The notes under the pieces were generated by a model that made no database searches, was not told where the DNA came from, and saw nothing but the letters and a program-made list of their open reading frames with translations. The translations under genes were made by a program, and so were the position numbers. Shown here piece after piece: positions 1 to 64,000 of a stretch of DNA of 64,000 bases; position 1 is the stretch's first letter, and each line of letters starts with the position of its first letter. Origin of the DNA: Pseudarthrobacter enclensis (GTDB lineage: Bacteria; Actinomycetota; Actinomycetes; Actinomycetales; Micrococcaceae); the NCBI RefSeq assembly GCF_001457025.1, contig NZ_KQ758599.1, positions 186,001 to 250,000 of the forward strand, given 5' to 3'.

Positions 1-319
1 TGCCCCCGGACATGCCGGACATTCCGGACATCTCGGCCGTGGAAAGCACGACGGCGGCGTGCCCGCCCGGGTGCCCCGCCTCAGCGTGCCCGGCGTGCGC
101 GTGCCCGGAGTGCGCTGACCCCAAAGTTGCCCGTGCAACAGGTTCGCCGGCGACGGCATGCCCGCCATGGCCGGCATGACCCGAGTGGCTGGCCGTCAGG
201 ACATGCATCCCGAGGATCCCGGCCACGATGGCCAGCACCGCAACATCCAGCCCGGCACGCCGGAACACACCGGCCCAGGTGGCCGGGAGGGCAGGGTGCC
301 ACCCGCGGGTCCGCGGCAT
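1..319 (-). CDS. DUF6153-like His-rich membrane/secreted protein (3' end outside window)
   Basis: An open frame of 106 codons reads off the window edge from ATG at 319. It has a short basic N-terminus, one hydrophobic segment at about residues 23-42, then a His/Gly/Ala/Ser-rich stretch with many HAGH/SGH-type repeats and a Met-rich run (SGMSGMSGM) at the visible end. This matches the look of actinobacterial DUF6153 proteins, which often sit beside copper genes. The ATG shares one base with the stop of the upstream P-type ATPase, so the two are translationally coupled. His and Met clusters suggest periplasmic-side copper binding, which is inferred from composition only. The true C-terminus is not visible. 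Confidence 0.75.
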   Translation of the reverse strand, partial: MPRTRGWHPALPATWAGVFRRAGLDVAVLAIVAGILGMHVLTASHSGHAGHGGHAVAGEPVARATLGSAHSGHAHAGHAEAGHPGGHAAVVLSTAEMSGMSGMSGG

Positions 320-2460
320 CAACGCACCTCCGCAGGGTTGAGCTTGAGCCGCCGCAGCAGCTGCGCGTTGAGGGCCACCACGATCGTGGAAGCGCTCATC
401 AGCACGGCACCGGCCGCGGGGGAGAGGACCACGCCGGCGAACGCCAGGACGCCGGCGGCCAACGGCACGGAGAGGATGTTGTAGCCGGTGGCCCACACCA
501 GGTTCTGCCACATCTTGCGGTAGCTGGCCCGGGAGAGGTCCACCATGGACAGCACGGCGCGGGGATCGTTGCCGGCCAGCACCACGCCGGCCGATTCCAT
601 GGCCACGTCCGTCCCCGCGCCGATCGCAATGCCCACCTCGGCCCGGGCCAGCGCGGGGGAGTCGTTGACGCCGTCGCCCACCATGGCCACCTTCAGTCCG
701 CGGCCCTGCAGCTCTGCCACTTTCTTGTCCTTGTCCGCGGGCAGGACCTCGGCGAAGACCTCGTCGATGTTCAGGTCCGCCGCCACCGCCCGGGCCACCT
801 GCCACGCGTCGCCGGTGACCATGGCCACCTTGACGCCGCGGTTCTGCAGCGCCTCGACAGCCTGGCGCGACTCGGGCCGCACCGCATCCTCCAAGCTCAC
901 GGCACCCAGGACGCGGCCGCCGTCGAGCACGTGCAGGACGGACGCGCCGCGCTCCCGCCAGCCGTGCGTGGTGGCGGCCAGGGCGGCAGGTTCGACGGCG
1001 CCAAGCTCGCGCAGGAGCGCCGGCCCGCCAACGTGCAGGGTGCGTCCGTCCACGCCGGCACGGACGCCGCGGCCCGCCAGGGACGAGAACCCGGAGGCTG
1101 CGGGGACCGGAAGGCCGCGCTCCCGGGCGGCCCGGACGATGGCGCGGGCCACCGGGTGTTCGCTGTCTGATTCGACGGCGGCGGCCAGGGCCAGCAGCTC
1201 GTCCGGGTCCACCGACTCCACGGCGGCGAGGTCACGGAGTTCGGGCTCGCCCCTGGTGAGGGTTCCGGTCTTGTCGAAAAGCACCACGTCCACGGTCCGC
1301 ATCCGTTCCAGGGCCATCCGGTTCTTGATCAGCACCCCGGCGCGGGCGGCCTGCTCGGTGGAGATGGCGATCACCAGCGGAATGGCCAGGCCCAGCGCGT
1401 GGGGGCAGGCAATGACCAGGACCGTGACGGTCCGGGTGACGGCCTCCGGAACACTGCCCAGCAGGGTCCAGGCAATGAACGTGAGCACGCCGGCGCCGGC
1501 TGCGAAGTAGAAGAGGAAGGCCGCAGCCCGGTCGGCCAGCGCCTGGGCACGCGACGACGACGCCTGCGCCTCCGCCACGAGCCGCTGGATTCCCGCCAGG
1601 GCGGTGTCGTCGCCCACGGCCGTCACCCGGACCCGGACGCCGGTATCCGTGGCAACCGTCCCGGCCACCACGGCGTCGCCGGGGCCTCGGGCCACGGTCC
1701 TGGACTCGCCGGTGATCATCGATTCGTCGAACTCCGCCCTGCCGTCCGCCACGGTCCCGTCGGCGGGCATCCGGGCGCCAGGCCGCACCAGGACCAGGTC
1801 GCCGGGCCGGAGTTCGGAGACGGGCACGGTTTCGGTGCCGGCGCCGGTGACGCGTTCGGCTTCGTCGGGAAGCAGCGCGGCCAGGGCATCGAGGGCTCCC
1901 TGCGCGGAACCGAGGGCACGCATCTCGATCCAGTGGCCCAGCAGCATGATGGCCACCAGCAGGGCCAGTTCCCACCAGAAATCCAGGTCGAAGCCGCCGA
2001 GCCCCAGGCTGGTGACCCATGAGGCGGCGAATGCCACCGTGATGGCCATGGCGATCAGGAGCATCATGCCCGGCCGCCGGTCCTTGAGTTCCTGCAGGCC
2101 GCCCCGGAGGAACGGCTGGCCGCCGTACAGGAAGATCACGGTCCCCAGGACGGGCGGGATCCAGGCCGAGCCGGGAAATTCGGGCGGCATGTAGCCGAGG
2201 AGGTGCCCCATCATGGGGCTGAAAAACACCACCGGGACGGACAGCGCCAGCGTCAGCCAGAACCGGTTCCTGAACATGGCGGTGCTGTGGCCGGCGTGCT
2301 GGCCGGACGTGTGGACGGCGTGGTCACCGCCATGGTCATGGCCCGTCGGGTGGGGATGTGCGTTGGCGTGCGCGGAAGGGGCTTCGGTGACGGCGCTGCG
2401 CGACGTGGTGCCGGCGTCGTCATGGTGTCCGTGCTGGTGGTGCTGGGTGTGGTCCTGCAA
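319..2460 (-). CDS. copB: CopB-type P1B copper-translocating ATPase
   Basis: This 713-residue P1B-type ATPase exports copper across the membrane at the cost of ATP. Residues 1-60 are His-rich and there is no CxxC heavy-metal-associated domain. Visible motifs are the actuator TGES at about 250-253, the transmembrane CPH metal site at 352-354, the phosphorylated Asp in DKTGT at 396, the HP nucleotide-site motif near 435 and GDGVNDSPA near 625. CPH with a His-rich tail is typical of the CopB (P1B-3) subgroup rather than CopA. The start is TTG at 2460, five bases after a GGAGG that sits inside a hairpin. It is in an operon with the small ORF upstream and the DUF6153 gene downstream. Confidence 0.93.
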   Translation of the reverse strand: MQDHTQHHQHGHHDDAGTTSRSAVTEAPSAHANAHPHPTGHDHGGDHAVHTSGQHAGHSTAMFRNRFWLTLALSVPVVFFSPMMGHLLGYMPPEFPGSAWIPPVLGTVIFLYGGQPFLRGGLQELKDRRPGMMLLIAMAITVAFAASWVTSLGLGGFDLDFWWELALLVAIMLLGHWIEMRALGSAQGALDALAALLPDEAERVTGAGTETVPVSELRPGDLVLVRPGARMPADGTVADGRAEFDESMITGESRTVARGPGDAVVAGTVATDTGVRVRVTAVGDDTALAGIQRLVAEAQASSSRAQALADRAAAFLFYFAAGAGVLTFIAWTLLGSVPEAVTRTVTVLVIACPHALGLAIPLVIAISTEQAARAGVLIKNRMALERMRTVDVVLFDKTGTLTRGEPELRDLAAVESVDPDELLALAAAVESDSEHPVARAIVRAARERGLPVPAASGFSSLAGRGVRAGVDGRTLHVGGPALLRELGAVEPAALAATTHGWRERGASVLHVLDGGRVLGAVSLEDAVRPESRQAVEALQNRGVKVAMVTGDAWQVARAVAADLNIDEVFAEVLPADKDKKVAELQGRGLKVAMVGDGVNDSPALARAEVGIAIGAGTDVAMESAGVVLAGNDPRAVLSMVDLSRASYRKMWQNLVWATGYNILSVPLAAGVLAFAGVVLSPAAGAVLMSASTIVVALNAQLLRRLKLNPAEVR

Positions 2461-2463
2461 GGG

Positions 2464-2479
2464 GTCCTCCTTCGAGGAC
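2464..2479 (-). promoter_or_regulatory. RBS-sequestering hairpin upstream of copB
   Basis: On the minus-strand transcript a 6-bp stem (GTCCTC/GAGGAC) with a 4-base loop closes directly before the copB TTG. Its 3' arm contains the GGAGG Shine-Dalgarno. An additional stem (ACGCCCGCC pairing with GGCGGCGT) lies just upstream, between the small ORF stop and this hairpin. Translational control is inferred from the geometry. Confidence 0.55.
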
Positions 2480-2551
2480 GGCGGGCCCGGGGCCCTGATG
2501 GGTGAGCTTGGGTTGAGCGAACGCCGCCACAGGTGGGCGGGCGTCGCCTGG

Positions 2552-2713
2552 TCAGCGCCGGAAGCGGGCGCGCGTCGGCTGGACGGGCACCACCAGTGGG
2601 CGCGCGCCGGGGGAAGGGCCGACGGCGGCGGGCGGCACGGGCGGTTTGCCGGCGGGAGCGCAGCAGCAGCCAGAGGAGAGGAGGGGGAGCGGGGTGCGGT
2701 TCCCGGTGGTCAT
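2552..2713 (-). CDS. 53-aa Cys-Cys-Cys / Pro-rich small ORF at head of copper operon
   Basis: ATG at 2713 follows AAGGAA with about six bases spacing. The peptide has a CCC triplet at residues 16-18 (context SSGCCCAPAG) and then a Pro-rich tail with PP motifs, ending in a basic RARFRR. I do not recognise a domain. Two readings are possible. It may be a copper-sensing upstream ORF, since CC or CxxxC plus Pro-rich stall peptides such as CutF/CruR control copper genes in proteobacteria. It may instead be a CopZ-like chaperone that lost its HMA domain, as many actinobacterial ones have a Cys-rich N-terminus. It lies 91 bases upstream of copB and downstream of the CsoR-type promoter. Confidence 0.55.
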   Translation of the reverse strand: MTTGNRTPLPLLSSGCCCAPAGKPPVPPAAVGPSPGARPLVVPVQPTRARFRR

Positions 2714-2834
2714 GTCAGTTCCTTTTCTTGGCTCAGGAAGATTCCGGACAAGCAGGGCGCTGGGGTTGAACGGCTGTGAAGGCCGTGCTCCAAAGGCGCC
2801 GGCCGGGACATACCACTTCACTGACAACACGGAA

Positions 2835-2863
2835 AATATACCCCTGGGGGGTATGAGAGTCAA
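2835..2863 (-). promoter_or_regulatory. Copper-operon promoter with CsoR-type operator
   Basis: On the minus strand TTGACT (2863-2858), a 17-base spacer and TATATT (2840-2835) form a near-consensus sigma-70 promoter. The spacer and -10 region hold a 17-bp palindrome at 2838-2854, ATACCCC-TGG-GGGGTAT on the plus strand. G/C-rich palindromes flanked by TA/AT like this are typical CsoR sites, so copper-relieved repression is inferred. No csoR gene is present in the window. Confidence 0.8.
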
Positions 2864-2983
2864 GGGGGTACGAAGATGAAGCGGCCCGGCTACCAACTTA
2901 ATCTCGCCCCGGCCATACTTATATATAGACCAGCAGCCACGGATCCATCGGCTGCAGGCCGGATGCTACATGGAGGTGGCCCT

Positions 2984-3733
2984 GTGACTGTCCTGCGCGG
3001 TCCGTACACGTACTCGAGCGCCCTGGGGGACGATGACTGCGTCGCCGGGACGTACAAGGCCGAAGTGGACGGATGGAAGCTCACCTGGTCCGACGGGATG
3101 TACCAGCTGCACGGCTACCGCCGCGGCGACGTGGTCCCCACGCTGGAGCTGCTCTTCTCGCACAAGCACCCCGAGGACCGGCCGCGGTGCGAGGAGATCG
3201 TGGCCCAGGTGGCCCGGACCGGCGGCTACTTCTGCATGTACCACCGGATCATCGATTCCCGGGGCAAGACCAGACGGGTGCTGTCCTCCGGCGAGGGGAT
3301 CCTGGGCCCGGACGGCAAGGTGTCCGTCATTGAGGGCGTCATGGTGGACCTCACCTCAACCCTGCAGCGCGAAACCGAACAGACCGCCCGCGACGCCGTG
3401 GCCGGAGCCACGTCCACGCGGACCGTCATCGACCAAGCCCGCGGGATCCTCATGGCCCAGCTGAAGGTGGGGTCCGATGATGCGTTCAAGCTGCTGGTGA
3501 CCGCCAGCAGCCACCGCAACGTCAAGCTCGTGGCCGTCGCGGCGGAGCTGGTCCAGCTGGCCAACTCGGTGGACGCACGCCAGTTCCTGGACCGGGCCGT
3601 CATGGCGATCCAGGCCGAAAGCCTGGGCAAAGCGGGGGCCGGAGCAGCCCCGCGCGAGGTGAAGCCGGCCCCCGGACAGCGGCCCACGCCGTCGTCCGTG
3701 CGTGCCTCCACCGCGGGCCGCAGGGCGGGCTGA
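2984..3733 (+). CDS. PAS-ANTAR domain regulator
   Basis: The frame is open from 2876, but GTG at 2984 is preceded by GGAGG with seven bases spacing, giving 249 residues. Residues about 20-130 form a PAS_3-like sensor fold (WSDGMYQLHGY near the start, a VIEGVMVDLT segment closing it). Residues about 140-205 form an ANTAR helix bundle (TVIDQARGILMAQ, then conserved hydrophobics), which binds RNA to block terminators in known cases. The C-terminus is a Pro/Arg-rich disordered tail. It is transcribed divergently from the copper operon; whether the two are functionally linked is unknown. PAS-ANTAR proteins are abundant and poorly characterised in Arthrobacter. Confidence 0.88.
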   Translation: MTVLRGPYTYSSALGDDDCVAGTYKAEVDGWKLTWSDGMYQLHGYRRGDVVPTLELLFSHKHPEDRPRCEEIVAQVARTGGYFCMYHRIIDSRGKTRRVLSSGEGILGPDGKVSVIEGVMVDLTSTLQRETEQTARDAVAGATSTRTVIDQARGILMAQLKVGSDDAFKLLVTASSHRNVKLVAVAAELVQLANSVDARQFLDRAVMAIQAESLGKAGAGAAPREVKPAPGQRPTPSSVRASTAGRRAG

Positions 3734-3841
3734 CGCCCGACTCCCGAAAAATTAGCACCCATCCCAGGGACGGCATGACCACGAATGCCGGACGTGCGGG
3801 CTTCACCCGAAGCCCGGCCAAACGCCCTGAAAGGTGGGCCC

Positions 3842-4678
3842 ATGACCGCAGTTACTGCACATCACGGACTGTTCGGGAACATCAAGCTGCACGTGGACGA
3901 TACCGGCGGCACCGGCAGGCCCGTGGTCCTGATCCATGGCTGGCCGCTCTCCGGCGAATCCTTCAGGAACCAGGTCCCGGCGCTGCAGGAGGCGGGCTAC
4001 CGCGTCATCACCTATGACCGCCGCGGCTTCGGCCGCAGCGACAAACCCCCGGCCGGCTACAACTACGATGTCCTGGCCGAGGACCTGCAGAAGGTGCTGG
4101 AACAGCTGGAACTCAGCGACGCCACCCTGGTGGGGTTCTCCATGGGCGGCGGCGAAGTGGCCCGCTACCTCGGCATCTACGGGGCCGGCCGCATCCGCAG
4201 CGTTGTGTTCGCCTCCGCCGTTCCGCCGTACCTGATGCAGTCCGTGGACAACCCGGACGGGCCCCTGACCCGCGAGCAGGCCGACGGGATGGCGCGGGAC
4301 CTGGCCGAGGATGAGGCCGCCTTCTACGACGCCTTCACCCGCGACTTCTTTTCGGTCGGCGGGGACCTCAAGGTCAGTGAGGTCCAGCGCAAGGAAGCCG
4401 TGGCCCTGTGCGGGCAGGCGGACCGGAAAGCCGCGCTGGCGTGCATGGCGGCCTTCGGTGAAACGGACTTCCGCGGCGACCTGGAGGAAGTCACCGTCCC
4501 GGCCCTGGTAATCCATGGCGACGGCGATGCCACCGTCCCGTACGAAGGCTCCGGCGATCGGACCCACGCTGCCCTGGCTGACAGCGAGGTCCACGTCATC
4601 CGGGGCGGGCCGCACGGCTGCAACGTGAGCCACGCGGACGAATGGAACCGGGCCGTCATCGACTTCCTGGCCAGGTAA
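3842..4678 (+). CDS. Alpha/beta hydrolase (chloroperoxidase-like)
   Basis: The ATG at 3842 follows AAAGGTGG, so the longer in-frame start at 3785 is unlikely. The 278-residue product is one alpha/beta hydrolase domain: HGWPLSG oxyanion region near 38, the nucleophile elbow GFSMGGG near residue 100, an Asp in HGDGD near 225 and a late His in RGGPHG. Length and motifs fit the cofactor-free haloperoxidase/esterase group (non-heme chloroperoxidase family), whose natural substrates are usually unknown. No signal peptide, so it is cytoplasmic. It stands alone between the PAS-ANTAR gene and nhaA. Confidence 0.9.
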
Positions 4679-4821
4679 CTGCGCTGAACCGGCGGCCCCG
4701 TGTTCCGGGGGAGCGGGGCCGCATTCTGTTCCCGGCAGCTGCGGTCGGTAGGATGGACAAAGGTGCGCCGGGAAGTCTGGTCGGCAACAGATTCGTCGAC
4801 CCCGAAAGGCAGGACACCTCA

Positions 4822-6195
4822 GTGACCTCCGCCCCGCAGCCGCAGCAGCCGCAGTCCGGCACCACCCCACCCCCATCTTCTCCCCGCCGGACCATCTTGG
4901 GCCGCGGCTCCTACGCCGAAGCCCTGCGCATCGGCGAGATCCTCCGCAAGGAAACCGTGGGCGGCGCCCTCCTGGTGGCCGCCGCCGTGATCGCCCTCAT
5001 CTGGGCCAACTCGCCGGCGTCGGACAGCTACTTCGCCCTGCGTGACTTCAAGGTCGGCTACGAACCCTGGCACCTGGAACTCAGCCTGGGCGCCTGGGCT
5101 GCCGACGGCCTGCTGGCCATCTTCTTCTTCCTGGTGGGACTGGAACTGAAACGCGAGTTCGTCGCCGGGGACCTGCGCGACCTGCGAAAGTCGATTGTTC
5201 CGGTGGCGGCCGCGGCGGGAGGCGTGGTTGTCCCGGCGGTGATTTACGGCGTCGTGAACTTTGCCAGCCCGGAAACCCTCCGCGGCTGGGCCATTCCCAC
5301 CGCCACGGACATCGCCTTCGCCGTGGCCGTCCTGGCAATCATCGGATCCCACCTGCCCAGTGCGCTGCGGATCTTCCTGCTGACGCTGGCGGTGGTGGAT
5401 GATCTCATCGCCATCAGCATCATCGCGTTTTTCTACACCAGCGATCTGCAGGTCGGGCCGCTGCTGCTGGCGCTGGTTCCCCTCGCTGTCTACGCATTCC
5501 TGGCGCACAAATACCGCCGGTTCTTCGGCCGCCACGCAGCCAGTGCCTGGCTCATCCTGCTGCCGCTGGGCATCGTCACCTGGGCGCTGGTGCATGCCTC
5601 CGGCATCCACGCCACGGTGGCGGGTGTCCTGCTGGGCTTCGCCGTGCCGGTGATCCGTTCCCAGGCCAGCGGCGGCCCGGAGGCCGGGCCGGGGCTCGCG
5701 GAAATCTTCGAACACCGGTTCCGGCCCATCTCGGCGGGGATTGCCGTGCCCATCTTCGCGTTTTTCTCGGCCGGCGTCGCCGTGGGCGGCTGGGACGGGC
5801 TCATCTCGGCGCTGGCCGATCCCGTGGCGCTGGGCATCATCGCGGGCCTGGTGCTGGGCAAGCCCATCGGCATCCTGGGCACCACCTGGATCCTGACCAA
5901 GGCCACCCGGGCGACACTGGACAGTTCCTTCAAATGGATCGATATTTTCGGCGTGGCACTGCTGGCCGGCATCGGCTTCACCGTGTCACTGCTGGTGGCC
6001 GAGCTCAGCTTCGGCCAAGGGAGCCTGCACGATGACCATGCCAAGGTGGGCATCCTCGCAGCGTCCTTGCTCGCCGCGCTGCTGGCCACCGCCGTGCTCC
6101 GGACCCGGAACCGGCAGTACCGGCAGGCGGAGGAGCTGGAAAAGGTGGATGCAGACCAGGATGGCATCCCGGACGTCTACCAGGACCGCCGGTAG
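4822..6195 (+). CDS. nhaA: Na+/H+ antiporter NhaA
   Basis: NhaA exchanges cytoplasmic Na+ for external H+ in pH and salt homeostasis. About eleven hydrophobic segments are visible. The ion-site region [11 protein letters not shown] and the following VVDDLIAI Asp pair are intact, and GLxxGKPxGI is present late in the protein. GTG at 4822 gives 457 aa and removes an unconserved leader; ATG at 4753 is an alternative. The C-terminal tail is charged and ends in [15 protein letters not shown]. That tail resembles a calcium-binding thrombospondin-type-3/EF-hand loop (DxDxDGxPD) and is unusual for NhaA. Confidence 0.93.
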
Positions 6196-6206
6196 GACCG
6201 GGCCGG

Positions 6207-6440
6207 CTACGCGGGGGAGAGCCCCAGGAGCGGTTCTGCAGGCTCGTCGATGTGCCGGATCTCCAGCGCTTCCGGGTCCAGCAGCTTGCGGGTGCCGGTC
6301 CGCGCGTCCAGGATCCAGAACAGGTCAAGGTGGGGCACGACGCCGGTCACGCGGCCGCGGTGGAACAGCCTCCCCCGGTGCCACGCCTCGATGGTGTCTC
6401 CAATGTGGAGCTGGTCCGTGTGTACTCCCTGTGCCTCCAT
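6207..6440 (-). CDS. Conserved small hypothetical protein (77 aa)
   Basis: The 77-residue soluble protein has no recognisable domain. It is rich in beta-type segments (GDTIEAWHRGRLFHRGRVTGVV, then HLDLFWILDARTG), suggesting a small barrel/SH3-like fold with a basic face. It converges on nhaA with an 11-base gap. Codon third positions are strongly G/C, consistent with a real gene. No function can be assigned. Confidence 0.7.
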   Translation of the reverse strand: MEAQGVHTDQLHIGDTIEAWHRGRLFHRGRVTGVVPHLDLFWILDARTGTRKLLDPEALEIRHIDEPAEPLLGLSPA

Positions 6441-6532
6441 GATGCGATGCCTCCTGCTGGTTGTGTCCCCGTACAGGACCAGCTTGCCGGGAGGAGGTTG
6501 CCGCAGTGTTTCGGCAGGGTGTTTTTTCTGTG

Positions 6533-6757
6533 TCAGCTGAGGTTGCTGCGCCGGATGGTGAGCATGTGCACCAGTAAGGCCCGCTGCGGCTGGCCGGGAC
6601 TGCGGGCTACCTGCTGCCGCAGGGACTCCCGCGCCTCGGCTTCGGCAGGGTCGTTGGAACGCAGGATGTCTTCAATGATCTCCAGGGCCTGAAGCTGCAG
6701 CTCCAGGAGGGCCACTTCCTCGCTGATGGACACGGGGGCCTTGGGCTTGCGGGACAT
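6533..6757 (-). CDS. Small helical hypothetical protein (74 aa)
   Basis: The 74-residue protein is predicted almost wholly helical: a basic Ser/Lys/Pro start, then a Leu/Glu-rich segment (EEVALLELQLQALEIIEDILR) with heptad-like spacing that could form a coiled coil, and a basic C-terminus. GGAGGTTACCC precedes the ATG, a good ribosome binding site. It is not CsoR, because it lacks the Cys/His copper residues. The upstream 136 bases (6758-6893) contain an A/T-rich stretch (TATAATAAGTCTACTTATATA) with an inverted repeat, probably its promoter or operator. Confidence 0.7.
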   Translation of the reverse strand: MSRKPKAPVSISEEVALLELQLQALEIIEDILRSNDPAEAEARESLRQQVARSPGQPQRALLVHMLTIRRSNLS

Positions 6758-6893
6758 GGGTAACCTCCTCGGGGTGCGGAGGGTTCCCCGGGGAGGGGCG
6801 CTGCCTCTCCCTCTCCTCGCTGGCTGAATATAATAAGTCTACTTATATATTTTTCGCCGACAAGCCCCAAATGACAGCGGGTGGCGCGATAGT

Positions 6894-7871
6894 TCAGCCG
6901 TGGGTGGGTTCTTCCACCAGCGCGGTGGCAATGCTGGCGGCGTCGTCCAGCGCCGCCAGATAGCGTTCGGCGTCAAGGGCCGCGGCGCAGCCCGTGCCGG
7001 CGGCGGTGATGGCCTGCCGGTAGCGGTGGTCCACGGCGTCGCCGCAGGCGAAAACGCCCGCGAGGTTGGTCACCGTCGTGGGGGAGTCCACCTTGATGTA
7101 GCCCTCCGCGTCCAGGTCCACCTGGCCGGCCACCAGCTCAGTGCGCGGCAGGTGGCCGATCGCCACGAAGATGCCGGTGGCCCCCAGCTCCCGGGTCCCG
7201 CCCGAGCGGGTGTCCGTCAGGGTGACGCCGGTGACCTTGGTGTCGCCGTGGATGGCGGTGACGGCGGAGTTCCATTCGAACCGGATCTTGGGGTTGTCCT
7301 TGGCCCGCTGCGCCATGATGCGGGAGGCGCGCAGTTCGCCCTTGCGGACGACGACGGTCACGGACTTCCCGAACCGCGTCAGGAAGGTCGCTTCCTCCAT
7401 GGCGGAGTCGCCGCCGCCCACCACGATGATGTCCTGCTCGCGGAAGAAAAACCCGTCGCAGGTGGCGCACCAGGAGACGCCGTGCCCGCTGAGTTTCTTC
7501 TCCTCCGGCAGGCCCAGCTCCTTGTAGGCCGAGCCCGTGGCGAGGATGACGGCCGGCGCGGAATGGGTCTCGCCGGCTCCGGTGACCACCCGCTTCGCGG
7601 AACCCTTGAGGTCCACGGACGTGGCGTCGTCGAACACCACCTTGGCGCCGAACTTTTCCGCCTGCTGCTGCAGCCCGTCCATCAGCTCCGGCCCCTGCAC
7701 GCCCTCCGGGAAGCCCGGGAAGTTCTCCACCTCGGTGGTGTTCATCAGCGCTCCGCCGGCGGTGACGGAACCGGCCAGGACCAGCGGCGCCAGGCCGGCC
7801 CGGGCGGCATAGATGGCGGCCGTGTAGCCCGCGGGGCCGGAGCCGATGATGATCAGCTGTTCGTTGCTCAT
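6894..7871 (-). CDS. trxB: Thioredoxin reductase (NADPH)
   Basis: TrxB passes electrons from NADPH through FAD and a redox disulfide to thioredoxin. The 325-residue product shows the FAD-binding [15 protein letters not shown] at about 10-24, the redox-active CATC at 135-138, the NADPH-binding [10 protein letters not shown] at about 153 and the second FAD motif [15 protein letters not shown] near 285. The ATG at 7871 is preceded by GAGGAG. The frame stays open far upstream, but that extension is antisense to chrA and not coding. It is divergent from chrA across a region with nested palindromes, hinting at a shared redox or metal response. Confidence 0.95.
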
Positions 7872-7942
7872 GGGTTCTCCTCGAAGGGTCGGCGCTGCAG
7901 GAGTGACCCGCCAGCGGGCGTACGCCCTACCAGTGGAGCAAT

Positions 7943-7986
7943 GGTCATTGGCCCCTGTCAATGCACTGCATAATGGGGCCATGACC
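7943..7986. promoter_or_regulatory. Nested inverted repeats in the trxB-chrA divergent region
   Basis: GGTCATTGGCCCC (7943-7955) pairs with GGGGCCATGACC (7975-7986) with one bulge. Its 19-base interior contains the perfect palindrome ATGCACTGCAT (7961-7971). The outer right arm includes the ATG of the 22-codon ORF before chrA. It could be a repressor operator, an mRNA hairpin or both. Confidence 0.5.
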
Positions 7987-8049
7987 CCTCCGCAGACCCG
8001 CCCGGCCCCTGCCTGCGCCGCCGCCGCACCGGCCCGGACGGCGCCATGA
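7981..8049 (+). CDS. Possible 22-aa leader ORF overlapping chrA start
   Basis: ATG at 7981 opens a 22-codon Ala/Pro-rich frame whose TGA overlaps the chrA ATG (ATGA). chrA itself has no visible ribosome binding site, so termination-reinitiation from this leader would explain its translation. The leader start also has only a weak GGGG upstream, and it lies in a hairpin arm. The case rests on position only. Confidence 0.35.
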
Positions 8050-9257
8050 CAGGCCCGACGCCGGACACGGCCCGCGGATCCGCCGGGGAAGTCTTCCGGG
8101 TGTTCCTCAAGCTCGGGGTCACCTCGTTCGGCGGCCCCGTTGCGCACCTGGGCTACTTCCGTGACGAACTGGTCCGGCGGCGTGCCTGGGTCAACGACAG
8201 GGAGTACGCGGACCTGGTGGCGCTGTGCCAGTTCCTCCCCGGGCCCGCGTCCAGCCAAGTGGGATTCGGACTGGGGCTGCACCGCGCCGGCTCCCTCGGC
8301 GCCCTGGCCGCCTTCACGGCTTTCACGCTGCCGTCCGCGGCCCTGCTGGTGGCCTTCGCGCTGGGCGCCTCCGTGTTCCAGGGCGTGATCGGCGCCGGCA
8401 TCCTCACCGGCCTGAAGATCGTGGCAGTGGCCATCGTGGCGCAGGCGGTGTGGGGAATGGCCCGGACATTGACGCCGGACCGTTCCCGCGCCGGAATCGC
8501 CGTTGCGGCAGCACTGCTGGCCATCCTGCTGGCCGGCTCGCTGGGGCAGATTGCGGCCATCCTGCTCGGAGCGCTCGCGGGACTGGTCTTCTGCCGGCAA
8601 GCAACAGCCGCCTTGCCGGGGCAGATGAGCTTCCCGGTCAGCCGGGCCGTGGGAATCGGCTGCCTGGTCCTGTTCGCCCTCCTCCTGTTCGGCCTGCCGC
8701 TGCTGGCCCCCGCAGCCGGCTCGCCGGGACTCACCCTGTTCGAGGCGTTCTACCGGGCCGGGGCGCTGGTGTTCGGCGGCGGCCACGTGGTCCTGCCGCT
8801 GCTGCAGTCCGGCGTGGTGGAGCCCGGCTGGGTCACCAACCCGCAGTTCCTGGCCGGGTACGGTGCGACGCAGGCGGTCCCCGGCCCCCTCTTCACCTTC
8901 GCGGCCTACCTGGGCACGGCGTCCGCGTTCGGTCCGGGCGGCGTGGCGGGTGCCGCCGTCGCGCTGGCCGGAATCTTCCTGCCCGGCTTCCTCCTGCTTA
9001 CCGGCGTGCTGCCGTTCTGGGACTCGTGGCGCTCCCGGCCGGGGGCGCAGGCCCTGATGCGCGGCGCCAACGCGGCCGTGGTGGGCATTCTCGCTGCCGC
9101 CCTCTACAACCCGTTGTTCACCACGGCCATCACCGGGCCCGGCCCGTTCTGCCTGGGCCTGGTCTGCTTCGTGCTGCTGACCGCCTGGAAGGCGCCGCCG
9201 TTGGCCGTGGTGCTGGTGGGAGCTGCCGGCGGAGTGCTGCTCGGTCTCCTGGGCTGA
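8046..9257 (+). CDS. chrA: Chromate efflux transporter ChrA
   Basis: The 403-residue inner-membrane protein has two homologous halves, each beginning with the family signature: [20 protein letters not shown] and [17 protein letters not shown] in the first, [17 protein letters not shown] and [20 protein letters not shown] in the second. That is the long (two-domain) CHR family, whose studied members export chromate. Roughly ten to twelve hydrophobic segments are present. The substrate here is inferred from the family. It is divergent from trxB. Confidence 0.9.
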
Positions 9258-9349
9258 CGCCCCGCAGGCAGGGTAGGCGCGGATGGTTGAAGCGTCCGAC
9301 GGCGGGTAGGGGCTAAGCAGCCGGCGCACCTAACGAAGGGGGTACGGAA

Positions 9350-9877
9350 GTGCCACGGAAAGCAGGTGAGGGCCACCACGGGCCGGCGGCAGCTCCGGCG
9401 TTCGTGTTTGGCCTGGGGGTAGGCGGCTTCGTGGACGGAATTGTCCTCCACCAGTTGCTCCAATGGCACCACATGCTGAGCCATACGGAGGCCGGGAACA
9501 CCACAACGGTGCCCGGCCTGGAGCTGAACACGCTGGCGGACGGACTCTTCCACAGCGCCATGTGGGTGCTGGTGGTCGCTGCCGCAGTTCTCGCCGTAAG
9601 GGCCCGCAGGCAGCGCAGGCTTTCCGCCGGGTGGCGCTTCCATGCCGGCCTGGTCCTTGCTGGCTGGGGCATATTCAACATCGTGGAGGGGCTAGTGAAC
9701 CACCAGCTGCTGGGTATCCACCACGTGCGGGACGACCTGGGCGGCCCCCTGGCCTGGGACCTGGGCTTCCTCGGGGTGAGCGCAGCGCTGGCCGCAGCCG
9801 GGTTCCTCCTGCACCGGAACGGCAGAACACTGGAAAAACGGAGGGAGGTCCCGCAAGATAGTAAGCATGCTGATTAA
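9350..9877 (+). CDS. DUF2243 membrane protein
   Basis: GTG at 9350 follows GAAGGGGG with suitable spacing. The 175-residue product has four hydrophobic segments with conserved charged and His residues at membrane edges, notably GFVDGIVLHQLLQWHHMLSH near 27-46 and VEGLVNHQLLGIHHVR near 113-128. Those repeated His-rich HQLL...HH motifs are characteristic of DUF2243 proteins and might bind metal or heme, though no function is established. It precedes the Mn-catalase gene by 64 bases and may be cotranscribed. Confidence 0.85.
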   Translation: MPRKAGEGHHGPAAAPAFVFGLGVGGFVDGIVLHQLLQWHHMLSHTEAGNTTTVPGLELNTLADGLFHSAMWVLVVAAAVLAVRARRQRRLSAGWRFHAGLVLAGWGIFNIVEGLVNHQLLGIHHVRDDLGGPLAWDLGFLGVSAALAAAGFLLHRNGRTLEKRREVPQDSKHAD

Positions 9878-9941
9878 ATTCGGCAGCACCGGAACTGACC
9901 GGTTCCACACCATCCCAATGTGAACCCGAGAGGTCATACTC

Positions 9942-10826
9942 ATGGTTTTCTTTCACAAGCAGGAACTTCAGTACAAAGCCACCCCGGACAAGCCGGACGC
10001 CGTCTACGCCCGCAAGCTGCAGGAGGTGCTCGGTGGCCAGTACGGCGAGATCACCGTCGCCATGCAGTACTCCTTCCAGGCCTGGAACGCCCACATGCCC
10101 GGCAAGTACCGGGACATGCTGTTCGGCATCGGGGCCGAGGAATTCGGCCACGTCGAAATGCTGGCCACCATGATCGCCCAGCTGCTGGAGAAGGCGCCGC
10201 TGGGAATCACCGAGGATGCAGTCCAGTCCGACCCCACAGTGGCGGCCATCGTGGGCGGCACTGATGTCCAGTCCGCCATTGTGGCCGGTGCGGGCGTCCG
10301 CCCCGTGGACAGCAACGGCAACCCCTGGCAGGGCAGCTATGTCACGGCCAGCGGAAATTTGCTGGCGGACTTCTGGGCCAATGCCAACGCCGAAATGCAG
10401 GGCAGGCTGCAGGTGGCCCGGCTCTACCACATGACCGATGACCACGGCATCAGGGACATGCTTTCCTTCCTGCTGGCCCGCGACACCATGCACCAGAACC
10501 AATGGGTGGCGGCGGCCAAGGAACTGCAGGAGGAAGGCCGCGAGAACTTCCCGGTTCCCAGCAACTTCCCGCTGGATAAAGAGATGAGGGACGTGGCCTA
10601 CCAATACCGGAATTTCTCGGACGGCCAGGCTGCTGCGGAGGGCTCCTGGGCCAGCGGCCCAACCCCGGACGGGCTGGGTGAATTCAGCTACGTCGCCGCA
10701 CCGGATTCCACAGTTCCCATGCCCCCACCCACGCATCCCGATGCACGGTTCTACGGCACCACCGAGCTGCCCAACACCATGGAAAAGGTTGCCGGAAAGA
10801 TCCAGGACAAGCTGCACAAGGAGTAG
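9942..10826 (+). CDS. Manganese catalase (non-heme)
   Basis: This enzyme disproportionates hydrogen peroxide using a dimanganese centre in a four-helix bundle. The 294-residue protein has the first-half ligands in GEITVAMQY (Glu 36) and GAEEFGHVEML (Glu 67 with His 70). The second-half ligands lie in NANAEMQGRL and LLARDTMHQNQW. The C-terminal 60 residues are a Pro-rich extension common in the family. GAGAGGT lies upstream of the ATG. A hairpin at 10835-10866 follows the stop. It is cytoplasmic, in keeping with a stress-protection role. Confidence 0.95.
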   Translation: MVFFHKQELQYKATPDKPDAVYARKLQEVLGGQYGEITVAMQYSFQAWNAHMPGKYRDMLFGIGAEEFGHVEMLATMIAQLLEKAPLGITEDAVQSDPTVAAIVGGTDVQSAIVAGAGVRPVDSNGNPWQGSYVTASGNLLADFWANANAEMQGRLQVARLYHMTDDHGIRDMLSFLLARDTMHQNQWVAAAKELQEEGRENFPVPSNFPLDKEMRDVAYQYRNFSDGQAAAEGSWASGPTPDGLGEFSYVAAPDSTVPMPPPTHPDARFYGTTELPNTMEKVAGKIQDKLHKE

Positions 10827-10834
10827 GCCTGCCG

Positions 10835-10866
10835 GGTCCGGCGGCGTCTGCTGGCGGCGCCGGACC
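10835..10866. terminator. Hairpin between convergent Mn-catalase and P450 genes
   Basis: GGTCCGGCG (10835-10843) pairs with CGCCGGACC (10858-10866), a 9-bp perfect stem lying nine bases after the catalase stop and 22 bases before the P450 stop. There is no T-run, so it is best seen as a bidirectional intrinsic-type terminator of the high-GC style. Confidence 0.6.
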
Positions 10867-10888
10867 AGGTGTCCCTGGACGGGTTCAA

Positions 10889-12265
10889 CTAAGACGACGG
10901 CGGGACGTCCCCGGCGGGGACCGTCCGTGGTTTGGCAGTGAACCGCAGCGAGAAGTTGTCCAGCGTTCCGGGCAGCGGCCGCCGCGGGTCGAGTCGATGG
11001 CCGTCATGGACGGTGAAATCCGTGTCCCTCAGCAGGTTGGCCAGCAGGGCACTGGTGAGCAGCAGGACCAGGTGCCGGCCCGGGCAGCGCACCGGCCCGG
11101 CACTGAACGGGACCACTCCCCAGTCCCCGTGGTCCCCGTCCACCTGTGGGCCGGCTTCCTGCCGGTCCGTGGTGAGCCACAGCGCCGGCTCGAACCTGTC
11201 GGCGTCCGGGAGCCGCCTGCCGTCCCGGTGGAAATAGGGTGTGAAAATGAGGACCCCGCACCGGGCCGGCATGGTTCCGGCGTCCCACTCCACCTCGCGC
11301 GTGGTCTGCCGGAGGATCATGGGCGTAGTGGGCCAGAGGCGGAGCGATTCCAGGACGGTGGCACGCAGGAAGGGCAGCTGCCGGCCGGCGGAGGTATCAC
11401 GCGCCATTTCCTCGCGGGCCAGTTGCGCCTGCCCGGGGTGCGTGGCCAGCAGCGCCAGTGCGCGGAAGGCGGCCATACCGGCAGGTTCGAAGGCGAACAG
11501 CCACTGCGGAACCTGATCCGCCGGGGCTGCCTCATCGGCGCGGCCCCGCATCACGGACGCCAGGCTGCCTGGTTCCGCGGCGTCAATCCGGTCCTGGACA
11601 TGTCGCAGGAACGCGGCCCTGGTGTGCTTCCGCCGGGGCTTGAAGCCGGACCAGTTCGCGTCCTTGCGCAGCCGGGCCAGCTGCTCTGTCAGTTCCGTAT
11701 CCTCCCGGGCCGCGTCCCCGAACACCACCCGCCGCACGGTCCGTTGCCAGGACTCGTTGAATACTTCCCAGTCCAGGACGCCACGGGCCCCGGCGCTTCG
11801 CAGCATGGACTCGGCTTCCTCGTGGATGACCGGCAGGAACCAATCCGCAAACCGGTGGACCGGGCTGGACGTGTCCAGTGCCTGCTCCTGCAGGGCGCGC
11901 CGCACGGACCGCTCGGGGCCGGTCGATACCAGGACATTGCGGGGCTCGAAATGGGCCAGGGCGCCGCGTTTTTCGCTGCTGGCGGGCGAAAACGGCTCGG
12001 GGGACTGCTGCAGCACGGCGTCCAGGTGCCCGGGCCGCAGGACGATGGCCTGCTTCCTTAAGGGCAGGCGCAGCAACAGCGGACCGTCCGGGTACCTGCT
12101 GTCCAACTCCTGCATGCGGCGCACCGCCCTCCGGTCCAGGCCCAGCCGCTCAGCCAGTGCCTCGATGCGGGGCCGCCGGATGGTGGCGCCCTTCGCCGCC
12201 GTCGGAAAGAAAACGTCCAGCATGAAAGCGGCTGTATCGCGGACGCCGGCGCGTGGAAGTGCCAT
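10889..12265 (-). CDS. Cytochrome P450 with atypical I-helix
   Basis: The 458-residue product starts at ATG 12265 (AGGAA upstream); the longer open frame is antisense to the GAF-ANTAR gene. The heme-ligand motif is intact (FSAGPVRCPG, Cys 394), as is the K-helix ExxR (ESLR, 306-309). The I-helix reads LFAFEPAGMAAF (256-267), so the Thr that normally delivers protons to the bound oxygen is replaced by Ala. Peroxygenase-type P450s also lack it, so H2O2-driven chemistry is possible but not shown. No ferredoxin or reductase gene is adjacent. A Mn-catalase gene converges on it. The substrate is unknown. Confidence 0.88.
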   Translation of the reverse strand: MALPRAGVRDTAAFMLDVFFPTAAKGATIRRPRIEALAERLGLDRRAVRRMQELDSRYPDGPLLLRLPLRKQAIVLRPGHLDAVLQQSPEPFSPASSEKRGALAHFEPRNVLVSTGPERSVRRALQEQALDTSSPVHRFADWFLPVIHEEAESMLRSAGARGVLDWEVFNESWQRTVRRVVFGDAAREDTELTEQLARLRKDANWSGFKPRRKHTRAAFLRHVQDRIDAAEPGSLASVMRGRADEAAPADQVPQWLFAFEPAGMAAFRALALLATHPGQAQLAREEMARDTSAGRQLPFLRATVLESLRLWPTTPMILRQTTREVEWDAGTMPARCGVLIFTPYFHRDGRRLPDADRFEPALWLTTDRQEAGPQVDGDHGDWGVVPFSAGPVRCPGRHLVLLLTSALLANLLRDTDFTVHDGHRLDPRRPLPGTLDNFSLRFTAKPRTVPAGDVPPSS

Positions 12266-12440
12266 CGGTTCCTGCCTTTGCCTGTGGGGTTCCAGGTTTC
12301 TCAGGAGACGTACCCGCTTACCCGGCCAAAACGCAGGCGCAGGGAAGGAGTAGGCTGAAAGAGCCGTCCGGACCCGGGCGGCTTCGGGTCCCGGCCAGGT
12401 CCGTGGGGAGGCTGCGACGGGCTGCAACCAGGAAGCGGCC

Positions 12441-13184
12441 ATGGCTACAGACACAGATACAACTGAAGAACCTGTGGGCCAGCGCCTCGGCGAGCTGGTC
12501 CTCACCAGCTCCCACGTGGAGGAGTTTCTGCACGACCTGTCCGTCGAAGCTGCCAAGGAACTTTCGTCGGCCGGGCAGCAGGTCTCCTGTTCGGTCACCC
12601 TGGTGCGGCGCAAGAAGGCCGCCACGGTGGCCAGCAGCGACAACCGGGCACGGGCCATGGATGAGTTCCAGTACACCTTCCAGGACGGCCCCTGCCTCTC
12701 CGCCCTCCGCCAGGACACCACAATCCACGTCCCGGACCTCCGCCGTGAGGACCGCTGGCCCGAGTATGTGGCAGCCGTCAACGAGGGGACACTCAAGTCC
12801 GTCCTGGCCGTACCCATTCCCCTCGACGGTAACTCCCGGGCCGCCTTAAACCTCTACTCGGATGGTCAGGAAGCCTTTGACGCCGGCGCCGTCACCGCCG
12901 CCGAACGGTTTGCCCGGGACGCGAGCACGTCGCTCCGGCTGGCGCTGCGCATCGCCCAGCTCACTGACGCCCGTGACGACCTCGCCACCGCCATGGCCTC
13001 GCGGACGGTCATTGACCTTGCCGCCGGCGCCATCATGAGCCAAAACCGGTGCAGCCAGGAAACCGCCATGGAGATCCTGAAGAGCGCATCCAGTACCCGC
13101 AACATCAAACTGCGAGACGTCGCCGCCAAGGTGGTCGCCTCGGTGGCGGGCGACACTCCGGTCAGCACCCACTTTGACGCCTGA
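12441..13184 (+). CDS. GAF-ANTAR domain regulator
   Basis: AGGAAG precedes the ATG at 12441. Residues about 25-165 form a GAF-type sensor (GPCLSALRQ, VLAVPIPLDG). Residues about 180-240 form the ANTAR module (TVIDLAAGAIMSQNRCSQETAMEIL). ANTAR proteins act as RNA-binding antiterminators, with the GAF part sensing an unknown ligand. The product is cytoplasmic, 247 aa. It is transcribed away from the P450 gene with a 175-base gap and is the second ANTAR protein in this window, which is usual for Arthrobacter-like genomes. Confidence 0.88.
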   Translation: MATDTDTTEEPVGQRLGELVLTSSHVEEFLHDLSVEAAKELSSAGQQVSCSVTLVRRKKAATVASSDNRARAMDEFQYTFQDGPCLSALRQDTTIHVPDLRREDRWPEYVAAVNEGTLKSVLAVPIPLDGNSRAALNLYSDGQEAFDAGAVTAAERFARDASTSLRLALRIAQLTDARDDLATAMASRTVIDLAAGAIMSQNRCSQETAMEILKSASSTRNIKLRDVAAKVVASVAGDTPVSTHFDA

Positions 13185-13282
13185 CGCCGTCGGACGGCTT
13201 CGTGCCCGGTGAACGACGCCGGCCTTCCGGCCTCGGTGCGGACACCGGAGACGGTGCCACGGCCGGGCGGCTCCGGCCAACG

Positions 13283-13552
13283 TCAGGCGACGTCGGGGTA
13301 GCTGCTGAGGATGTAATCGGCGGCGGCTGATCCCGTCATGTGCAGCCGGCTGTTGGCAACGTCCACGCCGCAGCGGCGCATGCCGGTCCGGAAGGCCTGG
13401 TCCGTCTTGGGTTTGTAAGCGTTGATCCGGCACCAGCTGACGTAGAGACCGTAAAGGCAGTCGGGAGTCATGACCGACTCCGCGGTGGGGTCAAACCTGG
13501 TGGCCTGCTGAAGGAACATCTGAAAATGCGAAGTTGCCAAGGTGGGGCTCAT
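13283..13552 (-). CDS. Small hypothetical protein (89 aa), winged-helix-like
   Basis: The 89-residue product reads as a single compact domain: FLQQATRF...SVMTPDCLYGLYVSWCRINAY...DQAFRTGMRRCGV. The order (helix, LYxxYxxWC, F-x-x-x-x-x-x-x-G) resembles the winged-helix segment found at the end of phage/plasmid-type primases and related small actinobacterial proteins. This is a visual similarity only. No clear Shine-Dalgarno is seen before 13552. It is convergent with the GAF-ANTAR gene. Confidence 0.55.
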   Translation of the reverse strand: MSPTLATSHFQMFLQQATRFDPTAESVMTPDCLYGLYVSWCRINAYKPKTDQAFRTGMRRCGVDVANSRLHMTGSAAADYILSSYPDVA

Positions 13553-13687
13553 TCCGCGCCTGCATCATGCGCTGCCGTCGGACTACAGCAGCTACTCCTG
13601 GTGGCCTGTGCAGAGGGGCCGTGGAGGACGGGCCGTGATGCCCGTCACTGTTTCGAATTTACCTGCGGCGGGGCCGGAAGTACAGCG

Positions 13688-13718
13688 AAGCACCCGGAGC
13701 GTAATGCTCCGGGCGCTT
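13688..13718 (-). terminator. Terminator hairpin after the DUF1540 gene
   Basis: CCCGGAGC (13693-13700) and GCTCCGGG (13706-13713) pair perfectly around a 5-base loop, and outer AAGC/GCTT bases extend the stem past a mismatch. It lies 25 bases downstream of the DUF1540 stop on the minus strand. Confidence 0.65.
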
Positions 13719-13743
13719 CGTGGTGGTTTGGGGCCGTGCTCCT

Positions 13744-14028
13744 TTAGGCGTGGGCGTAAGTGAGGCAGTCCGCGTTGTCGCGGCCCGGGCCCACATGGAC
13801 CTCGGGCGCCTTGCACATCAGGTGGTCGTTGTGGACGCATTCGCTGCGCTGGCACGCCCCGACGTCGGCCAGGACCTTGGGCAGGCCGCCGTGCACCCCC
13901 ACTTCGATGAAGGTGGCGCAGTGGGCGTGGTTTTCCGCGCCGCCCACGGTGATGGCGGCGGCGTTGCAGTTGGTGTGGTCGTTAAAGGAACAGTTCGTTA
14001 CGCTGCAGTCTGCGACGTGCGATGTCAT
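13744..14028 (-). CDS. Tandem DUF1540 Cys-rich protein
   Basis: AGGAGG precedes ATG 14028; the longer open frame has no supporting start. The 94-residue product carries two copies of a short Cys motif (VADCSVTNCSFNDHTNCNAAAITV and VGACQRSECVHNDHLMCKAPEVHV), each with three Cys, a conserved NDH and a trailing Cys (HCATF, DCLTY). DUF1540 units like these are small probable metal-binding knuckles of unknown role. The near-perfect duplication of about 47 residues indicates internal tandem duplication. Confidence 0.88.
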   Translation of the reverse strand: MTSHVADCSVTNCSFNDHTNCNAAAITVGGAENHAHCATFIEVGVHGGLPKVLADVGACQRSECVHNDHLMCKAPEVHVGPGRDNADCLTYAHA

Positions 14029-14262
14029 AAGAAGTCCTCCTGGGCCGGCCACCCCGGACGGGTGGCTCCGTCCGTCCACCGTAATCCCGTCCGCGGCAAT
14101 CAAAAAGACCCAATTCCGTTGCCTAATTGCTGCCCGGCGCCAATTTTTTCCGGGCTTGTTCCGTAGCCTCCGGCGGGTCCTGCCGTTTACCCTGAAAGAG
14201 GTAAGGGTACTTAGTAAATCCAGGGTGCTCAGGCACCTCCATTTCTCAAGGAGCACACCATC

Positions 14263-14601
14263 ATGGCTGACGGACCCCTCCATAAGGATCTTCCCCTTCC
14301 CGACTACGACCACTTGCCCATCGGGACCCTGCCCACCCGCATCAACGGGCTGGAGGAAGCGGACGTGGCCCAGCTGGCCGCCTACGAGAAAGCGCACGGC
14401 AACCGGCTGCCCGTCCTGCAGATCCTGGAAAAGAGGCTGCAGGACCTCCGGGGCGGGGCGGTTCCCAGCGGACCCAAGTCCCCGGACACCCCGGAAACAG
14501 CCTCGGCGCCGGCAGCACCGCAACCGGCCAGCACACCCGGACCACCGGTCAACCCGCCGTCGCAGGGAGTTCCCACCAACCCGGCCCAGCCGCGCTCCTA
14601 A
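14263..14601 (+). CDS. Small actinobacterial protein with Pro/Ala-rich tail
   Basis: AAGGAG precedes ATG 14263. The first 65 residues are conserved-looking and helical (LPDYDHLPIGTLPTRINGLEEADVAQL, then LAAYEKAHGNRLPVLQILEKRLQDL). The remaining 45 are Pro/Ala/Ser-rich and probably disordered. I recall this kind of domain in Micrococcaceae and relatives, but no function is known to me. A short tandem repeat follows its stop. Confidence 0.75.
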   Translation: MADGPLHKDLPLPDYDHLPIGTLPTRINGLEEADVAQLAAYEKAHGNRLPVLQILEKRLQDLRGGAVPSGPKSPDTPETASAPAAPQPASTPGPPVNPPSQGVPTNPAQPRS

Positions 14602-14604
14602 AAC

Positions 14605-14648
14605 AAACCCGGAGCAAATCCGGAACAAACCCGGAACAAACCCGGAAC
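14605..14648. repeat. Four 11-bp tandem repeats
   Basis: Four head-to-tail copies of an 11-mer with consensus AAACCCGGAAC (copies 1 and 2 differ at one base each) lie between the stop of the preceding gene and the M20 peptidase start at 14676. They are too short and regular for CRISPR; slippage-generated microsatellite is likely. Confidence 0.85.
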
Positions 14649-14675
14649 AAGCTCCTGGCACAAAGGGCAACCGAC

Positions 14676-16109
14676 ATGGACACTGACGACGCCGTCGCGC
14701 AACTGCGTGCCCATGTCCGCGCCCGCGGGGGCCTGATCGAGCGGCAGCTGGCTGAGTGGGTGCGCGTGCCCGGGGTTCTCGCCATGCCGGAGCACCGTCA
14801 GGACCTGCTCCGCTCAGCCAACTGGCTCGCCGCCGCCTTCCGTGAAACGGGCTTTCCGGTGGTGGAGGTCTTGCCCACCGGCGAATCGCATGCGGTGTAT
14901 GCGGAGTGGTGCCGGGCTCCGAACGCTCCCACCGCCCTCGTATACAGCCACCACGACGTCCGGGCGGCCAAGCCGGGGGAATGGGACCAGACCGCCCCGT
15001 TCGAACCGGTGGTCAGGGAGGGCCGGCTGTACGGGCGGGGCAGTTCCGACGCCAAAGGCCAGGTCCTGGCGCACCTCGAGGGGCTGCGTGCGCACCTGGC
15101 CGGTTCAGCTGCCGGCGCCCCGGCCGTCAATCTGAAGTTCCTGGTGGAGGGCGAGGAGGAGGGCGGGTCGCCGCATCTGGCCCAGCTGCTGGAGGAGCAG
15201 GCACCCAGGTTCGCTGCCGACGTCGTACTCTTCAGCGATACCCTGCTGTGGCGCCAGGATTCCCCGGCACGGTGCGTGGGGCTGCGCGGCATGCTGAGCG
15301 TTAAACTCAAGGTCTTCGGGCCGGAACGGGACGTGCACAGCGGGGCGGTGTCCGGGAACGCGCCCAACCCGGCGTTCGAGCTGAGCCGGCTGCTGGCAGG
15401 GCTCCATGACGCCGAGGGCAGGATCGCCGTCCCGGGATTTTACGACGAGGTCGAGCCGCTTCCGGCGGACCTGCGGCAGGCCCTCGCGGACCTCCCTTAC
15501 AGCGACGAGGACTGGCTGCGGCGCTCGGAGTCCGCTGCCATCACCGGGGAGGAAGGCTATACGGTGCTGGAACGGCTGTGGCTGCGCCCGGCCGTCGAGG
15601 CCACTGCCCTCCTCGCCGGCGACCCCCTCGGTGTGCCGCGGGCCGCGGTCCCGGCTGTGGCGTCCGCGGACCTGAGCTTCCGCACCGTTCCCGGCCAGAA
15701 GGTGGCAACGGTGGCTGACCTGGTGGAGCAATGGTGTGAGGCGACCATCGGCGGAGCGTTCGGGTACAGCCTCGAACCGGACCTGGCCACCGCCCAGGAG
15801 GCCTACCGCACACCGGACCATCCCGCCGTCGCCATCCTGGAACATGCCATGGCGCAAGGGTTCGCAGCCGGTGCGGTGGGGCGCATGGGCAATGCGGGCG
15901 GCGGCCCGGCCGACCTCCTCGCCCGCACCATCAACGCCCCCATCCTGTTCTTCGGCACCGGACTGGTGGAGGACCACTGGCATGACAGCGATGAAAGCGT
16001 CAGCCTGGAGGTCCTCCACAACGGGGCCGTGACACTGGCATGCTTTTGGGACGGACTTGCAATGATGAAACGGGCAAAGGACGGCGGCGATGGACATCTA
16101 CCAGGGTGA
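14676..16109 (+). CDS. M20 family metallopeptidase/dipeptidase
   Basis: The 477-residue cytosolic enzyme belongs to the dinuclear-zinc M20 family (ArgE/DapE/carnosinase-like). Metal and catalytic motifs are seen in order: YSHHDVRAA near 90, YGRGSSDAKGQ near 119, the general-base Glu pair in VEGEEEGGSP near 155, a dimerisation insert, and a late HWHDSDESV. The motif order and the Asp-rich DEDW insert fit dipeptidases acting on small peptides. The stop overlaps the start of the GCS2-type ligase by 20 bases, so the two are cotranslated. A joint role in gamma-glutamyl or other small-peptide turnover is an inference from that coupling. Confidence 0.88.
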   Translation: MDTDDAVAQLRAHVRARGGLIERQLAEWVRVPGVLAMPEHRQDLLRSANWLAAAFRETGFPVVEVLPTGESHAVYAEWCRAPNAPTALVYSHHDVRAAKPGEWDQTAPFEPVVREGRLYGRGSSDAKGQVLAHLEGLRAHLAGSAAGAPAVNLKFLVEGEEEGGSPHLAQLLEEQAPRFAADVVLFSDTLLWRQDSPARCVGLRGMLSVKLKVFGPERDVHSGAVSGNAPNPAFELSRLLAGLHDAEGRIAVPGFYDEVEPLPADLRQALADLPYSDEDWLRRSESAAITGEEGYTVLERLWLRPAVEATALLAGDPLGVPRAAVPAVASADLSFRTVPGQKVATVADLVEQWCEATIGGAFGYSLEPDLATAQEAYRTPDHPAVAILEHAMAQGFAAGAVGRMGNAGGGPADLLARTINAPILFFGTGLVEDHWHDSDESVSLEVLHNGAVTLACFWDGLAMMKRAKDGGDGHLPG

Positions 16110-17274
16110 CAGCGGGCAGCCACGCAACGGGCGGGAGGGAATCCGCACCTTTGGTGTGGAGGAGGAACTGCTCCTGGTGGACCCGGCCAAGGGCGAGGCC
16201 GTGCCGATGGCCGGAGCGCTCCTGGACCTGTATGTCCGGCCACTGGAGGCCAGTGCCGGGCCGGTGCTGACCGCCGAGTTCCAGCAGGAAATGATCGAGG
16301 TGGTCACCCCGCCGCACTCCACCCTTGCCGGCCTGCAGGCGGACATCATTGCCGGGCGGGCCATCGCCGGGCAGGCGGCCGAGGACGTGGGGGTCCGGGT
16401 GGCGGCACTGGGCACGTCGCCCTTGCCAAGCGACCCGCACCCGGTACGGCTGCGCCGGTTCGCGGCCATGGTGGAGGAGTACGGCCTGACCGCCAGGGAA
16501 CAGCTCACCTGCGGCACTCACGTCCACGTCGCCGTCGAGTCCCCGGAGGAGGGGGTGGCGGTGATGGACCGGATCCGGAACTGGCTGCCGGTGCTGGTGG
16601 CCCTCAGCGCCAACTCCCCGTTCTGGCATGGTGAGGATACCGGCTATGCCAGCTACCGCTCCCAGGTGTGGAACCGGTGGCCGTCCGCCGGGCCGCTGGA
16701 CATCCTGGGCTCACCGGACGCCTACCACCGGCTGGTGCATGACATGGTGAGCACCGGCGTCGCCCTCGACGAAGGCATGATCTACTTCGACGCCCGGCTC
16801 TCACGGCACTACCCCACGGTGGAGGTCCGGATCGCGGACGTCTGCCTGCGCGCTGAGAACACCGTGCTGCTGGCCGGCATGGTGCGGGGGCTGGTGGAAA
16901 CCGCCGCCCGCGAATGGCGGTCCGGGACGGCGCCCGCCCCGGTGCCCACCGCGCTGCTGCGACTGGCTGCCTGGAAGGCCGGCCGGTGGGGACTGCGCGG
17001 GGAACTGCTGGACCCGGTCACCGCCCGCCCGGGCCCGGCGCTGTCCGCCGTCAACGCCCTGCTGCAGCACATCGGTGAGGCGCTGGAGGATATGGGGGAC
17101 CTGCAGCGGGTGGAGGACCTGACCGACGAACTCCTGCGTATTGGGACCGGGGCGGTCCGGCAGCTGGAAGTCCTGCACCGTACCGGGCACCTGGAGGACG
17201 TGGTGGATGACGCCGCCAACCTCACCGTAGGGTCCGAATTTGAGGGCCTCCGGAAGGGGTCCCCGGGGGATTGA
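16090..17274 (+). CDS. YbdK-type carboxylate-amine ligase (GCS2 family)
   Basis: The 394-residue protein belongs to the GCS2 family, which forms gamma-glutamyl-type amide bonds with ATP. Key features are FGVEEELLLVD near 18 (Mg-ATP ligand Glu), ATP/Glu-site CGTHVHVAV near 140 and NSPFWHGEDTGYASYRSQ near 178, and EVRIADVCLRAEN near 247. YbdK proteins have weak glutamate-cysteine ligase activity and their true substrates are often unknown, so I give no gene name. It overlaps the preceding M20 peptidase gene. Confidence 0.88.
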   Translation: MDIYQGDSGQPRNGREGIRTFGVEEELLLVDPAKGEAVPMAGALLDLYVRPLEASAGPVLTAEFQQEMIEVVTPPHSTLAGLQADIIAGRAIAGQAAEDVGVRVAALGTSPLPSDPHPVRLRRFAAMVEEYGLTAREQLTCGTHVHVAVESPEEGVAVMDRIRNWLPVLVALSANSPFWHGEDTGYASYRSQVWNRWPSAGPLDILGSPDAYHRLVHDMVSTGVALDEGMIYFDARLSRHYPTVEVRIADVCLRAENTVLLAGMVRGLVETAAREWRSGTAPAPVPTALLRLAAWKAGRWGLRGELLDPVTARPGPALSAVNALLQHIGEALEDMGDLQRVEDLTDELLRIGTGAVRQLEVLHRTGHLEDVVDDAANLTVGSEFEGLRKGSPGD

Positions 17275-17346
17275 CACCGGCACCGCCCGGGAGCACGCTG
17301 ATACCGCTGGGGCCAGTGAAAACCCACCCAGTCTGGAGCACGAAAA

Positions 17347-17721
17347 ATGGCCGGAGTAACTGTCACAGCGCTTGATACGAAATCGTTTGACGAGCCCGAC
17401 GAGAAACGCCGCCCGCCGAACACCGTGGTCGATGTGGTGAACATCGGCGACACCACCCTTGCCAGGCTGACGTTCGAGCCGGGCTGGCGCTGGTCCGAGA
17501 CGGTCAAAACTGTGGTCCACACGGACACCTGCCAGGTCAACCACCTCGGCATCTGCACCGCAGGTACCCTGACGGTTCAAATGGAGGACGGCTCCCGGAC
17601 CACCGTCAGCGCAGGCCACGCCTACGCCATCCCGCCCGGCCACGACGCCTGGGTGGAGGGTGACGAAACCTTCGTGGGCTACGAGATCATGAGCGCAGCC
17701 GCGTTCGCCAAGCCCGCCTGA
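17347..17721 (+). CDS. Single-domain cupin protein
   Basis: The 124-residue product is one small beta-barrel cupin: RLTFEPGWRWSE, then HTDTCQVNHLGICTAGTLTVQMEDG and AYAIPPGHDAWVEGDE. The usual two-His metal signature is only partly kept (one early His-x-x-x-x-Cys cluster, and a PPGHD in motif 2), so metal binding is uncertain. It sits 73 bases after the GCS2 gene and 51 bases before a membrane-anchored hydrolase. Small cupins of this type are common sensors or binding proteins of unknown ligand. Confidence 0.82.
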   Translation: MAGVTVTALDTKSFDEPDEKRRPPNTVVDVVNIGDTTLARLTFEPGWRWSETVKTVVHTDTCQVNHLGICTAGTLTVQMEDGSRTTVSAGHAYAIPPGHDAWVEGDETFVGYEIMSAAAFAKPA

Positions 17722-17771
17722 CCCGGCGGGCTGCCGGAAGGGCGCGCTGGAGCCCACGTCCACACGGATAC

Positions 17772-18761
17772 ATGTTCCGCCTGAAGGAAGAAGCCGACGC
17801 CGGGGCAAGCCTTAAGCCCCGGCGCGGCCTCCGCCGCGCCCGGTTCGTCCTGCTCGCCTTCCTCGGCCTGGTCCTCGTGGCTGCGGCGGTGAACGTGCTG
17901 GCCGAGGCCCGGGAAAAGGCAACCACCGCACCGTACGGGGAACGGATCGCCGTGGACGGCGGCAGCCTGAACGTGATGCGCTACGGGACCCGGCAGGGCA
18001 CACCGGTGGTCCTGCTGAGCGGGCTCGGCACGCCGGCGCCGGGCCTGGACTTCGCCCCGCTGGCCCGGGAACTGGGCGGCTTCGACGTCATCGTGGTGGA
18101 GGGGTTCGGCTACGGCTACAGCGACATGGCAGCCGGTCCGCGCACCAACGAAAACATCAGTACCGAACTGCACCAGGTCCTGGCCACGCTGCAGGTACCG
18201 CAGCCCTATGTCCTGGCCGGGCACTCCATTGCCGGCTTCTACCTGCTGGACTACGCCAACCGGTACCGGCCCGAAGTTGCTGCCGTGGTGGGCATCGACG
18301 CCAGCATCCCCAAGCCCGGGGACGAACCCGTGGCCGAGCCGCAGCCCGGGATCAACTGGACCGGGATTCTGGCGGCCACCGGCTTGGTGCGGGCCGTGGC
18401 AGCGGTGGTTCCCGCCGTCGTCGATCCGCAGAGCACAGCCTTCACCGAGGACGAGTTCCGGCGCATTCGGATGATGTCCCTGTGGAATTTCGGCAACCCT
18501 GCCGTGGCCGACGAAACGGCGCGGATTGCCACCAACGCCCAAGTGCTGCGCGGGGTGGCTTACCCTGCGGACCTGCCCGTCCTGGCCTTCGTGGCCGACG
18601 AGGGCAACGACAGGACAGCCGGGAAGGTGGCGGCGGCGGAGAACCTGCTGCGGAACGTGGCCCGGCACCAGGTGCTGACGGTGCAGGGCGGGCATTACCT
18701 GCACTGGACGCAGGCGCCGCTGATGGCCGGCGCCATCCGGGAGTTCCTCGACGCGGGCTGA
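17772..18761 (+). CDS. Membrane-anchored alpha/beta hydrolase
   Basis: The 329-residue protein has a basic N-terminus, one transmembrane/signal-anchor segment at about residues 26-44 (FVLLAFLGLVLVAAAVNVL) and an extracytoplasmic alpha/beta hydrolase domain. The nucleophile is in AGHSIAGFY near residue 157 and the catalytic His near the end in GGHYLHW. The substrate is unknown. It is the last gene before a dispersed palindromic repeat and the convergent CDP-alcohol phosphatidyltransferase gene. Confidence 0.87.
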   Translation: MFRLKEEADAGASLKPRRGLRRARFVLLAFLGLVLVAAAVNVLAEAREKATTAPYGERIAVDGGSLNVMRYGTRQGTPVVLLSGLGTPAPGLDFAPLARELGGFDVIVVEGFGYGYSDMAAGPRTNENISTELHQVLATLQVPQPYVLAGHSIAGFYLLDYANRYRPEVAAVVGIDASIPKPGDEPVAEPQPGINWTGILAATGLVRAVAAVVPAVVDPQSTAFTEDEFRRIRMMSLWNFGNPAVADETARIATNAQVLRGVAYPADLPVLAFVADEGNDRTAGKVAAAENLLRNVARHQVLTVQGGHYLHWTQAPLMAGAIREFLDAG

Positions 18762-18794
18762 CTGGCCACGGGGACGAAGGCGGACAGTGCGACG

Positions 18795-19484
18795 CTACGT
18801 CCCGCCGTCATGATCGGTTTCCCGTGGGCGAGGCGCATATTCGTTCCTGACGCGGGAATTCGCCGGCGACCCGGAGATACTGGGTGTGACAACGAATGTG
18901 CGGGTCGAAAACGATGAACCGCGTCGACCTGCACCGGCAGCACTGCGGTGCCGCCGTTCGAGCACGACGACGTCGCGGCCGAAGGAGAAGACCAGCAGCG
19001 GGAGTGCCACGGCCGGAGCTGCTGCCGCGGCTGCCTGGGGCAGGCCCGGCAGCAGGGCAATCAGCAGCGCCACCGGTTGCAGGGCACCGATCAGCTTCCG
19101 GGAGATGCTGGGCGGCAGCGGCCGGCGCAGGTGCGGGCGGGCGATGGCCGCGGCGGCCACCACGTAGTACAGGGCGCCGATGGCCAGGGTCCACGGGCCC
19201 ACCACCGTCATGGTGGCCACGGACAGGACCAGCACCAGCGCGGCGTCCGTGGCGGCGTCGAACCGGGCACCCGCCTCCGAGGCCGTTCCCGTGCGCCGGG
19301 CCACCGCACCGTCCACCGCGTCGAGGAGGAAGGCCAATGCGCCGAGGAGCACCAGGACCGGGCCGGGATGCCGGCCGGTGAACAGCGAGGCCACTGCCGG
19401 CACGGCGCAACAGGCGGCCAGGGCCGCGCGGAAAAGGGTGACCCGGTCTGCAGGGGTGGGGCGCCTGGGTGCGATGGTGTCCAC
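18795..19484 (-). CDS. CDP-alcohol phosphatidyltransferase family protein
   Basis: The 229-residue membrane protein contains the diagnostic DAVDGAVARR...GARFDAATD signature (about residues 54-77; DxxDGxxAR...GxxxDxxxD) that binds CDP-diacylglycerol with Mg. It therefore makes a phospholipid from an alcohol substrate not defined here. Five or six hydrophobic segments follow. The last 40 residues are hydrophilic and unconserved, and are encoded by one copy of the dispersed palindrome at 18829-18910, so the original stop was probably lost or the tail extended by the repeat. It follows a small membrane-protein gene with a 3-base gap. Confidence 0.87.
   Translation of the reverse strand: MDTIAPRRPTPADRVTLFRAALAACCAVPAVASLFTGRHPGPVLVLLGALAFLLDAVDGAVARRTGTASEAGARFDAATDAALVLVLSVATMTVVGPWTLAIGALYYVVAAAAIARPHLRRPLPPSISRKLIGALQPVALLIALLPGLPQAAAAAAPAVALPLLVFSFGRDVVVLERRHRSAAGAGRRGSSFSTRTFVVTPSISGSPANSRVRNEYAPRPRETDHDGGT
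18829..18910. repeat. Dispersed imperfect palindrome, copy 1 (inside a CDS 3' end)
   Basis: Left arm 18829-18853 contains GCGCATATTCGTTCCTGACGC and right arm 18885-18910 contains GTGACAACGAATGTGCGGGTCGAAA in opposite orientation, about 31 bases apart. It shares the core TCGACgCGCAnATTCGTT with the copies at 20612, 27294 and 28458. Confidence 0.75.
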
Positions 19485-19487
19485 CTT

Positions 19488-19892
19488 TCACGTGTCCCGG
19501 CCGGGGGCGCGGCGGCTCTGGCTGTTGCGGACCAGGCCGGCAAGGGCCAGGAGGCTTCCGGCCGCTTCGGCCACGGCACTCAGTGACTTGGAGAAGAACC
19601 ACACGGGGTCGTACATGGCCGGGAATGGTCCGAACGCCGGAATATCAACATACCGGTAGAGCATCACGGCGGCGAACGCGGTGAAGGCAACCACCAGGGC
19701 GGCGGCGTAGGAGGCCCGGCTGCCCCGGACCAGCACCCACACGCCCACTATGAGCGCGGCAGCAGCCTCCAACAGGAACAGGGTGCCCTGGCTGATCACC
19801 CCGGGCGGCGCGTCCTGGTGGCCCGGGGCAAGGAGGAGGTGCACCCCAGCGTCGATGAACAGGGCAACGGCCGTGAGGATTCGCAAAACCAC
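19488..19892 (-). CDS. Small membrane protein (134 aa)
   Basis: Four hydrophobic segments are visible (about 5-25, 38-57, 63-82 and 101-123), with the motif DAGVHLLLAPGH in the first loop and RYVDIPAFGPFPAMYDPVWF before the last. The topology is that of a DoxX-like or similar four-helix membrane protein, but I do not recognise the family. It ends three bases before the CDP-alcohol phosphatidyltransferase start, so they form an operon. The 196 bases upstream (19893-20088) hold no gene. Confidence 0.78.
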   Translation of the reverse strand: MVLRILTAVALFIDAGVHLLLAPGHQDAPPGVISQGTLFLLEAAAALIVGVWVLVRGSRASYAAALVVAFTAFAAVMLYRYVDIPAFGPFPAMYDPVWFFSKSLSAVAEAAGSLLALAGLVRNSQSRRAPGRDT

Positions 19893-20088
19893 ACCCTTAA
19901 GACGTCGTCCGGCTGGTAAGGGTTCATCCGGCCGGACCGGTGCCGCCAGGCCCGGCAGCCGGCGCGGTCGGTGGGTCTTTCAGCCCTTGAAGAGCGGCCT
20001 GCGGAGGCGTTGACTTTTAATGCGGGCCACGGTGCCCGCGGGGCGGAATGGCAGTGGGCCGGACCGTTCCGGACAGAAAGGAAAATCG

Positions 20089-20445
20089 GTGACTAAGTGG
20101 TATCGGTGGCAGGACTGGGTGACAGTGGCCGCCGGACTCTTCACTGCGGTTGCGGTCCTGTGGACCCGGCAGGAAAACATGTCCATGACCCTGATGCTCG
20201 CGTTCGGCGGGCTGTTGGTGGTCAGCGGCCTGATCAACCTGGCCATGCCGGGAACTCCGGCCATGGAGTACGTCCAGGCGGTCCTGGCCGCAGGGCTGGT
20301 CCTCTCGCCTTGGCTGGGGACCTACACGGGCGCCACGGGAGCGGCGTTGACATCGTGGATTGCAGGCGGCGTGGCGCTGGTGGTTACAGCAGCGGCCATT
20401 AAGCCGAGCACCGATGTCCGCCACACCTACCGCGTCTCGCATTAG
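20089..20445 (+). CDS. SPW repeat membrane protein
   Basis: GTG at 20089 follows AAAGGAAA, and gives 118 aa rather than the longer open frame. Four hydrophobic helices form two pairs. SPW-family markers are WQDWVTVAAGLFTAVAVLW at the start and LSPWLGTY in the third segment, with TSWIAGG afterwards. These are small actinobacterial membrane proteins of unknown function. The gene stands alone and is followed by a long non-coding region with a palindromic repeat. Confidence 0.83.
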   Translation: MTKWYRWQDWVTVAAGLFTAVAVLWTRQENMSMTLMLAFGGLLVVSGLINLAMPGTPAMEYVQAVLAAGLVLSPWLGTYTGATGAALTSWIAGGVALVVTAAAIKPSTDVRHTYRVSH

Positions 20446-20831
20446 CAACACCATCCGCCATGGCCGCGCTGCGGGGATGGGGGGGGAATTGAACCCCCCG
20501 CTCCTCCGCAGCCGCCGGCCATGGCGGAGCTGCGTCCCGCTCGTGCGGGGTCCAGCAGCTGGAGGCCCCACGGGCAGCGACGCACCTTGGGCTGACTCCC
20601 CGCACCGCTTCTTCGTTTTCGACGCGTAAATTCGTTCCCGCACCCGTAATAGCCTTAGCGCCGGCGATTTTGCGTGTCGCCAGCGCAGGTGCGTGTCGCC
20701 AGCATGGGTGGAGTACGACGGCGGTTCCGCGGTCCGGTGCGGTCCGCCACGGCCCGGCTGAGTCCGGGTTCAAATGAGTCCGGGTTCGGCAGTGCTCGGG
20801 GCGTGTGGTTGCCCGTGGTTGGATGGTGGGC
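20446..20831. other. Gene-free interval with hairpin, palindromic repeat and short direct repeats
   Basis: No convincing gene is seen. It holds a G-run/C-run hairpin (about 20478-20500, GGGGGG-AATTGAA-CCCCCC) that may end the SPW transcript, the dispersed palindrome at 20612-20683, a 14-base direct repeat TGCGTGTCGCCAGC at 20671 and 20690, and a repeated GAGTCCGGGTTC near 20760 and 20776. Confidence 0.6.
20612..20683. repeat. Dispersed imperfect palindrome, copy 2
   Basis: Left arm 20616-20643 reads TTTTCGACGCGTAAATTCGT and on, right arm 20658-20682 reads GCGCCGGCGATTTTGCGTGTC and on; each is a variant of the other's complement. The flanking CTTCG and trailing CGCACC match copy 3 at 27294 closely. 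Confidence 0.8.
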
Positions 20832-21209
20832 ATGGGGAAACGGCTGGACGGCGCATCGTTGCTGGTCATCGGCGGGACGCTGCTGTTCCTGTCGGTGATC
20901 TCCACGTTCTTTGTGTTCGTCTCCGGGTTCGACTGGGACCCGGACGACTATTCGGCGGCCTACTGGCAGGCCGAGATTCCTAAGCGCCAGTGGACCCTCG
21001 CCGCCGGGCTTGCCGTTCCCGGGCTCTGCGCCTTGGCGGCCGGACTGTCGATGTTCGCCCTGCCGCGACGTCCGGTGCGGATCATCGCAGGCGGGCTGGT
21101 CGCCGTGCTGGCCCTGGGGCTGTTCGCGGTCAGCTGGGTCCTCGGGTTCGAGGCGGTCGATTCGGCGAGGTACTGGGCCGTCCGGCAGGCGGGTGGCTTC
21201 CCGAGGTGA
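20832..21209 (+). CDS. Small membrane protein (about 125 aa)
   Basis: Three hydrophobic helices are visible (about 8-30, 55-73 and 80-100), with an acidic loop after the first (FDWDPDDYSAAYWQAEIPKRQW). ATG at 20832 (GGTGG upstream) is preferred; ATG 20823 or GTG 20805 would add 3 or 9 residues. I do not recognise the family. It converges with the next gene, with a 33-base gap. Confidence 0.7.
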   Translation: MGKRLDGASLLVIGGTLLFLSVISTFFVFVSGFDWDPDDYSAAYWQAEIPKRQWTLAAGLAVPGLCALAAGLSMFALPRRPVRIIAGGLVAVLALGLFAVSWVLGFEAVDSARYWAVRQAGGFPR

Positions 21210-21242
21210 CGGGCCGGGGAAGCCGCGTGCCGCCGTCGTGCG

Positions 21243-21776
21243 TCAGCGTGAGCCGGGGACGCGCTCCGTGCTGACGGCGTAAATGTTCCCGTGGACCCTT
21301 TTGAACCCGCCCCGCTCGAGCTCGGCGGCGTCGTAGCCGTCCGGGACCAGGACTGCGGTGACGATGCCGTTGGACCCGGTCCGCACAATCTCCTGGTCGC
21401 TCCTGGCGCCTTCTCCGCAGCCGGTGCTCCACCGGGTGGGGTGGTTGTCCGGGAATACGGTGATGCACAGGTTCTCCCGGTCCGGATTTCCGCTGATGAA
21501 GTAGCGGATGCCGTCGTCGTGCGCGGCGAGCCGGACGGTGTAGCCCTCGTCCTGGAGCTGGGAAACACCATCCGGGAGGTTGTCGGCAGCGGTTGCGGGA
21601 CGGTCCAGGATGGCCAGCTCCGCCGGTTTGGGCAGCGGGTTCAGCAGCACCCCGAGCGCCAGGAACACGACGATCGCCAGGACAATGATCACCGGCCCCT
21701 TCAGCGTGCGGGCCTTGGCCTCCGGCGCGCTCAGTGTTGTTGTGGACGTGCTGGCGTCAGTGCGTTCCGGTTCCAT
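21243..21776 (-). CDS. Membrane-anchored hypothetical protein (177 aa)
   Basis: A Thr/Ser-rich cytoplasmic N-terminus (about 28 aa) precedes one transmembrane segment (PVIIVLAIVVFLALGVLL). A 130-residue extracytoplasmic domain follows, with two Cys (ENLCITVF and STGCGEGA) that could form a disulfide. The domain alternates short beta-type segments (YTVRLAAHDDGIRYFISG, NGIVTAVLVPDGYD). No family is recognised. Confidence 0.75.
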   Translation of the reverse strand: MEPERTDASTSTTTLSAPEAKARTLKGPVIIVLAIVVFLALGVLLNPLPKPAELAILDRPATAADNLPDGVSQLQDEGYTVRLAAHDDGIRYFISGNPDRENLCITVFPDNHPTRWSTGCGEGARSDQEIVRTGSNGIVTAVLVPDGYDAAELERGGFKRVHGNIYAVSTERVPGSR

Positions 21777-21873
21777 GCGTCTGCCCCCTCAGGCGTTGGT
21801 CCCCCGAGCCTACCCGACGCCGTGTGCCCGTGAGGCCTTGCCCGTTTTCGCCGGGCGGGGCTACGTTGTGGCG

Positions 21874-22302
21874 ATGGAGCGAAAGGCCACGCCCGCCGAC
21901 GTCGACGCGATCTGCCGCGGCCTGCCCGAAGTGGAGCTCGGGACATCCTGGGGTGACCGCCCCACCTACAAGGTGCCGCGCGGGCCCAAGGGGCGGGGCT
22001 TTGTGCTGTACCGTGCTCCGCACAAGACGGCCGTGGACCCGGAAACGGGGGAGCCCTACCGGGACCTGCTGGTGATCGTGGTCCCGGACGATGCCGCCAA
22101 GTCTGCGCTGGTGGAAGACCCCTCCGTGCCGTTCTTCACCGTCCCGCACTTTGACGGGTACAACGCTGTCCTGGTGCAGGAGTCCAGGCTGGGCGAGATG
22201 GGCCACGACGAGCTTGCCGAGATCCTGGTGGAAGCCTGGGCGGCCCGGGCGCCGAAGAAGCTGGTGGCCCAGTTCTTCTCCGGCCGCCACGGGATGCGCT
22301 GA
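21874..22302 (+). CDS. MmcQ/YjbR-family protein
   Basis: The 142-residue cytosolic protein fits the MmcQ/YjbR double-wing fold: an N-terminal helix (ATPADVDAICRGLPEVELG), SWGDRPTYKVPRGPKGRGFVLY, then LVIVVPDDAAKSALV and the final helix DELAEILVEAWAARAPKKL. The family has a CyaY/DNA-binding-like fold and unknown role. The start could instead be GTG at 21868, adding two residues. The frame remains open upstream, but that part is antisense to the preceding gene. Confidence 0.85.
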   Translation: MERKATPADVDAICRGLPEVELGTSWGDRPTYKVPRGPKGRGFVLYRAPHKTAVDPETGEPYRDLLVIVVPDDAAKSALVEDPSVPFFTVPHFDGYNAVLVQESRLGEMGHDELAEILVEAWAARAPKKLVAQFFSGRHGMR

Positions 22303-22344
22303 CCGGCCTGCTCGGTCAGCGGCCAGCCTGACCGGCCTGCGCGG

Positions 22345-24222
22345 TCAGCGGCCGGGCCGGGTGCCGCGCCGGACGCCGGGGCGGCGATAGAAACCCTTTT
22401 GGCCTGCAGTGGTTCCCGGACCCGCGTTGTCCGTGCCGGCGTCGTCCGCGTCCGCCGTGAACCGTTCGCTGAGCTGCGCCTCCACGGCCTCGTTGACCTG
22501 CCCGGCCAGGTGCTCCTGGTAATGCTCCTGGAAGGAGTCGGCCATGGTGTCCTGCACGTGCTCGGTGACATGCTCCGTAACGTGCGCCGCCATCTCGTCC
22601 CGGGCGAGTTTCCGCTGGGCCCGTACCAGGGCGCGGTGTTCCACGTGGAAGGCCTTGGCGGTGGCCACGCACATCAGGATGATCACCACGCTGAACGGTA
22701 CGGCCGTGAGGATGGCCGCCGTCTGGATGGCCTCAAGCCCGTTGGCCAGCAGCAGCGCAATCGCGACGGCGGCCGCTGCCAGGGCCCAGAAAATGCGGAG
22801 CCAGTTGCGCGGTTCCACGTCCCCGCCGGTGGCAATCATGCCCATGACCAGGGCGCCGGAGTCCGCGGACGTGATGAAGAAGATGGCGATCAGGAGCAGT
22901 GCCCCGATGGTGAGGATGGTGCTCCCCGGGAGGCTGCTGAGCAGGGTGAACAGGGCACCTTCCGTGTCCACGGTCCCGTCCCCGTCCACCAGGCCGCCGT
23001 CGCCGAAAAGCTGCTGGTGGATGCCCGCGCCACCCAGCACGGCGAACCAGAGGAAGCCCATGGCGGTGGGGACCAGCAGGACGCCGGCCACGAACTGCCG
23101 GACCGTGCGGCCCTTGGAGATCCGCGCGATGAAGATGCCCACGAACGGCGCCCACGAGATCCACCAGCCCCAGTAGAACGTGGTCCAGGCGGCCTGCCAG
23201 GCTTCGCCGTCGGCGCCGGAGAAGGCCAGGGTGTTGAAGGTCAGGCCGATGACGTTCTGCAGGTAGTTGCCAATGGACTGCACGAATTCGCGCAGCAGGA
23301 ACAGGGTGGGGCCGGTGAACAGGACAAACAGCATCAGCACCCCGGCCAGGACCAGGTTGGTGTTGGAGAGCCATTTCATGCCCTTCCCCACACCGGACAC
23401 TACGGACAGGATGGTCAGGGTGATGATGCAGAGGATCAGGCCGATCTGCGTCATGGTGGTGGCCTGGGCAATGTTGGCGTGTTCCAGGCCGGCCGAGATC
23501 TGCAGGACGCCCAGTCCCAGGGAGGTGGCCACGCCGAAGAGCGTTCCCACCAGGGCCACGACGTCGATCAGGTTGCCCCAGGCGCCGGCAACGCGCTTGC
23601 GTCCCAGCAGCGGCTCCAGGGTCCAGCGGATGGAGATGGGTCGGTTCCTGCGGTGCACGGCGTACGCGATGGAAACGCCCACCACCACGTAGATGGCCCA
23701 GGCGTGCAGCCCCCAGTGCAGGTAGGTCTGTGTCAGGGCCTCCTGGGCAAGTTCCACCGGTGAGCCCTCGACGCCGGGCCGTGGCGAGGCGAAATGGCTC
23801 AGCGGTTCGGCCACGCCGAAGAAGACCAGGCCGATCCCCATCCCGGCAGCGAACAGCAGCGCGAACCAGGACATCATGGTGAATTCCGGCTCGTCCTCGT
23901 CCTTGCCGAGCTTGATGTCGCCGTACCGGCTCAGCCCGATCCACAGGGCAAACACCACAAAGAGCGCGACGGCGGCCACGTAGTACCAGCCGAACCACTT
24001 GATGACGTTGGTCTGGACTGAGCCGAACAGCTCCGTGGCGGTGCCCGGGAAGGTGGTGGCGAAGAAGACGAAAACCACGATGACCGCCGCTGCGGGCCAG
24101 AAGACCCAGGGCGCCACTTTGTGGGTATCCGCGGCGGGCTTGCCGAGGCGGTTGGCTGCGGGGCCGGGCGGCGCCTCCCCGTTGCGTTTGCTGGTACTTC
24201 TGGTGCCGGGTGTGGCGGACAT
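22345..24222 (-). CDS. BCCT-family (betaine/choline/carnitine) transporter
   Basis: The 625-residue protein carries out secondary uptake of quaternary-ammonium osmolytes. About twelve transmembrane helices are visible. Family signatures include FAAGMGIGLVFFGVAEPLSHF near residue 128, the aromatic substrate box in TFYWGWWISWAPFVGIFIARIS near 350, and FFITSADSGALVMG later. The last 90 residues are hydrophilic and rich in His/Glu (HVTEHVTEHVQDTM), forming a probable coiled-coil osmosensory tail as in BetP-type carriers. ATG 24222 follows GAGGGGAA. The open frame upstream is antisense to other genes and not used. Confidence 0.93.
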   Translation of the reverse strand: MSATPGTRSTSKRNGEAPPGPAANRLGKPAADTHKVAPWVFWPAAAVIVVFVFFATTFPGTATELFGSVQTNVIKWFGWYYVAAVALFVVFALWIGLSRYGDIKLGKDEDEPEFTMMSWFALLFAAGMGIGLVFFGVAEPLSHFASPRPGVEGSPVELAQEALTQTYLHWGLHAWAIYVVVGVSIAYAVHRRNRPISIRWTLEPLLGRKRVAGAWGNLIDVVALVGTLFGVATSLGLGVLQISAGLEHANIAQATTMTQIGLILCIITLTILSVVSGVGKGMKWLSNTNLVLAGVLMLFVLFTGPTLFLLREFVQSIGNYLQNVIGLTFNTLAFSGADGEAWQAAWTTFYWGWWISWAPFVGIFIARISKGRTVRQFVAGVLLVPTAMGFLWFAVLGGAGIHQQLFGDGGLVDGDGTVDTEGALFTLLSSLPGSTILTIGALLLIAIFFITSADSGALVMGMIATGGDVEPRNWLRIFWALAAAAVAIALLLANGLEAIQTAAILTAVPFSVVIILMCVATAKAFHVEHRALVRAQRKLARDEMAAHVTEHVTEHVQDTMADSFQEHYQEHLAGQVNEAVEAQLSERFTADADDAGTDNAGPGTTAGQKGFYRRPGVRRGTRPGR

Positions 24223-24404
24223 GCTCGGGTTCCCCTCATGCGCCGTAGGGCGCTCAGACTGCTGGTTGGTTTCTGCTGCTAACGGTCGTCTGGTGCTGTA
24301 TGTCGTACGTGCAGCCTGCAGTCTACGGAGGCGGCCCGCCGCTGCCGCCTCCGGGCGTGCATGTCCGCCGGCATTGATGCCGGATCGAGACGTGCCGGCG
24401 TGTC

Positions 24405-25616
24405 TTAGTCCGTGGTCAGCACGGTCTTCAGCCAGCCTTCCTCGCGCCGGTCGAAGTTCAGGTACGCGTCCACCACGTCGCTGATGGGTTCGTGCTGGGT
24501 GATGAAGCGCGTGGGGTCGAATACGCCGGAGGCCACCAGGTCCACCAGCGGCGGCGTGACCGAGCGGTGGTCGCAGTTGCCCATCCGGATGGTCAGGTTC
24601 TTGTTCATGGCCTGGCCGATCGGGTAGGACGTCATGGTGGGGCCATAGACTCCGATGATGCCGATCCGCCCGTACTTCCGCACCGTCTCCACGCTCCACT
24701 GCGAGACCTGGGACGGGGCGTTGCCCGGCACCCAGTTTTCGCCCTGCACGTTGGTTTCCGGTGCCACCTCGGATACTTCCTGCTCGAACTGCTCCGCCTG
24801 TTCCTCGGCCTTCGCGGCCGCGGGGCCGGAGGAGGGCCGCTGGGCATCCACGCCCACGGCATCGATCACCGCATCCACGCCGATCCCCGCGGTCGCCTCC
24901 ATGAGGGCCTCCACCGGGTCCTCGCTGTTGAAGTTGACCACGTCGGCGTTCTGGTCGAGTGCCTGCACCAGCCGGGTTTCGATCCCGTCGATGGCGAACA
25001 CCCGGGACGCGCCTTGCCGGAAGGCGGACGCGATGGCCAGCTGCCCCACGATGCCCGCCCCGTACACGGCCACGGTGTCGCCTCGCTGGATGCCGGCCAG
25101 CTGCGCGCCGAACCAGGAGGTGGGGAAAATGTCGGAGAGCAGGATGGCCTGTTCGTCGCTGACGTTGTCCGGTATGGACGTCAGGGTGTTGGACGCCCAC
25201 GGGATCCGGGCGTACTCGGCCTGCAGCCCGTTGACAGGCCCGGTGGTTTCGGGGCCTCCGAAGAAGCAGGTCCCGGCCTGCGGTCCGTTCGGGTTGGCGG
25301 TGTCGCACTGCGCCGTATGCCCGGCGCGGCACTGCCAGCAGACCCCGCAGGACATGGTGGAGGAGACGATCACGCGGTCGCCGGGGGCGAACCGGCGCAC
25401 AGCCTTGCCGACGGCGGTCACCTCACCCACCGCCTCGTGCCCCAGGATGGTGCCCTCCTTCATCCCGGACATGGTGCCGCGGATGAAGTGCAGGTCCGTG
25501 CCGCAGATGGCGCTGCGGGTGATCCGGACAATGGCGTCGTTGGGGTCCAGGATGGCGGGATCGTCCACGGTGTCCAGCCGGATATCGCCTTCGCCGTGCC
25601 ATACGAGAGCTTTCAT
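24405..25616 (-). CDS. Zinc-dependent alcohol/formaldehyde dehydrogenase-like (MDR family)
   Basis: The 403-residue MDR enzyme has the catalytic-zinc motif AICGTDLHFIRG near 38 and GHEAVGEV near 59, a structural-zinc Cys cluster (CGVCWQCRAGHTAQC, about 90-104), and a Rossmann NAD site YGAGIVGQLAIASA near 184. Architecture resembles the glutathione-independent formaldehyde dehydrogenase group. An unusual insert with an Ala/Glu-rich helix (GPAAAKAEEQAEQFEQEV) lies between the Rossmann strands. The start is ATG 25616. The 182 bases between its stop and the BCCT start (24223-24404) contain no gene. Confidence 0.9.
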   Translation of the reverse strand: MKALVWHGEGDIRLDTVDDPAILDPNDAIVRITRSAICGTDLHFIRGTMSGMKEGTILGHEAVGEVTAVGKAVRRFAPGDRVIVSSTMSCGVCWQCRAGHTAQCDTANPNGPQAGTCFFGGPETTGPVNGLQAEYARIPWASNTLTSIPDNVSDEQAILLSDIFPTSWFGAQLAGIQRGDTVAVYGAGIVGQLAIASAFRQGASRVFAIDGIETRLVQALDQNADVVNFNSEDPVEALMEATAGIGVDAVIDAVGVDAQRPSSGPAAAKAEEQAEQFEQEVSEVAPETNVQGENWVPGNAPSQVSQWSVETVRKYGRIGIIGVYGPTMTSYPIGQAMNKNLTIRMGNCDHRSVTPPLVDLVASGVFDPTRFITQHEPISDVVDAYLNFDRREEGWLKTVLTTD

Positions 25617-25751
25617 GATGTGACTCCTTGTGTGGCCCCGGGGCCACGGTTTTGGGCTGAGAAGGGTGGTCCACCCGAAATAGTAAGGCTACTGTTTATT
25701 TGGGGTCGGAACCAGACTCCCGCAGCCGACGGATGGACAGGAGAGACACCA

Positions 25752-26168
25752 ATGAGCCATATAACCTCGATGCTGGACACCTACCCCAAAGACTTGGGCG
25801 GTGTTGACCGCGGGAAGCTGGCCGAATGCATTGCCGCCTGCTTTGAGTGCGCCCAGACCTGCACCGCCTGCGCTGATGCGTGCCTCAGCGAGGACATGGT
25901 GCCGGAGCTGACCAAATGCATCCGCACCAACCTGGACTGCGCGGACATCTGCTCCGCTGCCGGGAAGGTCATCTCCCGGCACACCGGCTACGACGCCACC
26001 ATCACCAGGGCCATCCTCGAGGCATGTGCCGCTGCCTGCAAGGCATGCGCCGATGAGTGCGGGCAGCATGCCGGGATGCACGAGCATTGCCGGGTGTGCG
26101 CCGAGGCGTGCCGCCGCTGCGAGGCTGCCTGCAACGAGCTGCTGGTTACCCTAGGCCGCGGCGCTTAG
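25752..26168 (+). CDS. Four-helix bundle Cys-rich copper-binding protein (DUF326/Csp-like)
   Basis: The 138-residue soluble protein carries about twenty Cys arranged as CxxxC pairs along four helices (AACFECAQTCTACADACL, CADIC, ACAAACKACADECGQH, CRVCAEACRRCEAAC). That is the layout of cytosolic Csp3-type copper storage proteins, which bind many Cu(I) ions in the core of the bundle. AGGAGAG precedes ATG 25752. No signal peptide is seen, so it is cytosolic. Function is inferred from the family. It fits with the copper export operon at the window start, though the two are 23 kb apart. It precedes an HPP protein by 17 bases. Confidence 0.9.
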   Translation: MSHITSMLDTYPKDLGGVDRGKLAECIAACFECAQTCTACADACLSEDMVPELTKCIRTNLDCADICSAAGKVISRHTGYDATITRAILEACAAACKACADECGQHAGMHEHCRVCAEACRRCEAACNELLVTLGRGA

Positions 26169-26185
26169 GCCTGGGGTGGTGCTCC

Positions 26186-26713
26186 ATGCCTGGCATTGCT
26201 GATCTGCGCAGTGGACGGTGGGGTTCCGGCGTGTATGCCGGGGTCCTGTCGCTGGTGGTTCTCGCGGCCTGCGGCGCCCTGGGGCTGATGCTGCACCAGC
26301 CGTGGCTCTTCCCCAGCCTCGGCCCCACCGTGATGCTGTTCTTCGAATCCCCGGAGCAGCCAGCCTCCCGGCCAGCGAACGCGCTCGTGGGGCACGGCGT
26401 GGGACTCGTGGCTGGAGCTGCGCTGCTGTATGCCTTCGGGCTGCAGTCCATGCCGTCGGCGGCGGCCGGCGGCCTGACCCCGGGACATCTGGTGGCGGGT
26501 GCACTGTCCGTGGCGCTGACCACGCTGGTGCTCACGTGGCTGCAGATGCCGCACCCTCCGGCCGGGGCCACCACGCTGATCGTCAGCCTGGGCATCCTGC
26601 ATGAGCCAACGGCGCTCCTGGCGATGGCTGCCGCCATCATCCTCACCACTGTCCTGGGGTGGGGGCTCAACTACCTCCTGGGGGTCCGGCCGGCCAGTGC
26701 GGAGAAAGGCTGA
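26186..26713 (+). CDS. HPP family membrane protein
   Basis: The 175-residue protein has four to five hydrophobic helices. The HPP signature MPHPPAGATTLIVSLG is near residue 116, and PSLGPTVMLFFESPEQPASRPANALVGH is in the first half. HPP proteins occur in plants and bacteria, and some plant members transport nitrite; bacterial roles are unknown. ATG 26186 lies 17 bases after the Cys-rich copper protein, suggesting one transcript. Between this stop and 26925 no gene is convincing. Confidence 0.87.
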   Translation: MPGIADLRSGRWGSGVYAGVLSLVVLAACGALGLMLHQPWLFPSLGPTVMLFFESPEQPASRPANALVGHGVGLVAGAALLYAFGLQSMPSAAAGGLTPGHLVAGALSVALTTLVLTWLQMPHPPAGATTLIVSLGILHEPTALLAMAAAIILTTVLGWGLNYLLGVRPASAEKG

Positions 26714-26924
26714 AAGCTTGCCGGGCCCCGCGCGGCCCAATGGTACATTCCCGCCCGGTTACTTCCGTGCGAGGAGTTCCCGGAGCATGCACACGGCCGT
26801 GCTGGCGGCGCCCACCTGGCGAGCGCCTGTCGGCAAGTGGGCTGGAACGCACGGCCCATGGCTGCTGAGGGAAGTTTCACCCAAGCCCTCCCATGGTTGG
26901 ACCCGTCGTGGCACTATCAACCGC

Positions 26925-27269
26925 ATGACCAAATACCTGATTTCCTTCCCCGGCCGGGGCCAGGCCATGAACCTCACTGACGAGGAGTTCCCCGTCGTCG
27001 TCGAGGAGTCCCACGCCGTCATTGAGGAAGCCAAGGCTGCCGGCGTCTACGTGTTCGGCGGGGGGATTGCCGAGGACGTGGATCCCGTGCTGGTGCAGGC
27101 CGACGGCGCGGTGGGCACGGACACCTATCCGGGCGTGGACATAACCGGCGGCTTCACCGTGCTGGAGGTGCCCACCCGGGCTGAAGCCGAGGAGTGGGCC
27201 CGGAAGATCGCCGCTGCCTGCCGGTGCCCCCAGGAGCTGCGCGAGTTCATGTACGACCCCGCCAGCTAA
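26925..27269 (+). CDS. YCII-related protein
   Basis: The 114-residue soluble protein is a ferredoxin-like alpha/beta barrel of the YCII family: MTKYLISFPGR, then VVVEESHAVIEEAKAAGVYVFGGGIAED, GFTVLEVPTRAEAEEWARKIAAACRC. Family members often serve as small stand-alone enzymes or binding domains. ATG 26925 has no strong Shine-Dalgarno, and the longer open frame upstream has no family match. It converges with the AbiEi/DUF559 gene across a palindromic repeat. Confidence 0.85.
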   Translation: MTKYLISFPGRGQAMNLTDEEFPVVVEESHAVIEEAKAAGVYVFGGGIAEDVDPVLVQADGAVGTDTYPGVDITGGFTVLEVPTRAEAEEWARKIAAACRCPQELREFMYDPAS

Positions 27270-27293
27270 ATAGCCCACCCCCCGCCGCGCAGC

Positions 27294-27366
27294 TTCGTTT
27301 TCGACGCGCAGTTTCGTTGCCGCACCGGCCATATGGCGTTCGCCTTCGAGGATGCGCGTCGATTTT
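27294..27366. repeat. Dispersed imperfect palindrome, copy 3
   Basis: Left arm 27298-27323 (TTTTCGACGCGCAGTTTCGT and on) and right arm about 27338-27366 (CTTCGAGGATGCGCGTCGAT and on) are imperfect inverted copies. A partial third half (GGTGCGTCGAAAACAGG) follows at 27371-27387. It lies between two convergent stops. Confidence 0.8.
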
Positions 27367-27396
27367 GCAGGGGTGCGTCGAAAACAGGGTTGCGGG

Positions 27397-28374
27397 TCAT
27401 GGCCGCACCATCTGTTCCAGGGCTCCGGAACGCGTACGACGGCGGCGCACGCCAGCCGCCGCCAGCTTGCCTTCCAGCGTGCCCGGCGCCATGAGGTCGG
27501 CCCAGTCCCAGCGCACCACGTTCAGCCCGGTGGCACGGATCCGGTTCTCGCGGTTCTTCTCGAGTACTACGGCCTGTGAGGCGCTCCGGCCCTTGAGGTA
27601 CTCGGGTTTGACGTACTTCTCCTCGCCGTCGAACTCTCCCACCACCTTGGCGTCTTTCCAGTAGAAGTCCGCGTAGCCAATCAGGTTGCCGGCCGCGTCA
27701 TGGACCGGCTGTTGAAGGACTGGCGCCTCGAAGCCAGCCACGTGGATCAGCGCCCGGCTCAGCGATTCCCCCGCTGAACCGGATGCGGGATCAGCGAAGC
27801 CGATCACTGCCTGAATCCTCCTGCCAGCCGCAGCCGAGTAGTTCGATCCGATCCCGGCTTCCAGTTCCGCCGTGGTCAGGGCCGGAAGGTGGTGCGACCG
27901 GTCCGGCCGAAGCACATGGTCCATTGGTGCCACGGCGTCCGTGAAGGGAATGGACGCCGCCAGGTCCAACACCGTGCGGATGCGGTCCGTGACGAGGAGC
28001 CCCTCGCGGCTGACGATGTTCAGGCCTGCCAGCGCCGCGAAGTGACGGCTGACGCCGGCGCGGGACCTCCCGCCGTCGTTCTTGAACGTCAGGGCCTGGA
28101 CCGGATGGCTGGCGCCGATCGACGGGATGCCCCAAACGCTGGCCGAGGAGTGGCGGCAGAACACGGTGGGCTTCTGGAACGTTTCCGCCGCCGCTTGGAC
28201 GCGGAGACGGTACTGCTCCCACGCTTTCAAGTTCCGCCACGCCTGCCCGTCCGTGTACACGCCCTGCCGGATGCGGGCTAGCATGCCCGACCGGACCCGG
28301 CGGGAAAGCTCGTCCGGCGTCAGCCCGTGGAAGTCGCGGTCACGGGCCAAGAGGAGGAGTGGCAAATCCGGCAT
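27397..28374 (-). CDS. AbiEi-like N-domain with DUF559/Vsr-type nuclease-like C-domain
   Basis: The 325-residue protein begins with a winged-helix segment typical of AbiEi antitoxin-like proteins (LTPDELSRRVRSGMLARIRQGVYT). A middle domain with VTDRIRTVLDLA follows. The C-terminal part resembles the DUF559/Vsr endonuclease-like fold, with Asp-Glu-Lys candidates (YADFYWKDAKVVGEFDGEEKY near 255) and VLEKNRENRIRATGLNVVRWDWADL. Such proteins are abundant stand-alone genes in Actinobacteria, and no toxin partner is adjacent. Nuclease activity is unproven. Confidence 0.82.
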   Translation of the reverse strand: MPDLPLLLLARDRDFHGLTPDELSRRVRSGMLARIRQGVYTDGQAWRNLKAWEQYRLRVQAAAETFQKPTVFCRHSSASVWGIPSIGASHPVQALTFKNDGGRSRAGVSRHFAALAGLNIVSREGLLVTDRIRTVLDLAASIPFTDAVAPMDHVLRPDRSHHLPALTTAELEAGIGSNYSAAAGRRIQAVIGFADPASGSAGESLSRALIHVAGFEAPVLQQPVHDAAGNLIGYADFYWKDAKVVGEFDGEEKYVKPEYLKGRSASQAVVLEKNRENRIRATGLNVVRWDWADLMAPGTLEGKLAAAGVRRRRTRSGALEQMVRP

Positions 28375-28457
28375 GGCTCGAGGCTGCCAGCTGCGTAATG
28401 CCGGGAGAAGCCGCTTGCGGGGCTATGTGGAGAAGCGCCGGCGACGCGCATCCTCAC

Positions 28458-28524
28458 TTCCGACGCCCACATTCGGTGACGCCCCGGGTATCTGAGCCGC
28501 GCCAGCGAATATGCGCGTCGAAAT
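28458..28524. repeat. Dispersed imperfect palindrome, copy 4
   Basis: Left arm about 28457-28482 (TTCCGACGCCCACATTCGGT and on) matches the complement of right arm 28499-28523 (CGCCAGCGAATATGCGCGTC and on) at about 20 of 25 positions, with a 16-base loop. A further CGCGTCGAGGATGCGG follows at 28533. No gene lies in 28375-28741. Confidence 0.8.
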
Positions 28525-28678
28525 CCGGTATCCGCGTCGAGGATGCGGGTGGGGGCGCGTTGCAAGGAGGGGGGAGTGGGGCTGACCGGGTGGGCGCGCG
28601 CCGCGCGGGGTGGGGGAGGACGGGATTGGCGCGCGGAAGGCGGCGGCACGCTTGACGATTTCCCGCGCGCCCGCATAT

Positions 28679-28700
28679 CCTGAACGAACGGTCGGTAAAT
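28679..28700. promoter_or_regulatory. Probable PaaR (TetR-family) operator for the paa operon
   Basis: The minus-strand reading TTACCGACCGTTCGTTCAGG matches, at nearly all fixed positions, the ACCGNNCGNNCGGT-type palindrome recognised by actinobacterial PaaR. It lies 42 bases upstream of paaA, so repression relieved by phenylacetyl-CoA is inferred. No paaR is in the window. Confidence 0.65.
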
Positions 28701-28741
28701 AATTCCGCGCCGTCCCGGAAGGTCATTGCATAGGAGCAACC

Positions 28742-29761
28742 ATGGCAGCGCAGAACCTGCAGTCAGTGCCCGCTGAGCCAACAGGCCAGGCCCCCGCCAG
28801 TGCGGCTACAACAGAAGCGGATGCGGCAGGCCAGGCCCACTTCGACCGGGTCATCGCCGAGGACTCCCGCATCGAACCCAAGGACTGGATGCCGGCCGCC
28901 TACCGCAAGACCCTGCTGCGCCAGATCTCCCAGCACGCACACTCGGAGATCATCGGCATGCAGCCCGAAGCCAACTGGATCACCCGCGCCCCCAGCCTGA
29001 AGCGCAAGTCCATCCTCATGGCCAAGGTCCAGGATGAAGCTGGCCACGGGCTCTACCTCTACTCCGCCGCTGAAACCCTTGGACAAACAAGGGACAAGAT
29101 GATGGACGACCTCATCGCCGGCAAGGCACGCTACTCCAGCATCTTCAACTACCCGGCCCTGAGCTGGGCGGACATGGGCGCCATCGGCTGGCTGGTGGAC
29201 GGCGCAGCCATCTGCAACCAGGTCCCGCTGTGCCGCGCCTCCTACGGCCCGTACGGCCGCGCCATGGTCCGCATCTGCAAGGAAGAGTCCTTCCACCAGC
29301 GCCAGGGCTTCGAGATCCTCCTCGAGCTCTCCAACGGAACCGAGGCGCAGAAGCAGATGGCGCAGGACGCCGTGAACCGCTGGTACGCCCCGGCCCTGAT
29401 GATGTTCGGCCCGCCGGATGATGATTCCCCCAACTCCAAGCAGTCCATGGCCTGGAACATCAAGCGGTTCAGCAATGACGAGCTCCGCAGCCGCTTCGTA
29501 GGCATGATGGTGGAGCAGGTCAAGGTCCTGGGCCTCACCCTCCCCGATGACCAGGTCCGCTACAACGAGGACACCAAGAAGTGGGAGCACGGTCCGCTGG
29601 ACTGGCACGAGTTCCAGGAAGTCCTGGCCGGCCGCGGTCCCTGCAACGCCCAGCGCCTTGAGCGCCGCAGGGAAGCGCACGACGACGGCGCCTGGGTCCG
29701 CGAGGCAGCCGCCGCCTACGCAGCCAAGCAGCTTAACAAGCAGAAGGAATACGCAGCATGA
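28742..29761 (+). CDS. paaA: Phenylacetyl-CoA 1,2-epoxidase subunit A
   Basis: PaaA is the catalytic diiron subunit of the epoxidase that opens aerobic phenylacetate degradation by converting phenylacetyl-CoA to its ring-1,2-epoxide. The 339-residue protein shows the carboxylate/His ligand motifs of the ferritin-like bundle ([40 protein letters not shown]) and a long CoA-binding C-terminus. GGAGCAACC precedes ATG 28742. It starts a six-gene operon whose later genes overlap or nearly abut, and the PaaR-like site is upstream. Confidence 0.97.
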
Positions 29762-30195
29762 GCCTCCATGTCGACACCCCAACCTCGCAAGCTCGGCCGG
29801 GGACCCCGGTCGCCATGGCTCCACACGGCAACCCGGAAACCCCCGCCAGCGGCGCAGTCGAGATCAACCGCGAAGCCCCGAAAGTCAGCCCCGCACCGGA
29901 GGAGCACCATGACAGAAGTGCCTGGGGCCTCTGGGAGGTCTTCGTCCGGTCCAGCCGCGGCCTGAGCCACGTGCACGCCGGATCCCTGCACGCCCCGGAC
30001 GCCGCCATGGCCCTCCGCAACGCCCGGGACCTCTACACCCGCCGCAACGAGGGCGTCTCCATCTGGGTTGTCCCGGCCGAGGCCATCGCCGCCAGCGACC
30101 CCGACTCCAAGGGCTCCTTCTTCGAAAGCCCCCAGGGCAAGGACTACCGGCACGCCACCTACTACACCAAGAGCGAAGGAGTGAAGCACCTGTGA
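29758..30195 (+). CDS. paaB: Phenylacetyl-CoA epoxidase subunit B
   Basis: The 145-residue subunit overlaps paaA by ATGA. The core from about residue 58 ([24 protein letters not shown], then [23 protein letters not shown]) is the conserved PaaB fold that bridges A-C heterodimers. The first 50 residues are a Pro/Ala-rich extension. It is needed for complex assembly in studied systems. Confidence 0.95.
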
Positions 30196-31103
30196 GCACC
30201 CCTCCCACCACGGGCCACGGCGACATCTCCACCGGTGTGGCCGGCGGCGACTCGAACGCTTCCGCAACACGGATCACCCCGGGCAACGCGCTCCGACCGG
30301 AGGACATCGCCCTCGAAGTCAGGACCGGCCTGGCCAAGCCCTCGGCGGACGCGGCAGAGTACGCCCTGCGCCTGGGCGACGACGCCCTGATTCTCGCCCA
30401 GCGCCTGGGCCACTGGATCTCCCGCGCCCCGGAGCTGGAGGAGGACATCGCCCTGGGCAACATCGCCCTGGACCAGCTGGGCCACGCCCGCAGCTTCCTC
30501 ACCTACGCCGGCGCCGGGATGCCCAAGGAGGACGGCACGCCGCAGTCCGAGGATGACCTGGCCTACTTCCGCCGCGAACACGAGTTCCGCAGCGTCCAGC
30601 TGTTCGAGCAGCCCAACGGCGACTTCGCGGCCACCATCGCCCGGCAGTTCGTGGTGAGCTACTACCAATACGAGCTCTACCGCCGCCTCACCGAATCCAC
30701 GGACGCCACCCTGGCAGCCATCGCCGCCAAGGCCGTGAAGGAAGTGGACTACCACCGGGACCACAGCACACAGTGGGTCCTGCGCCTCGCCGGCGGCACC
30801 GAGGAATCCCGCAAGAGGATGATCCATGGCCTGCGCACCATGTGGCCGTACGTTGCCGAACTGTTCCGCGACGACGAACTGACCGAAAGGCTCGCCCAGG
30901 CGGGTGCCGCCGTCGCGCCCTCCAGCCTGAAGGAGGACTTTGACCGGCTCACCGGCGAAGTCCTGGCCGAAGCGGAGCTGGAGGTCCCGGACGTCCCGGC
31001 AGCACCGGGCGGCGGCCGCGGGGGCAAGCACTCCGAGCACCTGGGCTACCTCCTGGCGGAAATGCAGGTCCTGGCCCGCGAACATCCCGGGGCAAGCTGG
31101 TGA
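30192..31103 (+). CDS. paaC: Phenylacetyl-CoA epoxidase subunit C
   Basis: The GTG start overlaps the paaB stop by four bases. The 303-residue protein is the structural ferritin-like partner of PaaA: YALRLGDDALILAQRLGHWISRAPELEEDIALGNIALDQLGHAR, then EVDYHRDHSTQWVLRLAGGTEESR. The N-terminal 40 residues are an unconserved Ser/Gly-rich extension. Together A and C form the catalytic core of the complex. Confidence 0.95.
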   Translation: MSTPPTTGHGDISTGVAGGDSNASATRITPGNALRPEDIALEVRTGLAKPSADAAEYALRLGDDALILAQRLGHWISRAPELEEDIALGNIALDQLGHARSFLTYAGAGMPKEDGTPQSEDDLAYFRREHEFRSVQLFEQPNGDFAATIARQFVVSYYQYELYRRLTESTDATLAAIAAKAVKEVDYHRDHSTQWVLRLAGGTEESRKRMIHGLRTMWPYVAELFRDDELTERLAQAGAAVAPSSLKEDFDRLTGEVLAEAELEVPDVPAAPGGGRGGKHSEHLGYLLAEMQVLAREHPGASW

Positions 31104-31666
31104 CTGCCGTGTACATTTCGGACTTCGAAACCCGGACCACGACCCCGCGGCAAAAGGCGTGGGACATTGCGGCCACGGTGTGCGATCCCGAGATCCCGGT
31201 GCTCACCATCGAGGACCTGGGCATTCTGCGGGACGTGCAGATTGAGAAGAACGACGACGGCGGCACGGCCCCCGCGGGCACGGTGCCCAGGGTGCGGGTC
31301 ACCATCACCCCCACGTACTCGGGCTGCCCGGCCATGGACGCCATCCGGGACGACGTCCTGACGGCGTTTGCCAAGGAAGGCTACGCCGACGTCACGGTGG
31401 ACCTGGTCCTCGCCCCGGCCTGGACCACGGACTGGATGACGGAGGCCGGCAAGGCCAAGCTGCAGGAGTACGGGATCGCCCCGCCCACCGGCAGGAGCGA
31501 CGCCGCCCGGCACGCCGGTCCCATCCGGCTGCAGATGGCCGTGAAGTGCCCGCAGTGCTCCAGCCTGCACACCAAGGAACTCACCCGCTTCGGTTCCACG
31601 TCCTGCAAGGCGCTGTATGTGTGCCAGGACTGCAAGGAACCGTTCGACTACTTCAAAGTCCTCTAA
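31100..31666 (+). CDS. paaD: PaaD, Fe-S assembly-like maturation protein (MIP18 type)
   Basis: The GTG start overlaps paaC by four bases. The 188-residue product has an N-terminal DUF59/MIP18 domain (VCDPEIPVLTIEDLGILRDV and YSGCPAMDAI, with its conserved Cys) and a C-terminal zinc-ribbon-like module (CPQCSSLHTKELTRFGSTSCKALYVCQDCKEPF). PaaD is needed for maturation of the epoxidase iron or Fe-S centres. Confidence 0.95.
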   Translation: MTAVYISDFETRTTTPRQKAWDIAATVCDPEIPVLTIEDLGILRDVQIEKNDDGGTAPAGTVPRVRVTITPTYSGCPAMDAIRDDVLTAFAKEGYADVTVDLVLAPAWTTDWMTEAGKAKLQEYGIAPPTGRSDAARHAGPIRLQMAVKCPQCSSLHTKELTRFGSTSCKALYVCQDCKEPFDYFKVL

Positions 31667-31675
31667 GGAACCGCC

Positions 31676-32902
31676 ATGACTGTTGTCCGCCAGACCGCCG
31701 CCGAGGAGGCGCAGGCCACCGGCCGCCGTCGTCCGTCCTTCCACACCCTTGAGGTCAAGGAGGTGCGCCGGCTGACCGATGACGCCATCGAGGTCAGTTT
31801 CCACGTGCCCGCGGAGCTCGCCGGCCAGTTCGACTACCTGCCCGGCCAGTACGTGGCCCTGCGCACCACGCTGCCGGACGAGTCCGGCGAGCCGAAGGAA
31901 ATCCGCCGCAGCTACTCCATCTGCGCCGAACCGCGCAGCTTCGAGGACGGGTCCAGCGAGATCCGGGTGGCCATCAAGAAGGACCTGGGCGGTCTGTTCT
32001 CCACCTGGGCCAATGCCGAGCTGAAGGCAGGGGACACCCTGGACGTCATGAGCCCCATGGGCGCGTTCGTGTCCAAGCACGGCCGCGACGGACAGGCCGT
32101 GGAGCAGAACGTCATGAACTCCATGAACCACCCCGAAGAATTGGCGGGGGAGGCCGGGAGCTTCGTGGCCATCGCGGCCGGCTCCGGCATTACGCCGGTG
32201 ATCGCGATCGCCCGCACGCTGCTGGCCGCCAACCCGGACACCCGGTTCGACCTGATCTACGCCAACAAGGCCGCCATGGACGTGATGTTCCTGGAGGAGC
32301 TGGCGGACCTGAAGGACAAGTACCCGCAGCGGCTGGCCATCCACCACGTCCTCTCCCGGGAGCAGCGGATCGCGCCGCTATTGAGCGGCAGGATCGACGC
32401 GGAGAAGCTGCAGCAGCTGCTGGGCACCGCCATCCACGCGGACGATGTGGACGAATGGTTCCTGTGCGGGCCGTTCGAGCTGGTGCAGCTGTGCCGGGAC
32501 ACCCTGGCCGAGCGCGGCGTGAAGCCGGAGAACGTCCGGTTCGAGCTGTTCACCTCCGGCAAGCCGGACCGCCCGGAGGGCCACGCCGGCCGTCCCGTGG
32601 TGGTGGACGAGAGCCAGGAGACGTACAAGATCACGTTCAAGCTGGACGGCCTGCAGGGCGACGTCGCCAGCCCCACCCACGCCCGCGAGTCGATCCTGAA
32701 CGCGGCGCTGCGGGTCCGGCCGGACGTGCCGTTCGCGTGCGCCGGGGGCGTGTGCGGCACCTGCCGGGCCAAGGTGGTGTCCGGCACCGTGACCATGGAC
32801 GAGAACTACGCCCTGGAGCAGGATGAGCTGGACAAGGGCTACGTCCTGACATGCCAGAGCCACCCCACCAGCAAGGAAGTCACGGTCGACTTCGACGTCT
32901 AA
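31676..32902 (+). CDS. paaE: Phenylacetyl-CoA epoxidase reductase subunit E
   Basis: PaaE carries electrons from NADPH to the diiron site. The 408-residue protein has an FAD-binding domain (RRSYSICAEP near 81), an NAD(P)-binding domain (IAAGSGITPVIAIAR near 165) and a C-terminal plant-type 2Fe-2S ferredoxin domain (CAGGVCGTCRAKV...CQSHP near 353-400). Two Cys are spaced CxxxxCxxC and a late one completes the set. AAGGAACCGCC precedes the ATG nine bases after paaD. A decayed fragment of a paaE relative lies at 37259. Confidence 0.96.
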   Translation: MTVVRQTAAEEAQATGRRRPSFHTLEVKEVRRLTDDAIEVSFHVPAELAGQFDYLPGQYVALRTTLPDESGEPKEIRRSYSICAEPRSFEDGSSEIRVAIKKDLGGLFSTWANAELKAGDTLDVMSPMGAFVSKHGRDGQAVEQNVMNSMNHPEELAGEAGSFVAIAAGSGITPVIAIARTLLAANPDTRFDLIYANKAAMDVMFLEELADLKDKYPQRLAIHHVLSREQRIAPLLSGRIDAEKLQQLLGTAIHADDVDEWFLCGPFELVQLCRDTLAERGVKPENVRFELFTSGKPDRPEGHAGRPVVVDESQETYKITFKLDGLQGDVASPTHARESILNAALRVRPDVPFACAGGVCGTCRAKVVSGTVTMDENYALEQDELDKGYVLTCQSHPTSKEVTVDFDV

Positions 32903-32925
32903 CCCGTTCCACAACAAGGAGTCCC

Positions 32926-33708
32926 ATGATTTCCCTTTCCATCAGCAACGGCATCGCCGAGGTAGTGCTGGACGCGCCACAGAAGCTGAACTCGCTGGAC
33001 GAGCAGGCGCTGCGGGATCTGGCACAGGCGTACGACGACGCTGCTGCCGCCGCCTCACGCGGTGAGGTTCGGGCGCTGCTGCTGCGGGGAGAGGGCCGGG
33101 CCTTCTGCGCGGGCCGCGACATCGCCGGGGTCACCCCTGAGAGCGACGACACCGCCGCGTACCTGGGCGGGCTGGTGGAGCCGCTGCTGAAGCAGATGGC
33201 CGCGTTCCCGGCGCCCACGTTTGCCGCCGCGCAGGGTGCCTGCCTGGGCGTGGGGCTGGGGCTGCTGCTGGCCACGGACGTGGTGTACGTGGCGGAGAAC
33301 GCCAAGTTCGGCTCTCCGTTCGCCAAGCTGGGCGCCACGCTGGATTCGGGCGGGCACTGGTACTTCACGGAGCGGCTGGGCATGCACCGGACCCTGGACC
33401 TGATCTACACGGCGGACCTGATCTCCGGGGCCGAGGCGGTGGCGCAGGGCATGTTCAGCCGGGCCATACCGGCGGATGAGCTGCTGGAGTCCACCCGGGT
33501 CATCGTGGGGCGCGTGGCCACCGGGGCTACGGGAGCGTTCGTGGCGTCCAAGGAGCTGGTGGCGCACATCCGGGACCAGCGCCTGGGCCTGTGGCAGGCC
33601 ATGCAGGAAGAGAACGAGGAGCAGGCGCGCCTCTGCAAGACAGACGACTACGCCGAGGGCTTTCGCGCGTTCCAGGAGAAGCGGGAGCCCAAATTCGCCG
33701 GACGGTGA
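32926..33708 (+). CDS. Enoyl-CoA hydratase/isomerase in the paa operon
   Basis: AAGGAG precedes ATG 32926. The 260-residue crotonase-fold protein has the oxyanion-hole motifs (RAFCAGRDIAG near 64 and AAQGACLGVGLGLLLATD near 103) and a Glu/Asp-rich helix at the expected place (FGSPFAKLGATLDSGGHWY). Position at the end of paaABCDE suggests a role like PaaG (ring isomerase) or PaaF (hydratase), which sequence cannot separate here. The later pathway genes paaZ, paaH, paaJ and paaK are not in the window. Confidence 0.9.
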   Translation: MISLSISNGIAEVVLDAPQKLNSLDEQALRDLAQAYDDAAAAASRGEVRALLLRGEGRAFCAGRDIAGVTPESDDTAAYLGGLVEPLLKQMAAFPAPTFAAAQGACLGVGLGLLLATDVVYVAENAKFGSPFAKLGATLDSGGHWYFTERLGMHRTLDLIYTADLISGAEAVAQGMFSRAIPADELLESTRVIVGRVATGATGAFVASKELVAHIRDQRLGLWQAMQEENEEQARLCKTDDYAEGFRAFQEKREPKFAGR

Positions 33709-33735
33709 CCGGAGCCCCACAGCAGAAAAATGATC

Positions 33736-33761
33736 GGCCCCGCGGGATTAACCGCGGGGCC
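33736..33761 (+). terminator. Strong terminator of the paa operon
   Basis: A 10-bp perfect stem (GGCCCCGCGG/CCGCGGGGCC) with a 6-base loop is followed by ATTTCT. It lies 27 bases after the enoyl-CoA hydratase stop. The remaining 220 bases before the next gene hold a likely promoter but no gene. Confidence 0.85.
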
Positions 33762-33981
33762 ATTTCTGTGCCCGCGTGAAGGGATGGTCGACGGGTGGTG
33801 CTGGCCGCAGAATGTGGTGCAGGCAACGTTTCCGCAGGTCAGGGCGTTGGTTGAAAGCTCAAGAACGTGAGGAAAACTTAACTGAGCCTTGAGTGAATGC
33901 CCGGGGGAAAGTTGAGGGGCCGTTTGAAGAATGTTCTTCGCGGCCCAATGGGGGGCCTCACATTCACCCGAGGAGACCTCC

Positions 33982-35172
33982 ATGCAGTCCACCCTGCTCC
34001 CACACCCCGCCGGCCCGTCCGGCAGCCCTGGATCTGCCAGCTACCCAGCCGCAACCCTGACTGCGGGAACCATGCCTGCGCGTACCTCCCGGCAGGGCGT
34101 GCTGCGGGTAGTGGTCCTGGTGCCCGCGTACAACGAGGCCGGCTCCATCGGCGCCACCCTGGACGGACTCATGCACCAGTCCCGCCCGGCGGACCTCGTG
34201 GTGGTGGTGCCCAACGGCTGCACGGACGGAACGGCTGAGGAGGCCCGGAAGTACCCGGTCACCGTGATGGAGCTGCCGCGGCTGGAGCACCGCAAGTCCG
34301 AGGCACTGAACCGGGCCTGGGCGCAGTATGCGTACGACGCCGACGTCGTGGTCTGCCTGGACGCCGACACTGTGCTGCCGCCCAACGCCCTCGAAGCGTG
34401 GGAGCGGGAGTTCGCCGGGCGACGCTCGGCACGGCTGGGCGGGTCGTCGTCGAAATTCACCATGCAGGACCCCGGCTTCCTGAGCCGGCTGCAGAAGGCT
34501 GAATTTGCCACCTGGACGGACACCGCCCTCCGCCGGAAGCAGACCAGTGTCCTGGCAGGCACCGGGTGCGCCATCAACAACGCGGTCCTGCGGGAGATCG
34601 CCGCGCGCCCTGACCGCGAAGGCCCCTGGGTCTACACCTCGCAGGTGGAGGACTTCGAGCTGACTTACCGCATCCGGGAACTGGGCTATATCTGCCAGGT
34701 CTCCCCGGACGTGCGCGCCTACACCGACTCCATGAAGACCATCAAGGCGCTCTGGGGCCAGCGGATGAAGTGGCAGGTGGGCACCGTGGAGGACCTGCTG
34801 GACCTGGGCGTCAACAGGCTGACGCTGCGCGACTGGGGCCAGCAGGCTATGGGGCTGCTGGGCGTTTTCCTGAAGGCACTGTGGATCGCCGTCATGGTGC
34901 TCTCGTTTGCCCTGGGCGTCTTCAAGTTCATCCTCTTCTGGTGGCTGGTGCCCGTGCTCTTCGTGTCGCTGGACATCAAGCGTGCGCTGCGGATCCCGCA
35001 CCGGGACTGGAAGGACATCGTGCTGGCTGCCACCTTCTTCCCCCAGGAACTGTTCATGTGGCTGCGCTCGGGCTGGTTCCTTGCCTCCTGGTGCGCGGTC
35101 CTGAAAACCAAGATCACCCGGCGGCGGATCGACCGTTGGGAAGCCCAATACACAGCAGAGGATATTCAGTAA
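33982..35172 (+). CDS. Membrane glycosyltransferase family 2 (processive type)
   Basis: AGGAGA precedes ATG 33982, giving 396 aa. The N-terminal GT-A domain shows VLVPAYNEAGSIGATL near 46, the metal-binding DAD in VVCLDADTVLP near 117, EDFELTYRIRELG near 215 and QRMKWQVG near 256 (a QxxRW-like site). Two or three C-terminal transmembrane helices follow. The arrangement fits cellulose/poly-GlcNAc/hyaluronan-synthase-like enzymes that make and export a beta-glycan. It pairs with a 52-aa LAxTG micro-protein two bases downstream. A secreted GH26 beta-mannanase-like gene converges on them. Confidence 0.9.
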   Translation: MQSTLLPHPAGPSGSPGSASYPAATLTAGTMPARTSRQGVLRVVVLVPAYNEAGSIGATLDGLMHQSRPADLVVVVPNGCTDGTAEEARKYPVTVMELPRLEHRKSEALNRAWAQYAYDADVVVCLDADTVLPPNALEAWEREFAGRRSARLGGSSSKFTMQDPGFLSRLQKAEFATWTDTALRRKQTSVLAGTGCAINNAVLREIAARPDREGPWVYTSQVEDFELTYRIRELGYICQVSPDVRAYTDSMKTIKALWGQRMKWQVGTVEDLLDLGVNRLTLRDWGQQAMGLLGVFLKALWIAVMVLSFALGVFKFILFWWLVPVLFVSLDIKRALRIPHRDWKDIVLAATFFPQELFMWLRSGWFLASWCAVLKTKITRRRIDRWEAQYTAEDIQ

Positions 35173-35174
35173 CC

Positions 35175-35333
35175 ATGTATGGAATGACCACCGCAGTCCC
35201 CGCCACCGGAGCAGCCGCCCTGGCCTACACCGGCTTGAACGTCGGCTCGTCGCTGCTCACCGCCCTGGGCATCATGCTCATCGGTGTTGCCGTGCTGTCG
35301 CTGCTGCGCAAGAACAGCAAAGCCAGGCCCTGA
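35175..35333 (+). CDS. 52-aa micro-protein consisting of a LAxTG sorting-type tail
   Basis: ATG 35175 lies two bases after the GT2 stop, so translation is coupled. The product has a short N-terminus (MYGMTTAVPATGAAA), LAYTG at residues 16-20, one hydrophobic helix (about 24-42) and a basic end (RKNSKARP). LAxTG-hydrophobic-basic is the layout of class E sortase sorting signals. Here there is neither a signal peptide nor a mature domain, so sortase processing is uncertain. It may be a membrane subunit of the GT2 that only resembles a sorting signal. Confidence 0.7.
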   Translation: MYGMTTAVPATGAAALAYTGLNVGSSLLTALGIMLIGVAVLSLLRKNSKARP

Positions 35334-35340
35334 TGGACAC

Positions 35341-35379
35341 GCCGCCGGCCCGGCCGGGAAGACCGGCCGGGCCGGCGGC
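35341..35379. terminator. 17-bp bidirectional hairpin terminator
   Basis: A perfect 17-bp inverted repeat (35341-35357 with 35363-35379) with a GAAGA loop separates the convergent GT2/micro-protein operon and the GH26 gene. It has no T-run but is extremely stable. Confidence 0.85.
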
Positions 35380-35398
35380 GGTGGGACCGGGCAACCGG

Positions 35399-36643
35399 TC
35401 AGGAGGTGCGGCGGGCGAGCAGCGCGTCCTTGAACGCGGTTGCCGAAGCGGCGCTGCTGTTGATCCGCCAGTCGGCTTCTTTCTGAAGGTGGAACCACAC
35501 GAACCCCATGACGTCCGGCTGCGCGGCGAGGTAGGAGATCAGTTGCGTGTTCCAGGCAGCTTTGTCGCCGCCGGCTTCGCTGGACGCCGTCTCGGCAATC
35601 AGGATGGGCGTGCCCGGGGCCAGTTCCCGCAGCTGGGCGATGCCCGGTGCGAAGAGGTCCTGCGGCGAGACCCAGCCGCTCCAGGAGGCGGACGTGCCCC
35701 AGTTGTAGCCGTCCAGCGCCACGATGTCCACGTAACCGGCGCCCGGGTAGAGGCCGGCAAGGTCGGTAGAACCCCAGTAGGGGACGTTCGGGCTCCAGAC
35801 CCAGGACACGTTGGTGGCGCCCTGGGCTTCGACGACGTCGTGGACGTGCCGCCAGGCCTGGACGTAGTCGCCGGGCTGGTTGCCGTTGACGCTCTCCGCC
35901 CACGGGTACCAGTCGCCGTTCATTTCGTGGGCGAACCGCAGCTGCACGGGGTAGCCCCACGCGGCCAGGGCTTGTCCCCACTGGGCGATGTATGCGTCAA
36001 AGTCGCCGGCAGCGATCCGGTCCAGGCTGTAGGCGGGCTGGCTGACGCCGCCGCCCCAGGCCCAGGGTTCCCACGTCACCAGGGGTACGGCGCCGCGGGA
36101 GCGCACGGCGTTCATCTCGGTGATGGGGGCGGGCTGGAGGAAGTCCTTGTAGAACAGCACGCTGGACGGTGCTTCACCGGCCAGGGCCGCCACTTCGTCG
36201 AGTTCGGCGCTGGCCAAGGGCCCCCCGTTGGTGGCTGCACCGAACCGGAGTCGAGCGGTGCTGACGGTAGGCGCCGGGGCCGGCGTCGTCGTGGTGGGTA
36301 CCGCCACGGTGAAGACGGCGGAGGCCTGCACGGAGGAGGTTTTGGCTGTCACCGTGACCTTGCCAGTGGCTGCCGCCGGAATGGTCGCGGGGGTACTGAA
36401 CGTGCCCGTGGCGGTGGTCTTCAGCGGGAAGGTGGTGGATCCGATGATCACCGTTCCCGTGGTGGAGGCTTTGAAGCCGCTGCCCGTCACCGTGATGGAG
36501 GACCCGGCGGGACCGGTGGCGGGGCTCAGCGAAATCTGACCCGCGGCTGCCTGAGCGGCGGCGGGTTGGACCGCCGCCAGTGCGAGGGCCAGGCCCAGGG
36601 CCGCTGCCACTGCCGAGAGGAGTTTTTTGAAAGTTTTGAACAT
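35399..36643 (-). CDS. Secreted GH26 glycoside hydrolase (mannanase-like) with Ig/IPT-like domain
   Basis: ATG 36643 begins a 414-residue protein with a Sec signal peptide (FKKLLSAVAAALGLALALA...AQA). A beta-sandwich-like domain of about 75 residues follows (ISLSPATGPAGSSITVTGSGF, resembling IPT/TIG), then a Thr/Pro linker and a GH26 catalytic domain. The acid/base Glu is in LRFAHEMNGDWYPW and the probable nucleophile in ILIAETASSE. The family includes endo-beta-mannanases and lichenases; whether it trims the cell's own polysaccharide is inferred from the location only. An upstream in-frame ATG at 36964 is not needed. Confidence 0.9.
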   Translation of the reverse strand: MFKTFKKLLSAVAAALGLALALAAVQPAAAQAAAGQISLSPATGPAGSSITVTGSGFKASTTGTVIIGSTTFPLKTTATGTFSTPATIPAAATGKVTVTAKTSSVQASAVFTVAVPTTTTPAPAPTVSTARLRFGAATNGGPLASAELDEVAALAGEAPSSVLFYKDFLQPAPITEMNAVRSRGAVPLVTWEPWAWGGGVSQPAYSLDRIAAGDFDAYIAQWGQALAAWGYPVQLRFAHEMNGDWYPWAESVNGNQPGDYVQAWRHVHDVVEAQGATNVSWVWSPNVPYWGSTDLAGLYPGAGYVDIVALDGYNWGTSASWSGWVSPQDLFAPGIAQLRELAPGTPILIAETASSEAGGDKAAWNTQLISYLAAQPDVMGFVWFHLQKEADWRINSSAASATAFKDALLARRTS

Positions 36644-36860
36644 GGCGATCGATCCCCAGAATCGTCGTTGCAGCCGGTGGCTGCCGGTCATCGCGCCGGG
36701 CGGCACACGAATGAGCGTAGAAGGCTTGAGCTTCCGTTGATCTGGAATTGAGCAAATACTGCGGGAAAACTCGACGAATACTGCGAAATGTCCTGTTGCC
36801 AGCCCAGATTTGGAACATTTTTGCCCGTTCATCAACATCAACGTAGGAAGGAGCGAACCG

Positions 36861-37241
36861 ATGAATGCAGACCCCGTGGGCGTGGACCCGGCTGTCCTGT
36901 CCCGCCTGCGCCTTGAACTCGATGACGACGAGGGCTGGTTCCTGTTCCTGCGCAATTTCCTCAATCACCTTCCCCGCAGGATCGATAAGCTGCGCCGCGG
37001 ACTGGCAGGGGCCGACTACGAGGTTTCAATGGACGCGGTCCTCAGCCTCAAGATTTCCTGCCAGATGGTGGGCGCGGAACGGCTTGCGGCCATGGCACTG
37101 CAGCTGCAGCAATCTCTCCTGGTTGGCCCGGACGGGGGCTTGTGCGAAATACCGGGCCTTGAGCAGGTGCTCGGGGAGATTTCCGTGCTGGCCGGGGAAA
37201 CAGCTTTTGTTCTCGAGGCGCGGGTCGCGCAGGAACGCTAA
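36861..37241 (+). CDS. HPt-like domain protein lacking the phosphorylated His
   Basis: AAGGAG precedes ATG 36861. The 126-residue helical protein aligns by eye with histidine phosphotransfer (HPt) domains: FLFLRNFLNHLPRRIDKLRRGLAGADYEV, then VLSLKISCQMVGAERLAAMALQLQQ. The usual AHxLKGS reads VLSLKIS, so the phospho-accepting His is Leu. It could be a degenerate HPt that works as a docking or inhibitor protein (as other pseudo-HPt proteins do). It is divergent from the GH26 gene with a 217-base gap. Confidence 0.72.
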   Translation: MNADPVGVDPAVLSRLRLELDDDEGWFLFLRNFLNHLPRRIDKLRRGLAGADYEVSMDAVLSLKISCQMVGAERLAAMALQLQQSLLVGPDGGLCEIPGLEQVLGEISVLAGETAFVLEARVAQER

Positions 37242-37258
37242 GGCTCAACCGCTGGCGC

Positions 37259-37372
37259 TGGCCATCTACATGGACGCCCTGGACGAGTGGTTCCTGTGCG
37301 GGCCGTTCTGTGGCGGTGGACGAGTCGCAGGAGATGTACAAGATCGCGTTCAAGCTGGATGACCTGCGCCCA
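37259..37372 (+). pseudogene. Decayed paaE-like fragment
   Basis: Bases 37261-37308 match paaE codons encoding VDEWFLCGPF (about 41 of 48 bases by eye). Bases from about 37309 match paaE codons for VVDESQETYKITFKLDG further on (near 32597). The intervening roughly 120 bases of paaE are missing and the join shifts frame. No paa gene flanks it. It is a remnant of a divergent paaE relative, not a recent copy. Confidence 0.8.
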
Positions 37373-37490
37373 CGCGTCACCGGTGCACGATGAACGAGCA
37401 GCTCTAGGTTTCCCGGCGTTGCAGGGGACACGGTGCTGGTCCGTATCCATCCGCCGCCGATGCACTGTTAAGGATTCGTCAAAAACCAAG

Positions 37491-37539
37491 CTGCTCCCCG
37501 CAGGTCCGCTCAGAGCTTTGTTGGACCTGCGGGGAGCAG
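37491..37539. terminator. Bidirectional terminator upstream of the GH79-like gene's stop
   Basis: A perfect 17-bp stem (CTGCTCCCCGCAGGTCC with its complement at 37523-37539) and a 15-base loop are flanked by an A-run before and TTTTGT after, so it can end transcription from both sides. Confidence 0.9.
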
Positions 37540-37593
37540 TTTTGTCTGGTACGTGGTCGGTCACCAGATGTCGGCGTGGCCGACTATGGCTAG

Positions 37594-39198
37594 TCAGTAT
37601 GTGAAATTCAGAACCGTAACGGTACCTGCCGTGAGCTTTATTGATTGCTCAGAGGATCCGTATTGAAATCCGGGAACGGTCAGACGTTCTGATACTGGCA
37701 CCGGACCGGAGTCTCCTCCATCAATGACAGTTTTGTCTTCGGCGTCGAAGCTGGGGCCGCTGAGCTGAGTCATCGTCCCGGTCAGGGGCTGACCCGGCAA
37801 CGTGATTTTAATGTCCGTCTGCGCAGCAACTGCAGGATCGTTCTGGTTGACGATAACCAAGCTGGTGCTGCCATCACTGTTCTTGAGTCCGTAACTGAAT
37901 GCCAAGCCACCCCCCGAACTCTGGGTGTCGACGAACTTGCCACCCTCAAGGTCTGAGACGATTGCCAGTCCAAAGAAGTTGGCGCGGGCCTTGAACTCGC
38001 CGTTGGGCTGCAAGTAGGCACCGCCGCTGCAGAGCATCGACATGGGTGGGCCCCCCATACAGGTCAGCAGTGAGCTGTGGAAGCCGATGCGGGTGATTCC
38101 AAGCCGGGCGGCGTTGAGTACGTAGTCCGCCGTCCAGAGAGCCGAAGCGTGGGTGCGGGATGTCTCGTTGGAGCCCGGGCAGGCAGCGATGCCAGTTTCG
38201 GGAAGCCATGTTTCGAGTCCGGCTTCCTTGGCGGCGTTGAGGGCGGCCTTTTGGTAATCCTCTGCCCTCTGATGCATGAGCGGAGACATCAGATTTGCAA
38301 TGGTAGGGGAAGCGGTGGGATCCGTCTTACCGTCGCAGCTGTAAAGCGGATAGTTGTGGAACGTGAAGATCTTTTTCTGCGGTATGTCCGCTTCGATAAA
38401 CGGACCCCACCAGGCTTGGCTGTACGCCCCGGGGCCAGCAATTGCCACGTTGGGGGCAACAGCATGAATTTCTTCGGCGTAGGCCTGCAACTCCTTCACG
38501 TAATCTTCCGGAGTGTAGCCGCCCGGGCGCAGCCCGTTCGTTCCGTAGCCGTTTGGCTCGTTGCCGATCGTAATGCTGAGCAGTCGGTCCCCCAGGATTG
38601 ACTGTGCATGCTTAGCCATGTCAGCCGCGCGTACGGGATCATAGTGTCCCAAGTCAACTGTCAGAGCAACCCTGGCATCGGTTGCCTGCAGGAGACCATT
38701 CAGTCGGTTTAAGTCGTCTGGTCCGACGGCACGAACAGGATGTGCTTTGTCGCCCTTATACGAGCTTGGGGCCTTTTCGCCGCTTGATGTCCAGAAGAAC
38801 CGGCGGTCCACGGCGTTGCCGCCGAATCGAAGAACGGGGCCGTCGACTTCACTCAGGAGCTTCACCATTGAAGTGTTGTCGCGGCTGAGATCCGGATCGG
38901 CGAGGTCAGTAGCCTCAAGGCTGATGCCCGCCATCCCCTGGGGAAGGGAGCTTCCGGTTTCCTGGTCTGAGACCTGGACATCCATCGGTTCCACCTTTTG
39001 CAGCGGGGAGCCTGCTGGCGGACCGGGTTGCTCATAGAAAGCGACGGCAGGAGCGGGGGGAAGAGACCGGCTTGGTGTTGCCGTTGGCGTCGGCGACGCA
39101 CTCGGTGCAGGAGGCGTGCAGCCGGTGAGCAACAGTAGGCCGAGCAGTCCACAAACAGCCAAGTTACGTCCCGAGGTGCTACGGCCTTGGTCTTGCAT
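37594..39198 (-). CDS. Lipoprotein glycoside hydrolase, GH79-like
   Basis: ATG 39198 gives a 534-residue protein with a lipobox (GLLGLLLLTGC) and a Thr/Pro/Ser linker. The TIM-barrel domain resembles GH79 beta-glucuronidase/heparanase-like enzymes: FGGNAVDRRFFW near 122, LTVDLGHYD near 180, SITIGNEPNGYG near 210 with the acid/base Glu, FHNYPLYSCDG near 280 and LETWLPETGIAACPG near 325 with a candidate nucleophile. A C-terminal beta-sandwich-like domain follows. Family placement is by motif only. It is anchored outside the membrane, where it could trim uronic-acid glycans; substrate unknown. Confidence 0.8.
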   Translation of the reverse strand: MQDQGRSTSGRNLAVCGLLGLLLLTGCTPPAPSASPTPTATPSRSLPPAPAVAFYEQPGPPAGSPLQKVEPMDVQVSDQETGSSLPQGMAGISLEATDLADPDLSRDNTSMVKLLSEVDGPVLRFGGNAVDRRFFWTSSGEKAPSSYKGDKAHPVRAVGPDDLNRLNGLLQATDARVALTVDLGHYDPVRAADMAKHAQSILGDRLLSITIGNEPNGYGTNGLRPGGYTPEDYVKELQAYAEEIHAVAPNVAIAGPGAYSQAWWGPFIEADIPQKKIFTFHNYPLYSCDGKTDPTASPTIANLMSPLMHQRAEDYQKAALNAAKEAGLETWLPETGIAACPGSNETSRTHASALWTADYVLNAARLGITRIGFHSSLLTCMGGPPMSMLCSGGAYLQPNGEFKARANFFGLAIVSDLEGGKFVDTQSSGGGLAFSYGLKNSDGSTSLVIVNQNDPAVAAQTDIKITLPGQPLTGTMTQLSGPSFDAEDKTVIDGGDSGPVPVSERLTVPGFQYGSSEQSIKLTAGTVTVLNFTY

Positions 39199-39531
39199 GC
39201 TCTTGGATCTTGGCCGGCTCTCCGGCTGACGTAGCGGAAAGTCCGGTCGGGGGATTCGCATGCGAAATGACTCCAGGATCTAGGCGGGCGTGGACTCAGC
39301 TTAGCGAACCACGGATACGAACAAATTCAATCCAGAGTGTGGACAAAGACCAAATGCGAATTTGTGATGTGCAACTCGCGATCAGCTTGGGGACATTAGT
39401 TGAAGATCGAAGAATGCAATCGTCGAGTATGCTAGGGCGTGAACTTTGACTTGACTCGGGTGCCCGCTCTATGACGCCCATGCCAAGCGATCTAACGATC
39501 TAAGACATGTCATACGGGGGAACAGTAGGCC

Positions 39532-40212
39532 ATGGGGCGCGCATACGGGTGGATGAGAAAGCCGACGGCACGGTGGCTCGTCGGCGGTGCGGCGACCACT
39601 TTCTTGGTCCTTTCCATGTCTCTAAGCCCCGTTATCCCAGCGATTGCGGATGAGGCCACTCCGTCGCCGGACCCTGCGGTTACTGCACCGCCGAGCGAGG
39701 AGCCCACTCCTGAGCTGCCCTTGCCGACGGTTGATCCCGTCGTTCCAGTTCCCGTTCCGGAGGTGCCGCCAATCGGTGAAGTGGTGGTGCCGCCGGCAGC
39801 GCCCAGTGACGTGGCGCCCGCACCGGTAATCCCTCCACCTGGTCCTGTTGTTACCGATGTTCCGCCGCCTGCTCCTGCTGTTACGGCTGCACCTGCGGTC
39901 CCGGAGGAAGTCGAATCGCCCAAGGAATTAGTGCCGGAGCCCACTGTTGATGTAGCTTCCCCGGAGCCTACCTCGGCACCGGAATCTTCGGCCGCGGCTG
40001 TGCCTTCTGCTTCCTCCCCATCAGCGAGTCCCACCAACAGTACCCGGCAGGAGAGTACCTCCAGCCCGGTAGAGCAAGTGGTTTCGGCAGCTGCCGGCAG
40101 TCCTTTGGTCGTACAGTTGCTTACCATCGCTTTGCTCCTTGGAGCCGGATTCCTCTACTTCCGATTGCTTGGGTCGAGGAACCTCCGGACACCATCCAGG
40201 TCCGTCAAGTAA
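39532..40212 (+). CDS. Pro-rich cell-surface protein with C-terminal membrane anchor
   Basis: The 226-residue protein has an N-terminal signal peptide (about 1-40, cleavage near AIADEA). A 140-residue Pro/Ala/Val/Glu/Ser-rich stalk with PxPxP repeats follows, then a hydrophobic helix at about 189-209 (LVVQLLTIALLLGAGFLYF) and a basic tail. No LPxTG-type motif is seen. It may be an envelope spacer. The 333 bases before it hold no gene but probably its promoter. It ends 13 bases before the TTG start of the first GT4 of the export operon. Confidence 0.75.
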   Translation: MGRAYGWMRKPTARWLVGGAATTFLVLSMSLSPVIPAIADEATPSPDPAVTAPPSEEPTPELPLPTVDPVVPVPVPEVPPIGEVVVPPAAPSDVAPAPVIPPPGPVVTDVPPPAPAVTAAPAVPEEVESPKELVPEPTVDVASPEPTSAPESSAAAVPSASSPSASPTNSTRQESTSSPVEQVVSAAAGSPLVVQLLTIALLLGAGFLYFRLLGSRNLRTPSRSVK

Positions 40213-40225
40213 ACGCCGGGCCCAA

Positions 40226-41470
40226 TTGAGGAACGATGATCGGCCAGCTGAGCCGCGCCAAAAAATACGGCTCACGCTGTTGACGCACTCCTACTGGCCG
40301 GAAAACAGCCCGCCGCAACGTCGCTGGAGCGCCCTGGTTAAGGAGTTCAGCAGGCACGAGTGGGACATTGATGTAGTGACGCCTGTAGCCCACTCGCCTG
40401 CAGGCAGACGCAAGGACTTTTCCGCATCGGGTGGAAGGGTACTCCGCCGCCAGAGCGGACCCCACGGCGAGAAGGTACACCGGGTGCCGTTCCTGCCCCA
40501 CGGGCGCAGGCACTTGTGGCGGCTCATCGACCAGTGTTTCTCCGCCATGTGGACAGTGCCCATTGGCTTGTTCACCCGCCCGTCCGATGTTGTCGTGGTC
40601 ACGGTGCCCAGTCTTCCCATGATGGCTTCCGGCTATGTTCTGTCACGTCTGCGCCGCTTGCCGCTCGTTTTGGAGATGCGGGACGCCTGGCCCGACCTGG
40701 CACGCGATGCGCGCCTGGTGCAGGGAAGCGTCAAAAGTCTCTTCGAAGTGTTCGCGGACTTCGTGCAGCGCCGCGCCGATCTGGTGGTTACGGTCACTGA
40801 CGGTTTTGCTGATGTTCTCAGGGCCCGCGGTGTGAAGAACGTTGCCACGATCTCCAACGGCCTTCACGTCGACTCCCTGCCAGTGCTGCCCACTCCGCCA
40901 TTGGAGCGCGATGTCCTTGAGGTTCTGTACCTCGGAAATCACGGTGAAAGCCAGAATCTAGAAACCGCCATCCGGGCCAGTGCGATGGTAGGTGACCGGA
41001 TGCACCTGCACATGGTGGGCTCCGGTTCCCGGAAAGCCGGGCTGCAGAAGCTCGCCCGCGAGCTGAAGGCTCCGGTGACTTTCCACCCCTCCCTGCACGG
41101 CCAGGATGTACTTGACCGTTATTCCTCGGCCGATACGTGCCTGGTGTCCCTCCGGGATGACTGGAAGTCCTTTGAGACAACCATCCCATCCAAGACCTAC
41201 GAGGTTCTGGCTTTAGGGCGTCATGCAACGGCTGTGGTGCTGGGGGAGGCTGCCCGCCTGATTACCGAGGCGGACGGGGGAGACATCGTCCCCAACAATC
41301 CGAAAGTCCTGGCTGACTTGTGGCGCTCCATGGCTGACGATCGCAGCCGACTGGTTCGCACTGGATCGAGCCGCGCCTGGGTCCAAGAGCACGCAGACTA
41401 TGGCGTCCTCTCCCATCGATACATGAACCTCCTGCTGGACCTCGTGGCTCGGGACGGAGCGCGGGCATGA
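40226..41470 (+). CDS. Glycosyltransferase family 4 (first gene of the export operon)
   Basis: The GT-B domain starts at about residue 14 (RLTLLTHSYWPENSPP) and has donor-site signatures near residue 260 (VLYLGNHGESQNLETAIRA) and 340 (IPSKTYEVLALGR), in a 414-residue product from TTG 40226. Starts are problematic. TTG has no ribosome binding site. A good one (GAGGAACG) sits before ATG 40235, which is in another frame and meets a stop after 15 codons. Adding one A to the A6 run at 40260-40265 would join that ATG to this frame. The gene may therefore begin by frameshift, carry an error, or use an upstream start. The stop overlaps the next GT by ATGA. Confidence 0.82.
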   Translation: MRNDDRPAEPRQKIRLTLLTHSYWPENSPPQRRWSALVKEFSRHEWDIDVVTPVAHSPAGRRKDFSASGGRVLRRQSGPHGEKVHRVPFLPHGRRHLWRLIDQCFSAMWTVPIGLFTRPSDVVVVTVPSLPMMASGYVLSRLRRLPLVLEMRDAWPDLARDARLVQGSVKSLFEVFADFVQRRADLVVTVTDGFADVLRARGVKNVATISNGLHVDSLPVLPTPPLERDVLEVLYLGNHGESQNLETAIRASAMVGDRMHLHMVGSGSRKAGLQKLARELKAPVTFHPSLHGQDVLDRYSSADTCLVSLRDDWKSFETTIPSKTYEVLALGRHATAVVLGEAARLITEADGGDIVPNNPKVLADLWRSMADDRSRLVRTGSSRAWVQEHADYGVLSHRYMNLLLDLVARDGARA

Positions 41471-43230
41471 GTCCTCTATACCGAAACCTGCGCCTCACCT
41501 GCCGGACTGTGATTGAGAACCTGGCGGACGATCCTTTTCATTTCATCCTGCAAACGTCGCGCAGGCTCCCCGCGCGGCTTGTCATCCCTGCCGCTCGGCG
41601 ATTCCTTGGGGGCACTCCGAAAGGTTCTATTGCCGTACCCGTCCTGGTCGCTGAACTTCTGAGCGGAAATCAAACGGGCCTGCAGAGACGCCTTGAGTTG
41701 GCGCTCCAGCGCAAACCCCTGCCCCGCTCGGCGGTAAAACTGGCGGACATTGCGTTGTCGGCCCAGCAACCGGGGTATGCCGACCGGCTGCTGGCCGGCT
41801 CCTCGGGTAGAAAGGGCCATCCGGCGGTCCTTGCCAGGCGCCGCTGGTACTCCGGCTCGGTTAGCGATGCCATTGCTGCACTCGCGGGGGAAGAGGAGCC
41901 CGCGGGGGGACGAAAGGGGCAGCGCCAGCGCCTGGAGTCGGAAGCGGAGTTGCTGCGGGGGTGGACTCCGAAGCTTCGGAGCGCGCCCATGGTCCCCGTT
42001 CCGGACCGTGTGCTTCACCTGCTTACGAATTCCCTTCCGCACACCCGAAGCGGCTACGCCCAGCGGTCGCACTCGATTCTGCTGGCCCAAAAAGAAGCGG
42101 GCTGGGAACCACTTGCGGTCACCCGTGTCGGGTACCCCGTAATGGTCGGAAAGATCGCCGCCCGCGGCGAGGATGTGGTTGATGGCGTCACATACCGCCG
42201 CCTGCTCCCCGCGAAACTGGCTCCAACGCCCACCGGACGTTTGCAGCAGCAGGCCGAGGAATTGTTGCAACTCGCCCTCGAGTTCCGGCCCAGCGTTATT
42301 CACACCACCACTCACTACGTAAACGGGCTTGTTGCAAGGGCAGTAGCCAATGCGCTTGGTATTCCCTGGGTGTATGAAGTTCGCGGACAACTTGCCGACA
42401 CATGGGCGTCAACCAGGGGACCGGAAGCCATCAAGAGCGAGCGGTACACCCTGTTCCAGGAGCGCGAAGCGGATCTCATGCAGTCTGCTGACTTGGTAGT
42501 GACACTCGGCGAAGCTATGAAGAAGAACATCATGGCTGCCCGGGTTCCGGAGGAAAAGATCATCATCGCACCTAACGCAGTTGGCGGCGAATATCTTCGG
42601 GAACCCCTCGATCTTGCCGACGCCCGGATACAGCTGGGGCTGGACCCCGACGACCAAATCATAGGCACCGTCAGCAGCCTCGTCCCGTATGAGGGACTTG
42701 ACGATCTGATCGATGCCTTCACGCTCTTGGCACCGGTCTTTCCCCGGCTCAAATTGTTGATTGTAGGGTCCGGCGTATCCCTTCCGTCCCTGAAAGAGCA
42801 AGCGCGAAGGAGCGGTTTAGCATCGCGCATCACCTTTACTGGGCTGGTCACGCCAAATCTAGCCCGCGCGTACCACCAAGCCCTGGATGTCTTCGTGGTA
42901 CCGCGTAAGGACCTGGACGTCACCCGATCTGTTACCCCCTTAAAGCCGGTTGAAGCGATGGCCAGCGGCCGGCCGGTGGTGGCCAGCGACTTACCTGCTT
43001 TGGCTGAAATCGTCCACAACGGTCATACTGGTTTGTTGGCGCCTGCCGATGACCCAGCCGCTTTGGCGGACGTTGTGGCTCCCCTCCTGCAGAATGCCGT
43101 CCTCCGGGACGCCTTGGGAGACGCTGGGCGTCAGCGGGTGCTGGCCACCCGTACGTGGGCCGCCAATGCTGCCGCCACCGTTCGGTCTTACCAGGCCATT
43201 GCAGAAGATCAATCGAGGAGAGCCCGCTAG
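41467..43230 (+). CDS. Glycosyltransferase family 4 with N-terminal extension
   Basis: The 587-residue protein has a unique 180-residue N-terminus with an Arg/Lys-rich helical character, followed by a GT-B pair of domains: LLTNSLPHTRSGYAQR near 182, HTTTHYVNGLVARAVANALG near 280, VSSLVPYEGLDDLIDAF near 397 and PLKPVEAMASGRPVV near 495 (the E-x7-E-like nucleotide-sugar site). The start overlaps the previous stop (ATGA). Acceptor and donor sugar are not deducible. Confidence 0.88.
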   Translation: MSPLYRNLRLTCRTVIENLADDPFHFILQTSRRLPARLVIPAARRFLGGTPKGSIAVPVLVAELLSGNQTGLQRRLELALQRKPLPRSAVKLADIALSAQQPGYADRLLAGSSGRKGHPAVLARRRWYSGSVSDAIAALAGEEEPAGGRKGQRQRLESEAELLRGWTPKLRSAPMVPVPDRVLHLLTNSLPHTRSGYAQRSHSILLAQKEAGWEPLAVTRVGYPVMVGKIAARGEDVVDGVTYRRLLPAKLAPTPTGRLQQQAEELLQLALEFRPSVIHTTTHYVNGLVARAVANALGIPWVYEVRGQLADTWASTRGPEAIKSERYTLFQEREADLMQSADLVVTLGEAMKKNIMAARVPEEKIIIAPNAVGGEYLREPLDLADARIQLGLDPDDQIIGTVSSLVPYEGLDDLIDAFTLLAPVFPRLKLLIVGSGVSLPSLKEQARRSGLASRITFTGLVTPNLARAYHQALDVFVVPRKDLDVTRSVTPLKPVEAMASGRPVVASDLPALAEIVHNGHTGLLAPADDPAALADVVAPLLQNAVLRDALGDAGRQRVLATRTWAANAAATVRSYQAIAEDQSRRAR

Positions 43231-44117
43231 TGTCCGCAAAGAAGGCTAAGCTGCCCGAGCCTGCGGCCATCCAGCCGCTCTCAGTGGACATGAGGAAACT
43301 TACCCGTGTCGGATCCCGGCCGGGGTTCTTCGAATACGTCGGCAAGCTCTGGGCCTACCGTCAATTCATCTTCTACGACGCCAGGGCCAGGGTACAGAGC
43401 GGCACTCGGCGGGACCGGTTAGGCAGCCTGTGGCTTCTCCTCAACCCGATTTTCAACGGGCTGACCTACTACCTGATCTTCGGCGTTCTGCTGCAAACCA
43501 GCAAAGGGATCGAGAACTTCGTCGGGTATCTGGTGGTAGGTATTTTCCTCTTTCAATTTAGCTCAGGTGCCATCACGGCCGGTGCCCGTTCCATCCGCAC
43601 TGGCAAGGCAGTTGTCCAGGCTTTTAACTTTCCGAGGGCCGCACTGCCCTTGGGGGCCAACATCCGGGAGCTGCTCTCGGCAGTACCTTTGATCCTTGGA
43701 ATGCTGCTGATCATCGTGGTCTTCCCGCCGGCCGAAACAATCTCCTGGCTTTGGCTGTTAGTGATTCCCGCGGTCTTCCTGCAGGGAATCTTTAACCTGG
43801 GCGTTGGCATGATTTTGGCCAGGGTTATCGCACGGGTCCACGATGTAACACATCTGCTGCCGTTTATCCTTCGCGCCTGGATGTACGCATCAGCCGTCTT
43901 TTACTCCTATGAACGGTTCATCACGGACCCCACCCTTCTTCAAATCATGACGCTCAACCCGCTCTTCAACGTCATCGACATCGTAAGGAAGTGCGTACTC
44001 TACGACACGCTCCCGGGCTGGCATTCGTGGACCAGCCTGGCGTGTGTAGCGCTGGGAGCCCTTGTCATCGGCTTCTTTTTCTTTTGGAAAGGAGAAGAGA
44101 CATATGGCCGCGATTGA
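43230..44117 (+). CDS. Polysaccharide ABC transporter permease (Wzm/TagG-like)
   Basis: The GTG at 43230 follows GAGGAGAG and shares a base with the previous stop. The 295-residue product has the ABC-2 layout: a basic cytoplasmic start, then six hydrophobic segments (first about residue 75, LWLLLNPIFNGLTYYLIFGVLL), SGAITAGARSIRTGKAVVQAFNFPRAALP in a connecting loop and a late LNPLFNVIDIVRKCVL. It exports a lipid-linked polymer together with the ATPase that overlaps its 3' end by 14 bases. Confidence 0.92.
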   Translation: MSAKKAKLPEPAAIQPLSVDMRKLTRVGSRPGFFEYVGKLWAYRQFIFYDARARVQSGTRRDRLGSLWLLLNPIFNGLTYYLIFGVLLQTSKGIENFVGYLVVGIFLFQFSSGAITAGARSIRTGKAVVQAFNFPRAALPLGANIRELLSAVPLILGMLLIIVVFPPAETISWLWLLVIPAVFLQGIFNLGVGMILARVIARVHDVTHLLPFILRAWMYASAVFYSYERFITDPTLLQIMTLNPLFNVIDIVRKCVLYDTLPGWHSWTSLACVALGALVIGFFFFWKGEETYGRD

Positions 44118-44994
44118 CGAAACCTTCTTTCTCGATGGGCCGCCCTGCGTTGTCATCGATAGGGTCAAAATGACCTATAAAGTGGAGTCCTCCGATGAGA
44201 GGTCCGGTGCCGCCCGGGGGCTGAAGGGCCGGCTCCGGAAGGCGCTTGGACGGCCCAGCCGGGTTACCGTGACGGCTCTTAAAGAACTGTCCCTCGTGGT
44301 GGAGCGGGGCGAATCGGTCGGCATCATTGGCCGAAACGGTTCCGGAAAAAGCACCATGATGAAACTCATCAGCGGGCAGACGGCACCCACTGAAGGCGGT
44401 GTATACGCTTCCAGCACACCGATCCTCCTGGGAGTCAATGCGGCGCTCGTTCCGGAGCTGTCCGGAGACCAAAACGTTGTGCTCGGCTGCTTGGCGATGG
44501 GCATGAGCATGGAACAGATCGACGAGCAGTTCGACAGCATCGTGGAGCTGTCGGGCTTGGAATCCGCGATCTATCTCCCCATGAAGTCCTACTCATCAGG
44601 GATGGCCTCCCGGCTGCGGTTTGCAATTGCGGCGGCCGTCAACCCTGAAATCCTCCTCGTGGATGAGGCTCTCAACACAGGCGATGCCCAATTCAGCAGC
44701 CGCAGCAAGGCCAGAATGGATGAGTTGCGTGCGCAGGCAGGCTGCGTGTTCATTGTCAGCCACAGCCTTGAGACCATTCGGGACATGTGTACTCGTGTGA
44801 TATGGCTGGACAAAGGTGAACTCATCATGGATGGTTCCCCAGAGGAAACCACAGACCGGTACCGTGACTTCTCTGCCCACCTGTCCAAGGGGAACAACAT
44901 CAGTGCCACGAGGATCAAGGATGATGCCCGCGCTAACCTCGTTGCCACCCAGGTGTTGGAACGCACCAGCGGACGCCGGATGCAGGGGCGCTGA
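44104..44994 (+). CDS. Polysaccharide ABC transporter ATPase (Wzt/TagH-like)
   Basis: The 296-residue ATPase carries Walker A (GRNGSGKST, near residue 78), the signature SSGMASRL near 162, Walker B ILLVDEALNTGD near 182 and an H-loop SHSLE near 218. The N-terminal extension (PPCVVIDRVKMTYK) is normal for Wzt/TagH. The C-terminus lacks the long carbohydrate-recognition domain of O-antigen Wzt, so substrate choice probably does not depend on a terminal cap. ATG 44104 lies 3' of AAAGGAG. Confidence 0.93.
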   Translation: MAAIDETFFLDGPPCVVIDRVKMTYKVESSDERSGAARGLKGRLRKALGRPSRVTVTALKELSLVVERGESVGIIGRNGSGKSTMMKLISGQTAPTEGGVYASSTPILLGVNAALVPELSGDQNVVLGCLAMGMSMEQIDEQFDSIVELSGLESAIYLPMKSYSSGMASRLRFAIAAAVNPEILLVDEALNTGDAQFSSRSKARMDELRAQAGCVFIVSHSLETIRDMCTRVIWLDKGELIMDGSPEETTDRYRDFSAHLSKGNNISATRIKDDARANLVATQVLERTSGRRMQGR

Positions 44995-44997
44995 TCC

Positions 44998-46902
44998 ATG
45001 GCTGTCATCAAAACCATTCGCACCGCGGCCTGGCATTTCCGCTCCGGAGGGCCTGCCCAGGTCGGTGAGTGGCTGCGCCGGCGCCGTATCGAGGACGCGG
45101 CCGGCAGGAGCGGTTCGGTGACTGCAGCGCGGGCGAAGTCGCGGCGGAACTACGGGCAAGCGGTGTCGTTCGCGCCATACCGGGTTCCCGATCGTCAACC
45201 ACGCCGCCAAGATTTGACTGTCGGCGTCATTCTCGACGATTTTTCTGCTTCGGCATTCTCATTCGAGTGGAACCTCTTGGTCCTGCAAAAGGACGAATGG
45301 CACCGGCAGCTGGCCGAAACTCGTATCGATTTCCTGTTCGTGGAGTCGGCCTGGAACGGCAACAAAGGGTCCTGGAAGTACCAATTGACCGGGTCGTCGG
45401 GACCGAAGCCGGAATTTCTCGCACTCATGCAGTGGTGCCGTGAGCACTCCATCCCCACAGTGTTTTGGAACAAAGAGGACCCGCCGCACTATGCAGACTT
45501 CCTGCCGGCGGCAAAGCAGTTCGATGTCGTCTTCACCAGCGATTCGGGGCGCATTCCGTTCTACGAGTCGGATCTGGGACATGACCGAGTCCAGACGCTA
45601 CCGTTCGCGGCCCAGCCTGCTTTGCACAACCCCATCAGAATCAGCACAGACAGGCACAGCCGCGGGGTTGCGTTTGCTGGGATGTACTTTGCGCACAAGT
45701 ACCCTGAGCGCCGCCAACAGATGGACATGCTGCTGGCCGCGGCCAGGAGTGTCGGCAGCCACGATGGGCCTGAACTGGAAATTTTCTCCAGGCAGCTCGG
45801 AGGGGATTCGAACTACCAGTTCCCCGTTCCGTTCAGTGAGCACGTTGTGGGAAGCCTGGACTACGCCCAGATGCTCACGGCGTACCGTTCTTACAAAGTG
45901 TTCCTAAACGTCAATTCAGTCGTCGGGTCGCCCAGCATGTGTGCCCGGAGAATTTTCGAGATTACGGCATCTGGAACGCCTGTGGTATCCGCTCCCAGCG
46001 CTGCAATTGCCCACTTTTTTGAGCCGGATGAAGTGCTGGTAGCCACTTCGGAAGAGCAGGCACATCACCAGATCCGTATGCTGGCCCGCAGTCCAGAGTT
46101 GAACGACAGGGTAGTCCACAAGGGCCAGCGGCAAATCTGGAAGGCGCACACCTATGCCCACCGGGCGGAAGCAGTTGTCGCCGCCGTTCTGCCAGAGCGG
46201 TCCAGCGCCGTGGCGCTGCCTTCTGTTAGTGCGTTAGTGTCCACTTTCAGGTCGCAGCAGCTGCAGCACGTCTTCGCTACTGTGGGCAGTCAACGGGGCG
46301 TTGACGTCGAGTTGGTGCTGCTGACGCACGGTTTCGTTGCTGACATGGACGAAATCAATGCGCTGGCGGAACGGTACGGCGTTGACCGGTACCAGGTCCT
46401 TACCGCAAAGCGCGATCTGCCCCTAGGCGCCTGCCTAAACCTCTGCGTCGGGGCTGCTGCCGGTGAGGTCTTGAGCAAAATGGACGACGACGACTATTAC
46501 GGGCCCAACTATCTTGCGGATCTTCTCCATGCCCTGGAATATTCGCAGGCTGATGTGGTGGGAAAGCTCGCGCACTACATGCACTTCGCATCGAACAAGG
46601 CCACCATCCTGCGGATGAAGCACCTGGAACATACCTTCGGACGGACAGTGATGGGGCCCACGATCACCGGTCGCCGGGACGTCTTCAGGGCCCACCCCTT
46701 TGAACCGCTGAACCGCGGAGAGGACACAGCCTTCCTGAAAGCAGTGACGTCGGCCGGGGGCCGGGTTTACGCGTCCGACCGATACAACTTCTGCCAAATG
46801 CGCCATTCCGATGGGCATACCTGGGACGTTTCAGAAGAAGAACTGGCAGCATCTGGAGAGATCGCCTTTTTTGGCGATCCTGCAGAGCACCTGGATGTTT
46901 AA
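44998..46902 (+). CDS. Two-domain glycosyltransferase (CgeB-like plus GT2)
   Basis: The 634-residue protein has two parts. Residues about 70-400 form a CgeB/GT1-like GT-B fold (WNKEDPPHYADF near 158, GVAFAGMYFAHKYPERR near 223, SMCARRIFEITASGTPVV near 312). Residues about 410-630 form a GT2 (LVSTFRSQQLQHVFATV, LLTHG, then the metal-binding KMDDDDYYGPNYL near 500 and RGEDTAFLKAV near 573). Fusions like this are typical of teichoic-acid-like and capsule polymerases. It follows the ABC ATPase with only a 3-base gap. Confidence 0.83.
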   Translation: MAVIKTIRTAAWHFRSGGPAQVGEWLRRRRIEDAAGRSGSVTAARAKSRRNYGQAVSFAPYRVPDRQPRRQDLTVGVILDDFSASAFSFEWNLLVLQKDEWHRQLAETRIDFLFVESAWNGNKGSWKYQLTGSSGPKPEFLALMQWCREHSIPTVFWNKEDPPHYADFLPAAKQFDVVFTSDSGRIPFYESDLGHDRVQTLPFAAQPALHNPIRISTDRHSRGVAFAGMYFAHKYPERRQQMDMLLAAARSVGSHDGPELEIFSRQLGGDSNYQFPVPFSEHVVGSLDYAQMLTAYRSYKVFLNVNSVVGSPSMCARRIFEITASGTPVVSAPSAAIAHFFEPDEVLVATSEEQAHHQIRMLARSPELNDRVVHKGQRQIWKAHTYAHRAEAVVAAVLPERSSAVALPSVSALVSTFRSQQLQHVFATVGSQRGVDVELVLLTHGFVADMDEINALAERYGVDRYQVLTAKRDLPLGACLNLCVGAAAGEVLSKMDDDDYYGPNYLADLLHALEYSQADVVGKLAHYMHFASNKATILRMKHLEHTFGRTVMGPTITGRRDVFRAHPFEPLNRGEDTAFLKAVTSAGGRVYASDRYNFCQMRHSDGHTWDVSEEELAASGEIAFFGDPAEHLDV

Positions 46903-46920
46903 CAATAATGAGGGGAAAAA

Positions 46921-48174
46921 ATGACCAACATCGAATCTGTTGCAGTAATAGGCCTGGGCTACATCGGGTTGCCGACTGCGGCCGTTCTCGCTACCAACGG
47001 CATCAACGTCGTAGGCGTTGACGTAAACTTGGCCACCGTGGACGCGGTAAACCGTGGAGAAGTGCCCTTCGTTGAACCAGATCTTGCCGTTCACGTGGCC
47101 GGCGCAGTCAGCCAGGGGCATCTTAAGGCCACTACCGACACGCCTGCGGCCCAGGCCTACATCGTGGCCGTCCCCACTCCCTTCCAATCGGACCGGTCCG
47201 CGGATCTTAGCTATATCGAGGCCGCTGCCCGGGGAATCGCGCCCCAGCTGCAGGGCGGCGAGTTGGTGATCCTTGAGTCGACTTCCCCGCCGGGTGCTAC
47301 CCGAAGGATGGCCGACGTAATTCTCGAACTGCGGCCTGATCTTAGCCTCGATGGAGCGCCCGGCACGCAGGCGGTCCATTTTGCCCATTGCCCGGAGCGG
47401 GTGCTCCCAGGGCGGGTCATGATCGAACTGGTAACCAATGACCGCATTGTCGGGGGCCTCACTCCGGAAGCTGCGAGGATGGCCAAAGACCTGTACTCCG
47501 TCTTCTGCCAGGGTGAAATCCTCGTAACGGACGATAAGACGGCCGAAATGGCCAAGCTCGTCGAAAACTCATACCGGGACGTCAACATTGCCTTCGCGAA
47601 CGAGCTGTCCATTATCAGCGAAAAAATTGGCATCGACGTGTGGGAACTGATCCGCTTGGCGAACCACCACCCCCGCGTAAACATTCTTCAGCCGGGCCCG
47701 GGTGTAGGCGGCCACTGCATCGCGGTTGATCCATGGTTCATCGTTGCCGCCGCACCCGATGAGGCACGTCTAATCCGCACCGCGCGCGAAGTGAATGATG
47801 CAAAGCCGGAGTGGATCTTCCAACAGATTCTTTCGGCTCTTGCAGGCGTGGCGGACGACGCCGAAATTGCCGTCCTTGGTCTCGCCTTCAAAGCCAACAT
47901 TGATGATCTGCGTGAATCGCCTGCTGTTGGCATCGCAAACCACCTCGCTGAGGCGCTGCAAAACAGGAAGATCAATGTTGCGGAGCCTCACATTCAAAAG
48001 CTTCCCCGCCAGCTTGCGGGCAGGAGCAACGTTGAATTGTTGTCCATCGAGGAATCGATAGACAGGTCTGAGGTGGTTGTGGTTTTGGTGGACCACGATG
48101 ACGTAAAGAATGTCTCGTCCGATTCTCTCGCGGGAAAGACAGTTATCGATACCCGTGGAGCGATCCTGGCATGA
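46921..48174 (+). CDS. wecC: UDP-N-acetyl-D-mannosamine dehydrogenase
   Basis: The 417-residue NAD-dependent enzyme oxidises UDP-ManNAc to UDP-ManNAcA. Rossmann GLGYIGLPTAAVLATNG opens it (residue about 11), STSPPGATRRM is near 119, and the active-site Cys lies in GPGVGGHCIAVDPWF (Cys 266). A third UDP-binding domain has GLAFKANIDDLRESPAV near 320. The wecB-type epimerase 7 kb away supplies its substrate, so this locus should make ManNAcA-containing glycan. GAGGGGAAAA precedes the ATG; the next gene overlaps by ATGA. Confidence 0.92.
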   Translation: MTNIESVAVIGLGYIGLPTAAVLATNGINVVGVDVNLATVDAVNRGEVPFVEPDLAVHVAGAVSQGHLKATTDTPAAQAYIVAVPTPFQSDRSADLSYIEAAARGIAPQLQGGELVILESTSPPGATRRMADVILELRPDLSLDGAPGTQAVHFAHCPERVLPGRVMIELVTNDRIVGGLTPEAARMAKDLYSVFCQGEILVTDDKTAEMAKLVENSYRDVNIAFANELSIISEKIGIDVWELIRLANHHPRVNILQPGPGVGGHCIAVDPWFIVAAAPDEARLIRTAREVNDAKPEWIFQQILSALAGVADDAEIAVLGLAFKANIDDLRESPAVGIANHLAEALQNRKINVAEPHIQKLPRQLAGRSNVELLSIEESIDRSEVVVVLVDHDDVKNVSSDSLAGKTVIDTRGAILA

Positions 48175-48998
48175 GTTCGCTGCCCGCCGGCCTGCCTGCC
48201 ACTGCAGCACGCACCATTGGACTTGAAGCGACAGAGGACCTCGCGGAAGCTGGTCCGCTGGCAGGGCCAGCTGTAGTACTGAGCAGTACTGAGTCAGCTC
48301 CGGAGGAGATCCTCACCGTACACTCCGATGCTGTCATTGTTTGCAGCATGCAGGATTTCCTCGCCATGCCAGAGGTTGGCGTCGGCCACTATGCGGTGAC
48401 CTCTTCCGGACTTGGCCTAGCCATGGAACTGCTGGAATCAGGAAGCCTGGACCCTTCCCTCCCGATCCTTTGGACACTCCAGCTTCCACTGTTTGAGACT
48501 TTGGATAAGTTGCAGACTGTCGGTCTTCCGCATGCTTCCACCGTGTACAGCGTCGGCGGCGACACCATGAATACCTTCGTGGTAACTGCTGCCGGTTCTG
48601 GGGTCACCCTCGATCCTGAAAGCTTCAGGGCGGGCGTTGAAGTGGGCGGAAGCCTGATGCGGCGGCGAACAGAGGCTGGCGACGCGCGTGTCACGGCTTG
48701 GGCCAACCAGGAATTGGAGTTGCTGCGTCGAAAGCATCTCAGCGTGCTCGAACTTTTGTCACCTGCGGCGGAAGCTGTGCCTGCCGTGGGCTCCGGCACC
48801 GCGAATGCAGATTCGCGCTCATCCGACATCAAGCGGTTGGAGAATGACCTCGTTCTTCTCAAGCGCCGCTATGACGCCCTGGAGCGGAAGTATGCGGCGT
48901 TGTCCAAGTCCCGGCTGGGTGCTCTGACACTTCGGATGTGGGACCGTCGGAATCCCCGAAACAAGAATGCCAGCGCTACGAAAGACGGCGAAAAGTGA
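48171..48998 (+). CDS. Hypothetical protein with C-terminal coiled coil
   Basis: The 275-residue protein overlaps wecC by ATGA. The first 160 residues look like an incomplete alpha/beta (GT-like or Rossmann-like) domain (VLSSTESAPEEILTVHSDAVIV, LPILWTLQLPLFETLDKLQ) without recognisable catalytic motifs. Residues about 220-250 form a coiled coil (DIKRLENDLVLLKRRYDALERKYAAL), with a basic tail. Placement between two biosynthetic enzymes suggests a scaffold or chain-length role, which is only an inference. Confidence 0.72.
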   Translation: MSSLPAGLPATAARTIGLEATEDLAEAGPLAGPAVVLSSTESAPEEILTVHSDAVIVCSMQDFLAMPEVGVGHYAVTSSGLGLAMELLESGSLDPSLPILWTLQLPLFETLDKLQTVGLPHASTVYSVGGDTMNTFVVTAAGSGVTLDPESFRAGVEVGGSLMRRRTEAGDARVTAWANQELELLRRKHLSVLELLSPAAEAVPAVGSGTANADSRSSDIKRLENDLVLLKRRYDALERKYAALSKSRLGALTLRMWDRRNPRNKNASATKDGEK

Positions 48999-51277
48999 AG
49001 CAGCTTAGCCAGACGAACACTATGGTCCTGACCGATCCGGACTACGGGGCGACAATGCTTCTGGACAGCACGGCCCGTACGGCTGAAATAGCTGCCCTCC
49101 GGAATTCTTTGAAGAACAGTCCCGCCGCGGGGGATCAGTCTTCCACCGACCTGGTTAATGGGGTGAGTGTCATCATTCCCAGCTACCGTGGGCGTGACCG
49201 CATCCTGGTCACCCTTCAATCCCTTATCGAGCAGGCGCTCGATCCTGCCTCGTTTGAAATTGTGCTCGTGATTAACGGCGAAGATGACGGTACGTTCGGC
49301 CTGGTGACCTCGCTGCGGGAGGCCCACCCTGAGCACAATTTCAGAATCCTTTACCAGAGCAAGCCGAGCGCGGGTGCGGCCCGCAACCTGGGGATCATGG
49401 CGGCGACCTTCCGGTACCTTACCTTCTTGGACGACGACGACTACGTCGGGACCGCGTTTCTGTCAGCGTTGCTCGAGTCCGCCGCACCGAACACGGTCTC
49501 CGTGGCCCCCATCATCAACGTCTCCAGCATGGGGGAAGAAGATCTACAAAATGCGCTGAACCTGCAGATCACCGCTCGTGGGTCCAAGACTTTCAAGTTC
49601 AATGCCGTCAGCAGCATTCTGGGATTCAATGCTTGCAAGCTGATTCCAACGGCCGCGGCCAGGCGGGTCTCTTATTCCGAAGGTCTCAGAAGCGGCGAGG
49701 ACATCTGCTTCATGGCTAAACTGGCCGTGACAAACAACTTCGACGCCGTAGTAGCATCCAACGACGCCTCCGCTGCTTACTATCGTGTCCTGCGCGATGA
49801 ATCAATTTCCCGGCAGCCTCTGGACTTCGACTTCGCGGTCCAGCAGAGGTTGGAGGTCATCAGTGAGCTTGAGGCCATGCGCAGTTGGGATTCGTCGGCA
49901 AACGATGTGCTCGTGTCAGGGCTGATTCGTTCTCAGTCGAATTTTGTAAGGCGCTACCTGGACGAGCACCCCCAAGACCGCGCAAAGGTCGTAGACAGCG
50001 TTGAATCCTTTGATTTCAAGGACTTCCCTTGGGCCAAGATCAACGAGGGAACTGCGCGGGATCTCGTCATCAGCTACTGTTTCGCGCCATATTCGGACAC
50101 GAGCGCCGTGATCGCAGCCAAAGCGGTTGTGGAGCGCGGCAACGTCGTTGATGTCATCTATAACAACATGTCGGCAGTACGCCGAAAAGACAACAACCTG
50201 GAGGCCATTGCCGGTCGCTTCGTCGATGCGGCAATCGAAGTCAACGCACCCGCATCCTTCTCAGGCTGGTCGCAGATTTCTGAATTCGTTGAAAAGGGCA
50301 TCGCTATCGCCGATAGGCGCGACGCTCTGATCGGAGGGTACAGATCCGTATACAGCCGCGTGCTGTGGCCGGGCTCGCACTTCCTGGCCGCGCTGTTCAA
50401 AATCAGGCACTCCGGCGTCACCTGGACGGCAGAGTTCTCCGATCCGCTGAGCACGGACGCCAACGGGTCCATGCGCCGCGGAGATCTCGTCCGTGACGAG
50501 GCATTCGAGGTCTTGCGCCGCGCGGTAACGGCTAAAGGCTTTCCCGCCCTCGAAACCGACAGTCTTTTCACTTGGTGCGAGTACTTGACTTATATCTTGG
50601 CCGACGAGTTGGTCTTCACCAACACCAATCAGCTTTCGTACATGTTGGATCACGTCAGCGATAAGCGGCTGAGGAAAATGATCGAAAAGAAGGCGACCGT
50701 GCGCGTGCACCCCACACTGCCTCCGCGTAGCTATCGCATCCTCCCGTCGAAGTACCCACTCTCGGAAGCCGTCGTCAATATCGCCTACTTTGGCGCATTT
50801 TACGAGAACCGCGGGCTTCATGAGGTGTTGACGGCGCTGGCAAACTCATCACCCGAGGTCCGCCGCCGGCTCCGCCTTCACGTGTTCACGAACAAACCCG
50901 ACGAGCTTGAAGGGCAGATTCACAACTTTGGCCTTGCCGGAGTCGTAAAGTCGCAGGGATACCGCCCGTACCTGGAGTTCCTGAATCTTGCGACGCAGTT
51001 TGATGTCCTGCTTGTCAACGACGTCGAGCGCACAGGGGAAATGTCCATCAATCCGTTCCTTCCCTCTAAATATTCTGATTACAAGGGGGCAGACAAACCG
51101 ATATGGGGTCTGGTGGATGAAGGGAGCGCACTGAGCCGTGAATCTCTGGCCTACATGTCACGTGTTGGCGACGGACCGGGTGCCCTGGGAGTCATCAATC
51201 AGATCCATCGCTCACGTTTCCCGTCCACACCTCGGCAGGATCTAGAGGCAGGAAGGACCGGGCAAGTTCATGCGTGA
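48995..51277 (+). CDS. Two-domain glycosyltransferase (GT2 plus GT4-like)
   Basis: GTG 48995 overlaps the previous stop by four bases, giving 760 aa. Residues about 50-290 form a GT2 domain with VSVIIPSYRGRDRILVTLQS near 55, AARNLGIMAA near 126 and the metal site TFLDDDDYVG near 144. After a 100-residue linker a GT-B-like domain follows (DLVISYCFAPYSDTSAVIAAK near 350, VNIAYFGAFYENRGLHEVL near 592, NPFLPSKYSDYKGADKPIWG near 686). The DDDDY motif resembles that of the other fused GT upstream, suggesting they are functional partners. Confidence 0.82.
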   Translation: MKQLSQTNTMVLTDPDYGATMLLDSTARTAEIAALRNSLKNSPAAGDQSSTDLVNGVSVIIPSYRGRDRILVTLQSLIEQALDPASFEIVLVINGEDDGTFGLVTSLREAHPEHNFRILYQSKPSAGAARNLGIMAATFRYLTFLDDDDYVGTAFLSALLESAAPNTVSVAPIINVSSMGEEDLQNALNLQITARGSKTFKFNAVSSILGFNACKLIPTAAARRVSYSEGLRSGEDICFMAKLAVTNNFDAVVASNDASAAYYRVLRDESISRQPLDFDFAVQQRLEVISELEAMRSWDSSANDVLVSGLIRSQSNFVRRYLDEHPQDRAKVVDSVESFDFKDFPWAKINEGTARDLVISYCFAPYSDTSAVIAAKAVVERGNVVDVIYNNMSAVRRKDNNLEAIAGRFVDAAIEVNAPASFSGWSQISEFVEKGIAIADRRDALIGGYRSVYSRVLWPGSHFLAALFKIRHSGVTWTAEFSDPLSTDANGSMRRGDLVRDEAFEVLRRAVTAKGFPALETDSLFTWCEYLTYILADELVFTNTNQLSYMLDHVSDKRLRKMIEKKATVRVHPTLPPRSYRILPSKYPLSEAVVNIAYFGAFYENRGLHEVLTALANSSPEVRRRLRLHVFTNKPDELEGQIHNFGLAGVVKSQGYRPYLEFLNLATQFDVLLVNDVERTGEMSINPFLPSKYSDYKGADKPIWGLVDEGSALSRESLAYMSRVGDGPGALGVINQIHRSRFPSTPRQDLEAGRTGQVHA

Positions 51278-52142
51278 GGATTGGGACGAACAGTACAAGG
51301 CACCAATCCGCCGATGGGCATCTGTGGCAGACCTGCGGGTTCGAGGCCGTGAGCGCCACATCGTGGAACCGGGACAAGGCGAAAGCTACCCCTTGGACTG
51401 CCTCGTAGTTCCGAAGGATTCCCCGACCCTGGTTGTGGCACTGCACGGTGCCCTCAACCGGGAGGTCTACACGCTGCCGCGCTTCGAGTGGGCCACAACG
51501 CTCGGTCACCGGACCGAGAGCCTGCTGTTTTTGGCAGACACAGCCCTGCAGGCGAGCGACGACCTTAAGCTCGCTTGGTACACCGGCAACGAGTCGGACG
51601 ATCTGACGTCCAGGTATGCGGCTCTGATCCGCAGTACAGCGGTGCAGTGCGGGGCGTTCAACGTGCTGCTGCTGGGATTTTCCGGAGGGGGCTTCGCTGC
51701 CCTTGCACTCGCCGCGCAGCTTGAAAACTCCGTGGCTTTGGCATTTTCGCCGCAGGTGTCCATAGGCAAGTACTACCAAGTCTTTGCGGATCAATACGTC
51801 GCATCAGTTTTTCCGCAGTACGACTCCTTCGAAGCTCTGGTAGAAGCCCATGGCCGCCGCGTTAGTGTCCTGGAACGCTACAAAGACCCCGCCGTGACAG
51901 CACGCTTCGTGTACGTGCAGAACAGCGGCGACCGGCATCACGTTGAAAATCATTTCAAACCGTTCCATGAGCTGGTGCACGGACGGCCCGGAGCCACTTT
52001 TATCCTCACCCATGAGTCCGACTCCCACACCGTTCCCTCCAGGAAAAGTGTGGGGGAGATGCTGGATCAGTGCGTGGCGTCATTCAGCCACGCTTCTGGG
52101 GGAGAAGCCCGGCCTGCGTCGGTGGGGAAGGGCGGGCGTTAG
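51270..52142 (+). CDS. Putative alpha/beta hydrolase (possible glycan esterase)
   Basis: The 290-residue protein overlaps the preceding glycosyltransferase by eight bases. It is a single alpha/beta hydrolase-like domain: TLVVALHGALNRE near 54, then the nucleophile elbow GFSGGGFAALALAAQ near 132, SDSHTVPS near 250 with the catalytic His. There is no signal peptide. The hydrolase sits between a glycosyltransferase and an acyltransferase in a polysaccharide operon, so deacetylation or a transacylation step is possible; this is inferred, as similar Ser-hydrolases act in capsule and accessory-Sec loci. Confidence 0.75.
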   Translation: MREDWDEQYKAPIRRWASVADLRVRGRERHIVEPGQGESYPLDCLVVPKDSPTLVVALHGALNREVYTLPRFEWATTLGHRTESLLFLADTALQASDDLKLAWYTGNESDDLTSRYAALIRSTAVQCGAFNVLLLGFSGGGFAALALAAQLENSVALAFSPQVSIGKYYQVFADQYVASVFPQYDSFEALVEAHGRRVSVLERYKDPAVTARFVYVQNSGDRHHVENHFKPFHELVHGRPGATFILTHESDSHTVPSRKSVGEMLDQCVASFSHASGGEARPASVGKGGR

Positions 52143-52700
52143 GTGCAAGACTTCTTACATGAGTTAGATGTTCTGAAGAGGGAGGTTGCAGAACTTAGGC
52201 AACTCTTATCCGCATCAGCTCCGCGACGCGAGGCCTGGATCCCGAATGACACCTTTATCGGCGAGAACTGCAATATCGCGCCCACGGTCCAGTTCATGTC
52301 CGGGGAGAACCGCGAAATCCGGGTTGGTAACCGGACAAACATCTACCGTGGGACTGAAATTACCGGACCCGTAACCATAGGGGACGGGTGCCTGATTAAC
52401 CGTGACGGTTACCTCAGAAGCAACACGACTCTGGGAAACAACGTCATGGTCGGCCCGTTCACGCGATTCGTTACTGATTCCCACGAAGTAGGACCGACGC
52501 AGAAGCGTGGAGGGGCCAATAAGTGGCCTCCCATCCACGTAGGCGACGGCACCTGGATCGGGGCAAGCGTCACCGTCCTTGGCGGGGTGAACATCGGGAA
52601 AGGCTGCATCATTGCGGCCGGAGCCGTAGTCGCAGCTGACGTACCGGACAACAGCCTCGCCGGAGGCGTTCCGGCGAAAGTCATCAAGGCCCTCCCTTAG
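52143..52700 (+). CDS. Hexapeptide-repeat acyltransferase
   Basis: GTG 52143 starts directly after the previous stop. The 185-residue protein has an N-terminal helical coiled-coil-like segment (about 1-30) and then left-handed beta-helix repeats (IGENCNIAPTVQF, NIYRGTEITGPVTIGDGC, IGASVTVLGGVNIGKGCIIAAGAVVAADV), ending in GGVPAKVI. The active-site His is in VTDSHEVG. It probably O- or N-acetylates the polymer or a sugar nucleotide. It is the last gene of the 40.2-52.7 kb operon. Confidence 0.9.
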   Translation: MQDFLHELDVLKREVAELRQLLSASAPRREAWIPNDTFIGENCNIAPTVQFMSGENREIRVGNRTNIYRGTEITGPVTIGDGCLINRDGYLRSNTTLGNNVMVGPFTRFVTDSHEVGPTQKRGGANKWPPIHVGDGTWIGASVTVLGGVNIGKGCIIAAGAVVAADVPDNSLAGGVPAKVIKALP

Positions 52701-52736
52701 CACCGGTCATGGCAGGTCGCGAGCAAATACGAGCGG

Positions 52737-54215
52737 TCAGGTTCGGCTGGAGTTCATTTCCGTGAGCGCCCCTGTGCCCGTATTTGTTACGCAGACTGTG
52801 CGGGCCTTGTTCATATTTACGTTGAGCCGCATCACGATGCCCATGTTAGTCGTGTTGGCACTAAACGAGGGTGCTGTGTTGACGCCGCCGTGATGCGCGT
52901 TACTTTGTATCAGTAACGCGTTGCTGTTGCCTATGGCAATTGCCGTTCCGCCCCCAAATATCGTATTGCTCGCTGCGACGCTGTCTGCGACGTAGTTGAG
53001 GAAAATGGAGACGAAGTTTTTGCCGTCGTCTTGCCTTATAACGTTGTTCTTGACGATGGCACCGGCCGCTGGTGACCCCTCCGTGCCCACTAGATTGATT
53101 GCCATGCCGAGGGCATTTGGAGAAATGCGATTGTCTGAGATGGTAACGGAGTTAGACCTTATGACGTCGATCGAGTTGGCAGGGTAGGCGGACTGGTTGC
53201 CTCCTCGGCCCAGTGTGTTGTTGACGATTCTCACGTCACTGGCCTGCACCTTGATAAATCGTCGCGACACATTCGAGATTTCGTTGTCTGAGATCGTGAC
53301 GTCAGCAGGAGGGTTCGACGCTGATCCGTCATAGAACAGAATCTGGATGGCGTCACCTTCCTCGCCTGTGATGTTTTCAATGGTGTTCCCGGTGATTAGC
53401 GACTCGCTCGTTGAAGCCGCGTTGTTCGTCAGGACAATCCCGCGTGCGGCGCCGTTGTTGTTTCCTAGGACCTTATCTCCGGTTGCTTTCACGTTGCGGA
53501 TGATGTTTTGGCGTATGACGCATCCTCCACCAGTAGAGACTTCAATGCCCCGCGCTGTGCTGGTTGTTGAGTAGATATTCTCGACGATGCTCGACTCGAC
53601 GAGCGCCCCTGCTGCAGCGACCTTGATGCCGTAGTTGGCCTTATTATTTCCATCGATGTGAACCGTGAGTCGGGCATTGGCTCCCAGCACGGTGAGGACG
53701 ATGATGTCCTGTGCATCGGCAATTATCCGCGCATTGCGCATCAACAGTTGTCTGTTGTCTCCGGCAAGGGTCAGGCCAGATGTAATCCGGTACGTTCCGT
53801 CCGTCAGTGCTACACCGCCTGCTGCAAGCCAAGCTTTTAGCGCGTTGGTATCGTCCGTTTGTCCGTCACCGACCGCGCCATAATCCCTAGCGTTGATGCT
53901 CAAATCGCGTTTCCTGACGAATGTGGCTGAAAGATCCGGCAGCTGACCCATAGGCAGTTTGGACGATGGATCTAAGGTAGCCACCCCGTAGGCAGCTCCC
54001 TTTTCTGCCAAGGGTACAAAACCAGAGCCTGTAGTTTGAGGATTCGACGCAGCTTCAGCGGGAGCCACACCAAAGCCTTGGACGGCTGACGTGCCTGTCA
54101 GGGCCGCTAAGAAGGTACCCAGCCGCAGTAGTTCGCGCCTGCGTGGGAGGGATCCCTGATGAGGAGACGCGGAGTTGTCCCGCGATGCCCTACCCATTGC
54201 GCTCTTCCCTCGCAT
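52737..54215 (-). CDS. Tat-exported right-handed beta-helix protein
   Basis: The 492-residue protein starts with a Tat signal (SLPRRRELLRLGTFLAALTG, cleavage near AEAAS). Next is a short linker (FVRKRDLSINARDYGAVGDGQTDDTNALKAWLAAGG) that matches the N-terminal entry seen in pectate-lyase-superfamily and phage-tailspike-like proteins. A run of parallel beta-helix coils rich in Asn and hydrophobics follows (VTISDNEISNVS, IVNNTLG, ITGNTIENIT). No catalytic triad can be assigned. It likely binds or cleaves a polysaccharide outside the cell. The gene converges with the biosynthetic operon. The next 200 bases upstream hold no gene. Confidence 0.87.
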   Translation of the reverse strand: MRGKSAMGRASRDNSASPHQGSLPRRRELLRLGTFLAALTGTSAVQGFGVAPAEAASNPQTTGSGFVPLAEKGAAYGVATLDPSSKLPMGQLPDLSATFVRKRDLSINARDYGAVGDGQTDDTNALKAWLAAGGVALTDGTYRITSGLTLAGDNRQLLMRNARIIADAQDIIVLTVLGANARLTVHIDGNNKANYGIKVAAAGALVESSIVENIYSTTSTARGIEVSTGGGCVIRQNIIRNVKATGDKVLGNNNGAARGIVLTNNAASTSESLITGNTIENITGEEGDAIQILFYDGSASNPPADVTISDNEISNVSRRFIKVQASDVRIVNNTLGRGGNQSAYPANSIDVIRSNSVTISDNRISPNALGMAINLVGTEGSPAAGAIVKNNVIRQDDGKNFVSIFLNYVADSVAASNTIFGGGTAIAIGNSNALLIQSNAHHGGVNTAPSFSANTTNMGIVMRLNVNMNKARTVCVTNTGTGALTEMNSSRT

Positions 54216-54424
54216 CCGTGCCGAAAGTAGTCATTTCGGATGCTGTGCCTGGAGCAAACATATGCGCCTCTCTAACTCACTTTCGTCGTCTCCATAAGCT
54301 AGGAGGGCGAACGCAAATCAGACACAGTGGGAAGTACCTGTTTGTTGCGGTTGGAACACTGGGACCTGGGCGAAAGCACCTAGGTTGTGGGACCGAAGGT
54401 GAACCGCAGTCAGCCCAACTGCAA

Positions 54425-55579
54425 CTAAAATGAAGCGGAGTACTCGAATTCGGCCGTGCGGCGTCCCACACCCAGCAATTGCGCAATTGCGGCAACTGTT
54501 CGGCTGGCCGCCAAGCCGTCGCCGTATGGATTGACGGCATTTGCCATGGAATCGTAATGCTCTTGGTCATGGAGCAGTCGGTAAACCTCTTTGAAGATTC
54601 TCTCTTCGTCCGTGCCGATGAGGGCGACAGTTCCGGCATCAACTGCCTCAGGCCGCTCCGTATTTTCACGCATTACCAATACAGGCTTACCGAGGCTGGG
54701 CGCCTCTTCCTGAACCCCGCCTGAGTCGGTAAGGACCACGTGGGACAACGAGAGCATACGGGTGAATTCGCCGTAGGACAACGGCTCGGTGACAATGACG
54801 TTGTCTTTGCCTTCAATGGCGGGAAGAACAGCTTCACGAACCACGGGATTCCGGTGCGCCGGCAGAACGATGGCCAGGTCCGGTTCTGAATCTGCAATTC
54901 GCGCCAAAGCACGGCCCATGCCGCGCATGGCGTCGCCCTGGTTTTCACGGCGGTGGGTAGTGACCAGAAGGATCCTGCGTCCGCTGTTTGCGAGCATCTC
55001 AAGCTGTGGGTCGGAGAACGGGACGTGCTTGTCCACGGTGGTCAGCAGCGCATCGATCACCGTGTTACCGGTGATCACGATGTTCGCTCCATCGATACCT
55101 TCGGCCAGGAGATTCGCTTTGCTGGTGCTGGTGGGAGCCAAGTGGAGGCTGGTGATTTGGCTGGTGATCTTCCGATTGGCTTCCTCTGGGAAAGGCGACA
55201 TAAGATCGCCGCTGCGCAGCCCGGCTTCGACGTGAACTACGGGGATGCCATGATAGAAGGCGGCAATGGCGGCCGCTGTGGAGGTTGTGGTGTCGCCCTG
55301 GACAATAACCGCGTCCGGCTTGCTTTCGGTGAACAGTTTGTCCAATCCGTCAATGGTTCGGGTCATGATGGCCGAGAGTGACTGGCGCTGCTGCAAGATA
55401 TTGAGATCGTGGTCGGGGACGATGCCGAAAAGATCGTTGACCTGGTCCAGCATTTCCCGGTGCTGGCCCGTTACTGTCACTACGCAGTCAAAATCGGCGG
55501 ATTCCTGCAGTGCGATGACAATGGGTGCCATCTTGATGGCTTCTGGACGCGTGCCGTAGATAGGCATGACTGTAGGCAT
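54425..55579 (-). CDS. wecB: UDP-N-acetylglucosamine 2-epimerase (non-hydrolysing)
   Basis: The enzyme converts UDP-GlcNAc to UDP-ManNAc. ATG 55579 follows GGGGGAAA and gives 384 aa. Motifs: YGTRPEAIKMAP near 8, VVVHVEAGLRSGD region near 94, VTTHRRENQGD near 205, LTDSGGVQEEAPSLGKPVLVMRENTERPE near 280 (UDP and catalytic residues). It feeds the ManNAc dehydrogenase encoded at 46921. The pair is a standard ManNAcA route. Confidence 0.94.
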   Translation of the reverse strand: MPTVMPIYGTRPEAIKMAPIVIALQESADFDCVVTVTGQHREMLDQVNDLFGIVPDHDLNILQQRQSLSAIMTRTIDGLDKLFTESKPDAVIVQGDTTTSTAAAIAAFYHGIPVVHVEAGLRSGDLMSPFPEEANRKITSQITSLHLAPTSTSKANLLAEGIDGANIVITGNTVIDALLTTVDKHVPFSDPQLEMLANSGRRILLVTTHRRENQGDAMRGMGRALARIADSEPDLAIVLPAHRNPVVREAVLPAIEGKDNVIVTEPLSYGEFTRMLSLSHVVLTDSGGVQEEAPSLGKPVLVMRENTERPEAVDAGTVALIGTDEERIFKEVYRLLHDQEHYDSMANAVNPYGDGLAASRTVAAIAQLLGVGRRTAEFEYSASF

Positions 55580-55686
55580 GGATTTCCCCCAAGAAAGGCT
55601 GTGTGTGACCACCCGATGTTACAACAACGTCACGTGAAGCATGCATTTGCGCGGGGTGTCTGGAGGCATGTCAGCTGTGAGAGCCG

Positions 55687-56277
55687 CTATTGCCGGTCAG
55701 CGTTGGCTTCGCCGACGCATTCCGGCCTCAGTATCACGTCGAGCAGGCCGCCGCTCTCAATGACGAACCGGTCCAGCCACTGTTTGGGGTTGAAGTCGGG
55801 GGTTGATCCCACAGTGTCCACCTGGGCATGGGTGCACTGCCTTATAAGTGTCCCGGCCCTTGCCACGTGATAGCGGGAGGTGACAACGGTGATGTCGGTC
55901 CATCCCTGGGCATTAACCAGGCGGCCGATGGCCCGGGCCTCACCCCGGGTATCTTTCGTTTCGAGGTCAAGGCATATCAGCCAACGTGGCTTCGCGGCTT
56001 CGTCATGGCACATGGCGTCCGCGCTGGCGTTGCCGGGGGTGCTGCTATGCGAAATCACAAGGAAGGGTATACCGAGCGATGCGCGCCGTTCCTCAGCCAA
56101 CGGGAGCCGTTCGGTGCTCGCGCCGCCTAGCATGATGACAGCGTCGGTCCGTGAAGCTGATGGGGCTGGTGGGCAGTAGAACACCAAGAATGCAAGGGCA
56201 AGCCACAGGCCTAATGAGATCCAGGCCGTCGCGAGCGCCCGGCGCGCGAAAAGTATGAAGCCAACGGAATCGGGCAC
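55687..56277 (-). CDS. YdcF/ElyC-like DUF218 membrane protein
   Basis: The 196-residue protein has one N-terminal transmembrane segment (ATAWISLGLWLALAFLVFYC), then a DUF218 domain outside the membrane: DAVIMLGGAS near 45, SHSSTPGNAS, VTSRYHVARAGTLIRQC near 140. ElyC-type DUF218 proteins act in envelope-precursor homeostasis in E. coli; the molecular activity is unknown. It may be cotranscribed with wecB, 107 bases downstream. Confidence 0.83.
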   Translation of the reverse strand: MPDSVGFILFARRALATAWISLGLWLALAFLVFYCPPAPSASRTDAVIMLGGASTERLPLAEERRASLGIPFLVISHSSTPGNASADAMCHDEAAKPRWLICLDLETKDTRGEARAIGRLVNAQGWTDITVVTSRYHVARAGTLIRQCTHAQVDTVGSTPDFNPKQWLDRFVIESGGLLDVILRPECVGEANADRQ

Positions 56278-56687
56278 ATTCTAGTTTGTCATGAGTATCA
56301 GTGCGCGATGGAACCGAGTGGGTCGTACCCAAAAAACTACGCCGCGGGAGTCAGGGCGCGCCTCTGTACTAGCAACCGGAGGCCGTGAGAAGTCCGAATG
56401 GCGCAGCGCAGATGGACCCCGTCTGCGTTGGCCGGTCCGGGACGAACACCAACTCAGTGGTAGAAACACTGGATGAGGATTAAGTTGCCCCGCGCGGATG
56501 ACCATCTGGTTGCTGACTGCGCGCATCAGTTTGTTGGACTGTGCCCACGCTGCGCGGCGGAGGAAGCTAGGGGGACCGCTGGCCCCTCGCGTGCCGTCAG
56601 GGCTGGCTTCATGTGTGACGAGGAACATCCCGGCGGCGCCCGGCCTTGCGCCGACGAGGGATTCGAAGATAGGTAGGCTAAGGCCCT
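56278..56687. other. Interval between ydcF-like gene and glmS, with one doubtful small ORF
   Basis: No strong gene is visible. A 67-codon plus-strand frame (56473-56676) encodes a Cys-containing peptide (LCPRCAAEEAR, FMCDEE, PCADE) with unbiased third positions and no Shine-Dalgarno, so it is possibly spurious. The promoter of glmS should lie here. Confidence 0.4.
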
Positions 56688-58580
56688 ATGTGTGGAATCG
56701 TGGGTTATGTAGGCCGTTCTGTTGACGGTGCGGTTGATGGTCACAGCGCCTTGGACGTTGTCCTTGAGGGTTTGCGCCGGCTGGAGTACCGCGGTTATGA
56801 CTCTGCCGGTGTTGCCGTGGTGTCCGAGGGCGCTATTGAGGCGCGGAAGAAGTCCGGGAAGCTGAGCAACCTGCTGGCTGAGCTGGAGGAGCGTCCGTTG
56901 CCGGAGACCCTGACGGGCATCGGCCACACCCGGTGGGCCACCCACGGTGGTCCTACGGACCGCAACGCGCACCCGCACTTGGCCGATGAGGGCAGGCTCG
57001 CGGTGATCCATAACGGCATTATCGAGAACTTTGCCGAGCTCAAGCTCGAGCTGCTGGACAAGGGCGTGAAGTTCCTGTCCGAGACGGACACCGAGGTTGC
57101 TGCCGCGCTGCTGGCGGACATTTTCCGGAACCAGCTTGGCGGGGACGTCTCCAACGGCGGCCTGACACGCGCCATGGAGCTGGCCTGCCAGCGCCTTGAG
57201 GGTGCTTTCACGCTGCTGGCCGTGCACGCGGACCAGCCCGACGTCGTGGTCGCTGCCCGCCGCAACTCACCGCTGGTGGTTGGCCTGGGCGAGGGGGAGA
57301 ACTTCCTGGGTTCGGACGTGTCCGGGTTCATCGATTACACCCGCCGCGCGGTGGAGCTGGGCCAGGACCAGATCGTTACCATCACCGCGGACACGGTGGA
57401 GATCACCGACTTCTTCGGGAACCCTGCCGCCGGCAAGGAATACCACGTGGATTGGGACCCGGCGTCGGCGAAGAAGGGCGGCTTTTCCTCCTTCATGGAG
57501 AAGGAAATCCATGACCAGCCCGACGCCGTGGCGCAGACCCTGCTGGGCCGCTCCGACCTCGAGGGCAAGCTGACCCTGAGCGAGCTGCGGATTGATCCGG
57601 AGCTGCTGAAGAAGGTCAACAAGATCATCGTCCTGGCCTGCGGCACCGCCGCGTATGCGGGCACGGTGGCGAAGTACGCGATTGAGAACTGGTGCCGGAT
57701 CCCCACCGAGGTGGAGCTGGCGCACGAGTTCCGCTACCGGGACCCGATCCTGGACGAGAACACCCTGGTGGTGTCCATTTCCCAGTCCGGGGAGACCATG
57801 GACACCCTGATGGCCGTCCGGTACGCCCGGGAGCAGGGCGCGAAGACCATCTCGATCTGCAACACCAACGGTTCGACCATCCCGCGTGAGTCCGACGCCG
57901 TGCTGTACACGCACGCCGGCCCGGAAATCGCCGTCGCCTCCACCAAGGCGTTCCTGGCCCAGATCACCGCTGCGTACCTGCTGGGCCTGTACCTGGCGCA
58001 GCTGCGGGGGAACATCTTCTCCGGCCAGATCGCGGACGTCCTGGCGGACCTGAACAAGATCCCGGCGAAGATCCAGACCATCCTGGACAACGCCGGGCCG
58101 CTGCGTGAACTGGCCCGGTCCATGGCGGACGAGAAGTCCGTGCTGTTCCTGGGCCGGCACGTGGGCTACCCGGTGGCCCTGGAAGGTGCGCTGAAGCTCA
58201 AGGAGATCGCGTACATCCACGCCGAGGGGTTCGCCGCCGGCGAGCTCAAGCACGGCCCGATCGCGCTGATCGATGAGGGCCAGCCGGTATTCGTGGTGGT
58301 CCCGTCCCCGCGCGGCCGCGACTCGCTGCACGCCAAGGTGGTCTCCAACATCCAGGAGATCCGTGCCCGCGGTGCCCGGACCCTGGTCATCGCCGAGGAA
58401 GGCGACGAAGCCGTCAAGGCCTACGCCGAGCACGTCTTCTACGTCCCGGAAACCCCCACCCTGCTCATGCCGCTGCTGACCACCGTCCCGCTGCAGATCT
58501 TCGCCGCCGAACTCGCCGCCGCGAAGGGCTACGACGTGGACCAGCCCCGCAACCTCGCCAAGAGCGTCACCGTCGAATAG
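56688..58580 (+). CDS. glmS: Glutamine-fructose-6-phosphate aminotransferase (isomerizing)
   Basis: GlmS makes glucosamine-6-phosphate, the first committed step to UDP-GlcNAc. The 630-residue protein starts MCGIVGYVG with the catalytic Cys 2 after Met removal. The glutaminase domain (HTRWATHGGPTDRNAHPH near 80) is followed by two SIS domains (CGTAAYAGTVAKYAIE, ISQSGETMDTLMAVR near 365) and ends in the standard DQPRNLAKSVTVE. There is no visible glmS ribozyme. Its position beside the wecB/wecC genes links precursor supply to the polysaccharide. Confidence 0.97.
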   Translation: MCGIVGYVGRSVDGAVDGHSALDVVLEGLRRLEYRGYDSAGVAVVSEGAIEARKKSGKLSNLLAELEERPLPETLTGIGHTRWATHGGPTDRNAHPHLADEGRLAVIHNGIIENFAELKLELLDKGVKFLSETDTEVAAALLADIFRNQLGGDVSNGGLTRAMELACQRLEGAFTLLAVHADQPDVVVAARRNSPLVVGLGEGENFLGSDVSGFIDYTRRAVELGQDQIVTITADTVEITDFFGNPAAGKEYHVDWDPASAKKGGFSSFMEKEIHDQPDAVAQTLLGRSDLEGKLTLSELRIDPELLKKVNKIIVLACGTAAYAGTVAKYAIENWCRIPTEVELAHEFRYRDPILDENTLVVSISQSGETMDTLMAVRYAREQGAKTISICNTNGSTIPRESDAVLYTHAGPEIAVASTKAFLAQITAAYLLGLYLAQLRGNIFSGQIADVLADLNKIPAKIQTILDNAGPLRELARSMADEKSVLFLGRHVGYPVALEGALKLKEIAYIHAEGFAAGELKHGPIALIDEGQPVFVVVPSPRGRDSLHAKVVSNIQEIRARGARTLVIAEEGDEAVKAYAEHVFYVPETPTLLMPLLTTVPLQIFAAELAAAKGYDVDQPRNLAKSVTVE

Positions 58581-58581
58581 C

Positions 58582-58600
58582 AGGGCCTTCCGGCGGCCCT
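58582..58600 (+). terminator. Weak hairpin after glmS
   Basis: AGGGCC/GGCCCT with a 7-base loop directly follows the glmS stop. A second small one (GGCCCAAGTAGTGGGCC) lies about 58638-58654. Neither has a T-run. Confidence 0.4.
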
Positions 58601-58717
58601 CGTCAAGCATGATGGCCGCCGGAGCCAAGTAGCGGGTTTGGCCCAAGTAGTGGGCCCTTTGCGATACGAGTACCGTCCACCCTTTCTTCATGGCGGCTGC
58701 TCTCTCACCATGGACGC

Positions 58718-58828
58718 ATGGCCTCATACAAGACTCAACCCCAGGCGCTCGAACACCGGTGCCAGTGCTGCGGCGAGCTGACTGACACCGTTTTTTGCGG
58801 CGACTGCGAAGGGCATACCGAGTCGTAA
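58718..58828 (+). CDS. Possible 36-aa zinc-ribbon micro-protein
   Basis: A 36-codon frame begins ATG 58718 and contains HRCQCCGEL and VFCGDCEGH, so two CxxC-type knuckles in the order of a small zinc ribbon. No ribosome binding site precedes it, and the rest of 58829-59057 is empty apart from a possible promoter. Present here as a candidate only. Confidence 0.4.
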   Translation: MASYKTQPQALEHRCQCCGELTDTVFCGDCEGHTES

Positions 58829-59057
58829 GGTTCAAACAGGGCGCTGCAAATCTGGCTCCCAAGTGCCCTTGATGGCCAGATCACGAGCATTCCTGCAGGT
58901 GAAACCGCTTTCATGTTGAGTGGATCTTGACGCAACCTTGCGGTTGGTTTGCCGAAATCTTTAGAGGCGTTCGCCACAGTTAGGAGCAGCCGGAGGCTTC
59001 CGGCTTCATCGCGCCGGCCCAGCGGCCGGCAACGCCGAGATCAACTGTGGGGGCACA

Positions 59058-59627
59058 TTGACTGAGATTTTGAACGACGAGCTCGACACCAATGAGGACG
59101 GTTTCAGCCGCCGCCGAGTGGTCAAGGGTGTTGCCTGGACTCTGCCGGTTCTGGTCACCGCTGTTGGCGCACCGCCCGCCTCGGCCTCGCCGGGGCCATC
59201 CGTAACACTCGAATTCGACGCGTCCGTTGCCCGAACAAAGTCAATTACGCAATCGGGCAACAATGGGCAGGGAAACGCGAGAAACGGTGTCATCCCCGCG
59301 AAGCTGATCGTGAACAACGCTTCCGGCTCAATCAGTGGGTCGATCATCATCACGGCCACTGACTCGACTCCTGCCAAGTCATGGATTGGACCAAAAAGTC
59401 TCGGAGCCAATGGCTCGGCCTCCCTCGGCCCAACCACCACTTGGGGTCCGCTTCGCACGTCGACCAGAACGTTCACGCTGACCGGAGGAACGTCCGCCGA
59501 GTATCCCATAACGTTCCAGTACAACGACGAGGGTACCCAACAGGCTGGAGTCTTTTCGTACTTGGTCACAGTTCAAGTCGGGACGACTGCCTTGGCCTCT
59601 GCGAGCCTACAGATGACTATCGCATGA
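59058..59627 (+). CDS. Tat-exported protein of unknown function; possible partner of PqqD-like protein
   Basis: TTG 59058 begins a 189-residue protein with a Tat motif (FSRRRVVKGVAWTLPVLVTAV, cleavage near SASPG). The mature part is a single Thr/Ser/Gly-rich beta-sandwich-like domain (SVTLEFDASVART, SGSISGSIIITATDS, EYPITFQYNDEGTQQAGVFSYLVTVQVG). No known family is recognised. The stop overlaps the PqqD-like gene by ATGA, so the two are made together. The coupling makes it a candidate substrate or cargo of the downstream PqqD/kinase pair. Confidence 0.75.
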   Translation: MTEILNDELDTNEDGFSRRRVVKGVAWTLPVLVTAVGAPPASASPGPSVTLEFDASVARTKSITQSGNNGQGNARNGVIPAKLIVNNASGSISGSIIITATDSTPAKSWIGPKSLGANGSASLGPTTTWGPLRTSTRTFTLTGGTSAEYPITFQYNDEGTQQAGVFSYLVTVQVGTTALASASLQMTIA

Positions 59628-59902
59628 TCTGGAATCACTGTTCGGACGTGGCACAGGTCCGCGCACAACACCGAGGCCGCGTTGCCTTGCTCCACCTAGA
59701 TGAGATTCAGCCCGTGGTGCTCGAGGGTCCGGCGGCGGCCATCTGGGACCTGATTGACGGGCAGCGGACTGAGCAGGACATCCTGGCCGAGCTGGAGGCC
59801 GCCTTCGATGACGTCCTGGGCGAGATGCAGGCGCAGGCCGAGCTCTTCCTGGCCAGCCTCGAGGCCCGGCGCCTGATCGAACCCGCGCACAGCACGCTGT
59901 AG
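59624..59902 (+). CDS. PqqD-like (RRE fold) protein
   Basis: The 92-residue protein has the PqqD winged fold: VALLHLDEIQPVVLEGPAAAIWDLIDGQRTEQDILAELEAAFD and AELFLASLEARRLIEP. PqqD-type RiPP recognition elements bind leader or tail peptides and present them to a modifying enzyme. Overlap with the upstream Tat gene (ATGA) and the kinase-like gene 20 bases downstream show one operon. Confidence 0.85.
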   Translation: MIWNHCSDVAQVRAQHRGRVALLHLDEIQPVVLEGPAAAIWDLIDGQRTEQDILAELEAAFDDVLGEMQAQAELFLASLEARRLIEPAHSTL

Positions 59903-59922
59903 CTGCGGGATGCGGGGGAACC

Positions 59923-61182
59923 ATGACAAGCACAGGTGTTGCCCGGCAGCCTGACGGGCTTTGTGGGCTGACCGGCGGCGAGGACATGCTGGCCCTGGAC
60001 ATCCTGGGGGTGCAGTTCACCGTGCGCTGGGGAGACGGCGTGACGGCGGCGCAGCGGGACGGCATGAGACTGGCCTGGTCCCGGTGCGCCGGGCTGCAGG
60101 AACCGGTCCCATCACTGCCGAGAGAAGATCTTGCTTCAGGGTTCACTGCGGCGGTCGCCTTCCGGACCCCAACGGACGACGGCGGGGTGTTCACGCTGCG
60201 GGCCACCTCCTTTGAGGAGCTGGCTGAGGGCCTGACATCCCGGCTGACGCTGACCGCCATCCTCGCGAATGCGGGCAGCCTGACCATGCTGCATGCCTGC
60301 GGCGTTGCCGACCCGGAGACGGGGGCGGTGGTGGCCCTCGTGGCCAAATCGGGCACGGGGAAAACCACGGCGTCGTCGGTCCTGGCACGGCGGTACGGGT
60401 ACGTCACGGATGAGACAGTAGCCATCCGGCCGGACGGGTCCGTTCTTCCGTATCCCAAACCCCTGTCCATCAAGCAGGCACCCGGCCTCCCCAAACAGCA
60501 GGTGGGACCGGACGCCCTGGGCCTGCTGGAAGCCCCGGCCCAGCTCCAGCTCCGGTCCATCGTCCTGCTGGACCGCGTGGAGAGTGCGGAGCCGGTGGTC
60601 CCAGTCCTAAGCAAGGTCCCGCTGGCCGACGCCGTCCTGGCACTGATCCCGGATTCCTCATCGCAGGCGGCCCTTGCCCAGCCGCTCCAATCGCTCTGCC
60701 GGCTGATCGACGCCACCGGGGGAGTGTGGCAGGTGACCTACACCGAAGCCACAGACCTGCCAGCGGCCCTGGAACCGCTGTTCCACGCCACTCTGGTCCC
60801 GAAACCAGAATGGCGGCCCGTAGCGCAGGAGAACGCCCCTAACGGGGGTATCCCGGAGGGTACGGTCCGCCGGGCAAGCTGCACGGACGCGGTAACCATC
60901 GGTGACGACCTGCTGCTGGTGCTCGAGGGCGCCGTAGTCCGCCTCGGCGGCATCGGCCCGGTCCTCTGGGCAGCGGCGGGCAAGCCCGCCAGCCTTGTCG
61001 AACTCACTCAAGCCGTCCGTGACGTCCACGGAGCTCCCCAAGGCCACGAGGCCGCCGTCGTACGTGCTGTGGAGCAGCTCACCGCCGCGGGGATCCTGCA
61101 ACGCTCCGGCAACCGAAAACTTTGGAAGGAACCACCCAATGAGCACTGCAGCCGCGCCCGAGCAGGCGCCGACCGGCCTTGA
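59923..61182 (+). CDS. HPr-kinase-like ATPase with C-terminal PqqD-like region
   Basis: The 419-residue protein has a P-loop AKSGTGKTTASS near 144 in a fold like the HPr kinase C-domain (LTMLHACGVADPETGAVVALV before it; DETVAIRPDGSVLPYP after it). From about residue 320 a PqqD-like winged domain follows (DAVTIGDDLLLVLEGAVVRLGGIGPVLWAAAGKPASLVELTQAV). No HPr is encoded here. Similar HPr-related kinase plus PqqD pairs occur in exopolysaccharide/PEP-CTERM and lasso-type loci, where they are thought to phosphorylate a peptide. Substrate unknown. Confidence 0.8.
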   Translation: MTSTGVARQPDGLCGLTGGEDMLALDILGVQFTVRWGDGVTAAQRDGMRLAWSRCAGLQEPVPSLPREDLASGFTAAVAFRTPTDDGGVFTLRATSFEELAEGLTSRLTLTAILANAGSLTMLHACGVADPETGAVVALVAKSGTGKTTASSVLARRYGYVTDETVAIRPDGSVLPYPKPLSIKQAPGLPKQQVGPDALGLLEAPAQLQLRSIVLLDRVESAEPVVPVLSKVPLADAVLALIPDSSSQAALAQPLQSLCRLIDATGGVWQVTYTEATDLPAALEPLFHATLVPKPEWRPVAQENAPNGGIPEGTVRRASCTDAVTIGDDLLLVLEGAVVRLGGIGPVLWAAAGKPASLVELTQAVRDVHGAPQGHEAAVVRAVEQLTAAGILQRSGNRKLWKEPPNEHCSRARAGADRP

Positions 61183-62677
61183 CCTGGCTGACTACCTGGG
61201 CATCTTCCGGACGTACTGGAAGGCGATCGTGTCCCTCACCCTGCTGGCCACCCTGGCGGCCATGGGGTGGACCGTCCTGCAGCCCAAGATCTATTCGTCC
61301 GATTCCAGCGGTATTGTGACTACGCCCGGCTCGGACAACGTCAGCCTGTCGCTGGCCGGTGACAGCCTGGCGAAGGCCAAGGTGAAGAACTACGAGTCGG
61401 TGGCCAAGTCGCGGCTGGTGGCGGACCGGGTCATCGCCGCGCTGGGCCTGGATACGTCCGTGGACGCCCTGCTGGGAAGCATCAGCGTGAAGGTGCCGCT
61501 GGACACTGCCGAGATCCGGGTGACGGCAGAGTCCAGTGATCCGGCCACGGCCCAGCGGGTGGCCGATGCGTGGGTGAACGGGCTCGCGGCGCAGGTGGAG
61601 GCCATCGAGACAGCCGCTCCGGCTGATGCCGCGGCAGGAACGGCTGGCACCCCCACAGCGGTCCGGGTCCTGCCGTTGGGCAAGGCCGTGCTGCCGACCA
61701 ATCCCACGTCCCCCAACACGAAACTGAACCTGGCGCTGGGCGCCCTGGTGGGCCTGGCCCTGGGTGTGGCGTACGCCGTGGTCCGCCGGCACCTGGACCG
61801 GCGCATCCGCAGGGCCTCGGACGTGGAGCGGCTCTTTGGGGTTCCTGTGATCGGCACGCTTCCGGTGGACCACCGCCTGGACGGGAAGAGCACGGTGCTG
61901 GATTCGGGGATCTCGTCGCAGGTCCACGACGCCGGGGGAGCGATGGCGGAGGCCCTCCGTGAGCTGCGCACCAACCTTAGCTTCCTGGACGTGGACCAGC
62001 CGCCGCGGATCATCGTGGTCACCAGCTCGGTGCAGTCGGAGGGCAAGTCTACGGTGACGGCGAACCTGGCCGTCACCATGGCCGCCGCGGGGGAGAACGT
62101 GGTGGTGGTCGACGGCGACCTCCGCCGGCCCACGCTGGTGGACGTCTTCAACCTGGTCCCCGGAGCCGGGGTCACCGATGTGCTCACCGGCAGCGTCCAG
62201 CTGGCTGACGTCCTGCAGCCGTGGGGTGCGCTGCCCAACCTGGCGGTGCTGGGGTCCGGGCGGATCCCGCCGAACCCCAGCGAGCTGCTGGGCTCCAACG
62301 CCATGAAGAACATGCTGGAGGCACTGGCAGAGGACGCCATTGTGCTCATTGATGCTCCGCCGCTGTTGCCGGTGACGGATGCCGCCGTGCTGTCCCGGGT
62401 GGCGGACGGCGCTGTGGTGGTGATCAGGGCCGGCAGGACCACCCAGGATCAGGTGGGCCAGTCGCTGGGGAACCTGGACAAGGTCCGGGGGAGGGTTCTC
62501 GGCTCTGTGCTGAACTACGTTCCCACCCGGGGCGCCGATGCCTACACCTACTACGGGACGTACAGGTCTTCTGTGGGCACGGCAGACGCTCCGGAGGTTC
62601 AGCCGAGTGTGCCGGCCGGCCCGGCTTTTGACGGCACTGTGGAGGCGGTCCTGAGCGGCCGCCGCGCGCGGGTGTAG
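61139..62677 (+). CDS. Wzz/BY-kinase fusion (polysaccharide co-polymerase and tyrosine kinase)
   Basis: ATG 61139 (GAAGGA upstream) gives 512 aa and overlaps the HPr-kinase-like gene by 44 bases. A Wzz-like domain with two transmembrane helices (about residues 29-50 and 203-221) precedes a cytoplasmic BY-kinase. The BY-kinase shows Walker A' SEGKSTVTANLA near 303, Walker A/B VVVVDGDLRRPTLVD near 325 and VLIDAPPLLP. The tail has a Tyr cluster (AYTYYGTY), the usual site of autophosphorylation. It controls chain length and export of a surface polymer. Confidence 0.9.
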   Translation: MSTAAAPEQAPTGLDLADYLGIFRTYWKAIVSLTLLATLAAMGWTVLQPKIYSSDSSGIVTTPGSDNVSLSLAGDSLAKAKVKNYESVAKSRLVADRVIAALGLDTSVDALLGSISVKVPLDTAEIRVTAESSDPATAQRVADAWVNGLAAQVEAIETAAPADAAAGTAGTPTAVRVLPLGKAVLPTNPTSPNTKLNLALGALVGLALGVAYAVVRRHLDRRIRRASDVERLFGVPVIGTLPVDHRLDGKSTVLDSGISSQVHDAGGAMAEALRELRTNLSFLDVDQPPRIIVVTSSVQSEGKSTVTANLAVTMAAAGENVVVVDGDLRRPTLVDVFNLVPGAGVTDVLTGSVQLADVLQPWGALPNLAVLGSGRIPPNPSELLGSNAMKNMLEALAEDAIVLIDAPPLLPVTDAAVLSRVADGAVVVIRAGRTTQDQVGQSLGNLDKVRGRVLGSVLNYVPTRGADAYTYYGTYRSSVGTADAPEVQPSVPAGPAFDGTVEAVLSGRRARV

Positions 62678-62685
62678 GCAGCGTC

Positions 62686-63591
62686 ATGGGGGAGAGCGCG
62701 GGGGAAGCGGGCCTGAGTGTCGCCGAGGGCGTCCTCCTGGGTCATGCCCTGGTGGCACGGGTGGCGGAGGACCTTGGCGTGCGGGTCTTCTTCATCAAAG
62801 GCCCGGCCAGCGTGCAGCTGGGGTTGCGGAAACCCAAGATCTCCAACGACGTCGATGTCTTCGTGGCACCTGCTGACCTGGAACTGCTGCTGGATGGACT
62901 GCGGGAGCGTGGGTGGCGGGCCCGGCCGGTGGACCCGGATGGTAGGGCCTTTCCCAAACACTCTGTGACGGTGGATCATCCCGACTGGCCGTGCTGCATC
63001 GATGTCCATTACCGGTTCCCCGGAATGGAGAAGCATGCCGGTGAATGCTTTGAGCTGATGTGGGTGCACACCCAAGAGCTGTTACTCACCGGGCAACAGG
63101 TGCGCGTTCCAACAAAGGCACTGGGTATTGTCATTTTGGTGTTGCACGCGCTACGTGCGCCACACCTCGCGGAAAGCCGTCAGGAGCTCGACTACATCAC
63201 TGCTATGGTCCAGCAGGAACAGCTTGAATCCGAAGTTTTAGACCTATCGACGCGTGCAGGTGCCCTAGCGGCTATGCGTCCCTATCTGGAATCTGTTGTG
63301 CCTGGAGAAGAAGCACCTGTATGGCCTGCTCCGTCAACGGAATGGCGAAATCGAGTTTTGGCACGGGAACCGGGAAGCGCTCGGTTGCTGGCCTTGGTGC
63401 AGGCTCCGTGGCCGGCTAAGCCAGGGATGCTGTGGCGGTCTGTTGCTCCCAAAAGTGAGACGTTCCTGGGCGGTGACATCTATGCTGACGTTTCATTTTC
63501 CGGCCGGCTGGGGCTGCACCGGGCGCGGTGGTCCCGCTTCCTGAAGGCTCTTCCGCAGATCATCAAAGACTTCAGTCATTACCGTGCTTGA
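62686..63591 (+). CDS. Nucleotidyltransferase-like protein (NTP_transf_5 family)
   Basis: The 301-residue product has the NTP_transf_5 signature: VFFIKGPASVQLG near 34, the catalytic-site NDVDVFVAPADLELLLDGL near 53 (Asp-x-Asp), and DVHYRF near 108. Family members are found next to HPr-related kinases and PqqD proteins in several loci, with unknown reaction (probably nucleotidylation). ATG 62686 follows the BY-kinase gene with an 8-base gap. It completes the five-gene cassette. Confidence 0.8.
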   Translation: MGESAGEAGLSVAEGVLLGHALVARVAEDLGVRVFFIKGPASVQLGLRKPKISNDVDVFVAPADLELLLDGLRERGWRARPVDPDGRAFPKHSVTVDHPDWPCCIDVHYRFPGMEKHAGECFELMWVHTQELLLTGQQVRVPTKALGIVILVLHALRAPHLAESRQELDYITAMVQQEQLESEVLDLSTRAGALAAMRPYLESVVPGEEAPVWPAPSTEWRNRVLAREPGSARLLALVQAPWPAKPGMLWRSVAPKSETFLGGDIYADVSFSGRLGLHRARWSRFLKALPQIIKDFSHYRA

Positions 63592-63671
63592 GCTGCCATG
63601 CGCCGGTTGATCGTGCCGAAATTCAGCTCTTTCGATTGTCTTTAAGGGCCTAGAATTTGTAGGGTTCAGCT

Positions 63672-64000
63672 ATGACTATGGGGAGAGCCATTACCAAAGC
63701 CGTCATTCCTGCTGCCGGACTGGGAACTCGCTTCCTGCCCGCCACCAAGGCAATGCCGAAGGAAATGTTGCCGGTGGTTGACCGTCCGGCCATCCAGTAC
63801 GTCGTTGAGGAAGCCGTTGACGCTGGCCTCACAGACCTGCTGATGATCACTGGCCGCAATAAGCGTGCGCTGGAAGACCACTTCGACCGTGAACCGGGTC
63901 TGGAGAGCACCCTCGAAAAGAAGGGTGACACGGACCGTCTGCAGATGGTGGAGCACGCGTCCAACCTGGGACCGATCCACTACGTCCGCCAGGGGGAGGC
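63672..64000 (+). CDS. galU: UTP-glucose-1-phosphate uridylyltransferase (3' end outside window)
   Basis: The 109 visible codons start at ATG 63672 and show the GalU N-terminus: [42 protein letters not shown], then [31 protein letters not shown]. The enzyme makes UDP-glucose from UTP and glucose-1-phosphate. It adds a sugar donor to this polysaccharide-rich region. No Shine-Dalgarno is strong; ATG 63678 is a second candidate. Confidence 0.95.

Follow-up and report, generated by a model that had tools for sequence, protein, structure and literature searches.

A dedicated Tat signal, a kinase of predicted HprK/PEPCK fold and an NTP_transf_5 protein co-occur in actinobacterial genomes and may belong to one protein modification and export system

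What could an operon do that sets a Tat-signal protein of no recognised family beside a PqqD protein, a kinase, a polysaccharide co-polymerase and a nucleotidyltransferase-like protein? We analysed such a locus in a 64,000-nucleotide stretch of Pseudarthrobacter enclensis DNA (the window), where genes for a Tat-signal protein, PqqD, an HprK/PEPCK-fold kinase, Wzz/BY-kinase and NTP_transf_5 form one tight operon on one strand (Table 1). An earlier note on this DNA had proposed the five-gene operon, and all five genes were indeed present on the same strand at 59058-63591. Its description of overlapping starts held for Tat/PqqD (ATGA) and for kinase/Wzz, whose reading frames overlap by 44 nt, but not for PqqD-kinase and Wzz-NTP_transf_5, which are separated by gaps of 20 nt and 8 nt, respectively. 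The start codon of the kinase is uncertain, and the gene caller preferred 59986. The operon is flanked by glmS and galU, as judged by sequence recognition. Extracellular polysaccharide genes often flank the system.

Table 1. Coordinates of the operon features within the window
Feature	Position	Strand	Basis or remark
Tat-signal protein, 189 aa, proposed substrate	59058..59627	+	TTG start
Dedicated Tat signal R18 R19...W27...P30...P39...S44	59109..59189	+	logo, n=118 signals
Ser44, end of conserved signal; candidate modified residue (putative)	59187..59189	+	logo, n=118
PqqD-type RRE protein, 92 aa	59624..59902	+	PF05402; start overlaps Tat stop (ATGA)
HprK/PEPCK-fold P-loop kinase, 419 aa	59923..61182	+	predicted fold; conserved residues H124, K147, D163, E164
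Kinase C-terminal PqqD/RRE-like domain, ~aa 315-395	60865..61107	+	iterated PqqD profile; solved-RRE matches
Wzz co-polymerase/BY-kinase fusion; common neighbour outside the core	61139..62677	+	TIGR01007
NTP_transf_5 nucleotidyltransferase-like protein, 301 aa	62686..63591	+	PF14907

The Tat ORF had a poor codon score (1.1) and was missed by the gene caller in the window and in several relatives. Despite these missed calls, PqqD was preceded by a Tat gene bearing this same signal in 21/21 rows with the matching four-gene order, and in 20/21 rows a possible PqqD start fell at -1 to +11 nt relative to the Tat stop codon. The Tat protein is thus not absent from orthologous operons, as the earlier note had considered it might be, but its relatedness is confined to one part: across 20 aligned operons, mean pairwise identity was 0.83 (83%) in the signal and 0.60 in the n-region, but 0.30 (30%) in the mature part. 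The corresponding values for PqqD, kinase and NTP_transf_5 were 0.65, 0.66 and 0.63. Three pairs of contigs have equal lengths and are probably the same: L032/L079, which bears on the 21-row count, L034/L105 and L036/L099. Of these probable duplicates only L079 entered the comparison.

Alignment of 118 signals gave the pattern RR-x7-W-x2-P-x8-P-x4-[S/T], with S in 91% and T in 7% at the final position; RR is present in all 118 by construction, and the signals were collected with profiles seeded from kinase-adjacent Tat genes, which biases them towards the pattern. R18, R19, W27 and P30 were invariant in 69 aligned Tat proteins, chosen among pattern carriers. When aligned on W, the S/T column held in 0.98 of the 118 signals, the profile seed itself ending in that Ser. 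With the same site picker throughout, S/T frequencies at +1/+2 were 0.56/0.44 in W-x2-P signals (n=36) compared to 0.16/0.23 in a crude control (n=56) and 0.25/0.31 in those control signals with RR (n=32), a smaller excess than in the alignment on W; an earlier control set for this Ser/Thr had been discarded for membrane-helix contamination. The Ser/Thr that ends the signal may serve cleavage instead of modification.

The mature parts were largely unrelated between loci, with a mean column identity of 8% over the 69 aligned Tat proteins. At least 57 of the 69 had no Pfam match and the remainder were varied; the few recognised mature domains included surface-protein types (M26, Big_1, AIDA and choice_anch_G), and a redox-enzyme domain was absent among the Pfam matches of the 69. 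The window Tat protein, which was the sole A3 signal-profile match in genome G000 (E 1.2e-18), gave no Pfam or NCBIfam match at E ≤ 10, and its predicted model was mostly strand at low confidence (pLDDT 57). Among 115 complete Tat proteins, signs of a C-terminal sorting signal were confined to an LPXTG-like tail in one and a hydrophobic stretch after residue 60 in two. A lasso-type conserved C-terminal Ser was rejected, since the C-terminal residues vary (Ser in 9/115 complete Tat proteins, Ala in the window protein). The search for a Ser/Thr tail motif, suggested in the earlier note, led elsewhere: neither a C-terminal tail nor a Ser there is conserved, and conservation lies instead in the N-terminal signal.

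The predicted structure of the kinase (pLDDT 89.5) matched PEPCK with a Z of 14.0 (254 aligned, rmsd 5.0). The 50 rows listed from the VIA-align comparison included PEPCK chains and no HprK, which speaks neither for nor against HprK; Foldseek matches at E ≤ 0.001 included both PEPCK and HprK/P, with TM-scores of ~0.2-0.5. The sequence-only search gave ABC-type ATPases as the top solved matches, via the P-loop. The kinase matched HprK_rel_A (TIGR04352) weakly (21.5 bits, cut-off 200), and 39/47 kinases matched this family at E ≤ 1e-3. H124, K147, D163 and E164 were each at least 90% conserved in 47 kinase sequences, their catalytic roles being assigned by motif order and not by superposition of active sites. 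Lasso kinases carry a His-Lys-Asp-Asp set, as reported in PMC9266682, and the fourth position is Glu (E164) here but Asp in those kinases. In the predicted model the kinase adopts a PEPCK/HprK fold, and its catalytic-type residues are conserved. Some genomes (G137, G104) contain two kinases.

The PqqD protein passed PF05402 (40.9 bits vs 23.4 gathering), which 15/16 members of its family matched at E ≤ 1e-3, and among solved structures the family profile matched TbiB1 best (E 1.9e-9); the window protein fell below the TIGR04353 cut-off (19.9 vs 35 bits). The PqqD-like end that the earlier note had seen on the kinase was borne out: an iterated PqqD profile matched 114/122 kinase ORFs and, because kinase domains had entered this profile as it was iterated, the assignment rests also on matches of kinase profile positions 281-369 to solved RREs. 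Pfam PqqD against the window kinase alone gave an E of 0.18. Both the kinase and PqqD carry PqqD/RRE-type domains. NTP_transf_5 passed PF14907 (34.1 vs 31.2 bits), 15/16 family members matched it at E ≤ 1e-3, and K38 G39, D55 D57 and D106 H108 were invariant in 16 sequences. The lone solved-structure match of the NTP_transf_5 profile at E ≤ 1 (E 0.69) was taken as chance.

We surveyed 197 Micrococcaceae genomes, 54 with the kinase and 143 without, using plain genome counts. The Tat signal was found in 53/54 kinase-bearing genomes compared to 6/143 kinase-less genomes, NTP_transf_5 in 52/54 compared to 0/143, and free PqqD in 39/54 compared to 0/143. Within eight genera of mixed kinase status, all 29 kinase-bearing genomes carried the signal (within-genus z 6.9). 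At class level the signal occurred in 18/19 genomes with the kinase and 13/375 without, the kinase genomes G000 and G002 being counted in both the Micrococcaceae and the class-level sets. The 53 genomes yielded 229 signal matches, with up to 15 such Tat-signal genes per genome, and for 44 of the 69 strongest matches the kinase was either more than 20 kb away or on a different contig. The exceptions were one kinase genome without the signal (G124) and the six kinase-less genomes with it, two of which had three matches each. TatC was found in 11/11 kinase-less relatives tested, and an A6-type signal peptidase was missing in 24/54 kinase genomes, including that of the window. These results show that signal, kinase and NTP_transf_5 co-occur across genomes even where their genes are not neighbours; the signal-kinase pairing is retained in dozens of species, in a system previously unnamed.

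The idea that the Tat protein stands where a precursor or cargo would be thereby gains strong support, from its place 5' of PqqD and from a signal that tracks the kinase also at distant loci, although the mature parts are largely unrelated. Co-occurrence of all five families held for the signal and NTP_transf_5, but Wzz was not constant. The BY-kinase domain passed TIGR01007 (159.3 vs 108.05 bits), and in 51/80 loci Wzz/BY-kinase was no more than 1.5 kb away from the kinase. An obligate partnership was ruled out by L100, which has the order Tat-kinase-NTP-PqqD and no Wzz match in its 17 kb; L122 shows the same order without Wzz on a 6.3-kb contig. Wzz/BY-kinase, included in the system by the earlier note, is better described as a frequent neighbour. 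L122 (an Armatimonadota MAG) and L147 (a Stenotrophomonas record) look contaminant or misbinned and were excluded as evidence of spread. Such a Tat gene was absent from the fetched flanks of 34/80 named kinase loci, and Tat, PqqD and NTP were all absent from those of 26/80. Six Sinomonas loci (L094, L099, L105, L109, L110 and L149) had the arrangement PqqD-kinase-Wzz with no adjoining Tat gene.

We consider it somewhat probable (about 0.55) that this operon represents one instance of an actinobacterial system for modifying and exporting proteins, with few enzymes serving many substrates; a chemistry of phosphorylation and nucleotidylation is plausible. Substrates would be marked by the dedicated N-terminal Tat signal, which the RRE domains would bind in the cytoplasm. 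The kinase would then phosphorylate a substrate Ser/Thr, most likely the near-invariant one at the signal end (Ser44 here), and NTP_transf_5 would add a nucleotidyl, sugar-phosphate or hexose unit onto the phosphate. The folded, modified protein would be exported by Tat and trimmed by signal peptidase I, which is distinctive in many genomes, and the remaining N-terminal phosphodiester mark might retain the protein on the cell surface or within extracellular polysaccharide. More tentatively, and with the odds against it, the signal could act as a lipobox-like N-terminal sorting and anchoring device, read by the RRE domains. Its terminal Ser/Thr would be phosphorylated by the kinase and lengthened by NTP_transf_5 ahead of export, and the phosphodiester left on the mature N-terminus after cleavage would anchor otherwise unanchored proteins to the cell surface or its polysaccharide.

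Alternatively, the kinase and NTP_transf_5 might make or modify a surface glycan or its lipid carrier. The Tat proteins would then be accessories that depend on this glycan and disappear with it, and their signal a mere Tat variant. The closeness of Wzz/BY-kinase in many loci favours this, as do the glycan-type genes that, by sequence recognition, occupy the window upstream of the operon and ten Rathayibacter/Microbacteriaceae loci (L096, L103, L106-L108, L113-L116 and L130) in which kinase-Wzz occurs with no Tat, PqqD or NTP nearby. We nevertheless regard it as unlikely: the signal is what the Tat proteins share, their mature parts having no common domain, the RRE-type domains suggest that the client is a peptide, and L100 keeps the other four genes without Wzz. 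Less probable still is that PqqD and the kinase form a signal-reading chaperone, an ATP-driven checkpoint of Tat export that leaves no lasting covalent modification. Such a role would suit RRE-type domains and a P-loop protein adjoining genes with a special Tat signal, and a pathway that transports folded cargo, but would leave unexplained both the constant nucleotidyltransferase with active-site-type residues and the conserved PEPCK/HprK-type kinase residues.

That the gene set is linked merely by riding mobile polysaccharide islands, with the Tat gene as a passenger, is very improbable. A patchy distribution is in its favour, as is the lower, island-like GC (0.56-0.63) of the region ahead of the operon, between 36 and 56 kb in the window, but linkage on an island does not fit the many strong signal matches far from the kinase, nor G014 and G154, in which ~30-35 kb separate the kinase from the NTP and PqqD genes, although these have a Tat-signal gene beside them (L213, L214).

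Under the modification-and-export reading, the substrate class is now definable by a simple motif, and one small machinery is predicted to serve up to 15 proteins per genome. Modification before Tat export, if it occurs, would explain why such proteins use Tat; if the reading is true, it could reveal a new means by which Gram-positive bacteria keep proteins at the cell surface. No publication on this Tat signal or on its link to an HprK-like kinase was among the matches listed in the open-access literature, and a term search of PMC12710340 and PMC7470986 did not find 'kinase'.

Several known systems resemble this one in part. As in exosortase/PEP-CTERM and sortase/LPXTG systems, in which one enzyme serves many tagged proteins, a short tag occurs on unrelated exported proteins, several per genome, and tracks one machinery; here, however, an N-terminal Tat signal serves as the tag, and a kinase and a nucleotidyltransferase make up the machinery in place of a transpeptidase. 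TorD/DmsD-type chaperones serve Tat redox enzymes and read the Tat signal before export, much as a cytoplasmic protein is proposed to do here, but the present system has a PqqD/RRE fold, kinase and nucleotidyltransferase partners, and Tat proteins without redox-enzyme domains. HPr-rel-A (TIGR04352 kinase, TIGR04353 PqqD), for which we know of no substrate, also pairs an HprK-related kinase with a PqqD-family protein; it differs in that the window proteins score far below both cut-offs and the kinase here bears its own RRE-like end. HprK/PqqD/nucleotidyltransferase gene sets occur in several bacterial groups and, to our knowledge, none outside lasso peptides has an identified substrate.

The lasso-peptide systems come closest. 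According to two reports, lasso kinases phosphorylate a Ser of a ribosomal peptide and PsmN is required for a hexose on the phosphate (PMC8498205, PMC9266682). The earlier note's view that HprK-related kinase/PqqD systems have no established reaction needs revision: reactions on lasso peptides have been reported for kinases of a related HprK-like type and for a protein annotated as a nucleotidyltransferase. The PadeK, ThcoK, SyanK and PsmK systems with PsmN combine, as here, a PqqD-type B1 (RRE), an HprK-like kinase and an annotated nucleotidyltransferase; the likeness of PsmN to NTP_transf_5 lies in that annotation. The five genes of this operon, in contrast, include no Asparagine-synthetase-like cyclase and no B2 protease, the proposed substrate is a 189-aa Tat-signal protein lacking a conserved C-terminal Ser, and a genome may hold up to 15 candidate substrate genes. 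Lasso-peptide tailoring by PadeK and PsmK/PsmN provides the chemical precedent for the modification proposed here.

We confirmed in position and common strand the five genes that an earlier note had assigned to one operon. Its claim of overlapping starts held for the Tat/PqqD and kinase/Wzz pairs, the latter sharing 44 nt, but not for PqqD and kinase (gap of 20 nt) or Wzz and NTP_transf_5 (gap of 8 nt). PqqD, NTP_transf_5 and BY-kinase passed their curated Pfam/NCBIfam cut-offs, the kinase matched HprK_rel_A locally (aa 119-185, 21.5 bits, cut-off 200), and the Tat protein had no Pfam/NCBIfam match at E ≤ 10 (NCBIfam 2026). The codon score of the Tat ORF (1.1) was too poor for a gene call by codon statistics alone, so its status as a gene rests on comparison with relatives. 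It was the only match of the Tat-signal profile in its own genome (G000). The low-GC stretch upstream of glmS and the operon is probably an acquired polysaccharide island.

Features of the window (entries marked "presumably" were assigned by sequence recognition)
Feature	Position	Strand	Remark
Tat-signal gene	59058-59627	+	start codon TTG; stop overlaps PqqD ATG as ATGA at 59624
PqqD	59624-59902	+	
Kinase	59923-61182	+	
Wzz/BY-kinase	61139-62677	+	
NTP_transf_5	62686-63591	+	
Presumably glmS	56688-58580		upstream flank
Presumably galU-like	start 63672		downstream flank
Low-GC stretch	36001-56000		GC 0.56-0.63, down from 0.67-0.73; presumably holds glycosyltransferase-like genes
Presumably ABC exporter pair	about 43230-44994		in low-GC stretch
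Twin-arginine protein	52737-54215	−	N-terminus PRRRELLRLG; signal without W-x2-P
Gene run, presumably resembling phenylacetate degradation (paa) cluster	28742-33708		

Named genomes were scanned around the kinase, and the best 80 of 171 relatives were taken, some with flanks ending at contig ends. A Tat gene of the same signal type was found in the fetched flanks of 46 of these 80 loci (≤1.5 kb from the kinase in 39/80). Of the 80, 62 had Wzz/BY-kinase, 42 PqqD, 36 NTP_transf_5 and 24 signal peptidase I; 34/80 lacked the Tat gene in their flanks, and 26/80 lacked Tat, PqqD and NTP_transf_5 alike. Twenty-one rows share the order PqqD-kinase-Wzz-NTP, namely the window itself, L031, L032 and, among the named loci, 18 (L071-L085, L087, L088 and L104). 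Absence of the Tat protein from orthologous operons would have counted against the earlier note; its gene heads all 21, with a possible start of PqqD at −1 to +11 nt relative to the end of the Tat gene (stop codon) in 20 of them (+28 in L081). Other arrangements were Tat-kinase-NTP-PqqD in Intrasporangium oryzae (L100, no Wzz match in 17 kb) and in L122 (no Wzz match on its 6.3-kb contig), and kinase-Tat-NTP-PqqD in L119. Sinomonas loci L094, L099, L105, L109, L110 and L149 carried PqqD-kinase-Wzz without adjoining Tat or NTP genes, and in three family-set genomes with that arrangement (G104, G150, G186) NTP_transf_5 and 2-3 signal matches lay at other places. One locus (L057, genome G067) held three Tat-signal genes within about 7 kb of the kinase. 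A six-cysteine signal peptidase I lay near the kinase in L148, L150, L144, L141, L132, L123 and others; the window's genome is without it. Actinobacterial-type modules in records named Stenotrophomonas maltophilia (L147) and Armatimonadota MAG (L122) probably reflect contamination or misbinning.

Relatedness of the Tat protein across orthologous operons proved true of its signal and largely not of its mature part: over 20 operons (the window, the 18 named loci and L031), mean pairwise identity was 0.83 in the signal (RR to end), 0.60 in the n-region and 0.30 in the mature part (minimum 0.15), with 0.65 for PqqD, 0.66 for the kinase, 0.86 for Wzz and 0.63 for NTP_transf_5. The pattern RR-x5..9-W-x2-P fitted 118 of 134 distinct profile-gathered Tat-signal ORFs, 117 with x7. 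Nine of the other 16 carry it behind a second RR that our script skipped. The remaining seven depart from it: three from L163 have no Trp, the one from L175 has no Pro, and the spacing is longer in two from L171 and one from L176. Across the 118 signals, in percentages that lean on the gathering profile, Pro occupied W+12 in 99% and W+17 was Ser (91%) or Thr (7%), beyond which conservation ends. With one site picker as a crude control, Ser/Thr frequencies at +1/+2 after the cleavage site were 0.56/0.44 in 36 W-x2-P signals, 0.16/0.23 in 56 other signals and 0.25/0.31 in the 32 of these 56 that have RR. Only M1, R18, R19, W27 and P30 were invariant in 69 aligned W-x2-P Tat proteins (mean column identity 8%). 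At least 57 of these 69 had no Pfam match; the remaining matches included RCC1-type repeats (3), M26-type protease (2), Big_1 (2) and AIDA (1), and NCBIfam added choice_anch_G in L068 (105 bits, cut-off 45) and a below-cut-off M6-like protease in L187. None of the 25 NCBIfam families listed for the 69 describes the signal, the commonest being formate_TAT (6 proteins, best 0.037).

Co-occurrence was assessed as genome counts in 197 genomes of one family, taken as Micrococcaceae from its named relatives (kinase E ≤ 1e-20, signal E ≤ 1e-3, NTP_transf_5 E ≤ 1e-15, PqqD E ≤ 1e-6, six-cysteine signal peptidase I >160 bits), with a signal profile seeded from Tat genes near kinases. The kinase was found in 54 genomes, the signal in 59, NTP_transf_5 in 52, PqqD in 39 and the peptidase in 32 among the 73 genomes listed. 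The signal occurred in 53/54 kinase-positive vs 6/143 kinase-negative genomes, NTP_transf_5 in 52/54 vs 0/143, PqqD in 39/54 vs 0/143 and the peptidase in 30/54 vs 2/143; the two kinase genomes without NTP_transf_5 are fragmented into about 400 (G067) and 170 (G179) contigs. Within the eight genera mixing both kinds of genome, the signal was present in 29/29 kinase-positive genomes (stratified expectation 17.0, z 6.9) and also in five kinase-negative ones; the window's genus gave 5/5 and 0/7. Signal matches numbered 229 in kinase-positive (maximum 15, G043) and 10 in kinase-negative genomes, and for 44 of the 69 strongest matches in the kinase-positive group the kinase was >20 kb away or on a different contig. 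G014 and G154 have their NTP and PqqD genes next to a Tat-signal gene (L213, L214), at a distance of about 30-35 kb from the kinase; two kinases each were present in G137 and G104. Joint inheritance of loci that lie far apart speaks for functional dependence. Tandem Tat-signal arrays >100 kb from the kinase (L196 in G139, L200 in G287) suggest substrate expansion.

TatC was found in 11/11 tested relatives lacking kinase and signal. Among 394 class-level genomes, where the kinase search scored no more than four candidates per genome, 19 had the kinase, 31 the signal and 18 both; 9/13 kinase-less signal matches had E > 1e-6, as did 1/18 kinase-bearing ones (G414). NTP_transf_5 occurred in 9/216 class-set genomes, namely seven kinase genomes plus G256 and G206. 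Two genomes (G077, L216; G174, L217) showed three signal matches each with kinase and NTP_transf_5 undetected, which may reflect recent loss, another machinery or missed genes; the searches used a loose first pass, so that a part of the absences could be undetected genes.

The kinase model (47 sequences, pLDDT 89.5) has a predicted PEPCK/HprK fold (best structural Z 14.0 over 254 residues); Foldseek ranked PEPCK first (E 3.5e-5, TM about 0.3) and HprK/P twelfth (1.9e-4). By sequence alone, its solved matches were P-loop ATPases only, outside the C-terminal RRE-like end. That end was matched by an iterated PqqD profile in 114/122 kinase ORFs, and there the kinase profile itself matched solved RREs (TbiB1, 2.7e-4). 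TbiB1, a lasso RRE, was also the best solved match of the free PqqD family (1.9e-9). NTP_transf_5 kept K38 G39, D55-x-D57 and D106-x-H108 in 16/16 sequences. Kinase residues H124, K147, D163 and E164 were conserved at ≥90%, and lasso kinases require His-Lys-Asp-Asp, as described in PMC9266682.

For lasso clusters, PMC8498205 and PMC9266682 describe precursor Ser phosphorylation by an HprK-like kinase and the need for PsmN, an annotated nucleotidyltransferase, if the phosphate is to receive one or two hexose units; PsmN might there still be a genuine nucleotidyltransferase, with a host enzyme acting after it. By analogy, the RRE domains would bind the Tat signal, the kinase would phosphorylate the substrate, most likely at the signal's final Ser/Thr (Ser44 in the window), NTP_transf_5 would extend the phosphate, and Tat would export the protein before signal peptidase trims it. 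The results themselves establish the link of signal and machinery, the folds and the conservation, and each chemical step is an inference from them and from the lasso precedent. Because nearly all Tat proteins lack a C-terminal anchor of the kinds sought (LPXTG-like tail in 1 and hydrophobic stretch in 2 of 115 complete proteins), surface attachment via the modified N-terminus is proposed as our boldest and rather doubtful reading.

An open-access literature search, by listings, found no description of the signal or its kinase link. The HPr-rel-A families are related, but the operon's proteins score under their cut-offs. The conserved tail motif suggested for the Tat protein did not appear as a lasso-type C-terminal Ser; in this, and in having neither cyclase nor B2 protease, the operon differs from lasso tailoring, which it resembles in its proposed mode of working.
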